Shown piece by piece: positions 1 to 64,000 of a stretch of DNA of 64,000 nucleotides. A model generated the notes under the pieces. It did no database searches, was not told where the DNA came from, and saw nothing but the letters and a program-made list of their open reading frames with translations. Each line of letters opens with the position of its first letter. Position 1 is the stretch's first letter. The translations under genes were made by a program, and so were the position numbers. The stretch comes from Saccoglossus kowalevskii (taxonomy: Eukaryota; Hemichordata; Enteropneusta; Harrimaniidae): contig NW_003156236.1 in the NCBI RefSeq assembly GCF_000003605.2, forward strand, positions 494,883 through 558,882. The letters run 5' to 3'.

Positions 1-3000
1 ATTACTATTACGATCTGTTTACATTGCTGTGAAAAGCTTCTTTTATAAAGACGCAGATCGGCTGATGGTTTTCATACGCAATCACTCGAAATCTGACGAA
101 TGTATTTGTATCACTAACCGTATTAACTAAGAGAGAAATGCAAGTCTACGTAATTGCTATTGGTGGCATACTGTATGAATCGAATAGCGATAAATACCAT
201 ACTGTTCACAGTGCGTACTCTCTATATCAACATCTACTCTCGTTCAATGACTTATTTACATACATTTATTCATAATATTTAATTTTCAACATACGTTTAT
301 TTATTTATTGATCGTATTTCAATGATGTTTCCTGATCGTGGCGTTCGGATGCCGATCGCTGTTAGACAAATTAATTGTCACACGATCAAGAATAGGACAC
401 AATAAAACATGTAGAATATTGATTGTTTAATTGAATCATGACTTGATCAAGGATGACCGGACAAAGCACACCACTTACGGTAAAACACATACTAAAGGTC
501 AAATATCATGCAAACATTATTATTCTAAGAGAAATGTCGATAATGCATATATTCAATTGTGGCATACCTACCTTTTAAAATAATGTAAAACAGCAAAATT
601 AGCCCGTTTGTGATATATACAAGTTGTTTGTTCGCAGGTTTTAGATATGTAGATATATTTTTGAAAACTGATGAAGTGACCGTAACTGCCTCAATTAATG
701 TGCTAATGAAATACTTGACGGTAGCATGACGGTATTTTTTTATTATACGTCTGCATATTTTCATTTTTTTAGTAAGTCTGTACCTTACTTTTAAGTATAA
801 GAGAATACACACGTTTCAGTCGATCTGTCTTCGTCACTGAACACCACACACATGAAACACGCCCTCACTCAACGACGTATCCCACACCCACATGCCCATA
901 GCTTGCTTAAAGTTGTCGTTACAATTTACGTAGTTCAGTCTCGAAAACAAGTGGATCCCTCCCACTCATATTCGAATACAGCGGCATATATACTATAATA
1001 TGTACGTGGGCGTTGGTATTATTGAACGCCCGGGACACACTCGGTGAATGCAGATATGACGTAGGTCGAATTGCAACGTGCGAAGAATTCAAATGATGTA
1101 TGTTACTTCCTGTTGTCAAATTACAAATAAGTCTTGTACTTGGCAAAAGAATATGTAGATATCATCGTTTAATGAATCAAACGTTTCAGTCATGGACACT
1201 GGCAACACATTAACTTTCATCTTCATATCCAGCGATGATGGATCTAAGATGAATAATTATAAGCGGTTTACCTATTGAGTAACCATAGAAACAGTCAGTG
1301 AGTCAAAAGATATGACAGCATTCTTATCGTAATATCTGTTAGAATAACCCAACTGAATGAACGTTAAACAGGTTTGTTCTGGGCAATGCTATTAAATTGT
1401 TGGAGACTGACTGTTTCAGTTGTGGAATGTGATTTCTATGCCGCCTCTGTGATGACCCCGAGCCTAAGCAAGTCAAAGGAGCTAGGACAATTTTATTCAC
1501 TCATCTGAGAATAAAAGATTTGAATCCACATTTTTTTTTTACATTTTTTGTACAAAACTATGTGTACGAAGAGTTCGTTACCACGGTAATATATTGAGAT
1601 ATTATTGAAAAATAGCGATTCTTTTGTCTGGACATTTAGTTTTATAAAAATCCCGATACTTATTTCTATATATATTTCAAAAGTTTTTTATCCACTCAAA
1701 ACTATCACCAAAACATAAAAAGTCTATTACATGGCCGTGTTATATTTTTAAGTTAATTGTTGCCATGGTGCTGTTCCTACTCGATGGTCATCATTTCCGT
1801 ATGGACATATCCGTACGACTGTTATAGTGCAAATTGTGGGTTAGAAAATGACCAAAACATTTGATTGTATGATATTAAACAAAAGTTATTGAACTAGGGA
1901 AGTGGAAGAAAATTCCTGGAAAGTCGAACAAGTCCCTATGGAAAGTTGGACAAGTTTTTCTGAAATGTTGCAGGGAAAGAATGAAAAGTTGCCTGGAATG
2001 CCGGTAAAGTGGTACATGGAAACTGTATCAGCTATAATCAGCTGTTTAGTGATAACACATTTGAATATGTTTGTCATTCATTGTTACCATAGCAAGAAGA
2101 ACACGTGTTCGAAATGTCATAGGTGTGCTGTTGAGACAATATTAAATTAAATTCACGTAGCAAAAACAACTGAAAATATTGCAAATTAACTACTAAGATG
2201 GAATCCTGATTTTGTTAAGAAATTTTTCTTTTTCTTTAAAGAAATATACATTTTCGATTTTTGTTTTAGTTATGACATGTTTCTCATCATTATATTTTAA
2301 AATCACAATGTCGACACATTATATCTTTTACTGGTATACTTTGATTTTATCACTATCTAACTCATTTAAATTTGTTTCTAAATTAGAATAGATTGTCATT
2401 TATGTACACGTTTTCAATGTTATTTTCGCTTTAATGTAATCATACAGATAAGATAATATGGATATTTATTCCAACCGTGTAGAATATTTAACATTTCTTA
2501 AGATAATAAAAATAAAAGAAAAAAATGATATGAACTGTGGCAGTGGTGTATTGTTTGTTCAGTGACTAAAGTACACATAGAGCTATATACGTGTCTTTAA
2601 ATTTGACATTTACATTGTTGATAATCTAAAACATTGTTTTTGTTTAGTATCCAATTTGCAATGTATTAAATGATGTTCCTCGTCTTCAACTTCATTACAT
2701 TGGGAACATCATACTCTAATCTTTTGACGGGGTTTTTGGTCTAGTATGCTCTTCCCTCCCAAGCAAATTATGGCAAATTAGTCTAAATTGAACTATTGTT
2801 TTGACATGTTGTGGGTTGTTCATCACTTGTATGTATTGTTCTTGTTCCAGGGATTTTTTTAATGTATTGTATGTGCGTAATTTGGAAGAATGATTATCAA
2901 TGTGTTTTATTTACTTGATATTTTGTTTTATTTTCAAGGTATTATTAGTATACGTAATTGAAATATACACACTCACACTAAGGTTCATTAAGAATGACTA

Positions 3001-6000
3001 GTGGTTTTCTATCTAAAACATCCACATATATGTTCTACATCGATGCTCGAACAAATATTGCGTTTACCAAAGTTTGTAATCATAATAATATGACAAGATT
3101 AACGCTTATGGACCATTACATCTTCTGGTTTTGGGTGGGAACAGTGATACTTATATTGCAATTCGAAACGCTCGAATATTTATTAAACATAATCTACAAC
3201 CATGGTAAAAACCAGCTTTTATTTCCCCGTGTTTTAAAGGCCATTGTGAAAAATAAACTACAGGTACATTTTACGTAGCTGTTCCATCATTGTACGACAG
3301 ATTTTAGTAATTCTAATGGTAAGGTAAACGTCAGTTGTAGTTGCATACATAATGTGTTACTCGCTTGGAAAGTGTAAAGCGGAGAGGTCGTCAACCTACA
3401 CCCGCGCGGGAAATGAAGTATAAGTGACGACTCCCTTGCTTTAAGTATAGGAATAATTACAATATGAAATGTACAGAAAAAATTATCTTTTCACCGTTCT
3501 GGGAAAATTACGTTATTAAATTTGCATAAATACATGTTTTAAATTTACTTTGTTTGTGCATTTTTTGTATTAAATAATTGTGAAATTAACGAACACCATC
3601 TTTGCGCAGGTCGTGTGACTCAGTGAGTCATACATGGAAATAATGGATCTGGCAATTTGGACCACGTTTGTCTGACATTATCTGAAAACACGCACTTACT
3701 AGTTTTCGTTATTTTCATCCTCTACTCGTGACCGGATACGTCTGATGTGTATCTGGGGCTGGCGTATCTTGCGACAGTAGCTCACATGGCAGTCGTGACT
3801 GCTGTAAGTGTACAAAGCCCCAGAGACGAGATCGGAATCAGTTTTGTTATTAATTTCGGTCTATAAACATTCACGATCAGATTTGACATGTTTAGAGTGG
3901 GTGGCCTATGTAAGAATCTACAGGAGTTTCTGTTATATTTCATGTTCTTTAAATGCACAGAACAAAATATCATTCTCTTAGACAGACTGAAAATAGTATT
4001 TTCTAGTAAATAGTGATTCATCTCGTCAACATTGCTTGCTGCATCACTTGCAATGATCGACTTCCCGATTTTTTACTTATAAATTGGCACATGTCATGAA
4101 GACAGTTCATGACTCCCACGGTTCGGCTAACATGACACTAAATCCGCAGGAAATGCTACTAGTAACGTACATTCTCTGTTTCTACGAGTTTCATGAATTA
4201 CAGTCCGATTTTATCGTGTTTTGGCCTTTAGTAAAATAAAATGTTTTGTAGTGCAAATATAATCAAAGCATGGCATCAGCGAACGTTTTTATTAGAATGT
4301 ATATAATACAGGACAGACCCAACATTGATATCACCACAGTGTAACATTACAAAAACGCGTTCGGAACTCTCCATACTCAAAACCACAGGCTCGTTTTAAA
4401 TGCACATTACAATAGAGCACAGTGCATATAAAAGGGTACACCAGTCTGCATACAGCAGTACTCAGTAGCATACATGAATACATCAACAGTTGTCGGCTGA
4501 GTAGCGCGCATTGGTATATTCTTATTCGGTGTTATTATCAGAAATAGTCAAATATCAAAATATAATTCCTCATTTCATATCCACTGATAGCAGGATTATC
4601 CTTGTAATGGATATACATTCCTGTGATATTTCCTCACAGTTTCTCCGAATTCTCTCAACCCAAGGCTTGGATTGATACAACACTCTGGTGATAATCGCTG
4701 ATGTCAAAGTAAGAGGAAATACCGTGGGATTATATACCAAATAGATTAACAGCTATCGGTAAACCCTTATGACGTAGGTTTCTAGATCAAGATTAATTCT
4801 AATCATTTACATGGATGTAATAAAATCGGATAAGCATATTATCCTTGCCATAGACGTCGTTTTCATAAGAGTTGTTAAGTATGATATTTACCCATGTTTA
4901 TTACTGTCGACCCCTAATTATCACCCGGACGATAGCAGATATTACCGATGTTCATGTGAATGACGTATCTCTTAAATTAGACATTATTTTCCTCCTGATC
5001 ACCTAAGCTAGTAGATAAAATTTGAATAACAAAAGTGCCTCTTTCCAAAAAATTGACAGTTTGTGACGTCAATAACCTTGAAAGCGTCAGTGCTGGTGAC
5101 GTAATTTACCCCATATATAGGAAAATCGGTGCAAAATGTATCATAATAAGCATATAATTTAATTATTTAAAAGAAAATATCGTATTTACTTATGTCTGAA
5201 AGTACATGTTTTTAATTTTAAAATTAAAATAAATGTGTCCAATAATCTACTACATATGTTTGCAGTTACAACGTTGGTAATATACTTAAACAGTCATTAA
5301 ATGGAATTAGAATGAATTAGTGGCAGGGAGCTCATTTAGCTTACTGTATATTATCGAGTCGATGACAGATAACATACTACAACGAGTATTGTGCATCGCG
5401 TTGGAAAGCGCCTTTCTCTACTTCGATGACCGAACGCGTATATGTCATATTTACGCACATTAGATTACCCATGGGTATTGCCTGAAAAACCTGAATTTAT
5501 GAATATTGAATTGCGGCTAATTCACACCTAGAGGATTACAGGAGGCGGTGCGGCTTGAATATGAATTATAAACTATTGCTTATAACCCTAGAACGGATAT
5601 CGGTGTTCTCTAGCGGGCAGTTTCATGACGGAACTTGTCAACTATAACGGAATATTTAAAAAGATAGTCGGGGTAGGCTTTTGAGAATATATGGGCGGAA
5701 TATGTATGTCCCTATAGCACTTTTGTTATTTTGATTCAGGAAATCGTTGTAGGGTTATATGGGATTTGATGTTATTTTGGATGTGACTAATGATGATTCG
5801 ATTTATACATCAACGAAGGGGTAGGAAAGAAGATGAAGGTCGTGATCTTGAAAAATGACATGCCCACTCGATGGAAATTTCCCAACATAATGTATTCAAC
5901 CAACTTGACCGTGGACAGTCGTTGCAACCCCGGAGATTGCACGGTGCTTCCGTCTTTCCCATACTAACAACTTTTTGTTAATCAATCTATCAATCAACCA

Positions 6001-6784
6001 ACCAACCAACCATCCACGCATTCATTCTGACGTCATCTGTCGGGGTCGTTGTCCACACGTAGCCTCGATACGTTGAAATCATCTCCACCGATAACGGGAA
6101 TTGCAGTACAGTATTTCAAAAAAAGATAACCAATGTAGCCTTTGTCGGCATGTCTCTTTGTAACACTGAAGTAGGTGTATTGTCTGCGGCAAGAAGAAGA
6201 ACCGGAAGAAGTGCCAGCCGGTGGCAAAGGATACAATTGTTAATGGCATGTTACGTAATCCTAAGTATGATTATTAAAAAATATAGGACAGCCGTGGGTA
6301 TTTTGTATTTTATCATGCTTATAATTTACGTCATTTTGCACCTAAAATATTATCAAGAATGTTTTGAGTACTTTTACTGAATCGTAAGGCGTACGTAAAT
6401 CTACTCTGTAATGAAGGGAAATGTGTACCACATTCACTAGCACACGATTCGAGTTGTGCAATTCCACGCTTTGACGATCCACTAATTTGTTTTCGATTTC
6501 CAGTGACTGTTAAGGGTACATTATGTTTATCAAGAGTTCTGACCACACACAACTTACGTGTCCACAATTTAAATGAGATATCTCACGATTTGACCAATGT
6601 TGTCACGCTGTTATTGTTCTATTCGTACGGCACACGTAAATGTACAATGAGTCTAACTCCCGCGTCGATCATGGCATAATGAAGTACTGTTAACAGACTG
6701 TAACATATGTTTTATTTTAGTAAAGACTCTCAGAGTGATACATGGAAAAAATACTGATTTGATTATGCGCTATGATGCAATACA
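1..6784. other. Non-coding flank, no gene recognised
   Basis: I see no exon, RNA gene or conserved domain here on either strand. Open frames are all under about 100 codons, have no recognisable motif and lack splice context. The DNA is AT-rich and unremarkable apart from short homopolymer runs and one TGACGTCA at 6028-6035. It lies beyond the 3' end of the large minus-strand gene. It could hold regulatory DNA of a gene to the left of the window, which cannot be judged from one sequence. Confidence 0.6.
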
Positions 6785-9068
6785 CTGAAACCCCCGAATT
6801 AGACACATGCATTATAAGTTACTGTAATACTCTAATACCCCTGAATTAGACACATACATTATAAGTTACTGTAATACTCTGATACCCCTGAAATAGACAC
6901 ATACATTATAAGTTATTAATACTTTGATACCCCTGAATTAGACACATACATTATAAGTTACGGTAATAATCTGATACCCCTGAATTAGACACACACATAC
7001 TAAGTTACGGTAATAATCTGATACGCCTGAATTAGACACATACATTATAAGTTATTAATACTCTAATACCCCTGAATTAGACACATACATAATAAGTTAC
7101 GGTAATAATCTGATACCCCTGAATTAGACACACACATACTAAGTGACGGTAATAATCTGAAACCCCCGAATTAGACACATACATTATAAGTTACTGTAAT
7201 ACTCTGATACCCTGAATTAGACACACACATAATAAGTTACTGTAATAATCTGATACCCCTGAATTAGACACATGCATTATAAGTTACTGTAATAATCTGA
7301 TACTCCCGAATTAGACACATACATTATAAGTTATTGTAATACTCTGATACTCCTGAATTAGACACATGCATTATAAGTTACTGTAATACCCAGAGACCCC
7401 TGAATTAGACACATACATTATAAGTTACTGTAATACTCTGATACCCTGAATTAGACACACACATAATAAGTTACTGTAATAATCTGATACCCCTGAATTA
7501 GACACATGCATTATAAGTTACTGTAATAATCTGATACTCCTGAATTAGGCACATACATTATAAGTTACTGTAATACTCTGATACTCCTGAATTAGACACA
7601 TGCATTATAAGTTACTGTAATACTCTGATACTCCTGAATTAGACACATACATTATAAGTTATTGTAATACTCTGATACTCCTGAATTAGACACATACATT
7701 ATAAGTTACTGTAATACTCTGATACTCCTGAATTAGACACATACATTATAAGTTACTGTAGTAATCTGATNNNNNNNNNNNNNNNNNNNNNNNNNNNNNN
7801 NNNNNNNNNNNNNNNNNNNNNNNNNNNNNNNNNNNNNNNNNNNNNNNNNNNNNNNNNNNNNNNNNNNNNNNNNNNNNNNNNNNNNNNNNNNNNNNNNNNN
7901 NNNNNNNNNNNNNNNNNNNNNNNNNNNNNNNNNNNNNNNNNNNNNNNNNNNNNNNNNNNNNNNNNNNNNNNNNNNNNNNNNNNNNNNNNNNNNNNNNNNN
8001 NNNNNNNNNNNNNNNNNNNNNNNNNNNNNNNNNNNNNNNNNNNNNNNNNNNNNNNNNNNNNNNNNNNNNNNNNNNNNNNNNNNNNNNNNNNNNNNNNNNN
8101 NNNNNNNNNNNNNNNNNNNNNNNNNNNNNNNNNNNNNNNNNNNNNNNNNNNNNNNNNNNNNNNNNNNNNNNNNNNNNNNNNNNNNNNNNNNNNNNNNNNN
8201 NNNNNNNNNNNNNNNNNNNNNNNNNNNNNNNNNNNNNNNNNNNNNNNNNNNNNNNNNNNNNNNNNNNNNNNNNNNNNNNNNNNNNNNNNNNNNNNNNNNN
8301 NNNNNNNNNNNNNNNNNNNNNNNNNNNNNNNNNNNNNNNNNNNNNNNNNNNNNNNNNNNNNNNNNNNNNNNNNNNNNNNNNNNNNNNNNNNNNNNNNNNN
8401 NNNNNNNNNNNNNNNNNNNNNNNNNNNNNNNNNNNNNNNNNNNNNNNNNNNNNNNNNNNNNNNNNNNNNNNNNNNNNNNNNNNNNNNTACTCTGATACCC
8501 CTGAATTAGACACATACATTATAAGTTACTGTAATAATCTGATACCCCTGAATTAAACACATACATTATAAGTTACTGTAATACTCTAATACCCCTGAAT
8601 TAGACACATACATTATAAATTACTGTAATACTCTGATACCCCTGAAATAGACACATGCATTATAAGTTATTAATACTCTGATACCCCTGAATTAGACACA
8701 TACATTATAAGTTACGGTAATAATCTGATACCCCTGAATTGGACACACACATACTAAGTTACGGTAATAATCTGATACGCCTGAATTAGACACATACATT
8801 ATAAGTTATTAATACTCTAATACCCCTGAATTAGACACATACATTATAAGTTACTGTAATACTCTGATACCCCTGAATTAAACACATACATTATAAGTTA
8901 CTGTAATAATCTGATACCCCTGAATTACACACACATACTAAGTTACTGTAATACTCTGATACCCCTGAATTAGACACATACATTATAAGTTACTGTAATA
9001 CTCTGATACCCCTGAATTAGACACATACATTATAAGTTACTGTACTATTCTGATACACCTGAATTAGA
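6785..9068. repeat. 47-bp satellite-like tandem array
   Basis: A head-to-tail array of a unit of about 47 bp, recognisable by the phrases GAATTAGACACATACATTA and TAAGTTACTGTAATACTCTG. About 21 copies stand left of the assembly gap and about 12 right of it. Some units are 2-3 bp shorter (TTATTAATACT in place of TTACTGTAATACT). Sub-variants (ACACACATACTAAG; TGATACTCC) recur in blocks, so multi-unit segments were duplicated. There are no unique spacers, so this is not a CRISPR array. No coding role is visible. Confidence 0.97.
7771..8487. other. Assembly gap (N) inside the satellite
   Basis: 717 undefined bases flanked on both sides by the 47-bp repeat. The gap is therefore almost certainly collapsed or unspanned satellite, and the true array length is unknown. 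Confidence 0.99.
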
Positions 9069-9371
9069 TATTTGATTCTTTCGACATCGTTATTCGAGTG
9101 ACATTGGTATACAAATTAAAATAATATAATCAACCGACACATTGGAAGTCGGCATACCTGAATACCCAACATTGTTTGTACTGGGAACGCATCGATACAT
9201 CAATGTTAAAGTGAGTTTTAAAGGTCAAGTTTGTGAACAATTCAATACGCATTGAATTAACCCCAATATGGGAATCAGTATGCCTGCATTGTTGATTCAG
9301 ACTTGGAACCCTCCACAAAAAGCGGGTGCATTGATATTTACCCGCAAAAAGGAAACTCTTCGACCCAGCAG

Positions 9372-9510
9372 TTAAAGGGCGGTGGTCGTCACCGTGACGC
9401 CACGTCCTGTTCGATATAGGACTCATAGCGACGCACACAACGCGTGTAATATACATTGTTTGTTTACATGAAATTCGAACACGCGCTGCGCGACGACCAC
9501 CGCCCTTTAA
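9372..9510. mobile_element. 131-bp MITE with TTAA target duplication
   Basis: Perfect 15-bp terminal inverted repeats, AGGGCGGTGGTCGTC at 9376-9390 and its complement at 9492-9506, are bounded by TTAA on each side (9372-9375 and 9507-9510). The body is too short to encode anything. TTAA target sites are typical of piggyBac-type elements, so a non-autonomous piggyBac-like MITE is the natural reading. Related fragments lie at 12259-12315 and 18356-18438. Elements with similar ends lie in the large gene's introns (36914-37220 and 59769-60038). Confidence 0.88.
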
Positions 9511-12258
9511 GCTTGACTGGATTAGCTGTTCGTAGACTGCATTGTTAACAATTTATTTCTCATAATCTAAATTATTGTTGAATATTATGCTGCCTCGCGA
9601 AGTTGAGATGTATGCATGTTGTTTTTTTCCTCCACTGCCTACACAGACCTTTTGCCGCATGCTGATTTTCTTTACTCTCATGGAAATATGCATTTCCTTT
9701 TTTTTTCCTGTAATAACTGTTGCACAGCTGGTGGCATGATTGTCATGGCAACACCCAATCCATGCCACCCACGCCAATAAATCATTCCCATGATGGCGCC
9801 ATTCCCTGGGAGAGGTTGGTAGCATCGTGTTGGAATTTTACATTTGACGTCATAACCGTCATAATTCCGTGATGATTGCAAATTTGGTTGTGAATATTAT
9901 GAGCGAGCTTGCACGTTACCTCCGCATTAATTATTGTAATACTCATATAACGATTGCCACAACAGTCACCAGGCATAGTAAATTTACCCGTTATTATATG
10001 ACGTGGGTGCCATCATTTGCTGAATGTTAACGGGTTTAAATTTAATTGTATGATGTGCTACTCTTAATTCGACAACCATAGAACACGTCGATCAAATAAA
10101 GTGTAGCCGCGGCGACATGATGGTCAAAATAATATTTACATTACGTGCACCTATCTCTACAAATTAGAACAGCCTAAAAGTGAATTAAACTAAACCAACG
10201 TTAACTAACCTGAACCAAACTAAAACGCAACTAACCTAAACTAAACAGAACCAATATATTTTTGCAATCAAACCTAAACTACCCGTAGTTAAAACAAACC
10301 TAATGCTAAAATTAAAATGCTGTGAAATTTAACTGTACATATATACATTACACGTCTGTCTGTGCATATTACATGATAATAACATAAATCCGATATTTTG
10401 AAGATGATACTCGTTTTACTGTTACTGGCATATTGCGGAAACTGTTTCCTTATATTTCTTGATGGTTCGTAATTATAGGATATCCAATCAGCACATAGCA
10501 TGTTTTACTAGATTAGAGTAAATAATAATATTGCAAATAGTCAGATTATTTTCTCGTGTCACCCTAGTAACAGAGCGATGATAATCACTCGCATGTCCTT
10601 TCCCCAGTGACATGTATACTAAGCCCCACGTACATACAACTCTACGTGTAGATGTGTAGATTAATGGGATAAAAACAAATCAAACTCAATTATTAGACTT
10701 ATCTTAATATCAAAATGAATCCTTCCCCAATTATGAGTTGATATCTTAGGATAATCTCAAATGCAATGTGTGCCCGATACATGTATTTATGGCTAAATGG
10801 GTTTGATCGTATGTATAAATAATATTACCCGTTTTTGGAATAATCGTAAACGATGGGAGCTATAGAAAGCACACACATGCAAAAGACGACAATCCGACAT
10901 TCGTGACTGTCAATTAGCATAATTAGCATACACAGATCTGAAGACGATAATGACAGCGCATTGACAGAGAACTATGACTAATTTATAAACCTTTAATGCC
11001 CTGACAACGATTCGCAAGTCGCATGTTTAAATAATTTTGATGTGAGTCTAGTGCGTGAGAGTACAGCGCAAATATACAGAAGACGTACGTTTAACAGTTT
11101 TAACTAAGGTGACATGGCTACAACATATAGATTAGCATAAATAATTTAATATTTAGTGTGGACTAGACATGAATAGAATTTAGAGAATATTTTAAGACAT
11201 ATTGTTATCAATTCATAACAAAATATATAACAACTATCATTTTTATAGCAGATGCAATGAAATAGGTCTTTAAAATTCAGCTAAAAGATGTATTCTTTTT
11301 TTAAAAAAACATGCTTGGTAATAAAACTCTGTTTTTGTGTTACGGTAACACGGTGATGCAGGATTCCGAATTAAGATCCTTTCAGCCAAGCGGTTTGTTG
11401 TGGTAACCGAATACCCCCATCACGACAGGAGCGATGCATGTGGGTGGACGCGTTTCAAGTTTACCAAATTATTAACTAACTAATTACATAATGTCGATTT
11501 CAAACTCATTGAGTACTATAATTAACAGCTTAAAATAAACAACATACAATTGAATCTTGAGAAAAATACGTCGGATTTAAAGATTATTTGAAAAAAAATA
11601 TCGATGATGGAATTAAACAAGGAATGTAGAAGGTGGGCGTTTTGTTTAATAGCATAAAAATGTCATCACGGTTGAACGGACACCAAACCTGTTAACTACT
11701 CACCACGCATCACACAGCGATACTTCGTACGTGCCAATCTCAGCATTCTATTGAAATGTGAAACGATCTGTGCGACATTCGAAAAACGAATTCACACATC
11801 TTCAATCGCAGACAATTTCTATTAAACAAAAGTGCAATCAAGGCGGATTGTGCGAAAAATACAGATTAACCCAATTGAGACTTTTCGTCAGTAGGGGTGG
11901 ATACGGCATCCAAAGAAGGTCGCAGCTATGCGTTTTGAAAAGTTACACTTTTTTATTTTTATTTTTGTGTACTACCATTTTTATTGGCATTTTATTTTTT
12001 TTTCAACTAAAATCGATATCAAATGTAATTTTACATCACTTTTAAAATACATTTACAATCTTACTTTTACTTTTGAAAATGGGTTTACATTTGAAAATTT
12101 ACTTTCATTTTGACGAGAACATGCACGCACTCGCCAACATATATATTTTGTGATGCTGATTCCATTCTGCCAACATTTCTCGTTCAGATGATGTTTTCCA
12201 TTCTACGCCTCTTGCCAAGAAATACGAACAGCCGCTCCACTGGGTTTTATGGGAGGTA

Positions 12259-12315
12259 TACAACGCGTGTAAAATACATTTTTGTACACACAAATTCGAA
12301 CGCGCGCTGCGTGTC
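12259..12315. mobile_element. Fragment related to the TTAA MITE
   Basis: The stretch carries ACAACGCGTGTAAAATACAT followed by AAATTCGAACGCGCGCTGCG. It matches the right half of the element at 9372-9510 with small gaps. Neither terminal repeat nor TTAA duplication is intact, so it is a diverged or truncated copy. Confidence 0.7.
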
Positions 12316-15300
12316 GATTATCACTCATTAATACAGTGATTGAGATGGATGTGCCGTGCGTATTAAAGAAAACGCTGTGATGTGCACGGCGGGATAGGCG
12401 GGCATGAATAACATGATTAAAACAAATGAAGCCGGAAACTCGTGCATCGTTCTGACGCACACACGCACGTCACTTCTCAAATGGTTCGCCGTGATCATAA
12501 CGGATCTGACTGGAATTATTAATCACCTCAATATGCCGAATTAATAACTAATACACGGTGCTGTTTTCCTCGTATCGTAGCTAATAGCGAAACTAATGAG
12601 TCACGTGACCCACCCACCAGCTAATTTGCATAACGGTAAAGTACAGAGCGGTATTATTTACTTGTTATCAAGATAAAACTTAATCGAGGTTTATTCTTGG
12701 CACTGGGCAATCTAATCATGATTAAAGGCAAGTACTAATACAGCTTAAAACGGGTTCTCCAATCGTTCGATCAATTGGATAACCCCGAAGGAATTCCAAC
12801 TATTTTTATCCCTTGAAAAAGAACCAGTTTTATACTGGATTGTATGACAGTGAAGTGACCTTTTAGGCAGAGCAGTAAAAAACAATCTGACAAATTAACA
12901 GCCGCTTGTTCGACCTGATTGCCTTGTCTACGTCACTGTTCTACGTCATCCCGCTGACACTTGCTCCGACTAGTTTTATTTAATGGGCGATTTCACGGAA
13001 GTAAATTGCAAAATTGGTCATGCGCACGACGACATCACAGGCGAGAATACTGCATTGCTTCGTGAGATGGTGGAGCGGAATGAATAAATAAATGAACGAA
13101 CATTGCTTGGTAGCCATGGAAACATTAGCGTGTCTGTACGCTAAATAATGCACGCGAGATGTTATATCTGCTGACATACATCAAGGCGGTAATTACTGTG
13201 AATACAATTTTATTTTGAATTATTTTGTCACCCATTATGAGAATAGTACCGTCTATAATTTCCACCGGCATTGTTTCGTTAACTTGGGGAATCCTGGTGT
13301 TAAACAAAATGTCGACATTAAAGACTTCGTAAAACACAGTCCCTCTATCAGAGGGACTGTGGTACAAACGTACATTTCTCGCTTTAAGTGACCTATTTAT
13401 GTTTGAACTCAAGAATAATAATTAGGACGTACTTCTCATGTTTGTACAACTCCTAAACGTTTTTCTTCCGTCACTCATTGAATTCTACGGATATAAATGT
13501 TGTAACGCTATAATCAAACATTTGTATTTCTCGTCAACGAAACTTTGAGGGAACAACCCGGTTTGACGTCAAACGAAATTCGCCATAACAACGTCTCGTT
13601 ATAAGACATAATGGCCCTTTTTCGGCAGTTTACCGGTTATAATAACCCATTTTATAGAAAACCCCCTATCTGAGTGCTATAAGTGTCAACCCGTATAAAT
13701 ACACTTTTCAGTAGAAATGAGTTCGCCGTAACATAGAAATAAACTATTACGTCATTTCAAATTAACATGCTTTGACAAACATCTGCTTAATAGGTTTGGG
13801 CTGTGCGTGCGTTACGAAACAAAACAAAACAGGAGTACATATCTAATCGCAGTTTTGAGACTACTGGCTTATATAAATCACACTTAACCCCTGATTAAGC
13901 GTACCAACAAAACTGCCATCTTGTCGTCGCTTTGTGCCTCATTTTACCGCTACCTATTTTAACATAAAGGTGTTAACGAGAGTACAATAGAACCGAGAAC
14001 CAATAAGAGTAGATTCGAACTGACGCTTACAAACTTTTAATCAGTCGACGAGTACATAAAAGACTTGGCGGTTTACAAAATTCCGATGATGTCTATTACA
14101 AATATGTTACGTTCTTTTAGTACTTGTTTCGTGCTCCATATATTCTAGTATTAGTAACCGTGATCTAATGGAATGATTGATTCGCGATAGGATTGAAATA
14201 ACCAATGAGTGATTAAAGAACCACACCATTTAAAATTAGTTGACAGGGCTATATTTAGAAGAAAATGGGGAAACATTTCCACTGACGTCATCGGAAAACT
14301 GTTTCATTCTAGATGAATCCAATGGAAACCGGTGGGATTTTTGAATAGACGCTTTTGTTCGTGCGATAGATACCACGCGAATGAATGCGTCCGTGTATGA
14401 TAATGCTCAATTCATTGATTTAATTTGGAGAAATTGATCAAAACTGATATCCGTTCTTTGTCATAGATGCGACGGTCGGTAAATCCGTATTTTGCTTTCA
14501 ATTCATTTCCCAGCTGTCGGCAATTTTGTTGTGTACAGCATAATAATAAAGCACACAATAGTACTCATGTAAATTGCTGAAATTCACACCGTAATAAACA
14601 AGTCTGATTTAATGTCAAAGGATGTCGCTAAAATTGTTCAAACTGACGAACATAGAAGATCTATTAGATTTCCCGTCGCCCTGTTACGGACATACTGACG
14701 TACGGACACAACAGACGCGATATGCCATTCAGAGGAGTAGATATGAACAACTGTTGATAATTATATTTACAATTCCGATATGTTTAAATTCGGAGTAAGC
14801 AACCCTGTCGTGATTTCAATGTTCCGTCCTGCAAGCTGAGTGTGTATAAAAAAAGGGACATATTATAGAATAAAATCTGGTTACCGAATTAAAGTTGTTA
14901 AAACTATCAGAATTTTAAGAAAAGTTCGGTTCATTAATTGTCAAAACGTTCCCACGATTTTTAAGATCCCACAACACGTTTCTGTTAATTTGTTTACCAA
15001 CGAATTATTGATTGTTGCTGATTAAATGGATCAGTCGAAAGTAAAATTTAGTGAACTTACCTTTTTCTTAATTTTACATTCAACTCATAAAAAATCGGTG
15101 AAAATAAACTTTATAAAAAAAAAAACAATCAAAAAGTCATTTCAGTAAAAAGTAATTCCAGTTGAAATAAATAGATTTTACTGTGATAATCATACTCGCA
15201 TTATCTATATTAAAATATATATTAGAACGTAAGGCAACGCGTACTAGAAGATGCACACGTTCCAAACAGAGTAGTGTCACGCGCACTATAATAAAACAAT

Positions 15301-16342
15301 TCAAATTCATTTACATGTAATAGATGAGTATTACAAAAAATATTGTCGCCATAGTAACTTCTTCCATGTTTGTTTTCGTACCTTCAGTACTAATGGTTGA
15401 TGGTCGAATTCCGATATTAATAGTGCACGCCTGTTGAGGTGAATTGCGTTTCAGGTATACATTGTGACACCTGCCTTGGTTTGAAAACTGAAATTATGAC
15501 GTGGTGTCCGTGATGTATTCAAAAGAACCTGAACACGCTTCCCAGAATCGGTTTATTAAAAAAATTCTATTACTTTATTAAGGTAACTATTCTAGTGACG
15601 TACAGCATTTTTCAGACAGCACGTTTTACTACTTCTCAAAATCGTATTTTCAATTCTATATATTTGAAAGCTTCACGTTTATCTGAGTTTTGATTACGTC
15701 ATATGCATCCTCATGTCTATCATGACGACAAACGTTTGTACGCCGGAGTGTGGAACGTAGAGGGCGTTGAAGGGAAACCTTAGAAACACAAATGAACGAA
15801 CTATTAATAGCGCACAATTTATTGATTGACCGAAATCCGTTTATAATGGTTATTATTGAACGGCAGTTATTTAAAAGTCAAAGGGAAATCGGTTGAGAAT
15901 ACGAAATAGTTATACCTATCACTAGCAAAAACAAAGTACGGCAAGTGAACCAATAACCCCCGGCCCACCCCAGCTTGGATTATCATATTTATTCCAGAAT
16001 ATTCGTATTTCAATTAGGTCGACGTCTAAATATCACAAAGTTGGCAAATCTCCAATTGACATTATAACATTGGCATTGAGATCGAGCTTGCCTCCCACGC
16101 CATATCATTAACTGATGAAAGTACCACTGTCGTCTCGAATGTACTCGTATTTTACACGCGATGTATACGTCCCGTGGGGCGACGCAACGCTTTAAAAACG
16201 GCAATATGGAGTATTTTGTTTTGTTTGGTATTAAATAGTGATATACACACTTGCCCTAAACTAAAAAAAAAATCGTTCTTCGGTACATTAAATAGTATTC
16301 ACTTGATGCTAAGACTTACATACTTATTTGCATGCATTTTGA

Positions 16343-16432
16343 ATTAATAGTACGTACCATAAATGCAAAGCGCATATACATTGTATTAATAGTACGTACC
16401 GATAATGCAAGACGCATGTACCTTACTATTAT
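16343..16432. repeat. Two-copy 42-bp imperfect tandem repeat
   Basis: ATTAATAGTACGTACC occurs at 16343 and again at 16385, each followed by a similar AATGCAA-rAcGCAT segment. The spacing is 42 bp. No coding or RNA function is visible. Confidence 0.75.
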
Positions 16433-16949
16433 TTCATTCTGCCATCTACCTGTATTAAATTTCTATAGCAGTACAGATTTGACTTATTAAATATCTTCAA
16501 CACTAGTTGCCATGGCAAAGATTATCGGTGTTTTTTATTTATTTGGTATAAATGAACTTGAATTTGCCTCAACACTACTCTCTAAAACAATACTTGTAGT
16601 GATAAATTTCACCAGAATTTCACGCTTGAGTGGTTTTCAGCAGTCCGTGACACGGAAATAAAAAACAATCGATTAATTGACGATGTTTATGGTTTATTAA
16701 AAGGTCAGATTCATGTTAATACACGATCAATCAATCTCACCAAATAAGGTATCATGTACTTTAAGTAAATAGTAGGATTTTTGCATCGTACCCGCATATC
16801 ATGTCAAATATTGAGCAACATAACTGACATGTTTTCTTCAATTTCTCATAACGAATACTAACGTCTGCTGGCTACCCGTGAAGAATAAACAATACATTTC
16901 GAAAATTCCCGAGTAGGCAGCATTGATGACGTATTGTGGCGTCATTCAA

Positions 16950-17108
16950 TGACGTCACATATTCCTGCATTAAATTTCCTCGGCAGCCGCACGCCTCTTG
17001 TGATGACGTCACATCACGACAGTGCAAAGACACGCAAGGCAGAAACATGAGCACCACGCAGTTCAGGAAATGATGCGAGTACTTGTAGCACAAAGTCGTG
17101 TGACGTCA
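16950..17108. promoter_or_regulatory. Cluster of three palindromic TGACGTCA (CRE-like) sites
   Basis: Perfect 8-bp palindromes TGACGTCA lie at 16950-16957, 17004-17011 and 17101-17108, with half sites (TGACGTAT, GGCGTCAT) just before them. This is the consensus bound by CREB/ATF bZIP factors. Three perfect copies in 159 bp is more than chance predicts. It may be an enhancer or a repeat-derived cluster. Its target gene cannot be told. Confidence 0.4.
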
Positions 17109-18134
17109 CAGAATATTTTTTCATTTCGGAGCGCAGTGTTCAAAGTCAGGTGTGGGCGTTGATTTGCATTTTAGTCTTCAATTTCAACCAATCTTTCTCC
17201 TTATAATGAAGTCAATTACTGATATAAATTCTTCAAATTCGAAATTAAACTTTGAAGACAATACTGTAATTCTTTAAACAAGTGGTGTTTTCAGTTTACT
17301 CTCATACATCATCGGCACGCATCCAACCTACTTTCAGCTACGTTACGCAGTTTGTAATTTTAGCAGTAACTTGAACACACACTTACGTAGGCCTGCTTAG
17401 GGCTCAGGGCTATGCAGTATTCCTTGAGAATCTTCTATGAACAAAGAACAGGAAACCACACTCCTCCGCACTCTTTTATTTGCTCGAGAAACAAAACGTT
17501 TTCCCAATAAAATAGTGTTGATAGTTGCGCATCCATGGACTTAATTGATTGTACAATGTATTAGTCGTTTAGAGAAAATTTAAAGACACGTGATGGTGTA
17601 TTGTCGAGTTAAAAAAAAATAAATAAAACGAGCTCAAGTAATCCGATCTTCAGCCGAGGGGTGTGTCGGGCATATCACTGTATATACATCTTACCTCTAC
17701 GTAATGACACAAAGATTGTACTTCATGTATATTACACTGTACAATGATGTATTCAATAACACCATTTAATTCTTGTCTTCGATCATATTATCTGACCGGT
17801 TCATATGTTCACTTCTGACAATGGAATTACTCGATAATTAATAAATCATTTAATCGTTTATTAGCCGCTGATCTTGGTAGTGCCACTGACTCGCGATGTG
17901 GCTATTTGCTTGGAAGATAGCGGATTTACTTATATAATGTGCGCCACCAACGACGATGTTTATGAGGTCGGTATTCAATAGACGAAAGAAGGTATTCAAC
18001 TAATTCGCAAAAAAATTATTATCAGCATAACGTATGTCATCTTATAGTTATTATTGTAATCACTTATATAATTGTATAAATACCTGTTTGGATCTATAAT
18101 ATACTTAATTGTTCCATGTGGAAGTGGTTTTGCA

Positions 18135-18300
18135 GACAGGGGCGGTGGCACGAAATTGTGTATTGGAGGGGGGGGGGGTCTGCTACCCATCCACAGACCC
18201 CCTTACTAGGGGGTCCGGGGGTTGCTCCTCTGGCAAAAATTGAAATCTAAAACTTTTGAAACGCTAGGGGCAAGACAGACTGACAGACCAGTCTCGAAGC
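18135..18300. repeat. G-tract dispersed repeat fragment
   Basis: GACAGGGGCGGTGGCACGAA leads into a run of twelve G and then CCCCCTTACTAGGGGGTCCG, with partial hairpin symmetry. This layout resembles high-copy invertebrate repeats ending in long G tracts, by recollection only. The rest of the element is not clear. Confidence 0.4.
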
Positions 18301-18355
18301 TCAGAACATCATCATCCGACACTATATTTGGCATTATACATTATATGGCCGGCGC

Positions 18356-18438
18356 GCCGCGTCCTGTTCGATATGGGACTCATAGTGACGTACACAACGC
18401 GTGTAAAATACATTGTTTGTTTACATGAAATTCGAACA
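18356..18438. mobile_element. Internal fragment of the TTAA MITE
   Basis: The stretch runs from CGTCCTGTTCGATATGGGAC through ACATTGTTTGTTTACATGAA and ATTCGAACA. It matches positions about 9398-9481 of the intact MITE with only a few substitutions. Both terminal repeats are missing, so it is a dead copy. Confidence 0.85.
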
Positions 18439-21400
18439 GCATGGCAATCGCAACCATTTTAATACATTATGTAAAACGACAATAAGAGTTCAGCCGTATG
18501 TATGATCCTCCAACTCCAACGGTCACGTCGATTTGAAAACCAATAACTTATCTATAACGAATCGTAAAGTTTGTATGATCACATCTTACATTGCCTTTAT
18601 TCTGCGATCATGATTACATGTACATTAATTCAAGACTTTTCTCGAAATATTCACATCTGTTTAAAAGTATAACCCAACACAAAGCTCAGCGGGCGGGTGA
18701 AATTAAGTTTCATGGTGTTGTCTGCTCAGTATTTAGTACTGAGCCGGGTACGAACTACTGTTTATGCCGCTTTTAAACTGGGTCGACAGCATAAACTGCA
18801 ATCGATATTTGACAAACATTTGACCAATCGGAACGCTCTGTGCAATGACGTCACTTTGATCATACTGTCATTAGGTATAGTATATCACATTCTCGCAGAT
18901 AAAAAAACTTTACTAAGGAAACCCCGTTGCTATAGTCAAATCACTGCTCCTCGTATAGGGTTGAATGAACCATAATTCGGTCAAAATAACACTACAAATT
19001 CATTTTTTACTGCAATTAACATTAGTTGAATATCTTGTTATTAAAAATACTGGCGCACTGCGTCATATCATAAGGGGATACTACACTCTAGTAAAAACGA
19101 TATAGATATGTTTCAGACAATCGAAATGACTCTAACACACAATAAACAAAAATCAAAATCTTTTACTTCTCAACGTCGTATTTTTGTTTTCAATTTCGCG
19201 AACCATTGAATTGCGCCACACACGGTAGATTGGGAACATGTTTATTTTCTGTTTCATGAGGAGATCCGAATACACGTTAAATGCATGTACTCGAAACATT
19301 ATTTAATAATCATTTAAGTGATTCAACATTTTATTGTTGTTGTGGCATTGAATAATCTTAACACGACAAAATTGAAACCGTGTCGCCACTGGCAACCTTT
19401 TTCAATTGGGACGAGAATCATTACCATATGCCTTAAGTTACCAAACAACATTGCTATCGGTGAAGCAATATGTACACTGAACGACATTGCAATGCGGTGT
19501 CCACTCTTACCATCGGCCCGCTACATATCGTTATATCGTTTGCCAGTAAAAATGACACAGAGTCTCTAAACAAGTTATATGTTATGAATCCGGGTTCAGG
19601 GCATTTGGCTGGTCGCAGGGGATGGGGCAGGTGCATTCTGAATTTCGCAGACAAAGGGGTATAGGCTTTTCGAAGTTCGCATGTCCGCAAAAAAAAAAAA
19701 AACAAGAAAGGGGATACTTTTTATAGAACTGACAACTACTAATTGGTCGAACACGGGGACAAGACAACACAAAAGTGTTTTGACAGAGGAAGACCTTGTT
19801 GTTTTTGGAACTTTTACCTAAACCAATCACACCAAATGCACCGTGACATTCGAAAGAACGAGAAGACAGCGCACGTTTCTGATGTCTATCTTAAATAAGG
19901 GTGTTTTGATTTTTTCCGCGTTTTGTCGAAAAAGAGGAGGCACTTTTTTTTTATTTAAAAATCATTTTGATTTACGAATGACTCGCATTCCCTACCTTCA
20001 CCAGACAGGTGCCCTGAGGCTTGTAAAACATGTTACTGCTAGTCCTGGCTGCGGGTAAATTATCGTGATTGAATTATTGAATCTGTGAAAGCAACGGTTA
20101 TTCAGATTTGACGTTACATGTACTTATATTTGTTCAACCGCGGGAACTAAAAATTAGGTTTAAAAAGTTCACGTGACAGAAATCAGCGTATAAAAATAAG
20201 TAGCCGGGCGTTTATTCCAGCGTGTCGTCACCACTAAAAATGGAACAAACAATGTTGTCGACTCTGAACTCAATATACATCATCGGTACATGAGGTTTAA
20301 GCATGATATTAACTATACCCATTGTCTAGCTGACCTATTTGCCTGTCACGACGAGAGCGCGCCCTTGTTTACAGGTTACTCACGCCGTTTCGAGTATAAA
20401 GAGGTTAAGCTTCAGATGACCCACGATAACGGGGCACAAATACAGTTAGTGGGTCACTCAACCGTCACATCATGGCCATTATATTTTATTACGCTGTTTT
20501 CGATAACTGTAAGCCAGGAACGAATATATCAATACACTGTAAAGAGTTCTTTTTAGATGTGAAATGTGATTTCAATTCTGATCGCAATAACATGATTTTA
20601 GGTATTGTATGCGGATGTTCTGATAAGCCATCGGTAAATCAATGCATCTCGTGGTCAGTGATATCTTCTTCGCGGGAAACATGCGCGAGTATTCGATGTT
20701 GCCTGCTACTTCAACGTTCACGAATTCCAATTCACCCAGTTTGAAGTCAGCAATGTAAACCAATTTTAGTTACAACATCACCAACCGCTCCAAGTCACTC
20801 TATTTAATCCGGGAGTTTACTACAGTGTGATTTATAACTTGCAGTTTATGTTTATGTAGTCCTTATCACATGCATGTTTTAATTATGTACCTGGAAATGC
20901 CTAAAAACACATGTTGGACCGGTTACCTTATCAGATATTGGCAAATGTATTTTTTTCTCATCGTCACTGGTTGTGTTAATAAGCAAATGTATCACGTGAC
21001 ATAGTTCGCCGGTTCATACTTGTATTCAAGGTTGTTTTTCTTGAAAATACAGGTTGTATGTTTCGTCGAAAAAATGACAACAGAATTGCATAGAAACATT
21101 ATGACATTAATACGTTAGGAGAACAACTTCTCCCGAAACATGAGTATTTTTTTTTAAACATCGCGACAGTAAAAGAACGTCGTGTCACATGCGGCGTTAT
21201 GAGAACGTCGCGTCACATATACAAGTTCAAAAAGTTGACGGTCAAGTACGGTATCTTTCAAAACTTGTTATTGTCAACTACACGTGATTTTTTTACCGAC
21301 GATTTGCATTTGCATTTGATGGCGATAGCATAACATAAATTATGGTTATTCATTCAATTTACTAGGAGGGCAATTTGTGCTCAAAATAGCGCCGCACTAA

Positions 21401-22377
21401 GGCATTTTATGTATCGCGATGTTGACATTTAGAGTTAGCTTTGAATTTAGCGTATATCGTTAAAATACAAAAAAAGAAGAAAAAAAGATACTCGTAAATT
21501 GAGAGAGGGTGAGAAGCAAAATGCATAGCTAATAGGCGCAATGTCAATACACTTATTAAGTAATATAATTGTCAACTTTCTAGAAATTGGGCCTGGTCTC
21601 AGTCGTTAATAAAGGAACCCTGGATTGGTCGCATCGCATCTCTCTGGCAGCGGACCAACAAACCACTGAAACACATCAAAACACTTGAATAGCACATCAA
21701 TCATCTAGTATGTCAACAACTTGAACTGACCGCAGACTGATAGTCGTACATAATAAAAAAAAGAAGGCGGGTCTCCTCGTCAATTCGGAAGTTACAATCA
21801 GCTGTTTCATTGACTAGTTTTACTCCCTCGTACAACAAAGTAGCATTGCGCAGACATAGATATGGCCAATTTGGTTTGCGCGTTGACATCGTTGTTCGGG
21901 GAATGGTATTTGACGAGGTTAATAATGCTGCGGTCAGTAAGCGGCTGTTTTGTATTTACAGATTGCCGAACTTCTATATTACGTCATCAAACATAATCAT
22001 TACATTGAATCCCATGCTAAACTACTTACATATTGTGGGAATTTATTTCAATTATTATTAAGTTCAACTATCCTTTGTTATATTAGGCCTGCTATATCAG
22101 CGAGAATGTCCAGGTACATTATTACATTTTAAATATTTGTATTCAATAAAAACTGAGATATGATGTATTATATTAATTTAAAGTTAATTTCTTGCGGTAC
22201 GCTTTAAAGCTTTGGTCGATGGAGTGCGCCCTCAAACCTGACATTAATGGGGAAAATGGCACCGCTGTTTCCTTTTTCGACAGGTCTTGTATGATTGTGG
22301 ACAGGTACTCGTCATCAGCACACAGCATCATGTATTTAGCATACATTTAGATTTCACCAACATAAAATACAATAACA

Positions 22378-22412
22378 CAACAACAACAGCAGCAACAACA
22401 GCAACAACAAAG
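22378..22412. repeat. CAA/CAG microsatellite
   Basis: A short run of CAA triplets with interspersed CAG, in non-coding DNA. An open frame passes through it but has no other support. Confidence 0.8.
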
Positions 22413-23070
22413 CGGCTAATTTATACACATTTATTTTATTTTATTGTATTGTATTCTAAACTTTTGTTAAAATAATTACAGCATAGAACAACATCCCACG
22501 TAAAAGAAGTTAATATATCGTTCTTAAAACAGGCACACTCACCGCGGCACTGAAACTATGGAATGCAAATACATTTCACAGTGTCTGAGAGGTCACAACT
22601 GTGCTAAGTGGTAAAATCATGATTGAGATCTGACACGTTGATACGTGAAGGAACTTTACTAAAACAGAGTGTCACTTACATACCAGAAACAAATTTACAG
22701 AAAAAATAAGAGGACACTCTAACTTCGCAATTAAACTTTTAACAATCGAAATGGACGGACAGATTATTTAATTTTACGTTGGTGTGCCTATTTATACATC
22801 GAGTCCTCGAAAATGATGAATAATTATGACTATATTGATTATTATGGATTTATGTGGTCGCCTAAAAACCCGACTATTCATTAACCAAAAATACTGAATT
22901 TCGTATAACCTATGAACACTGGTGACGCTGAACTATGTACACGATTGTTTATGGCTAAAAGTGAAAAATAGAACCAGTTACAACCAGATATTCACTGCTT
23001 TACATAACTGTCAAGATAATAGGGTTGTTTTCAAGTACAGACATGATGCACAAAAAACGCTATTACAATA

Positions 23071-23108
23071 GCGCCCTCTGTGAGGCCTTAGTAATCCGTA
23101 GAGGGCGC
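23071..23108. repeat. Short inverted repeat
   Basis: GCGCCCTCT at 23071-23079 is matched by its exact complement AGAGGGCGC at 23100-23108 with a 20-bp loop. It is a small hairpin about 0.9 kb beyond the stop codon of the large gene. It is more likely the relic of a small inverted-repeat element than a terminator, because eukaryotic genes do not end this way. Confidence 0.5.
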
Positions 23109-23452
23109 AGTTCAAATGTTTTAAATGTAATGCTAATAGAACAGGAGCCTGTATTCGCCCGACACGATATAAAAATATACATTATAGATATACAAGTCTT
23201 ATAAATGATTTAAACGCATAAATAAATACACCTGAGTTATCCCAATCCCCCACAGTATTCTTGGATTAATTACCCCAAATGTGACTACCACATCGAATCT
23301 ATTCTTCGGACTCGGAATTCAAAATAAGTACTGTGAGACAATTTCGATTAAATAATTGCAACGGTTATAAACCCATTAAAAATCAAAAAAATGAATTCAC
23401 GGTATCAATTTTGAAAATAATAATAATAATGAAAAAAACATTGATAGTTAAT

Positions 23453-24026
23453 TTTATTGGAGCTTAATACAAATGACTAGTTTACAATTTTATAATATGA
23501 TAACTGCAGAATAGTTACCATAAAACATACTCGTTTGTTTAAAAAACAAACCTGTTGGTTTCCACAGCGAGATGGACTACTTGTTAGTTGGAATATGCTA
23601 AGATAAAATATTGCGTAATAAAACAATCGTTTGATGTAAATTCTTATCAACATTTGCATTTCTACTACTTCATCACGTGATAATGATGTGTCAAACAACG
23701 CGACATATATACAACATCACATAGTCTGTATTCAAGCAGTTCCTTTAGGCCACCTGAAAATGACAACGAAACACGATGTTGAAATGTACACTCATAAAGA
23801 GAGGGTATGGTTTGTTGGGTTAAGCTATGGCCAGGAACTAAACACTTGTGGAGAAACGAACAATCTTGATGACAGAACACACAAACAATGTCGTCACAAC
23901 TCACGTGACAATGGATAATCTCGCGTAACAATGTATAATCTTGCGTGACAATTTAGCACGACGTGAAACATTACTCGTAGAATGATATAAAACTCGGATG
24001 TGGCAAAACATACCTCATTTTTAATA
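23453..24026 (-). promoter_or_regulatory. 3' UTR with poly(A) signal of the large gene
   Basis: Downstream of the TAA at 24027-24029, the first canonical AATAAA on the minus strand is at 23458-23453. It is followed within 30 bases by a T-rich stretch (TGTTTTTTTCATT) suitable as a downstream element. This gives a 3' UTR of roughly 0.55 kb. An ATTAAA only 3 bases after the stop is too close to be used. No second intron in the UTR is evident. Confidence 0.5.
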
Positions 24027-24291
24027 TTAAAAGTATGCATCATTGTCTGGTACACTTTCATCCTGTGACTTAAAAGTCCTCATAGAGCCAGACTTATGTG
24101 TGATATCAACACTGCTGCCACCGGCACTCTCACTGTACATTGGGTTGTAGTGAAATATCTCATTAAAAGATTCCTCTTCTTTCTTTAACTTATCTATCAC
24201 ATCTCCGTTATCTTCGATGTCGTCAAACACCCAATCCATTGTCGCTTCTTGCGTCTCCCAGCCCGGATGCTCCTTGGACGATAAAGAGAAC
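24027..24291 (-). CDS. Cytoplasmic tail with NPMY motif and stop (exon 65)
   Basis: The last exon, 24027-24291, starts after GCTGTTTAG and ends TAA at 24027-24029. The tail has 88 residues: [20 protein letters not shown], an acidic [15 protein letters not shown], then FHYNPMYSE and a Ser/Thr-rich end closing DNDAYF. NPMY fits the NPxY signal for clathrin sorting or PTB adaptors. The last residues A-Y-F have the hydrophobic-x-hydrophobic form of a class II PDZ ligand, a weaker hint. No kinase, TIR or ITAM is present. Confidence 0.93.
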
Positions 24292-27200
24292 CTAAACAGC
24301 AAAATAACATTAATAAAAAAAAACATATGATCTTGAGGGTTGAATTCTCAGATATCTAACTATCATCTAATTCATTCAAATGATCCGACACTTGTTGCGA
24401 CTCCTGTTACGAAGAAAATCAAAAACCTGTCGCAGACTAATAATACGAACACCCTCCCTTATATATGTTTCCGAAAATCGTCCCAGTTATGAAGCAGCGA
24501 GCTCATGTAAATAAACAATGTATTGTGCGCATATTGTATTCATCGCATGACACCCACATCCAGCAAGAGGCACGACAACTATGGCTCTGTTAAATTATAC
24601 TGACCTCTTATAAATGAGAAGAATAATAACGCCTAAAACAAGGATCGCTGCAACACCTCCTGCAACAGCGCCGATAACGATAGCAGTCTGACCGTCAGAA
24701 ATTCCTGGAGAGGATAAAGCATTGCATTGTTAAGTCGTACATGGTGTGGAAAGGCAGACAAATACGCAATTGCCTGTTTGCCTAATCACGTAGTAATCAC
24801 CATAAAGCTACGCCTTTCCTGCCTTCAAGCGATGACGCACCTTTTGTGACGCCACAGTGACATAGAGAGGTGAAATCAATATTGGTGAACAAAACAACTT
24901 TATTTTCTTGTGTAGTCGTTTGTAATTTAGAATATAAACATTCCCCGAAACAATATGTTGTTATTGAAAGGCGATTACCCTAAGAACAGAGCAAACGTCT
25001 TTCCTTTTATCCACTATAATGATGGAAGACAAAAGTCACTTGAGGCGTCATTTAACAGGATATTTACTAATCACTCACGGCAAGAGAGTTGAATTAACTT
25101 ATAACTAAAATTTATCACATAAATTAATTGACATATTAATTATTCGATATAATTAAAAGCATTGACACACAGTGACAATGTGTAATACACTATGATAACT
25201 TAAGATAGTATTGCTGCTCTTGTATATGGCTAAATATACACAAACCTGGGGACGTTGAACCCATCTTCACTTCACATCTATCTCCCTTAAAGCCACGTTT
25301 ACAGTTACAGCTTGCGTTTCCATATGAATCCTTTTCGCACAAACCATCATTAAAGCAGTAGTCAAAACAAACGTCTGCATTACGAAAACAAACTCATACT
25401 TAGTATCGAAACATGGAATCATGTGATAAAATTGTTGTATAATCTTCAACAGAAAACCATATCGGCGAAATTTACTTGGATTTACCACAACTTGCAAAGT
25501 ACCCAGACGTGTGAGCAAATCGTGAATGAGCACACACTTTGATACCAGCAACGTTACAGTTATTGTATTGGTAGTTATAACACCTCTCTACTAGTAAATT
25601 AAAATCTTGACAAAACCTCACCTAGGCAGTCTTTGCCGTCGCCCATATAGCCAGGCAGGCATGTACACGTGTACCCAGGTACGGTGTTCCTGCAGACAGC
25701 GTTCTCACTGCAATCGTCTGTACCAAGTCGGCATTCGTGGGCATCTACAGAGGTAATCACAATCTAACGTGAATATAAACGTCGCTTTTCTAATTTATAA
25801 ATAGAACATTGATACTCGAAAACAATTACCTAAATACGATTACACTACGGCAAGAACTCAAACGTCTTGGAGGTGATCGTTGTGGTTGTTTTACTCACCA
25901 ACGCATTCCGATTCAAATAAAGCGCCCTCAGTGTTGGTGGTGTAATATTCAGGACACGACTGACATCTATCTTGATGGCGAAGTGGATTGTAGGTTCCTA
26001 GCGGACACTTCTCACAGACACCGTTATTCAAATACCAACCTACATTGCAGTCAGCTAAAAAAAAAACGATTATAAGCATAAATCATGTCAGTTTCCCAAG
26101 ATTAACTTCCGCTAAGACATCTTATTCAAATATATGTTTGAATCCACAAACAGATAAAAAAAATCTTCGATCAAAATATATAAACACCGTACACCGTAAT
26201 TGTTAAAATGTTAGGTTGAAAATAACATGGAATTCGAATAAAAATTAAAGAAAATATGCAAAAATTGTCCACAAGTTTTGGCGGGAAGTTATAGTTATGA
26301 AAAAAAGTATCATGGCCTATTTTTGTAGCCACCACTTACCAACATTGCACAGATCAATTGAGTCGGCACCAGACTCTTCGGTAGTGAAACCAAAAGGACA
26401 CATTATACACGATACTTGTTGGTCAACGTCTGACCGGTATGTTCCTTTTTGGCAAGGTTCACATTCACCACTGACGCCGAGTTGTATTCCAACGGATTTA
26501 CACACCTCTACAAGAAAAGAGGAAAGTACTGACATTTCACAGAACGTCACTGAGTATAGACGTTGTGTCGTTGATGTATTGACTTCATCGATAGCGACAG
26601 TTGCTTTAATTCGATCAAAGGGCATGGGCATTTGTCCATGATCGACTTTGTTTATTGTACTTTGTACAAAACTGATATTGCAAATATACAAACGAAATGA
26701 TGACGTATCTAGATGAAGACTATTCCTTACCAAGACACTGAGAAGCATTGGTAGCGCCCTCTTCGTCAGTTAACATCCCCTTTGTGCATGTATTGCATAC
26801 AAACTTTCCCTCTTTGTCTTGCCAGTAACCTCTTTTACACGGTTCACATTGCGATGCGCTGCTATCGTAATAATGTCCAGCAGTGCATCGAGCTGTGGGT
26901 GAAAGAACAGAACTCGGTAAGCAATTCGTGTACCGTGACTGTGAAACCGTTCCCATGCATCTTCACAGTGCATATGTTTTTTTTGTCTTGTACTCTCAAA
27001 AGTTTAATTAACCCTGTGAATAGTCATAACATAATATCGCTGAAACATTTTTTTGAGTTTTTTTTTTGTTAATTTTAGACCAGATATAATTTTCCACCAG
27101 CTACATATCTTATCCAACAAATTAAAAAGAAACAGAAAAATATCACAAGAATTTATTTCCTGAAGGATAACAAAATTTAAGTTTAGCGCTCATAATTTTG

Positions 27201-30200
27201 TTTATCAATGCCTAATTGGTAAACACTGCCGTCACAGGATAATATATAAAATGGTTTCTCTGTTTAACTCGCAAATTTGAAAACAAATCTGATACACCCC
27301 AGCGTAAGTATTTCATGATGTGTATGGAGATTCTGTTCTTGTATGTATTTAACTGCAGCTGAAAATGACCACTGTGACTGCGACTGGCGAAAACAGACAC
27401 AGACGTTGACAGACAAATGTCAAACAAAAACATGGCTGAATTTGGGAAAGCATGGTGAAATATGACAATTGATTTCTCTATATTTATTTTATATATCTGA
27501 AATACCTTCCAGTGTATTATAATGAGGGATATTGTCAATATTCTTATATCTAATGAATATAATAAGTTTAAGTCTATCGTCACGGTAGTTTTTTTTGTTC
27601 GCCACATCACCGGAATAATTTACCGCTACGCAAATACTAATTGACAATTAATAATATGCTTAACAACATATAATAGTCTAAAAATAAAAAACAAATTAAA
27701 CTGTAAAAGATGGTTTCCACCACTACTATATCGTCAGATTTAAATTTTACGAGTATTTTGGCTTTTATATGTAAGATGCATCTGATATTAATATTTGATA
27801 TTAATAGGCGTGATATTTTGATGAATCGCTAAACGTAAGTACACCTCAATTCATATTGATATACAATGTATAATATATTTCTTCGTAGATGTATGTTGAA
27901 ATTTTGAAATCTTTTTCTTTATTATTAAATGCCAACGTATCGCACACAAAAAACATAATGTAGAGAAATCAGTAATAGAAGTGCACAGCTTATTCACTAA
28001 GTTGGCTCATCATTTCTCTGACTCAACAAGCATTTACAAACTGGTTCATAAATTATATTCACATGATCTAATCTTAATTTGAACCATTTTTTAAGTTAGT
28101 TAATTAACTATTTTCAAAACTGAAAAAGCCAATTATCTCTAGTGTTCTAGTCGTAAAATTACCAACATAAATGTAAATACATATATTGTCGCTAAAAATT
28201 CAATTCATAATAGCAGGTGAACTTCGATCCCTCCAAATTTTGATCAAGCTACTGATTTGACCAGACCGGTATACATTTCTGAAGAAACGGACTAAACATA
28301 TTCTATGCGTGGCGTATAAAAAGGGGAAGTTTACACACAACTTGCACTATTTTCGTTTTAATGACACAATAAAGGAGCTATCCCTATCATTTGTATGACA
28401 GCAGTTTATTACTCACCGACACACTGGGATACGTCGATCGATCTTCTGCCATGAGTTATGTCATTATCAGGGCACTTATAACATTCTGTCTGGCCTTCAT
28501 CTGGTTGATAGTATCCCATTTCGCATGGCAGACACGTGTCAGAGTCTATATCGTGATACTCACCACTGGGACATTGCACTGAAGAAATAATACATGAATA
28601 GTGAACACTTTGCATCATTGCTCTGAATTGACCTTAAATGCAAATGATCACCGAAATCTCGTTAATTGCGAGACTGACACTGATTATTGTTTAATTCTCT
28701 TATATTGTTGCATCTACCATTTCAGTGAATCACGTGGTAGGTGAAACAGCGGACGCGATGACGGGCGAGAATGGAGCAACACCAAGTCTCGTTACCCTTT
28801 TTCTCTCAACGAGATTTTGGCGGCCATTTACGTCTAAAGACTATTTGATTAAAACGACTTTAGATGCCCGAACACTCCAACATTTTTTGTCTAAGGCCTT
28901 GTATTTGCGCTTTACTGCTTTGAATTGAATCTCCAGACATTGCTTACCGCATGCATCATTATTGTAGGCAAGAACACTTCCGTTCTCACATATCACGATA
29001 GTTGACACTACAAGACTATCCGAATCGATCGTAATTCCACCACTTGTGAAGTTCCCATCTTTGACAGCGACCTCAATGACAAGCGAAGGGTCAACGTCGG
29101 TACTGTAATGCAAATCAGAATATAACCGTGAATTGCGAATTGAGAATTTCACAATTTATTGACGAACCATTTTTCTAAAACTTGCAGAGATTACTTACGC
29201 GTTGCTGGTAAATGAATAATTAATAACAAATGACCCTCCTGTCTGTCGTTTTCGTCTCCTCGCTGAATCGCACTCTATCACGAGGTCGTCAAAATTACAC
29301 TCTCCACCACATATACCATACAGCGTGTTCAGATAATTCATGGTGTCTTTGAAGGATTGAATGAGTTGTCCAATAATGCCCTGATTGCAAGTGCCAGCGT
29401 TTGAGTTTCCTCTCATTTGGCAGTTTACGCCTTGGTTGCCTCTTCCAGGTGCTGCAAGTAAAATTCGTTCATTATCCATTGACATAATGGGAGGTCGCAA
29501 GTAGTACACACCGGAAAATTAAATCTGGAAGTTGTTTTTGATAAACCAAACACATTTTAATTCCACGTGGCGACAGTTGAAATTATTTCTTTGAAATGCA
29601 AAATGGCGTTTTTATAAATGTTATTTCTTGTCATAATGCTGTGGTTCGGAAAATCTACTGTAAAGGTAAAGCTTGAATCAATTTCTGACACATTTTTATG
29701 TTTTTGAGCAAATAAGAAGAAAATAGCGGCACAGAAAACAGAAAATGAAAATGAGCATTTATAGATATTTAGAGGCAGACGTTACGTACAAGGAACTGAC
29801 AGGATTAACCACAATTTACCTGCACATCCTGGAAAAGTGAAGGCCACATCCGAGTTTTGAGGATCAAAGGTACCCTCGGCGCCGCAAATGTAGTATGGCG
29901 GGGGTAAAGTCACAAACCGTTTCCCGGGAAGACATTCAATCACACAGAAATGCCCAGAAGCAAACGGTGAACACACGTGTAGTCCGTTGACTGGTACGTC
30001 GGGATATTCACAGTCAAAAGCTGAAAACAATACAATGACATTTATATAAACAAACTGTTAAAGCTCTGACTGTTACATGTAAGAAAAATCTGGTCCAAGT
30101 ACTGTAAAGGGGGTAATTATTCACTGGGTTTTAATTTAGCTTATTTCGCTGACTGGAAAAATGCGCTAAATTAAAACACAGTGAATATGTAAAATTTAGC

Positions 30201-33200
30201 ATAGAACACATTATCTAAATGACGAAACCGTGAATTTAAAACCCACTGAATATGCCTGAAATGGTAAATCAGTGAAATTTAAACCCAGTGAAAATTAGTC
30301 ATTTTACAGTATGTTACAATGTGTTTTCTGAATTCACAGCGGCTTTTTGCAATATGCGTAGTCGCAAATCACTTCAGAAAAACTAGGATGAGAATTCACT
30401 GCAGTTTGCTCATTTAGGCACATTCCCGATGTGTTTATGGCCGCGTCTTGGCACTACAACAATTCAGGACACTTATTATATAGATGAACTATTGTCTTAT
30501 ACAAAGTGCTTACCACGCGCGACTGTGACGTCATAACACCGGATTACAATTTTCGAAAACAAAAACTATTAGTATACTCACGAAGCACATATAGAAGAAA
30601 ATTGCACTGGGCCGAGTTGTTGGCAGCGTCATATGCAACGTATCCTATGGTGTATGTACCCCAAGAAAACGTGTCACCTACAAAGAAAAACAATTATTGT
30701 GGCGTTTAGCTACTTTGTGCGAGTTGCGCCCTCATCGATGATTACACATCCAACTATCATTCTATTATGACTAATACGGCAACTTATGATTACGTAATTA
30801 CCTATGGCAAAAGTCTGTTCCACACGGACCACACCGACATCATCTGTGAAAATCGGTTCTTCCCATTCACCAACGGAGAGACTACTATCAGGGTTAATTA
30901 TTCTAGTCGTATTTGGACAGGATATAACGACAGGAGGCACTTTATCTGGAAGATAATTATTTAGATATATATTATAATGTATATGTTTCATAGCATAGCG
31001 TTTTCACACCTGAAAAACCACAGGCTACATATCTTTCAGTTTGTTCATGTAAACCTACTCAATTGGCCCATCTATTTTGGTTAAAGTTTCTCGTATTATA
31101 TGTCTTAACCTTCACAACAAACATATTCGTGGTTTGTAGTAGAAACATAATGGGTATTTTTATTCTATATTCTACTGCGTTGTCACTTGTGTGATTGTTT
31201 CTACAGTTGTTGAAAATGGCAGTGCTTTCATGTGGGAGACATGCAATAAAAAGTACTTTACACGAAACATGGCTTTGTTCGAAGACCTGATATTAAAACT
31301 AAAAAACTTAATAAATAAATGCTAATTAGTATGATCACTTGTTGTCAGTATTACCAAGATAACTGTTAAATATAAAGTTCCGAATAAAGAGAAATATTCT
31401 TTTCGGTAAGCTGATTAAAAACTTTAGTGAAACTGAGATGCTTTTCGCATGTGTCATGATTATTATTAAAATGCGTCACTTAACGCAAGCGTAATATACT
31501 ATTAGTGTAAAGAAACGTAAGTGTGAATCTCCTAATTACCTATAACGGTATTACAATCGGAACCTGTGTGACCAATAGAACAGCTCGTTCCTCCGCATTG
31601 GGATGGTCTCACTACTTGAACATTTCCGGTAAGATCTTGGTCCATCTGAACCCACAAGATAACATCGCCGAGTGGATTAGAACAATTCGATGCAAGTAGT
31701 TGGATGTCTTCTAAGGATAACACTTGAGAGTGCACGTTGACCTGGGTCAGGTCGCCATTAAAGGCAAAATATTCATCGAGTGCGCCGTTTTCATCATAGC
31801 TTTGACCTAGCACAATGATGCACCTAAGATAAAGAATAGAACAGTAACCATAACAATACATGTTTATGCGGTTGCATCCACAGTTCTCTCACAACACTAC
31901 ACATAAACTGACAGTTTTAAAACTATAACAGAATATACATGTAATCCATAAATGTTTTAATAATTTATCTAATAATCGAATCTACTTACATATCTTGATC
32001 CGAAACATCCGTCCACGAAAGTGAGGATACTGGAGCACCATCTACAAAGATGGCCACAGCGCCCTCAGACACAATCAGAGCCACGTGATGCCAGGTGCCG
32101 TCGTTAACCCCAGTGACGTCTTGATCGAGTACAATCAGAACTTCATTCGCTAGATTCTCGCTGTAAGAAACATGTTATATGTTACAAGCTGGAAAAATAT
32201 ACCTATATAACAACATAAAAATAAATGTCCCATCATCTAAACACGTCGGACGATTGATTAGACAAAGATGTAATGATAAAGACACATAATACACTCACCC
32301 TCCATATACTGCGATTGTGAAGAAGGTACCAGTCGAGCCTGCATTAGCAAATCTCACCCACAGGGACACACTAAAATCATTGATACATTGGTACTGCGTC
32401 GATAGGGACATAGACATGTCTGTTCCAGTCAGGAATAAATCAAAATCAGCTGATTTCTCTGAAAAAAAAACATATTGTAATAATTAATGATTTTTTAGTA
32501 TTATATAAATGCTAACATTCTAGCAATTTGATGGGAAAACCACAAACCTTTGTCGCATAAGACACCATCGTAGGCTGGCAGGCATTCGCAGGTAAATGTC
32601 ATAAGGCCATCGTGACATGTCGCACCATTTTGACATGTATCCTGACAATCATCGATGTTATTGTCACAAAAAAATCCGTCAAATCCATCGATGCATTGGC
32701 AGGAGTAGCTTCCAATCGTGTCAATACAGGTAGCATTGTTCTGGCACGGAAACTCATCACATTCGTTGATGTTTTCATCGCATATCTCCCCTTCAAATCC
32801 TAGAGTTAAAGTTAGAGAAACACATCATGTTTAAAGCCGCATTTCTCTGATAACTAGAAAACAGTTTATATAGATTTCCCTGTAAAGGGCACGACTCTTC
32901 ATTCACTGGATCATTCACTTACAACAGTCATGAGATTTATAATAATTTACATACCTGCAGCACAAATGCAACTGAAGGCATTAAACGCATCCTGACAAGT
33001 GGCACCGTTTTCACAAGGATCTCCACTACAATCATCCGTGTCTTGATCACAATTTTGACCGCTATATCCAGTCGGGCACCTAATGGCAAAAGATAACAAT
33101 GGTTCAGTTTATAGTATTCTCAACTCTATTTCTATAACACTGATTTACAAATGTACTATAGTAGCTATAATCATTATCTGTTCTTTTAAAATAGGGGTTA

Positions 33201-36200
33201 ATTTATAAAAGAAAATGGTATAGAAAGCCACGGAAAGCATTCAACTAGTTTTAGACACGTTTTAGCAGCCTTTATAAAATTGTATAAGTAATTTTGTTAA
33301 ATGTTCTGCTTGTTTTATCGAATAAATACAAAAATATATTACGAAAATGTNNNNNNNNNNNNNNNNNNNNNNNNNNNNNNNNNNNNNNNNNNNNNNNNNN
33401 NNNNNNNNNNNNNNNNNNNNNNNNNNNNNNNNNNNNNNNNNNNNNNNNNNNNNNNNNNNNNNNNNNNNNNNNNNNNNNNNNNNNNNNNNNNNNNNNNNNN
33501 NNNNNNNNNNNNNNNNNNNNNNNNNNNNNNNNNNNNNNNNNNNNNNNNNNNNNNNNNNNNNNNNNNNNNNNNNNNNNNNNNNNNNNNNNNNNNNNNNGTC
33601 AAGTTCATGTCCAAAGTTTACTGAATACGTAGTATTGTATTTTGTTACATAATTCATATGTTTAACATAGAAATATGACTGAACTTACTGGCAGGTATAA
33701 CCATTAACAAGGTCGGTACAAATACCCCCATTCTCACAAGGAACATTGGCACATTCATCGATATTCACATCGCATGTTAAACCAGAGAAACCCGCGACGC
33801 AACTGCATTCGAACGAGTTTATTAGGTCGGTACAGTTTGCACCGTTCTTACACGGATTCGAACCACACTCGTCCACTTCCTCCTGCAAGACATTTAAACA
33901 ATAGTATACGATTGAGTTAAATTAATTAAAATGAGGAGTAAAGGGGGTATGTACGATTCCGTGATTTCATTCTCGTTTCTAGTTCATACGAGCACCATGT
34001 TGAGATAACCACAGCTGGTAGATTAGCTCATATAATGTTTGTAATAGACCTCGTCTTTGGTTTCTGCACCTACCTCGCAATAATAACCAGTGTAACCATA
34101 GATACAACGGCATACATAGTCTTCGGCATCGATAAGAACTACACACGTGGCATTGTTTCCACATGGATCGGGATAACATGGCGCAGATTGCTCATCGCAG
34201 TATTCGCCTACAATTTAAAAACGTAGAAAGTGATAGTCAATTTTAATTGTTACCTTCCAAAATAAAAATAATGCATGCTAATTATATGTTTGCTGATTAT
34301 AATTTGTACCGACATTCGTCAGTAATACTCCGATTTCAGATTAAACTTCCGGGATTAATATAGTAGTTATAAAATTGTGAACTATTCAATGAGTAACAAA
34401 ACAATTTACCTCCCCATCCGTAGACACAATCACAGGTGAACTCTTCAAGGCCATCGACACAAGTTCCTCCATTTTGGCAATTGACACCAATACAGTCATC
34501 GATGTTGTTCTGGCATCTAGAACCTTCATAACCATTAGGACAGATGCATGAGTAGGCATTATTCCCGTCTTGACATGTGGCTCCATTCATACAGGGACCC
34601 GGTGCGCATTCATCTAAAAAACAATAATAATATATAAACAACGTCGACATTCACACAGCCCTCAATTCGTAGTCCAGATACAAGAATTTAAAAGGCAATA
34701 GACACACAAAATTACTCATGACTGAATGAGCAACCATATCCTGCACTTATTTATAAATATACTTTGGTGTGACTAATGTACCATACCTTCCAGTAGATTT
34801 GACCAGAATTCCCAAACAGTTTCCGTGCTGCTTATGCGGCATGTACATCAATACATCATGATGACAAGTTGCTTAAACAATGGGATATTAAGGAGTATTC
34901 GTTTGGGTATTGGTGGCAAATTTGTAATGTTCACTTCGTACTCGTATGTACTGTTTACTTGCCAACTTATCGTTTGGAAAGCATATTACGTACTTTGGTT
35001 ATTTTGACGGAACTTACCGATATTTTCATCACACAGGACGCCTTCAAATCCAGGTTCGCACTCACATCTAAACGCATTCAACAAATCCTCACAGTAGATT
35101 TCGTGATCGCAGGGATCCCCATCACATTCATTCGTCTCCTCATCGCATTGGTCTCCTTGGTAACCAGGTACGCAATCACATCTATATGAACCGACTAGAT
35201 CGTTGCAGGTAGCACCGTTTTGACAGGGGTCAAATGCGCATTCATCCCTGTCGATTTCACACAAATCTCCTATGTAACCATCCACACAGCTACACACGTA
35301 CGATGAGAAGCGAAGTTCACACTGACCTCCATTCTGACAGGGGCCGCTGTCACACAACGCTGGCAACTCACATCGATCTCTGCAAATCATAAGAAGATAT
35401 AATAATTTCTATGGGATTATTTTGTTGTATAGTATGTTCATCACAACATAATATAGCTAAATGCAGATAAATTATGGCATACATTATAACAACATATCCT
35501 CTGATGTCTTTAAATAGTAAGCCTATCATACCGAGAATAATACTATCCGTTGCATATGAGTTTTACGTGCGTGTAAAAGTCTACTTTGTTAAGCACTGCC
35601 CTACATCCAACCATTACGTTAACGTTATTCAAGGAGCGATCATCTATCGTTATCAAAGTGGATAAACACCGATTGAGTGGTTCAATCAATAAGTCACACA
35701 TATGTGTATTGTATATTAAAGTAGTGTTCGCATTTCACCGAAATCACAAATTAGTCATAATTTTTGACAAAATTGGTCATAAATCGCATGACAATGTTCA
35801 TTAGTTTATTGTGTACAATCATGAAGCTAATGTCTCATGGTACAATGAAATAGCATTATTTTGTGTGTTACAGTAAACCTTTTTGAGAAACGTGTCCTAA
35901 TATTTCTTGAAAATTGCAATTTTTAGAACAATTCCATAGAACACATGTTAAAGAAAATTACATTTTTGTCACTTTTTAAAACCCAGATTTTTTAAATAAT
36001 TCAGAACAACTAAAAAAGTTCTCCATCATTAACATTATATGATTTTTTCAGCCTATGTCACCAGGCTATATTTTGAGATATTGCATAATATCTCCGTCGT
36101 AGGAATCTATGGTAAAAGTGTTATACTGGTGTCAAAATGGCGACTTTCCACTAAAATACAACCATCAATTTCTTTAAAAAAAGGCTGGTGACCCCCAACT

Positions 36201-39200
36201 TTTTTTCGGTCAAAATCCTTATATTGTCTTGGAGTACAGTTTATTGCAAAATGAATACATTCGGGGTAATTTAATTTATGAGTATGCTTCTACCTTAAGC
36301 TGATAAAGTAAGTTGATAACGGTTGTACTTCACTTTAATCATTTTTGTATATAAATAAATTACACGATATCGAACTCATTTTGGTATGTACAATCGAAAA
36401 TCATATCAAACCAAACCAAAGTTCATCTAAGATGTTCGGTTTCATTACACGATTACGTAACTACTACGTATGTTCATATACTTAACATAAAATCAAGTGT
36501 ACAAGAAAGGTATTACTCACCCTTTGTAAAGATTAGTACACTCACAGGTATAGTTGAGTGGGCCATAACTTGAACACGTACCGCCAGACAGACACGGTAA
36601 CAACTCAACACAAATGTCGTAATCTGACGAAAATGAGAAAGCATACTAAAAGTTAGAAATAACAATGTTACAACAAACGAAGACACATATATTACAATAT
36701 TGAACACGGGATTCGAACACGCTATGCGGACAAGCACCCCCAACCCACAGGCAGACTCGCCACCTACAGCGCCACTCACACGAACAATTGACATTGTTGC
36801 ACCTTGACGATAACGAGGTTAACATCTATAAGTTTCAGGTTAAGTTTTACAGTATATGCCAATAAAAATAACAGTTTGATTTACCATACATACTGTCCAT
36901 TATTTTAATTATGTTAAAGGGCAGTGGTCGTCGCGCTGCGTATGTGCGACATTTGTGTTGATAAACATTGATTTACCCACAATCCAATGCGCTCTTCAAA
37001 TGGAATTCACAAGTATGAGGTTTGCCCTAGGCGCGACTTGCACTGATTACCGCCGGTGACTCCTTCGATACCTTCCAATCACCTAAAAATTACCTAATTA
37101 AAGCTTAGGAACGTCTCAGTTCGTACTCGTTGATCTGCGCAACAGTCAAAGTCGCCATCTTTGTTTATATGAGACCCATATATCTCACGCATGCGTGGCG
37201 CGACGACTACCGCCATTTAATTACACAACTTACCAACGCAAAGGTCAGCACTGGAAGACCCAGGAGCTAATGTCCCCATTCCACTGGGGCATGGTTCACA
37301 TCCCGTTGCTCGGCTATCGTTTTGATAGGTATGGCGGGGACATTGTTGACATGGCGATAGACCAGTATTAGAAAACGACCCAGGTTCGCAGAAATCTGTA
37401 ATAATTGTAAACCCTTGTTAAATATGTATAAAATGTATATTTTAATGATATATGTGTTGAACATTTATTATCAGACACTTCAAATCCCGAAGCTTCTTCG
37501 ATAGTATGAATCGGATTATGATTTACCTCTGCAGCTTGACTCCGATACAGCAACGCCGTATGTTGATGTGTCATTTGGACAGGGTGTGCAACTTGTCGAC
37601 CCGTACTCAGACTGAAATGTAGCAATCTCACAACGTCGGCATGGTGCAACTCCGTTGGTAGAATAGAATCCTGGCCTACATAGTTCTGAAACACAACAAA
37701 GTGGTATTTGTCATTTACATATCACATCCGGGACATTCATACAGCTTGAAAGAAACCCAGTGAGCTCACATAAAAGATAATGATTTCGAATTCCTTCTAG
37801 GAAACACTCTTTATACGTACCTCGACACTCTTCGTCATTCTTTGTGTGTTCTTGCAATGTGCTGTAACCAGCAGGGCACTGTTGACATGACGTCTGACCG
37901 GTCATATTCTGGTATGTACCTATAGGGCAGCTGAGACAAGCGTCGCCGTCATCGAACGTTCCGGGCGTACACGTCACTTTTGTAGGAGAAAATAATTAGA
38001 CATTGTTGGTCATAAAATATTTAGAAATACACATTCCAACTAGTTTTAGTATACTAGATACAACTTCATTTCTCAGTCATAACCCACTTAGCGGAAAACA
38101 TCGTTGCAGGCCCTCTAGCCCTCTAGACAAAGCCATACTGTGACGACTCTCCCGCTTTAAGACAGTCACCCGCCAAAACAAATCTATCTGCCTCATTATG
38201 ACGTCAAAGAATCGTTTAGCCGCTAACGGGCATTGACTTGCTGCCACCGTGACGATGAATTTCAAGTCCAATAACACAAACACACACCATCCGTTACAGA
38301 CTTAACAGAGAGACATATAGAACATCGTCCCGTATTTCGATATCCAAAGTTCGTCGAATTAAAAGATGGTGGAAACTTCACAACTTACAACAATAGCATC
38401 CTCGTGTAATTGACCCTTGAGGGCAACAGCATCCCTGGAATTCTTCAGTAGGGGAACCCTGTAAAATAATCTCTGGGCAGGTAGCAGCCTGACTTTCTAT
38501 TACTAGTATACTAGAAAGTTCATTGTACGACGTTAGAATGAAATCCATAATCCGCTCCCCGCATATAGATACCGCTGTCCTGTTGGTATTGCCAGGCAAC
38601 GCTACAACACTCATTGAAATAGATGCGCTGACCTTTATTGAAAAACAAAAACATAGTAATTATTTGACAAAATGATAATTTTCGTTTAAAAAACAACAAC
38701 TGATACTCATGTAATTCGAACCATTAGATATTTCATTGCTAAGCCGACAAGAAAGTATGTGTGAAACTTTTTTTTTTCGAAGAATTGGTATATTCCATAA
38801 GTCGACCAATTCCTATCTTAGTCATCATATCACGTCAAGTCGCTGGATTGTTGTTTTGAACATATACAAATGCCAGGTGTTATTAGAAATCAAAATGATG
38901 AAATTGCTACATATCAACGCCAATTGTTATATTTATATAACAGTCGCAGGTGATTGTTATTTTGATTTATTTCTGAAAGAAGCACAAATAAGAACAAGTC
39001 ACGTACAATGTGTTAACTTGTTTTAATTTTATCGTATATCATTGGTGCAATTATTCCACTTTTCAGGCTGAAAAGACTTTATCTTCTACGATTTTACGAA
39101 TACTCACATTTTGACCATCAATCATGGCAGAGGTATCAGTCAGTACAATCTGTACTGTGTCAGCAATGTCACTGCAAAGGACTGATAGCTGCGGATCTAA

Positions 39201-42200
39201 CGACTGTATTATATATTCTAATATACTCTCGTAGTAAGCTGTGCACGACAATGGAATTGATGTTGTCGCTGTATACACGCCCCCAATAGTCAGGCAATAA
39301 TCCGGAACTTCGAGTTCTAATAGATGCAATGGAGAACATGTTAATTACACGTCCAAACAATTAAATGATGCGTTAGTTTATTTATGTTTCAAATATATAT
39401 AAATGTTATAATAAACTAACCCACACAATCAGGAACATAGTTATGCGGGTGCCATTTCCCTTCAAGTCTGCATGAATACATATTGCCGGGAGTGCCGATC
39501 TCTTGTATGAAGTCGTATCCACTCGGACAAGCCAGGGAACAGGAATAACCACCAAATAATCCTGGTACTAAACCAGTACACGCCTTTTGCCCACCTTCTG
39601 GGGTTTCGAGAGACCAATCTGGACACGACTCCGCTGATGAAATATTAAATATTATTGGAGTTATTATTATCAAATGATATAAATCGTGTTATATTATAAA
39701 AAGATATAATCTTCTCTACATGTCAATACAATGTAATAAAAATCCAGACAGTCTGATTGGTCCATGCGAGCGGACTAACCATTCACATCAAAGCAGGGAA
39801 TCACAAAATATGTTAACACCTTATGATGTTGATCTCTGTACACAATGGTTTTTGAATTATTAATATTATTATTAAAAAACACTCTTGTAGTTTATGATGT
39901 TGGCCAAAATATATGTGTCGTTTAAATCCGCGCAGGTTGGAGACGTCATTTTAAATAACCCCAGCTACAACTTCTTCACGCATGTCCAGTGAATTTCAAG
40001 AACTATGGAACAGATACGAACCCGTAATTATTATAATGACGGCTTAAAAATAACCGTTTCTCAAACGCAATAAGGAGAATTATCGAATGGCTTTTATGCA
40101 AATGACCCTGAACGCTGCAAGTTGTTTTAAATACGTAAGTTACGACCATTGTGTTTGTTTTGGCCTTCAGAAGCTGCGAAATGGATACATAGATTAAACA
40201 GATTATGAAATTTGTGACCCTACAATATCAGATTTATGAAACAAATGTAGTCATTTTTTATATATTTGTTTTTAAATATTATTCTTCGTATCTCTCAAAG
40301 ATTTGCACTATACTTTTGCAAGGAGTGCTGACATTCGATATATTATATTCAATATTATTGTGGTGTTTAGTTATTGAGAATCAGAGTTATTTTAGTGATA
40401 TATTCTATCACATGTTATGGGATTTGGTGTACGAATTAGCAGTGTAGTGCAGGTTCTAGTTGTAGATCACATTTCAAGACTTATATACAGCTGTAGTACT
40501 CAGTACGCGGAAATGAGTAGGTAGTCTTACTAAATCAGCAAAAACTCTAAAAGTATATTTCAACTACACTAACCAAGATGTTTGACACAAAATACGAGCA
40601 AAACAGTTTTTATTTTACTTTCATGCTATTTCTCCAAAAAGTAAACTACGACGAATTTAAGTGTAATTTCATACCAAGATATACACGTCCCTGTCCGTGA
40701 AGATATTCATGTATTTTTACGTAGATATATTTGAAACAGACGACCGATCCTGTGACTGGAAATGGTGTTGCTGGCGTTATTTGATCAGTCCAATATTAAG
40801 AACAAAATCTTCTAACTTAATTATTGTGTGTTTTTATTCACAATACTGACAGTATTGTAACCGTTTAGTCAACCATTATATGCAGACAGTTTTAAACAAA
40901 ATATGTACTGTTTATAGCTAGAAACACAATCTAATACCATTAAATGCTATTAAATAATTTGAGACACGGTTTTCGCGATAACCATACATATTTTGTGACG
41001 AATTATTTTTCTCGTTCCCGTTCAAATATACATTGTAATTGTCAAGCGGTAGATGGCACTAAAAGATTCGGGACTAAAAAAAACCCATTATAATCGATAC
41101 ATACGTTCCACCCAAGCTACGAATTCACAAGTAGCTTCATTTCCAGACATGTCCTGCGCTGTTACCGTGACTGTCAAATAGTTTACGTTGGATACAGTGG
41201 TACCGTTTGGTGGTTCATACGTAATACTTGCAATTCCGACATTGTCAGTTGCAGTTGCATGTGGGTAGATTATGTCAATTTCTAGTTCGTCGGTCAGTGT
41301 AAGGAAGCTCTCTGGACAGTATATTACAGGTGGCGATGTGTCTGAACATACAGAAATATATAATGAATATCATTAGTATGAAACAAACAAACAAACAAAC
41401 ACAAACAAACAAACAAACAACAACAGTAAATGTATATTTCATACGTGTTTTACTTACCCAAACATACTGGTGCAGTGCCATTCCAAAGGAATTCTTGAAC
41501 TACGTCCACTTCTACTTGGACATCTCTTCTCTTTCGGTTCGATCCAGTCACTTCCTCTACAAAAAACGACAACATTATTGTAAGACATATATTACCGTAT
41601 TACGTATAGTTATTTGTTGTATCGTCATCAACACTTAAACTGCAAATAATACTTATAGAATATACCCACAGTTAATTTTGTTAACTATAACCTAAACTGT
41701 TCAAGACAAGTGTTGTGAGATATGATAGACTTAGATGGAGTGTTATTATAAGGTTATCGTTACATGTATACGTGAATAAAATAAAGCATAGCACTAAAGT
41801 TGTGATCGATAAACAACTGATACACGAGTGTTCGATACAGCGCCGGTGAACACATTTACGAATCTATTTTAAAGATGATATTGTGCGTGACAGATGACCG
41901 AGCCTTTCAAATTGACTGGCTATGTAACACATACTGCACATGTTTTGCTCGAGTTCATAACCAGTCGAACAGCAAAGCTCAGCAAGGTCTTCTCTTGGAT
42001 TTGCATCTGCTGTAAGACCTGGACAATCGCCGTTTTCATCGACAGACGCGAGACCGGCAAATGCGCTGGGATAGTTTGTCATGAAAAACAATTCTTGTAA
42101 ACCGCAACCGGTCAAATCTGCTACGGAGTATCCAGGGTTCACTGGGTCGTTAGGCTCAATCATCCAATCAATCAATACACCCACCTGTGGATATTTGCCA

Positions 42201-45200
42201 AAAAATACAAAACACGGAGTCAAACAATTTTATAGTTTTATTTATAAGTTATTTTAAATAACATGCCGATGTATAAATATACAAATATCACTACAAGTAA
42301 AGGCTCTCTGACAGCATAATTAGAAAGTGGTTGAAGGGAGAAGTATTATTATATATACACGACAACAGAAACTATAACATATCTCATCTTTAAGAGTGTT
42401 ATGAACCCACCGACTGACTTCCAGTAGTCACTGTAATGGTGGAGGTAACATATATTGTAACTTTTCCATTAAGTTCAGGGCATGGAGGAGCGCCTTCATA
42501 TGGCAGAAACTGAGTTGCAGCCGTTGCCAAACCATTTGATATGGTAGTTCCATAGTATGATGCACACGTGTTCGCATCGGTAACTTCACTGTTAGCGTTA
42601 TAGTCAACGGTAATAGTGGCACAATAATTAGGATACAAATCTATGAAAGCAATCATAAATGTACATGGTATGAATTTACATATTGGTATGGAAACACTTA
42701 AACGCTTATATCGCTGATTAACACGTGCTACACAAGAGGGAGACAAAACAGAAACTATGCCAAAGAATCATTCCAATCCAACACGTGTAGAAGTTATAAC
42801 AATTACCTTGCAACGCAGTGATTGTGGTCACTTCTTTTGTAGTAGTCAGTTCTTTAGTTGTGGTGTCTCGCTCATCTATTAAGTAGGAAATTCATACACA
42901 GAATACAAATTACCTTACTATTTATTTTCTATTTGTTAATTCTAGAATGCACATTAATGAGATAATGAAGGATGGGATCTGTATACAAATAGTTACTTAC
43001 TTTCAGTAAATATCTCAGTTACGTCATCATCTGTTACTACAACAGTTATGCTTTCAGTTGAATCATAGTCTGGAGATGAAAAATATGATTTTATAAAAAA
43101 AAAATGTTATGCAATAACAGGATGCTATACTGAATCAATATCGCCGCAAATCTCGTGCTTCTAATTGATCAATTATTCAAATGATAACTATAACATCAAA
43201 CAATGAACTGAAGACTAAATACAAAATTTCAGGAAGGTTCATACATACAGGAATTGAAAGCGACTGGATAGTTAAAACGTCAGTAATAATATAAGGATGT
43301 AGATATCTTTATGTCACTATTGAAGAAGATAACACAGGTTGAATACTAGACCTACCTGTAACCGTGACGTGTTGTGGCATGGTTGTTTCTATCACATTTT
43401 GACCATTTTTGCATAGACGAAATTGCTTGCCAGTGTCTATTATCACATTATATGTGATCTGATCAACTCTGTAGGTGATGTGTCCATAGTCTGAATAAAC
43501 TTTCACATTGAAAGACGTCCATGTTTCCTCTGAATCAGCAGGAAGTACGAACACATTGTTACTCATTCTGTACAATGTCACCCATCCACCTCTACTCTGC
43601 ACTGTGACCGAGGTCACCGGATATCGATGATCTAGTACCACGAGCCCAAAAGCTGAACTATATGCACTTTCCTTGAACTGATAAAAGAGGAATGAAAACA
43701 TAAGTTAAATGAAAACAATACATTGAAGTACCACGTGCCATTTCATGCATCTTTTCGACTTCATTTAAATTTGTTTTTATAACCAGTCAAGGGACGCAGA
43801 CAACAAGAGGAGAATAAATCGCCCAAATCTGATAGAATGCTGTGTTAATTGAATGCTCAGCTTACTAGTTAATACTGCCCGACACTGACGTCATGTAGTA
43901 ACGTTTGTTAAAATCACTAACCTTCAGTTTGATATTCTGATTACCAGGACAAGCCACAAGTGCATATGAGACATCCGCACTGGTCGTGGCATCGTCATAC
44001 ACTATATCCGTAAAGGAATCTGGACTGAGAACAATGTCATCCCATGACATGCATTTATCAAATGGACATGTGTCAACAACTCTTACTGTCACCGTCACTC
44101 CATTTGGACCTGTTACTTCCATGCACTGACCACACCGCTGTACAAAATATATACATGGATAATTTAATCTATAAGTTTTTTTTTCCAACTACGTTAACTA
44201 CGACAGTTAAATATTTTATAACAAGTGTACTCACCGTTGCTGTATTTAAAGTGGCCATTCCGCCAAGACCACTGATATAATAGTCACCATAAGAACATTC
44301 ATCAATTCCTGGTAAACTGGATGATTCAACAATTGCACTAATGGGGTCAGTTATCACGCATCCATCTGAAACTGATAAATGCCAATATTTTTACACGTTG
44401 CTCACATAAAGAAAAAGCGCTTGAAAGAATAATTATGTTATATTCGTCTCAACTATAAAGTTGTACATAGATGGTTTACCTTCTGTCGTGGTTAATTCAG
44501 AAGGTACTGATGTTGTAGCCTCTTCCATGACATCAGTTGTAATTGAGTTCAAGGTAGTAACTATAGAGGGTACAGCAGGTGCACCAGCATCCTTAGTTGC
44601 AGTCTGTGTTAACTTGTCTGTAGCTGTGGTCTCTATCAACTCGTCCATGACTGTGGTCTCTATTAAGTCGTCTATGACTGTGGTCTCTATTAAGTCGTCC
44701 ATGACTGTGGTCTCTATTAAGTCGTCTATGACTGTGGTCTCTATCAACTCGTCCATGGCTGTGGTTTTTCTTAACTCTGTCACTTCTTCTTCCACTATTT
44801 CAGTTTCGTATACAGTCTCGTATTCTTTTGTTGATACACTGGGTGTATTTGTCACTACTTTAGTTTCTTCTCCCGCCGTGACATCAACATCTTTAGTGAC
44901 AGTACCAGTCACTTCTTCTGAAGTACTTTTTGTCTTTAGATCTGTTAAGAGGTTAAAGAAGCTTAGCATGAGCAATGCTTATTTAGATTTCCATTATATT
45001 CCTATGTTTTATTTTGGTTGTGTTGACGTAGATAAAGACGTGACATAAAATAATGCACATATAATAGATATGTAATGTTATCGTCATATAGTGCATCACT
45101 GATCAGTTACTGGTAACATGTTGTTTACCTATAACATTAATTATTATGTAACCTTAATTGTATATGTATGTTGTCCATGTTCACTCTCCTCATCCCTATG

Positions 45201-48200
45201 ACGTATTAATCACAGCTGTACTGTACTGTGCTGTGCTGTATGATAGCAATCGAACAGGAAACAGGGAAACCAGCGAACACATTTAGTGAGCTGTAAATCA
45301 CCCCCTATTCTCGCACAAAAACCGACTGATGGCGTTGTAACTCGAAAATCCATTGAGTGGCTGTAAGCTGTTCGAGATTTAAAAACAAACATACCTTTAC
45401 AAAATATTGTATCTATTTTGTTTTGTTGCATGTGTAGTTTAATTTATTCTTGCCGTTATTATTTACATTAATAATATCAAGATTTATAAGATTAGGGTAA
45501 GAAATCTTCATAAGTGATGAAGGTTTCACGCGAGACAAACAAGTCACGCGAATTGCGAGATGATTATAAATTTCTAGAAATCTTAATGCAACATAACTGA
45601 AACTGTGAAAGTACTGATTAGCGTTCATCTCAGGCCGTTTTGGTGGTGTCCTTACTTTTTTGCAAATTGTATAATACGTGTATATTACGTTTTGAATCTG
45701 GCGAAAACAATTTTTCTCATTTCTGCAATGGTATCGCTTTCAAACGCTCACAAAGCGTTCAGACCTTGTTAAATCTTCATTGCATATCACCGTATATGAT
45801 TAAGAAAGTTGCAAACCATTATCTTATAAACCGTTTGTACAGCTCCATTTTAAGTTAAAATACAACTGTTTTAGGTGATAATGGTTGCTAAGTAAGACAC
45901 AGTTTTGTCATAATTGCTTATACTTCATATAATAACAAAACTGTAACCTGTACTATTAATAATAGTTTGTTTGACTCTATAGTCATACTTTTCCTACAAA
46001 TTCATTTAAAAAAATGCAATATGTTTTCAAATATTGTTGTTTAATACTGTAGGCTGAATCGGATTATGGTTGATTTTAAACTAAAAATGTCGCGTTTGTA
46101 GGACATACAACAGTATGCATTGGATGAAAAATCGAAACCACTAATACGCAAGTGTTACTGTATGCACTAAAACAACTAGTATGAAATAATGCAATTCTCT
46201 AATACGCATGTGTACTCGAATGATCGAATGATTACTTGGATGTGTGCGACAATAATAGTTCAGATCATGATAAGTCTAGTGTGTTCATCATTTGTTAACA
46301 TAACTGGTGTTTTGTAATGCAACCAAAACAAATATACCAATCAATACAAATTACAAAACAAACAAGACTAACGTATATGAAAATTAATACGAGGGGCTTT
46401 CGATAAGTAATGCCCCTGACCCACTTCCAGTTGTCTGATCTAGATGAAATTTTGCATGTGTAATGATTTAAATCTCTGAACTAATTGTGGTTTCTGATTT
46501 ACAGGTGTTTGATCTGAGTCAGGTGTGAAATGGAGCCAGTTGAGTGTCGTACAGTGATCCGTTTTTTGTATTTGAAAGGACACACACCAAAGGAGACTTT
46601 TGATGAAATGAAAGCAACTTATGGTGATGATGCCCCATCATATGACCTTGAAAAAACGCTGGCATCGTGAATTCAAACATGGCCGGAAGTCTGAGGAAAC
46701 AGCTCCCAGACCTGGTCGTCTCTCTTCTGCCATTGATGAGGCATCTGTCCGTCAAGTTGAGGCAGCCATTTTGGAAAATCAACGCATTACCAAATAGCCT
46801 AAGGGGTCAAGATTAAGCACTTGGACTCACCACCTCCAAAGAAGGCAAAGGTGCAGCCCTCTGCTGGCAAGGTCATGCTCACAGGCTTCTGAGACCAGGA
46901 CGGAGTAGTGATGACAGATTTCCTGGCAATGGGTACCACAATTACAGAAGCCTATTACGCTTCACTTTTGCAAGATCAGCAAAGGTATCCTCCTCCTGCA
47001 GGACAATGCTCCGTTCCACAACGCGCATGTTGCCAGATCAGAAGCACGGGCGTGTGGCTATAAAATCCTCCTGCATCCCCCTTACTCTCCTGACCTTGCA
47101 CCCTCTGACTTTCATCTCTTCCCAGCCATGAAGTTGTTTTTTAAAGGAAAGCGTTTCCCAGATGATGCAGCCTTGATTTCTAAAGTTACAACGTGGTTGG
47201 AGGACCAACCTGGGTAGTTCTACAAAAACAGTGCCCAGAGCTGCATCAAACGATGGGAGAAATGCATAACTCTGGGTGGTTCCTATGTAGAGAAAGACTA
47301 ATAACTGTGCGAAATTCATATAGTGGGTGGAGAATTTTGTTAAACGCTGTGTAACAATTTGGGGAGAATGTAAACATTGATCAACACTTACCTGTAACTG
47401 TGGTATGTTGTGGCATGGTTGTTTCTATCACATTTTGACCATTTTTGCATAGACGAAATTGTTTGCCAGTGTCTATTGCCACATTATATGTGATCTGATC
47501 AACTCTGTAGGTGATGTGTCCATAGTCTGAATAGACTTTCACATTGAAAGACGTCCATGTTCCCTCTGAATCAGCAGGGAGTTTGAACACATTGTTACTC
47601 ATTCTGTATAATGTCACCCATCCACCTCTACTCTGCACTGTAACCGAGGTCACCGGATAACGATGATCAAGTACCACAAGCCCGAAGGGTGGTGAGCCAG
47701 AAGAACTTTCCATGATCTGAAAGGAAAAATTAATTCAAAATCAACTGGTCATAGACACACCCAAGCATCTTGTGCGAAAAATATATAGTTCTCTATTTCA
47801 AAGATATGCCACACGGTTCAACATCGGCTATCTGCAGTCACATGGACGTGCACAACATGAAACGTGTTGCAAGATATCCAAGTGAAGATAAAACGATTGA
47901 AGTTGATTCATTTTTTCCAGACATTCCCCAAGTGGACGTTCTGCCATTCAAATTTCCGCCAACTTAAATATACACTGAAATTAATGTAAATGGTATATGC
48001 AACACCCATGTTATTAATAATCGCGTAAGCACAAATACGTATTTGTAGTTTCCCAACGAGGCAGCGAAAGCCTGTGCCGGGAGATGGCTCAACTTTGTTA
48101 GAATTCGTTGATGTAGTCGTGTTCGACAATTGCCATATAAACCCTGCAGTCGTAGTAGTCACATATTATCAGAATTATTTTACAATATGAGGATAGACTA

Positions 48201-51200
48201 TAGTTATATAATATAGAAAACGATTATAATTTTTAAACAGTGCTTTTACAAAAATCTGGTGTTCAATAAGACATATACCTATACTTGAATCTACAAGTGA
48301 CGGCGGCGACCCACCATTCTCAAAAACGATTGGCTACCTCAATGTATGACTACTAATTTCTGGACAGACCTCCTCTTATGTTATAACCATTTATTATAAT
48401 CACTAACCTTCAGTTTGATATTCTCATCACCAGGACAAGCCACAATTGTATAAGTGACATCGACACTGGTCGTGGCATCATCATGCACTATATCCGTAAA
48501 CGAATCTGGACTGAGAACAATGTCATCCCATGACATGCATTTATCAAATGGGCATGTGTCAACAACTCTTACTATCACCGTCACACCACTTGGACCTGTT
48601 ACTTCCATACACTGACCACATCGCTGTACAAAAAAAATACAAATATAATAACTTAAGGGTTGTATTGCTAAAATCAACTACGACAGTTTAATATATTATA
48701 ACAAGTGTACACACCGTTGCTGTATTCAAAGTGGCCATACCACCAAGGTCACTGGTGTAATAGTCACCAAATGAACATTCACCAATTCCTGGTAAACTGG
48801 ATGGCTCACCGATTGCACTAATAGGATTAGCAAGTACACATCTATCTGAAACTGTTGAAAACAAACAATGGTTATTAACAAGTATTTTACATCAACACAT
48901 AATTAAAAAATGTAACCAGATGGTTTACAGTTTCCAATTTATATTTAACATTAAACTAATTGCGAAAAAATAACTGTATGTTTGGTATTCATACATTCAC
49001 CACGTACGTTTAAACACATGCACCTGTTGTACTTTACTGTATAATTTCATTTTAATTAAATTCATCTGGACATTACTCTATTCAGTTAGGTAGTTTGTAT
49101 TGAAAACACAAGATATAGTAATTTTGTTTAATTTCTCTATCTAGAATGTAATCTGGTTAGTTGCAATTATTCTTGTCTTTTTTGGATTCCATGGAGTTAC
49201 ACATCGTATAGATCAAATCCAAATTTTATAATCAAGTAATTTAATTTAGTAAAAGTTTGTTTACCTCTCTAATCGTTGTGTATACTTTAGTCAGCATATT
49301 TATAGGACTGCTTGATTTACATGTTTACAAACTCACTATATAATTGTATATACTGTATTTGAAGTTAGTGTAGTTAATGTACAGATTACACAGTTCTATA
49401 GCCATACCTGTCGTTTCAGTAACTAGCTGGGTTGATGATTCACGTTCAGTTGTAGTCTCTATCAACTCTGTCCCCTCATCGTCCATGGTGACAGTGTATT
49501 CTTCAGTTTCCGATTGTTCAGTCACTGACGTTCTTGACTTTGTTACTCTTGATTGCGATGCTCTGACTTCTGTTCTTGTTGGCAGTGTAGTCTTTGCTTG
49601 TGTTACCTCAGGTGCCAATGTTGAGGTATCAGTTTTCACTGCTGGAGAAGTTGAAGTACTAGCTCCGGTCATTGCACGTGTTGAAGTCCTTGGATCTGTT
49701 ACTACAGGAGTTGTTACATCTCTTGACTCAGTAGCAGTTACAGTAAATTCCTCATCAACTGTAAGAGTTGCAAACTGAGTTTCAGTTTCCCGTTTTGCAG
49801 TTGTTGACACTTTTTCTGTTGTACTGGCTTTGGGTGATGAATGTGGTACAGTAGTCATTGGAACTGAATATGTCTGTGTTGTGTCAATTGGCTGTGTGGT
49901 TTCAATTGGTACACGTGCTGTGGTCCTGTCATTGGTTGCTGCTTGTGTTGACGTACTTGCTTCAGTTACTGCACGGGTTGAGGTTCTTGACTCTGTTACT
50001 ATAGGAGTTACTGCACGAGTTGAGGTTGTTGGCTCTGTTACTACAGGAGTTGTAATTTCTCTTGACTCAGTCACATCTGTAACAGCAACAGTAAATTCCT
50101 CATCAACTGTAAGAGTTTCAAATTGAGTTCCAGTTTCCTGTTTTATAGTTGTCAATACTTTTCCTGTTGTACTGGCTTTGGGTGATGAATGTGGTACAGT
50201 AGTCACTGGCACTGAATGTGTCTGTGTTGTGTCAATCGTCTGTGTGGTTTCAATTGGTACATGTGCTGTGGTCCTCTCATTGGTTGCTGTAGGTGTTGAC
50301 GTACTTGATTCAGTTACTGCAAGGGTTAAGGTTCTTGACTCTGTTACTATAGGAGTTACTGCACGAGATGAGGTTCTTGACTTTGTTACTACAGGAGTTG
50401 TAACTTCTCTTAACTCAGTCACATCTGTAACAGCAACAGTAAATTCCTCATCAACTGTAAGAGTTTCAAATTGAGTTCCAGTTTCCTGTTTTATAGTTGT
50501 AAGACTGGCTTTGGGTGATGAATGTGGTACAGTAGTCACTGGCACTAAATGTGTCTGTGTTGTGTCAATCGTCTGTGTGGTTTCAATTGGTACATGTGCT
50601 GTAGTCCTCTCATTGGTTGCTGCTGGTGTTGACGTACTTGCTTCAGTTACTGCACGGGTTGAAGTTCTTGACTCTGTTACTATAGGAGTTACTGCACGAG
50701 TTGAAGTTCTTGACACTGTTACTACAGGACTTGTAACTTCTCTTGACTCAGTCACATCCGTAACAGCAACAGTAAATTCCTCCTCAACTGTAAGAGTTTC
50801 AAACTCAGTTTCAGTTTCCTGTTTCACAGTTGTAGATATTTTCCCAGCAGTACTGGCTTTGGTTGATGTATGTGGTACAATAGTAAATGGCACTGAACTT
50901 GTTTGTGTTGTGTCAATTGCCTGTGTGGTATCAGTTGGTACATAAGTCTTGGTCTTCGTCACTGAAGGTTTTGAAGAGCTTACTTCAGTTATTGCACGTG
51001 TTGATAACCTTGGCTCTGTTACTACAGGTGTCAATGTTGTTGCAACAGTTTGCACTGCAACTGGAGTTGTAACATATGTTGACGCAGACGCATCATCAGC
51101 AGTAATAATCTCATCTACTTCAGTGGTAACAGTTTCATAATAAGTTTCTTCTGCCACAGTGGTGATGGTAGAATATGTTCTTGGCATCGTAACTGTAGTT

Positions 51201-54200
51201 TGTGCATCAAGGGATTTCGTTGTAATCTCTATTGAATCAGTCACAACACTTGTTTCTGCTTTAGATGAGTAGATGAATTAAACGTATATCACATGATTCT
51301 TAGATTGGTTAAATAATTCAGTTTATAGAGATTACAAACTTTCATATGAATTTAGTCATAAGAAATAAAAATGAACTGCAATTCATTATCACCAAGTACT
51401 ATTGATATTAGAGTTCCATATTTTATTAGTATACTGGTTGAGTAAAGTTTCATTTGATTCATATAAAGAATAATGATTATTGAGTTAGTGAACATAATAC
51501 AAAGTAACTGTACCTTCTGGGTGGAACGTGGTAGTACTAGTTGGTTCTGTTCGTGTAGTTATTTCAGGTTGCAAAGTAGTTCTGTCCGTTCGTTCAGTTA
51601 CTATAGGTTCCGTTACGCCGATTGTTCGACTCGTCAACAATGTTGATTTTGCTGGCTTTGAAGTTGTAATTTCAATGGTTTCAGTCACTTGAATTTCCTT
51701 TGTGACGGTTTCTATATCAGTGATCTCTGTTTCATGAAATGTTGTGTATTTAGACGTTGGTTCATATGTACGCCCAAATGTTGTAGTTTCCATTATGGTA
51801 CTTGGTACTCGAGTACTGGATGATTGCACAGCAGCGGTTGTAGTTGTTGTTACTGATTCAGCCAGAGTCGTTTGTTCAGGCTCTATAACGGTGAATTGTA
51901 TTCACAATGTTTGATTTGTTACGTATGGGAATAAAGCATTATTGTGAATACTAAAACTATTGACAGTTATTTGTTTTACTCCTATACATGTACTGTTAAT
52001 AATAATATCAATTATATTCGTGACACTATATTAGATAGATAATTATATCAGAGGTAGTGCAACTGAATTATTGGGTTTTTAAGGATGCGTAATAATGGTG
52101 TTAATATGTGTAACTCCATGATGGTGCAACCTGACCGATTAAGTATTATTTAGTAATTATTATTATTTAGTAGTCTAAAACGTATTAACTATGTTAACAT
52201 TTAGCAGTGGGTGAGAAAGATTAAAGCAATAAATAATACGTGTGTTTTCGTTAAATTGAATATTGTTATTAACAAAACAGACGTTACCACTTAGAGTAAA
52301 TTAATACTGAGTAGATAGTTAAAAGAACAAAACCATTTACAACTGCATTTCATTGACATATGCATAAAAAAGTGGGTTCAACATAAGCATATGCAGCTGG
52401 AAACATATAATACACTAACCGAATGTGCAAGAACATAGTTGAGTGATATCATCATTGCCATGGAAATATGTTATAAGAATTTTGATAAAATATAGATCGC
52501 AGCTAAGAAGATAAAACATAGCACATAAAAACCTACCTTCTGTAGATGAATGACCAAATGTTGTACTGGTGATTGCTAATGTCTGTGTTGAGGAGGTTGT
52601 AATGATGGGCGTGGATGTTTGCTTCTGAAAAGGCGTGATTGTGGTCGCCATCTCTTCTTCTTCATCATCACAGGGTGGAAACTGACCCCCAGTGTCTATA
52701 ATATCACCATACTTATATTCGTCTAAAGTATATGTCGTTTGACCTTTATCTGAATGTATTTTAACATTTAAAGGTGGCACCAGATTACTTGATCCAGAAG
52801 GTGGGTCAAACAAATTGTTGCTCGATCTCACAAATGTTACCCATGTACCGCTGACTTCTGCTTCAACTGATGTCACAGGATACCGATGATCAAGAATCAA
52901 TATTCTAAACGAGCCACCACTAGACACAAGCTGGATAGAAAATGTAAATATTAACATCATTACCAATTATATGCCAATTAGAAATGCCATTTATAGTAAT
53001 GTATTCTATTTTCCATATATATCTAATAATGGGTATATTTGTTATTAATATTTCTGGCAAAGCAACATTTCCACGTACACTGCTGTCTCTCCTGGAAAGT
53101 TTCGCTAATTACACATTCAAGTGTAAACCAACCTGCTTGTTTTGAAGGCTGGGCAAATCACACTTGATTATACAGTCTGTAAAGGTAATTGATTCCCCTC
53201 CCCCCAGGAACAAACAGCTAATCTCTGTGGCATTGCTCAGGAAGGTGTCATAAAATGAACTAATCAAAACATTTTGAAAAACGAACATAAAAATTGATCA
53301 ATGAAATCAATTCCATCTAATTACTCGAATAATAGATTTGTATAGTGATATTAGAACTTACCTTCAGTTTTATATTCGTTTCATCAGGACATGCCACAGT
53401 TAAATAAGTCACATTGGCAGAATCACTGCCATCATCTACTAATAAACCAAATGCTTCTGGTCTCAGTACAATGTCGTCATTGCTTGTGCGGCAATTACTC
53501 ATGTGACAGTTATCCGCCACTCTAACGGTGACAGATGCACCGTTAGGACCAGTCACCCTAATGCATTGACCACAATACTGAAAATAATAAGATTATTACC
53601 TTAATAAAAGTAGACTTTTCAAAACGTTATAAACAATGTTCCCAATAGAAAAAGTAGTGTATAATATTATTCAGTCACGGAAGAATTTCTAACTAGTTTT
53701 AGTTAGCATATCTAGTTGCAAATGATTTCTCTGCAAGCCTTGGACCACCAACTTAAGACTAATGTTCACTCACAGCTGCGCTATTCAGGACTGCCATGCC
53801 TGCTATATAATCTTGATCTGTATAATAATCAGCAAATGAACACTCATTAAATCCCTGTAAATCTGACGACTCTGCAATAGCAGTGACATGTGTTCCATCT
53901 AATACACAGCTTGGTTGATCTGTGGATGAAAATAATTAGAATTATTATACTAATTATTAAGGGTATCCAACATAATTATGTATTAGTGCAGTGCGGTGCA
54001 GGTTAAATTTCACCCACTCAGTATGTAACATTATGCTATTCGTTTTAAAGGAATTTATTAATGAAAGTTGCATTGTTAGATCATGATCTTACCTGGAGTT
54101 CTTCCATGTGAGTATTAAAACACCAATAATTCAAAACACGTCTGCATTCACAACATTAAAAAGATCCCCAGAACTACTGTACAGTCTTTGCAACAATTTT

Positions 54201-57200
54201 CCAACGAATTGTATTGCAAGAAGATAATTCACAGTCGGTTCATCAAAATTAATAATAGAATGGATAAATAAGGTTACAATGACCAACACAACTCATTGGT
54301 TATCTATGAAATTGATTAGCTTTATTCACGTATGCATTAATCTCACTGGATATGTACGATTACAACAAGTTGCTTGAGGTTGTGATACGATGATATTTTT
54401 TGAATAATTCAACATTGTAACAGGAAAAAAAGTAATTCTGTAATTAGATATATCTATGTCGTTGTCATCGTCGCTAGCGAATGTCAATTCATTCATCCAT
54501 TGCCTCACCATTATATCTTGGGAAAATCCCCACTTTGTTTCCATGGGAAATCGAATACAAAGTCCTGTGTTTTTGTCAGGGTGGTTGTTACAGAAACGCT
54601 ATTTGATGGATCCAGCTTCTTAGCGCGGCAAATCAAATTCAAGTGACCAAGGTATATATGATAATCTGCAAAGGATTCCCTCATACCAATAGTAGTTTGT
54701 TACTTATGTTTTCAAAACTGTATGCCAAGCAAAGTTACATATGTATGTACAAACGCGCTGTGTTCAGAGATATTGTAATCAAAGTAATTATGCTAAATAG
54801 TAGCTGTGTTTGAAATACAGCCCACTACGTGCAATATATGTTATATATTAGCTGGGTTTGGACCACTATACGACAGGTTAGATTTATCCTACATAAGTGA
54901 AATGTTACTCAAAGCTTAATTTATTACTTACAGAAGCAATTCTATGCCAAGAAAAACATACATACACGATCATTTACAAATTGCAACATTTAGTCCTTCG
55001 GAACTTCTGAACTGACAATTTGTTATTTGCGATGTGATCAATGATGATTGAATCGTGGTCACTGGCTGGATCACGATTGACCACAATGAAACATGACATA
55101 CTAGTGAATGTGAAGCACAAGCATTAGTATATACAGTTTTGTGGGAAAGATTCAGATGATAATGCTTTAACATAATCAAAAAAAATAAAAGGTGGTTTAG
55201 GTTTTACCTGTACTTGTTTTCGTTGTAGCTCTAGCTGATGTAGATGTTCTTGTTGATGATGCTTCTTCTTCTGTTATTATTGTTGTTGCTGCTGTTGTTG
55301 TTGTTGTTGTTGATGATGCTTCTTCTTCTGTTGTTGGCGGTGTTGTTGTTGTTGTTGTTGTTGCCACTGGTGCAGTTGTTGTTGTTGTTGTTGATGATGC
55401 TTCTTCTTCTGTTGTTGTTGCTGTTGTTGTTGTTGTTGTTGATTCCGCTTCTTTCGTTGTTGTTGGAATTGTTGGGATAACTGTAACTTCTCGTCCTTCG
55501 CAAATTAATGAAAGGTAATGAGTCGGAGTGAATCCAAAGTCGCAAGTGTATGAAACAGTGGATCCTACTGAGAAATCATCTCCAAGGCGTTGCCCATTTT
55601 GTACCATACCAGGATCATCACATACACCTGAAAAAGTTAATGCAGTATTAAATTTATTTCTCATGTTCACTTAAACGAACATTATTCTCTTTTAATGAAT
55701 TTGTAATGTACTGTGAAGATGAGAATATATGTGTGTTTACCAATAATTGTGCATTGCGCTGGTATGCCACTCCAACTACCATCTTCCATACAGGTTCTTT
55801 CGTCATCACCCAAAGGTCCATAACCATCATCACATGTAAGTGTTGCAATGCTTCCATACTGTGAACCATTGCTGTACGACCATGAACCATCAGTAACCAA
55901 CGTCACATTACCACAGTCAACAGCTAAAGAATAATTGTGAGTAAAATAATATAGTATATTCCCAGTGAGTATTTATATGGCACATCACTCTGAAAAGGGA
56001 GAAGAACGTATAGTTGAACTGTCATTTAAATGAAAAGTAAATGATCATGTTATGACTCACCAATACATGTTGGTGGGTATGAGCTCCATTTATATTCCGA
56101 ACCATCTTTTATACACATTCTTACTGTAGGTCCATATATGTTATATCCACTGTCGCATGAATACGATGATCTGCTAAAATACCCATAAGCTGGGTCGCTG
56201 ACCTGTACCATGCCATTGGCGATGTCCTCTGGTTTACCACATGACACAGCTGAAAAAAGTAAATCCTGACTGTTTTATCAGCTGGTAGGGGTGCATATCG
56301 CTAGTATTCACTTTATGGGTACGATTAAGATAAGAATGACTCCTGAGAAACGTCTGTTTAGAACCTTACCTTCGCAGGTTGGCAAATTATAATCATACTC
56401 GCCATCTGATTGACACGTAAGAATATTCTGCCCATTGAGTTGATAGCCAGGGTTGCATATGACAGTCAGTGTGACATTCAACTCGATAAGAAGTAAACCC
56501 GCAATAGAGTATACCGTACGAGTACGTGGGATGACGACGGCATCATTGATATTTGGTAGTATGCATGTCAACGCTGTCAAAACAGAAAGAGTTAACAGTT
56601 AAAACTATACATCATGATGGCAAATCGAATCGAAAGTAATTCAGAAATATCTGATGGAGTATTTGGTATGATAGAGCAACAGGTTATATATAACAAAAAG
56701 ACAAATTGGAGTACTTATCGATGGTGGTGAAAATGGTTGGATTATTATTATTGAAAAAAAAACACAATTGTCGCCATACTTACGGACACAGCTCTTGTTG
56801 AAGACGTACATATCACCGATGGACAGCCCGCTCTCACCAGGAGGGATGTAGAACCCACTAGTGCCATCAGTTGTAAAGAGTATGTATCCATTAAAACAGT
56901 CACACGTGTAGCCTCCATCGATGTTATTACATTCACTATAGATATTACACGCATTTAAATCGTCATCAGCACATTCGTTAATATCTAGAAAAAAATAATT
57001 TGTTTTTATTATTATATATATATATCGATACAACTTACCAATCACGGATCATTCTCATATAGGCTCGAGCAGACCATGGAAGTCTTGACAGTGTGGAAGA
57101 CCATGGAAGTGTTTCATTATGGCATCGGACAGGAGCAATTTTTACTCACCACTACACGAGTCTCCTGACTCGTCAACTTCAAAGCCGTTAACACAGAGAC

Positions 57201-60200
57201 ATTCATATCCGCCATTTGTATTCTGGCAAATTTGATTCAATCCACAACTATCCGTATCTGTCTCGCATTCGTTGATGTCTAGAAAAATATATTATAAAAT
57301 TACGGCACACGTTGAAACACTGTTATAAGTACAACAAATTCAAGTGATATTCTCAAAGTGAAGTTCTCAGAAGGTAAAGTTATATGAATACATAAAGTCT
57401 CGGGCTAAATAAATAAGCGACTATCGTCCTTTCAATTTCGCACAAATGAAGAACTCTTCAAGAAAACCTGATATCAAAGAAAAAACATCATATTTTACTC
57501 GAGTGATGGCGCCTTATTTGTGCCCACAGTCCGACTGGTTTTTGTATATCATTATGATTGTATTTTGTCTTCCAAACTCCAATATCAACAATGTTGCATG
57601 AACTTCCGTTACCAAATGTAAGATAAGATTATACACATTCAGGGCCAATGGAACATAATAATACTTTATCGCCTGATAATGTATTCAGATGAAATAATGA
57701 AATATGCAAATAAGGGCAATGGTATACCTGTGCATGTTGGCGGAGAATCGCTCCATTGTGTATCATCGTTACATGTAATATAGGTAGGTCCGTCTATTTG
57801 ATAACCAGACTGGCAGATGAATGTTATATTATCACCAGCGTAGTAAGGACCAATATCAGGAGTGGCATCCATGTTGAGATCTGTTATGACCAATTCTGAA
57901 CAATTTATACCTGAAAATAAAACAATTATAATTAAATAATGCAGAAAAATAATCAAATTAAAAAGTTTTGAAAAGTTCAGATATGTTTAATATTTCATCA
58001 CTTACGTTGACAATCCCCTGGATCTGCCGTCCATTCTCCGTCTGACCCACAAATCGAAGATGTGAAACCAATAACATTGTATCCGTCGGGGCATTCAAAG
58101 GAAATAGTTACACCGTAGATTAGATCGTCCCCACCGCCAACAACTACATATGTCATCGGATCTGGCATACTTGGCCCAGGGCACACGACAGCTGCACAAA
58201 TATAAGTTTGCATTGAAAAAATCGTCAATGTTGTGTCAAATTCCACGCCACAATATAATATCTTTATAATTTCATGTTTAAAATTACTATTTTCTTGTCC
58301 CATGTTGTGTCCCGTACGTCGTCTATACTATCATAATATAATGTGTACTAACGCAGAAACGACAATTTGACAGGGTACTCACGTTCACATGAAGGAATTT
58401 CGGGTCCCCACGTTCCATTAGCTTGGCATACCATGGACATTGCACTGCTCGAGAACGTGTAGCCCTCAACGCATCGATAACTGACCACGCCCTGGTAGGC
58501 AATGCTGGATACATTATAGAAGAAAGCGTTTGTAGCATCTGGTGGGATGCCGCATCGCACACCTGCAATTAAAATGAGGAGATCCCTGCGTATTAACACG
58601 ATGATATGTACAGAGTTGGGATGGAATACATGCCATTATGTTATTTCAGCCAAGATATAGTCACCATATAGTGTATTGAAGATTGCTTTAGATTTAAGCG
58701 TCTGAACAGACACGACATATTTTTTTTATACTTCAGATAAAAGTACTTTCAATTGTATACTCACGTGAACAAGACGGGTATTTTGAATTGTCTCCCTCAT
58801 TCCATTCTCCGCCGTATTCACAGGTCAGGCTGTCGACGGTGCGACTTGGCTTTGTGAACCCTGGGAGACAACTGTACTGAACAACTGTACCATAACCTCT
58901 CTCATTTGTACTGGCAATAACTCCGTCGCCAATGTCTATTGCAGGACAGTCTGGAGAAGATTGCATTAGAATGATCAGAACAAGATGACTACAGTAAATC
59001 ACGAATAAATGAAGTCATTGTCATTGTTTAAATGTGTCCAGATCATATTTGTTTTGTTTCAAGAATGACATGTGTTATACACAAGATTTAGAATTGACAC
59101 ATGTCAAATCGAGTTTTCAACTAATGCCACATGATTGGAATCTGGCGTTGAAAAAGAAAGCTATCGTTTGGTTCTTTCTTTGTACCAATAAAACTCTTGT
59201 CCCATTATCCGATCAGAAGGTCTTTGTGAACCAAGCTCTAAAGCTTAATCAGTCGCAACTATCTTGGCATATGACCGGGTATATAGCCTGGTAAGAATAG
59301 GTAAAGTATAGCGTCATTATACTTCGAATGTTTGAACATTTATAGGACAATACTGCACAACAATCGGTAATATCTCTGTTGTCCATACCAAATAATAAAA
59401 ATAATAGTATATATAATATATTCTTTGTCAATCATATCTATCTGGACTAGACAACACCGTCATGTCCAGATCAATTCTACTTACCCGGAGAGAACCTTGC
59501 TCTAAATCCCATTGCATTCCTCTGTTGACTACTAGTGAAAACAACATAGAACATTCCATTTTCTGAACGTGAATTAGGGGGTGGAAGAGTACCGTCTGTA
59601 ACTGTTCCTGAATTACCGCTCCATGGACCTGTCAGTATGTCACCGCTATCATCAATCCCATCATACACCTGTGTTAGAGAAATATTAAAACACATCATCA
59701 TATCAAAACTCATCAGGATCGTCATCAACATCATCTTTGTACTCAATGTGTTTATCATCACCTATCGTTTAAAGCGCGGTAGTCGTCGCACTGCGCATGT
59801 ACGAGATATATGGGTCTCATATAAACAAAGATGGCGACTTTGACTGTTGCGCAGATCAACGAGTACGAAGTGAGACGTTTCCAAGCTTTAATTAGACAAT
59901 TTTCATGTGATTGGAAGGTATCGAAGAAATCACCGTCGGTAATCAGTGCAAGTCGCGCCCAGGTCAAACCTCATACTCGTGATTTCCACTTGAAGAACGC
60001 ATTGGATTGTGGGAAAATCAATGTTTATCAACACAAATAAGCTGGCACTACTGGTGCTCGTTTATTCTTACCGCAATCTGACATAGTCAAGCCCGTCATT
60101 CGTTTGTTTGTTTGTTAATCGTGCGTATGTGTGTTCGTTTGTTTGTTTTGTTGTTGTCTCGAATTTATAGGTATGGTTTGGGCATGATCTATTTTTTACT

Positions 60201-63200
60201 ACTGTCATTCAAAATCCAAAATAATATGAGCCGAGTCACACAATGACTAACTTTAAACAAAACTATAAAAAATAGCTTACCGTTACAAAATCTGCATCCG
60301 TATTCAACTCAAGTTCAAATGCATCATCAAATATCAATGTTAATGGTTTGCCACTTGGCTCCTCAATGGCCCAGGTACACATTATTTCACCGGGATAATC
60401 ATTTACTCCGTAACCAGGAGTGCTTATGTAACCATGTGACCGTACAATTTCAATTCCTTGACAGCCTGTAATGTTTTAACAATTGGGATTATGTTGCACT
60501 GTTGGTGTATTATGGCGTGATTCACATTTAAATACTTGCAATTTGCAACTAATCCATTTCACGTGTAACCGATCGTTCTGTGTTATTTCTTTCTTTTCGT
60601 GACACGATACTCACATAATGTGAAACAATACTCTTGCATTAATATAGTGTCAATATACTGGGTTTTTTTCCAGAAAATTTAAAAAATATTGAGATCACGC
60701 GTAACTATGCATTGTCATTGAATACTAAACACTTATTGAGCTATTGACTTGTCTCTGCAGAGGGCGACATTCACGACCCAATCTACACTCTCGTACAACG
60801 ACGGCTATATCAGGATAGGTTTCTCCCATCATATCAAAATTAAGAACTAAAATATCACAACTGAGATCGAGAATCACATAAGCATAACACACACTGACGA
60901 ATCAGTGCTTTAGTTCTTCTGTCGTCGAACAGAGATTGAGATCTCGTCTTGTCGGTAAACATGGCATACATATAGTCGCACTTACCTGCCCAATACCAAG
61001 CATGAAATCCACGCATGGTGACAGTGTCGTCACTTTTAAAGTCCACTCTCATCTGATGTTTGGAGGATATCACAACGTTTGGTAATTCCGAACCAGAAAA
61101 TAACGCTAATACGTGAGCAGCACCAGCATCTTCACCATCGAACACTGATATCATATCTGTATCTTCTTGTGTCTCAAAGGTGACAAACTATAAATTTAAA
61201 ATAAGTGAAAACAAAATATGATTTTGTGATATTTACGTGTGCTTACATAACAATATTAAATAATGCGGAAAATTCAACCTACTTGTAATGTTATGACCGT
61301 CTGTGCGCTATACGAATCAAGTTGCCAGTTGCAGTCCTCGCTGTTCAGGTAGTTTTTCTCTTCAAAATATTCCGTGCTTGATAGATTTTTTTTATGAACC
61401 TCGGCAATGAACTCTCCTCCACACGTAGAAAATACTGGAAGCAACAGAAATGACGTCATTTACGCAAATTATGAAATTATTAAAGATACAATGGTAATAA
61501 ACATAATTTTCAGTGGACACAAATAATGATTCGGCTGCTAGCATAGCAATATTCGTGTGATGACATACAGGAAATGAGAATTTTTTAGTATTTCATTGAA
61601 CGAATGATTTTGTCTGTCCCAAAACCAAGATTTTATTTTTACGATAAATCATGGCCAAATATTTTTTTTCACAAAATGCAAAATCAAAACAATTTCTTAA
61701 ATACGCTAAAAAATAACCAACGTTAGCCAGGATCGAGTTTGCAATACTGTTTGAGTAAGTATGTAAAACTAAGTATTATTAAAACTTTGTTTTATCGATA
61801 AATCGTTATATAGCACTCACTGGCTTCCCAGTCCGCTGTAAATCCTGATTTTGTAGTGGTACTATCCGAGTGAAACTTAACAGTCATAGAATTAGTACTA
61901 GTGATCACCACCTCATCCGGGGTACCAGTGCCGCTATACGTGGCGAGAACTTTTGAGGCGTCGTATACAGGTCCGTCGATCACTTCGACAATATCGTGGT
62001 CTTTCTCAGTTACGAGATCAAGGAACTGAAAGTATAGATAGAAAGACATATACAATGAGATGGGCATACATTACAGCAGTTAACAATATCGGGAAAACAC
62101 AGTGCAGGTATAGAATACGGAGATATGCCGAGAATATATTCTTCTCATGTCCGCGATCGGGACACGGGGACCGGGAAATAACCTTTCCACCGGACCGCTC
62201 ATTTTTGCGTGTCTCTATAATAGATTTTTTCTTTTGAATTTGAAAGTGTACTTTCCTTGAAATTCCGCTTTCAGGAGGAGGAAAAATTAATGTAATTTCA
62301 TATTTCAATATCCCCAGTTGGTGACATGAGAAGGAGTTGGGGATGCTCTGATACTAGTTCTCTAACAAAACTCAAAATGGCAGTTAAACACCATTAGACC
62401 ATTCTAATCAACTCTGATTTTGACGTCCCTGGTGTGGATGAAAATAATTCGAAAGAATCGCACATAGAGGGCGATACAAAAAAGCTCCCAATAGCGAATC
62501 ACAATCTCTGAATTTGTCAATAACACTTTACTCTACTCTACTCTACTTGTGGCGAGGATCCTTTTTGCTGTACTGCACAGACATGGGAAACCACGACTTG
62601 AGACTCTTTCAAAGATAAGAAACACATTATCTTTTCTGTTTCTTTTTAATTTAATTTGAATTGCAATCGTGTAACCGGTCCAACGGGAAGATAAACCTGA
62701 TATTTCGCATGTACCTTTATTTTAATCTTTGACGTTGCTGGTCCTTCTATGATCCATACACATTCCTGGAGGATGTCGTAATTGTTGTCAGGGTAACCAC
62801 TTGTCTGTATAGTACCCGAAGTACCAGTCTGAAAACCACCGCAATCCTCTATAAACAAACAAACAAACAATCGGGATATAGCATTTTAGGCTGTAAATAC
62901 GATGGTGTTCAACGAAACGTAGATCTTCATGAACAAAATAGAACACAATCGCTCAAATAAATAATTGCGATTGTAGGGTGATGCTACGCCCTCTAGTGGT
63001 GTACACAACGTGGTCATTATTAAAGGGAAAAACCTATTTATATTAGAAAGCTGGTCTTAAATCGCACGACAGTGCTCATTGGTATATTATTTATAATGAT
63101 GGAGCTATTGTTTCATGGCACAATAAAAAACATTATTGTTTGTGTTACAGTTGCGTGTTTTGAGATATATTTTTCAAAAATCGTTATTTTTAGAACCATC

Positions 63201-63914
63201 CATAGAACAACAATGAATGTTAAGGAAACAATAGAAAATTAGAAACTAGAAGTGTTTTAGCCTATGCACCAGCCTACAATTTGAGATATGGCAAAATATC
63301 ACTAGGAACCAATGGTAAAAACGCAATTTTTTGCAAAATGAATTCTGGGTATTTTCATTAATGAGTAGGCTTCTATTCGCGCGGAACATTAAAATGTCGT
63401 AAAGAAGATTTGCTATCTCAAGTGTGGCTAGTAATCACGATTATTTTACCTGCGCATCCAATCTCATCGGAGAAATCGCCGCCACCACAATCGACCGTCC
63501 CATCGCATACCCAATCAGGATTGATACAAGCACCATTTGTACAACGGAATTCTCCTGTAATTTAAAAACAAAAAACAAAAAAAATGTTTTCAAATATATA
63601 GATTACAGTTCAAAGTTGAATATATTTTTGAAAGCAACATTTGCTTGGAAATTATTTTCTGTATAAGCAATCTCATTTTTGGTGCGTGTATCGTTTACCT
63701 TCTGCGCATGCTCCAATTTCACACACGAAAGGACTCATTTGAATACACGGCGAATGATACCATGGGTAATTATTTTCGTAAAGATGAAGTTCAACGCATG
63801 CGCCGTCTTCTTCATTTGGTTGGGTATCACTCCATCGACCGTCGAACACTGTGGCTTTCCTCCCATCAGCGTAGTCATATTCATTACTCCCGGCGGGGTT
63901 TGGACCCGTAAATC
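24027..63914 (-). CDS. Giant modular transmembrane receptor with three expansin modules (5' partial, 65 exons)
   Basis: I joined 65 minus-strand exons by hand using AG/GT borders, domain continuity and phase. They sum to 14,435 nt: two bases of a split codon plus 4,811 codons including TAA, with no internal stop. The protein is an extracellular mosaic anchored by one C-terminal helix: lectin, LDLa, CUB x3, Sushi x4, EGF x2, Sushi x4, mucin, expansin x3 with mucin linkers, Cys-rich domain, HYR, Sushi, Cys-rich, GCC2/3 x3, EGF x12, pentraxin, HYR, Sushi, Cys-rich, GCC2/3 x4, EGF x2, TM, tail. Most module borders are phase 1, the hallmark of exon shuffling. The largest intron (44942-47391) holds a mariner relic. 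The start codon is to the right of the window. No internal terminal or first exon is seen, which argues for one gene, but phase-1 modules join in any order, so two neighbouring genes cannot be excluded. The second half resembles SVEP1/polydom. Function is probably ligand or matrix recognition at the cell surface. Confidence 0.82.
24605..24704 (-). CDS. Transmembrane helix (exon 64)
   Basis: Exon 24605-24704, phase 1 in and 2 out, reads GISDGQ then a hydrophobic stretch of about 25 residues beginning [20 protein letters not shown] and closing LLIYKR. Small-residue spacing (G-A-V-A-G-G-V-A-A) could favour helix packing. The basic residues after the helix fit the positive-inside rule, giving a type I orientation with the domains outside. 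Confidence 0.95.
25246..25744 (-). CDS. Membrane-proximal EGF domains 13-14 (exons 62-63)
   Basis: Exons 25622-25744 and 25246-25374, phase 1-1. The first is a cbEGF-like module ([17 protein letters not shown], then [17 protein letters not shown]). The second is a short EGF ([20 protein letters not shown], then [13 protein letters not shown]) followed by a juxtamembrane MGSTSP. They end the extracellular part. Confidence 0.92.
25899..28578 (-). CDS. GCC2/GCC3 repeats 4-7 (exons 58-61)
   Basis: Exons 28417-28578, 26731-26892, 26340-26507 and 25899-26054, each a phase 1-1 module. Segments include [55 protein letters not shown] and [18 protein letters not shown]. The intron between the first and second is 1.5 kb and empty of recognisable coding sequence. 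These are the membrane-proximal repeats of the same family as exons 40-42. Confidence 0.93.
28948..29451 (-). CDS. Uncharacterised Cys-rich domain, copy 3 with RRKR site (exons 56-57)
   Basis: Exons 29199-29451 and 28948-29102, phase-2 internal intron. Landmarks are [68 protein letters not shown], then [27 protein letters not shown]. Place (after HYR-Sushi, before GCC2/GCC3) and two-exon form match copies 1 and 2, but residue similarity is weak and the intron phase differs, so common origin is likely rather than proven. A-R-R-R-K-R is a strong furin-type site. Confidence 0.78.
29820..30020 (-). CDS. Sushi domain 10 (exon 55)
   Basis: A single phase 1-1 exon. Its segments are [46 protein letters not shown] and FPGC. 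As in Sushi 9 it has six cysteines and follows an HYR module, so HYR-Sushi(6C) is a repeated pair in this protein. A small TIR element lies in the intron upstream (30100-30311). Confidence 0.88.
30100..30311. mobile_element. 212-bp inverted-repeat element in intron
   Basis: Both ends read TACTGTAAA inward and share an imperfect terminal inverted repeat of about 40 bp that includes TTCACTGGGTTT. Variants of CAGTGAA recur inside. TA at each edge would suit a Tc1/mariner-type target duplication. It is too short to code and lies in the intron between exons 54 and 55. Confidence 0.7.
30582..30945 (-). CDS. HYR domain 2 (exons 53-54)
   Basis: Exons 30802-30945 and 30582-30677, phase-1 intron inside the domain. 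The first exon has [30 protein letters not shown]. The second has [20 protein letters not shown], followed by NFLLYVL. These are the PP-x3-CP, W-x-x-P-x3-D and Y-x-A-x-D-x2-N-x3-C marks of hyalin repeats. HYR 1 is in one exon, so the two copies differ in gene structure. Confidence 0.92.
31540..32458 (-). CDS. Pentraxin domain (exons 50-52)
   Basis: Exons 32299-32458, 31990-32160 and 31540-31823, joined by two phase-2 introns, about 205 residues, the usual size of the family. Motifs are [15 protein letters not shown] (near the pentraxin H-x-C-x-S/T-W signature, though His is Tyr here), [46 protein letters not shown] and GDVILWV. Pentraxins are calcium-dependent lectin-fold modules. Its place directly after an EGF run is the arrangement of SVEP1. 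A short Cys-rich tail ([17 protein letters not shown]) follows. Confidence 0.9.
32548..36623 (-). CDS. Run of twelve EGF-like domains (exons 43-49)
   Basis: Exons 36521-36623, 35018-35379, 34410-34613, 34074-34207, 33689-33882, 32955-33079 and 32548-32799. Twelve EGF modules follow each other, most with Notch-like calcium-binding starts (RDEC, NIDDC, NIDEC, NINEC) and the PCQNGATC motif. Introns cut inside modules in phases 1, 2, 1, 0, 2 and 1, so the block is no longer one exon per domain. Exon 47 stops in phase 2 in NGYTC-CA and exon 48 resumes with one base, then [10 protein letters not shown]. The N gap between them is therefore intronic and costs no coding sequence. Confidence 0.94.
33351..33597. 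other. Assembly gap (N) in intron 47
   Basis: 247 undefined bases in the intron between exons 47 (33689-33882) and 48 (32955-33079). Frames drawn through the N run are artefacts. The phase-2 join across it restores a normal EGF module. Confidence 0.99.
35765..36300. repeat. Dispersed repeat, longer copy
   Basis: A roughly 530-bp segment in the intron between exons 43 and 44. It is matched by a shorter copy at about 63050-63395. Shared anchors in the same order include AAATCGCA-GACA, ATGTCTCATGGTACAATGAA, TTTTTAGAAC, TTTTGAGATAT, TTGCAAAATGAAT and ATGAGTATGCTTCTA. No terminal repeats or coding capacity are visible. It may be a non-autonomous element. Confidence 0.75.
36700..36785 (-). mobile_element. 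Possible tRNA-derived SINE fragment
   Basis: On the minus strand, TGGCGCTGTAGGTGG resembles a degenerate pol III A box, and GTTCGAATCCCG is a near-perfect B box about 45 bases downstream. The segment does not fold as a real tRNA and lacks an obvious 3' tail. It lies in the intron between exons 42 and 43, beside the TTAA element. Confidence 0.45.
36914..37220. mobile_element. 307-bp TTAA-flanked element beside a splice donor
   Basis: TTAA edges at 36914-36917 and 37217-37220 enclose imperfect inverted ends AGGGCAGTGGTCGTCGCG and GCGACGACTACCGCCAT. The ends match the MITE at 9372-9510 but the interior is different and is shared with 59769-60038 in the opposite orientation. It carries a disrupted copy of the short frame that begins [13 protein letters not shown]. 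Its edge is 13 bp from the donor of exon 42. Confidence 0.82.
37234..37976 (-). CDS. GCC2/GCC3 (ephrin-receptor-like) repeats 1-3 (exons 40-42)
   Basis: Exons 37821-37976, 37527-37685 and 37234-37395, each one module of about 52 residues in phase 1-1. The pattern is C-x2-G-x-[FY], C-x2-C-P-x-G-T-Y-Q, S-C-x2-C-P, final C (for example [18 protein letters not shown]). This cysteine-rich module occurs in SVEP1, SCUBE and Eph receptors. The donor of the third exon is 13 bp from the right end of a transposable element (36914-37220). Confidence 0.93.
38389..39316 (-). CDS. Uncharacterised Cys-rich domain, copy 2 (exons 38-39)
   Basis: Exons 39108-39316 and 38389-38632, split in phase 0 exactly as copy 1. 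Landmarks are [75 protein letters not shown] and a Cys-dense end [17 protein letters not shown]. It is clearly related to copy 1 by start motif, cysteine order and intron place. It stands immediately before the first GCC2/GCC3 block. No known function. The acceptor at 38633 is weaker than its neighbours and was chosen by phase. Confidence 0.8.
39421..39633 (-). CDS. Sushi domain 9 (exon 37)
   Basis: A single phase 1-1 exon. Its segments are [44 protein letters not shown] and PDCV. It has six cysteines rather than four, the extra pair coming from KAC and LAC, which is seen in the Sushi module following HYR in SVEP1-type proteins. It lies 1.47 kb from the preceding exon, one of the longer introns. 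Confidence 0.85.
41105..41556 (-). CDS. Basic cleavage-site segment and HYR domain 1 (exons 35-36)
   Basis: Exon 41458-41556 encodes [18 protein letters not shown] and ends [11 protein letters not shown], which looks like the tail of a Sushi module. It contains R-K-R-R, a furin-type site. Exon 41105-41341 is a hyalin repeat (HYR): [49 protein letters not shown], then EFVAWVE. HYR modules are Ig-like and often neighbour Sushi domains in SVEP1 and SRPX proteins. Phases are 1-1 for both exons. Confidence 0.83.
41381..41424. repeat. (CAAA)n simple repeat
   Basis: About eleven AAAC units with one interruption, in the intron between exons 35 and 36. A shorter run of the same unit is at 62853-62870, next to exon 3. 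Confidence 0.9.
41935..42640 (-). CDS. Uncharacterised Cys-rich domain, copy 1 (exons 33-34)
   Basis: Exons 42411-42640 and 41935-42184, phase-0 internal intron, about 160 residues. I do not recognise a named family. Landmarks are [71 protein letters not shown] and a closing [16 protein letters not shown]. The P-x-Y-C-x-T-I start, C-x-x-Y-Y and the C-C near the end recur in copy 2 (38389-39316). A beta-rich extracellular module is likely. SEA-like folding is only a guess. Confidence 0.8.
42807..43069 (-). CDS. Two 69-bp Thr-rich linker exons (31-32)
   Basis: Exons 43001-43069 and 42807-42875 are both exactly 69 bp and phase 1-1. They encode 23-residue segments such as [20 protein letters not shown] and [20 protein letters not shown]. 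Consensus donors and acceptors flank both. They end the mucin/expansin half of the protein. As symmetric mini-exons they could be skipped without changing frame. Small size makes each placement less certain than the domain exons. Confidence 0.72.
43356..44371 (-). CDS. Expansin module C (exons 28-30)
   Basis: Exons 44235-44371, 43922-44137 and 43356-43677. The layout is identical to module B: 137 and 216 bp for the first two exons in both, 322 against 325 bp for the third. Motifs are [88 protein letters not shown] and [17 protein letters not shown]. The Asp of the TDxxP-like turn (here VVDTCP) is kept. The Asp of the DLS motif is Val. A cysteine just after the CBM63-like fold (RLCKNG) probably ties the two domains or the linker. 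Confidence 0.88.
44480..44941 (-). CDS. Acidic Thr-rich linker with 10-residue repeats (exon 27)
   Basis: Exon 44480-44941, 154 residues, phase 1-1, no cysteine. Its middle has five copies of a 10-residue (30-bp) unit of the form TTVxDDLIE, with Ile and Met alternating at the variable place, so the true unit is 20 residues. The rest is Thr, Val, Glu and Lys rich (for example [20 protein letters not shown]). It separates expansin modules B and C. The long plus-strand frame over the same bases is only its mirror image. Confidence 0.88.
44942..47391 (-). other. Largest intron (26), carrying a mariner relic
   Basis: 2.45 kb between expansin module B and the linker to module C, versus mostly 150-600 bp elsewhere. 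Apart from the transposon relic at 46388-47301 I see no exon, RNA or conserved element. Roughly 1.4 kb of it is plain AT-rich sequence. Confidence 0.8.
46388..47301 (+). pseudogene. Degenerate mariner (Tc1/mariner, SETMAR-like) transposase
   Basis: A plus-strand relic starting near a TA-CGAGGGGCTTTCGATAAG left end. Coding similarity runs from the ATG at 46530 ([20 protein letters not shown]) to a stop at 47299-47301 (GGSYVEKD). A frameshift near 46657, stops at 46795 and beyond, and loss of the middle third, including the first catalytic Asp, show it is dead. The second catalytic block ([15 protein letters not shown]) and [20 protein letters not shown] remain. The right inverted end is not seen. 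It lies antisense within the large gene's intron. Confidence 0.9.
47392..48851 (-). CDS. Expansin module B (exons 24-26)
   Basis: Exons 48715-48851, 48408-48623 and 47392-47716, with the same phase-0 introns as modules A and C. The barrel carries [49 protein letters not shown] and [14 protein letters not shown]. The CBM63-like part carries [50 protein letters not shown] and a final RLCKNG. Eight cysteines are present in the whole module. It is nearly identical to module C, above all in the C-terminal domain, where only a handful of residues differ. The intron after it contains the mariner relic. Confidence 0.88.
49408..51882 (-). CDS. Long Thr/Ser/Glu-rich repeat region (exons 22-23)
   Basis: Exons 51514-51882 and 49408-51258, about 740 residues without a single cysteine. 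Exon 23 is 1,851 bp and contains four tandem copies of a 116-residue (348-bp) unit. The plus-strand word GGCTTTGGGTGATGAATG or its variant begins at 49826, 50174, 50507 and 50855, so the spacing is 348, 333 and 348, the middle one lacking 15 bp. Each unit repeats [47 protein letters not shown] and [18 protein letters not shown]. It is a mucin-like stalk between expansin modules A and B, with likely length variation among individuals. Confidence 0.9.
52537..53919 (-). CDS. Expansin module A: DPBB plus CBM63-like domain (exons 19-21)
   Basis: Exons 53774-53919, 53362-53577 and 52537-52930, joined by two phase-0 introns. The double-psi barrel runs from [20 protein letters not shown] through [20 protein letters not shown] and [14 protein letters not shown] to TVACP. 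The C-terminal domain has [31 protein letters not shown] and [19 protein letters not shown]. Both halves match bacterial-type expansin (EXLX1) in order and length. The expected Asp before the LS of the barrel motif is Val. The exon ends in a Thr-rich tail, [12 protein letters not shown]. This is the most diverged of the three modules. A chitin, glycan or matrix-binding role is an inference. Confidence 0.85.
55208..55627 (-). CDS. Incomplete Sushi 8 fused to Thr-rich mucin stretch (exon 18)
   Basis: Exon 55208-55627. The first 45 residues are Sushi-like: [17 protein letters not shown], then [11 protein letters not shown] and [10 protein letters not shown]. After the third cysteine the module stops, with neither the Trp nor the fourth Cys, and runs into about 90 residues of Thr, Ser, Glu and Ala built on repeated [12 protein letters not shown] units. 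The Thr run is encoded by ACA/ACC triplets, seen on the plus strand as a GTT microsatellite. The stretch is expected to be heavily O-glycosylated and extended. Three cysteines leave one unpaired in this module. Confidence 0.88.
55741..56573 (-). CDS. Sushi/CCP domains 5-7 (exons 15-17)
   Basis: Exons 56370-56573, 56061-56249 and 55741-55923, each phase 1-1 with one CCP module. Recognisable segments are [35 protein letters not shown] and [19 protein letters not shown]. The first has a longer loop between its first two cysteines (about 37 residues). They form the last canonical globular part before the mucin-like stretch. Confidence 0.94.
56784..57278 (-). CDS. Calcium-binding EGF domains 1-2 (exons 13-14)
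   Basis: Exons 57150-57278 and 56784-56984. Both open with D-I-N-E-C, the calcium-binding EGF signature, and carry GGYECLC or GGYTCDC. The second is unusual. Between its fifth and sixth cysteines lie about 30 residues ([20 protein letters not shown] and on), against about 8-12 in ordinary EGF domains. The open frame reads cleanly through it and the splice sites are good, so this is an inserted loop rather than an error. Confidence 0.92.
57728..58950 (-). CDS. Sushi/CCP domains 1-4 (exons 9-12)
   Basis: Four consecutive phase 1-1 exons, one Sushi each: 58765-58950, 58383-58562, 58006-58191 and 57728-57910. Each has four cysteines in CCP spacing with the markers V-x-Y-S/R-C, GY/GF, a C-x-x-x-G-x-W turn and a final P-x-C (for example [14 protein letters not shown] in the fourth). 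Sushi modules make elongated rods and bind complement, adhesion and growth factors. The one-exon-one-module layout matches complement regulators and SVEP1. Confidence 0.95.
59485..60465 (-). CDS. CUB domain 3 (exons 7-8)
   Basis: Exons 60281-60465 and 59485-59668, phase-0 internal intron. The first half has [20 protein letters not shown] and [10 protein letters not shown]. The second has [20 protein letters not shown], and MFYVVFTSS, ending GFRARFSPG. It is a good CUB match over about 120 residues. The second disulfide is again absent. The intron between the two halves contains the transposable element at 59769-60038. Confidence 0.92.
59769..60038 (+). mobile_element. Truncated TTAA element with 69-codon frame
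   Basis: The left end TTAA-AGCGCGGTAGTCGTCGC and about 270 bp match the element at 36914-37220 in reverse orientation. The right end is lost after TTTATCAACACAAA. An uninterrupted frame from ATG 59831 ([20 protein letters not shown]) to 60040 spans most of it. The other copy has stops in the same frame. The frame may be the remains of a captured exon or of a transposase start. I do not recognise it. It sits in the intron that splits CUB 3. Confidence 0.75.
60986..61434 (-). CDS. CUB domain 2 (exons 5-6)
   Basis: Exons 61283-61434 and 60986-61187, again with a phase-0 intron at the same place as in CUB 1. Motifs are [33 protein letters not shown] and MRVDFKSD, ending HAWYWA. The second cysteine pair is missing (FSG in place of FCG), as in the other two CUBs. 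The N-terminal part is less typical: no clear SPGYP turn, with [13 protein letters not shown] in its place. Confidence 0.88.
61821..62848 (-). CDS. CUB domain 1 (exons 3-4)
   Basis: Exons 62715-62848 and 61821-62025, split by a phase-0 intron. The first exon opens with [20 protein letters not shown] and has ECVW. The second has [19 protein letters not shown] and MTVKFHSD, and ends TADWEA. Length (about 113 residues) and the order SGYP, CxW, V-x-DG, YSG, F-x-SD are those of CUB domains. The usual third and fourth cysteines are absent: the YCG motif reads YSG. CUB domains mediate protein or glycan recognition. Confidence 0.92.
63050..63395. repeat. Dispersed repeat, shorter copy
   Basis: The same order of anchors as in 35765-36300, lacking the middle part (about 190 bp). 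It lies in the intron between exons 2 and 3. The two copies are about 27 kb apart, in the same orientation and clearly diverged, so this is an old dispersed family and not a recent local duplication. Confidence 0.75.
63450..63554 (-). CDS. LDL-receptor class A domain (exon 2)
   Basis: A single phase 1-1 exon, 63450-63554, of about 35 residues. It carries [17 protein letters not shown], then DC and a terminal FSDEIGC. The six cysteines and the acidic CDG...DC...SDE calcium cage are present, although GGGD replaces the usual DGSD spacing. LDLa modules bind ligands through this calcium-organised face. It sits directly between the lectin and the CUB block. Confidence 0.92.
63699..63914 (-). CDS. 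C-type lectin domain, C-terminal part (exon 1 in window)
   Basis: Exon 63699-63914, entered in phase 1 after TTCTTTATTTCAG. It encodes the second half of a C-type lectin-like domain: [20 protein letters not shown], then CVELHLY, then a closing [12 protein letters not shown]. The W-S-D-x-x-P-N and final F-V-C-E patterns are those of the family. QPN stands where sugar-binding members have EPN or QPD, so carbohydrate binding is possible but not certain. The N-terminal half and the upstream exons are outside the window. Confidence 0.85.
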
Positions 63915-64000
63915 CTGAAATAAAGAACATAATAAAAGTACGCAAACGACAATTTCTTGCACAAAAACTGTTCCCTCCTTTGTTCCATATATGAATAATT

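What the first reader, a model, noticed from the sequence alone, without database searches (positions are those of the whole stretch)
43356..53919. Three expansin modules inside an animal cell-surface receptor
Each module has a double-psi barrel ([24 protein letters not shown]) followed by a CBM63-like domain ([20 protein letters not shown]). These match bacterial-type expansins in order, length and motifs. Expansins are known chiefly from plants, microbes and plant-parasitic nematodes, as small secreted wall-loosening proteins. Here three lie in one open frame with CUB, Sushi, EGF, HYR and pentraxin modules and a transmembrane tail. I know of no described animal receptor of this make-up. Host introns with conserved places show it is native, not contamination. 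I infer a surface receptor that uses expansin folds to bind polysaccharide (microbial, algal food or own matrix).
Basis: partly seen in the sequence, partly recalled or inferred. Interest (0 to 1): 0.92.

Follow-up and report, generated by a model that had tools for sequence, protein, structure and literature searches.

The report
Expansin modules in animal surface protein
A giant cell-surface protein gene of an animal carries three copies of a microbial/plant-type wall-loosening module (expansin) that keep the fold but have lost the residues needed to grip cellulose, so the fold has probably been given a new job; the same genome holds at least five more expansin loci.

Summary
On the minus strand, window 43356-53919 encodes three two-domain expansin modules (NCBIfam expansin_EXLX1, E 1.6e-20, 1.9e-23, 3.2e-25). 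Each is a three-exon cassette with intron phases 1-0-0-1. They lie in one phase-compatible gene model of 65 exons and 4743 aa with CUB, Sushi, EGF, HYR, ephrin-receptor-like, LamG/pentraxin-like and transmembrane parts. The 5' end is cut by the contig end.

Two things change the reading. First, residues reported as essential or cellulose-binding in bacterial expansins are gone from all three modules: D82 is V/V/V, W126 gap/P/A, Y157 N/N/N, against D 80/80, W 80/80 and aromatic 80/80 in bacterial relatives (roles from PMC11040781). Several scaffold residues and purifying selection remain (dN/dS 0.2-0.3). Canonical cellulose binding or wall loosening is therefore unlikely.

Second, the modules are not alone. 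The genome has five further expansin loci, all with the same intron before xCGxC; only one keeps D82 and W126. Animal expansins were already in print as annotations (Exaiptasia, PMC6626399; nematodes).

Best reading: an expansin cassette shuffled into a mucin-like membrane protein, its old polysaccharide platform lost. Ligand unknown.

The parts
53774..53919 (-). M1 exon a (N-terminal part of D1); intron phase 1 in, 0 out
53362..53577 (-). M1 exon b (rest of D1, xCGQC to NIKLK); phase 0-0
52537..52930 (-). M1 exon c (D2/CBM63-like plus start of S/T linker); phase 0-1
49408..51882 (-). S/T-rich, Cys-free linker M1->M2 (exons 51882-51514 and 51255-49408; whole linker 783 aa with the end of M1c, 39% S+T); 348-nt tandem repeat inside
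48715..48851 (-). M2 exon a
48408..48623 (-). M2 exon b
47392..47716 (-). M2 exon c (D2)
44480..44941 (-). S/T-rich linker M2->M3 (163 aa in all with the end of M2c, 31% S+T)
44235..44371 (-). M3 exon a
43922..44137 (-). M3 exon b
43356..43677 (-). M3 exon c (D2); modelled, expansin D2 fold
59485..63914 (-). N-terminal part seen: C-type-lectin-like exon (by eye; Pfam listed none), LDLa, three CUB
55208..58950 (-). Sushi x4, EGF x2, Sushi x4, then S/T-rich stretch (95 aa, 58% S+T)
41935..43069 (-). short linkers and an unassigned two-exon Cys-containing module (X1); its second exon has one copy in the genome
41458..41556 (-). exon with RKRR, a furin-like site (motif by eye)
   Evidence: and the sequence
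38389..41341 (-). HYR, Sushi-like exon (by eye; Pfam listed no Sushi there), unassigned exons X2
32548..37976 (-). 3 ephrin-receptor-like and 12 EGF stretches
31540..32458 (-). LamG/pentraxin-like module
   Evidence: Laminin_G_3 43.4 of 27.6 bits; Pentaxin 24.7 of 25
25246..30945 (-). HYR, Sushi-like exon (by eye; Pfam listed no Sushi there), unassigned X3 with RRRKRQ, 4 ephrin-receptor-like, EGF
24027..24704 (-). transmembrane stretch and cytoplasmic tail with NPMY; stop
   Evidence: tail exon found once in the genome

Best explanation
This is one very long type-I membrane glycoprotein gene of a deuterostome-like animal. An expansin cassette (three exons, phase 1 at both outer ends) from the animal's own expansin family was shuffled into a CUB/Sushi/EGF/HYR mosaic protein and then duplicated. 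The three expansin-derived modules sit like beads between mucin-like Ser/Thr stalks. SHOWN by computation: module homology over both domains, cassette phases, an intron shared with the other loci, loss of D82, W126 and Y157, and purifying selection between module copies. INFERRED: that all exons form one transcript; that the canonical cellulose platform and wall-loosening function are gone; that the modules now serve as folded recognition or spacer units, binding a protein or a glycan by another surface, in a surface protein for adhesion, mucus anchoring or recognition, which may be cut at two polybasic sites and taken up through the NPMY tail.
For: Homology over both domains and D2 fold. Phase-compatible 65-exon model without internal stops; each cassette enters and leaves in phase 1, so none of its exons is a first or last exon as modelled; no signal-peptide-like first exon was found in the three intervals tested (a control stretch also gave none, so weak). 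Functional positions in 80 bacterial loci against M1/M2/M3: D82 D 80/80 -> V,V,V; W126 W 80/80 -> gap,P,A; Y157 aromatic 80/80 -> N,N,N; K119 K 79/80 -> V,M,K; W125 aromatic 64/80 -> F,S,S; five conserved scaffold positions (H, R, P, N, F) kept in all three. Selection: dN/dS 0.43/1.43 (M1-M2), 0.43/1.90 (M1-M3), 0.063/0.269 (M2-M3). Linkers of 95, 783 and 163 aa, 58, 39 and 31% S+T, without Cys. Five further expansin loci; the intron before xCGxC lies at the same place and phase in 8 of 8 modules; the donor of the second intron agrees in 7 of 8, L101 differing.
Against: No transcript or protein data. The gene model was hand-picked for phase consistency, so its consistency is partly by construction; some donors are weak (55741, 41935, 30582). 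Functional columns are not lost significantly more often than other conserved columns (0 of 4 kept against 23 of 62; Fisher p = 0.29), so general divergence could explain the losses. M1 keeps an aromatic (Phe) at the W125 column and M3 keeps K119. Residue numbers of B. subtilis EXLX1 were carried over by motif (that protein was not in the alignment), and one alignment places a two-residue gap so that an Asp falls at D82. dS between M1 and the others is near saturation, and gene conversion between M2 and M3 was not tested. The model is weakest (mean pLDDT 51 for residues 1-10) just where W125/W126 would lie, and bacterial rows were part of its input. Other ligands cannot be excluded.
Confidence: 0.5

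Rival explanations
1. The modules still bind a polysaccharide (microbial, algal or own matrix) through a changed surface, and the protein is a pattern-recognition or food-capture receptor.
For: LDLa, CUB, Sushi, HYR and pentraxin-like neighbours are common in recognition proteins (established knowledge). D71 is kept in all three modules.
Against: D82, W126 and Y157 are lost in all three modules; no aromatic strip is evident in exon c by eye.
Confidence: 0.3
2. The expansin exons belong to a separate gene (or two) nested or lying between parts of neighbouring Sushi and EGF genes.
For: No transcript data; large intervals (55208-53919; 47392-44941 with a transposon relic).
Against: All six outer junctions of the cassettes are phase 1 and stop-free in the model; no first-exon candidates in the three intervals (weak control); S/T exons join on both sides of M2 and M3 and after M1, and an S/T stretch precedes M1.
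Confidence: 0.1
3. The modules are eroding passengers without function in an otherwise functional receptor.
For: Loss of most known functional residues; 31 of 66 conserved bacterial columns differ in all three modules.
Against: dN/dS well under 1 between all three pairs of copies; M1 and M2/M3, with dS 1.4-1.9, share 8 invariant Cys and open frames.
Confidence: 0.06
4. They are active expansins that loosen cellulose or chitin at the cell surface.
For: Two-domain homology.
Against: D82, W126 and an aromatic at Y157 are absent in all three.
Confidence: 0.03
5. Contamination or a misassembled bacterial insert.
For: The only relatives found with named sources besides solved structures are bacterial, because only prokaryote, plasmid and phage collections could be scanned.
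Against: GT-AG introns, a 558,882-base contig, eukaryotic mosaic neighbours, five further intron-bearing loci on four other contigs of 474,934-804,554 bases; no close bacterial sister.
Confidence: 0.01

Closest known systems
Microbial expansins EXLX1 (YoaJ of B. subtilis, 2bh0/3d30; Talaromyces 7wvr; Streptomyces 9ms5; Xanthomonas sacchari 9ms4)
   Same: D1 plus D2 order, near-full profile coverage, D2 fold; M1 has the same 7 Cys columns in the aligned core as Ignavibacteriota/Myxococcota-type loci L009, L010, L012, L024.
   Different: Here part of a giant membrane protein, in three copies, with spliceosomal introns, and without D82, W126 and an aromatic at Y157; all three score below the curated cut-off.
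Expansin-YoaJ annotated in Exaiptasia pallida pedal disc (PMC6626399)
   Same: Animal protein with Barwin-like (D1) and PHL-pollen-allergen-like (D2) superfamily domains (table row seen).
   Different: Listed as classically secreted and with one chitin-binding domain; no Sushi, CUB, EGF or mucin mosaic is mentioned in that row.
Plant-parasitic nematode expansins and the whitefly EG45-type protein (PMC11800479, passages seen)
   Same: Expansin-type domains in animals.
   Different: Linked to plant feeding or parasitism and put down to horizontal transfer; the whitefly one has D1 only, after a signal peptide.
SVEP1/polydom-like and membrane-mucin mosaic proteins (recalled)
   Same: Sushi, EGF, HYR, pentraxin-like and ephrin-receptor-like mixture; S/T-rich Cys-free stalks.
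   Different: No expansin modules recalled in those families; order differs; a VWA start cannot be checked because the 5' end is missing.
Five other expansin loci of the same genome (L101-L105)
   Same: Same intron before xCGxC in 5 of 5; NF041144 51-93 bits for joined exons b+c.
   Different: L101 keeps D82 and W126 and has a hydrophobic C-terminus; L102 and L103 look as if they end with the expansin (stop, no donor found); L105 has a phase-1 donor at its end like the window cassettes.

Membership tests
Expansin (EXLX1 type) | D1 double-psi barrel followed by D2 (CBM63), full length | tested here: met
   NF041144 E 1.6e-20 to 3.2e-25 over profile positions 14-194, 32-193 and 33-193 of 194; PDB profile hits; D2 model. 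D1 was not modelled.
Expansin (EXLX1 type) | Curated score cut-off of NF041144 (100 bits) | tested here: not met
   73.3, 82.8, 88.6 bits
Expansin (EXLX1 type) | Pfam DPBB_1 gathering score | tested here: not met
   14.7, 18.7, 18.3 of 28.8 bits
Expansin (EXLX1 type) | D82 in D1 (essential for function, PMC11040781) | tested here: not met
   V in M1, M2, M3; D in 80 of 80 bacterial loci; one search allows a gapped alternative
Expansin (EXLX1 type) | D71 in D1 | tested here: met
   D in all three; bacteria D 11, N 69 of 80, so weakly diagnostic
Expansin (EXLX1 type) | Aromatic platform W125, W126, Y157 and K119 in D2 | tested here: not met
   F/S/S, gap/P/A, N/N/N, V/M/K in M1/M2/M3: M1 keeps one aromatic (Phe) and M3 the Lys; none keeps W126 or an aromatic at Y157
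Expansin (EXLX1 type) | Wall-loosening or cellulose-binding activity | not testable with these tools
   needs protein
Single-pass membrane receptor | Extracellular modules, one membrane stretch, short tail | tested here: inconclusive
   Hydrophobic stretch and tail read in the sequence; no topology predictor run; signal peptide beyond the contig end
Membrane mucin | Long S/T-rich, Cys-free, partly tandem-repeated stretches | tested here: met
   95, 783 and 163 aa linkers, 58, 39 and 31% S+T, 0 Cys; 348-nt repeat x3.7; glycosylation itself untested
SVEP1/polydom | VWA start and known module order | not testable with these tools
   5' end missing

The most novel reading that the evidence does not exclude
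Deuterostome-like animals hold an intron-bearing expansin family of their own, and in at least one gene the expansin cassette was exon-shuffled into a mucin-like membrane receptor and tripled. There the former cellulose-gripping fold, stripped of its key Asp and aromatic platform, became a new class of adhesion or recognition module.
Probability: 0.45. Interest if true: 0.75.

Novelty: new variant of a known kind. Interest (0 to 1): 0.62.

Why it matters
Expansins are discussed as wall-loosening proteins of plants, microbes and plant parasites. A multi-locus expansin family in an animal, with one member built into a giant surface protein and with graded loss of the active-site residues, gives a natural test of what the fold can do without its polysaccharide platform. 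It also bears on whether animal expansins are old or repeatedly acquired. Both questions are directly testable with recombinant modules and other animal genomes.

Tried and rejected
A search of the own genome with M1 exon b alone found only the three window copies and would have led to a wrong claim of a single-gene oddity; the full NF041144 profile found five more loci. A Pfam DPBB_1 search of the genome found no match at E 0.001. A tree to find a donor lineage gave none: the modules sit on a long branch without a bacterial sister (27 of the 80 bacterial loci after removing near-duplicates, three modules, 7wvr); with the five other loci and 16 bacterial rows, window modules group with L105 at 86/82 support and L101 falls nearest the bacteria at 94/86, both below the starred level and with long branches. 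A test of whether functional columns are lost preferentially was not significant. Sushi, EGF, CUB, CTLD, GCC, LDLa and HYR profiles made from the window gene found no convincing partner domains near the five loci in the eight stretches scanned (L101-L108); the best was an LDLa-like stretch in L107, E 0.0012, some 8.5 kb from the L103 expansin, not shown to be in the same gene. A test for S/T-rich frames (38% or more in 40 aa) in the same stretches flagged one frame in L104 and none in L103, although S/T-rich stretches before the L103 module are seen by eye. L109 and L110 were fetched but not scanned. Rfam and tRNA scans of the window were empty. Eukaryotic genomes other than the window's own could not be searched.
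Full report
CHECK OF THE OBSERVATION. The window is the last 64 kb of a 558,882-base contig (C4557:494883-558882) in a 572-Mb, 4830-contig animal genome. The gene is on the minus strand and its 5' end is beyond the contig. Translation and splice-site scanning, an automatic exon chain (66 exons) and a hand-curated one were made; the last gives 65 exons and 4743 aa with AG...GT borders, matching phases and no internal stop. From the automatic chain I dropped six exons (three over a transposon relic, 47282-46712; 45367-45302; 40173-40022; 39835-39780), added five (55923, 51882, 42640, 42184, 30677) and moved one border of three others (in 41341, 39633 and 37976). Because I chose exons for phase fit, the consistency is partly by construction.

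RESIDUES. PMC11040781 (passages) states that D71, Y73 and D82 of B. subtilis EXLX1 are essential and that W125, W126, Y157 and K119 bind cellohexaose. I aligned the modules with all 80 bacterial loci kept by the one genome scan (80 best of 140 relatives; mostly actinobacteria). Positions were assigned by motif, since EXLX1 itself was not in the alignment; the extra position called T12 is my own recalled label. Result: D82 D 80/80, modules V,V,V; W126 W 80/80, modules gap,P,A; Y157 Y 71, F 6, W 3 of 80, modules N,N,N; W125 Y 51, W 12, F 1, H 15, N 1, modules F,S,S; K119 K 79/80, modules V,M,K; T12-like T 80/80, modules E,E,E; D71 D 11, N 69, modules D,D,D; position 73 is Cys throughout and says nothing. 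The H, R, P, N and F positions of D2 that I looked at are kept in all three. Counter-evidence: of 66 columns at least 90% conserved in the bacteria, 23 are kept and 31 lost in all three modules; 0 of 4 functional against 23 of 62 others kept is not significant (p = 0.29), and one search shows an alternative gap near D82. I conclude that the known platform is absent, not that its loss was selected.

SELECTION AND HISTORY OF COPIES. dN/dS: M1-M2 0.427/1.428, M1-M3 0.426/1.903, M2-M3 0.063/0.269, so the copies look to be under purifying selection; dS is near saturation for M1, and gene conversion was not tested. M2 and M3 share 86% over 471 bp including an intron and 94% over 298 bp: a fairly recent duplication.

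OTHER LOCI. NF041144 in the own genome gave 11 matches: 4 in this gene and 7 at five other loci (C1730, C2603 twice, C3226:36 kb, C3226:161 kb twice, C352). Four of the 11 run across a stop codon, all at other loci; read by exon, frames b and c are open at all five, and score 90.6, 93.3, 71.4, 77.6 and 51.1 bits when joined. Whether each locus is an intact gene was not settled: exon-a-like frames are seen by eye at L101, L102, L103 and L105, not at L104. All eight modules have the intron directly before xCGxC in phase 0. The donor of the second intron is phase 0 at the matching place in seven, L101 differing by a few bases and in phase; the matching acceptor of L105 was not located. D82 and W126 are kept only in L101; an aromatic at Y157 in none of 8; L102-L104 have a Trp one residue later. 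L101 ends in a hydrophobic tail. S/T-rich stretches precede the L103 module by eye, though they fell below the threshold of the test. L102 and L103 appear to end with the expansin, while L105 has a phase-1 donor at its end. So the window modules belong to a native, multi-locus family.

ORIGIN. No bacterial sister is resolved. With the other loci, support is moderate and branches are long. Neither an old animal family nor an old transfer can be decided; eukaryotic relatives could not be searched.

REST OF THE PROTEIN. Pfam: LDLa, 3 CUB, 8 Sushi stretches, EGF_CA, HYR twice, ephrin-receptor-like 3+4, 12 EGF stretches, Laminin_G_3; Pentaxin narrowly below cut-off. The C-type-lectin-like exon and two later Sushi-like exons are by eye only; Pfam did not list them. 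Linkers around the expansins are 95, 783 and 163 aa with 58, 39 and 31% S+T and no Cys. Two polybasic motifs (RKRR; RRRKRQ), a membrane stretch and an NPMY tail are read by eye. X1's second exon and the tail exon were each found once in the genome.

HOW IT MOST LIKELY WORKS. A mucin-like membrane glycoprotein with folded expansin-derived beads, acting in adhesion, mucus anchoring or recognition; ligand unknown. Shown: homology, phases, shared intron, residue loss, selection. Inferred: one transcript, function, cleavage, uptake.

LITERATURE. Ten searches of the held open-access library, of which only listings were seen except for the papers named here: no paper with expansin, sushi and CUB domain together (0 papers); one with Saccoglossus kowalevskii and expansin, unrelated (passages). 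The Exaiptasia annotation (passages) and the whitefly and nematode cases (passages) show that animal expansins as such are known. Most subscription papers are not held, so absence from print is not established.

Noticed in passing
own genome C1730:420517-420726, C2603:527228-528062, C3226:36308-36553 and 160503-161547, C352:84595-84804 (L101-L105): Five further intron-bearing expansin loci; only L101 (C1730) keeps D82 and W126 and has a hydrophobic C-terminus.
   Followed up: partly
L103:2346-4103: S/T-rich stretches (by eye; below the threshold of the test) upstream of the expansin exons, perhaps a second mucin-expansin gene that ends with the expansin.
   Followed up: partly
window 46400-47360: Broken mariner-like transposase relic (label recalled, frameshifts seen in the reading frames) in the intron between M2 and the M2-M3 linker.
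   Followed up: no
window 49673-50943: 348-nt tandem repeat (3.7 copies, 88% match) inside the coding S/T-rich exon; possibly length-variable.
   Followed up: no
window 41935-42640: Two-exon Cys-containing module X1 without a Pfam family above cut-off; second exon found once in the genome.
   Followed up: partly
window 29199-29451 and 41458-41556: Polybasic furin-like motifs in two exons; possible processing into chains.
   Followed up: no
window 33351-33597: Run of N within the EGF array; an EGF exon may be hidden, though phases fit without one.
   Followed up: no
L107:4507-5055: LDLa-like stretches some 8.5 kb downstream of the L103 expansin on the same strand.
   Followed up: partly
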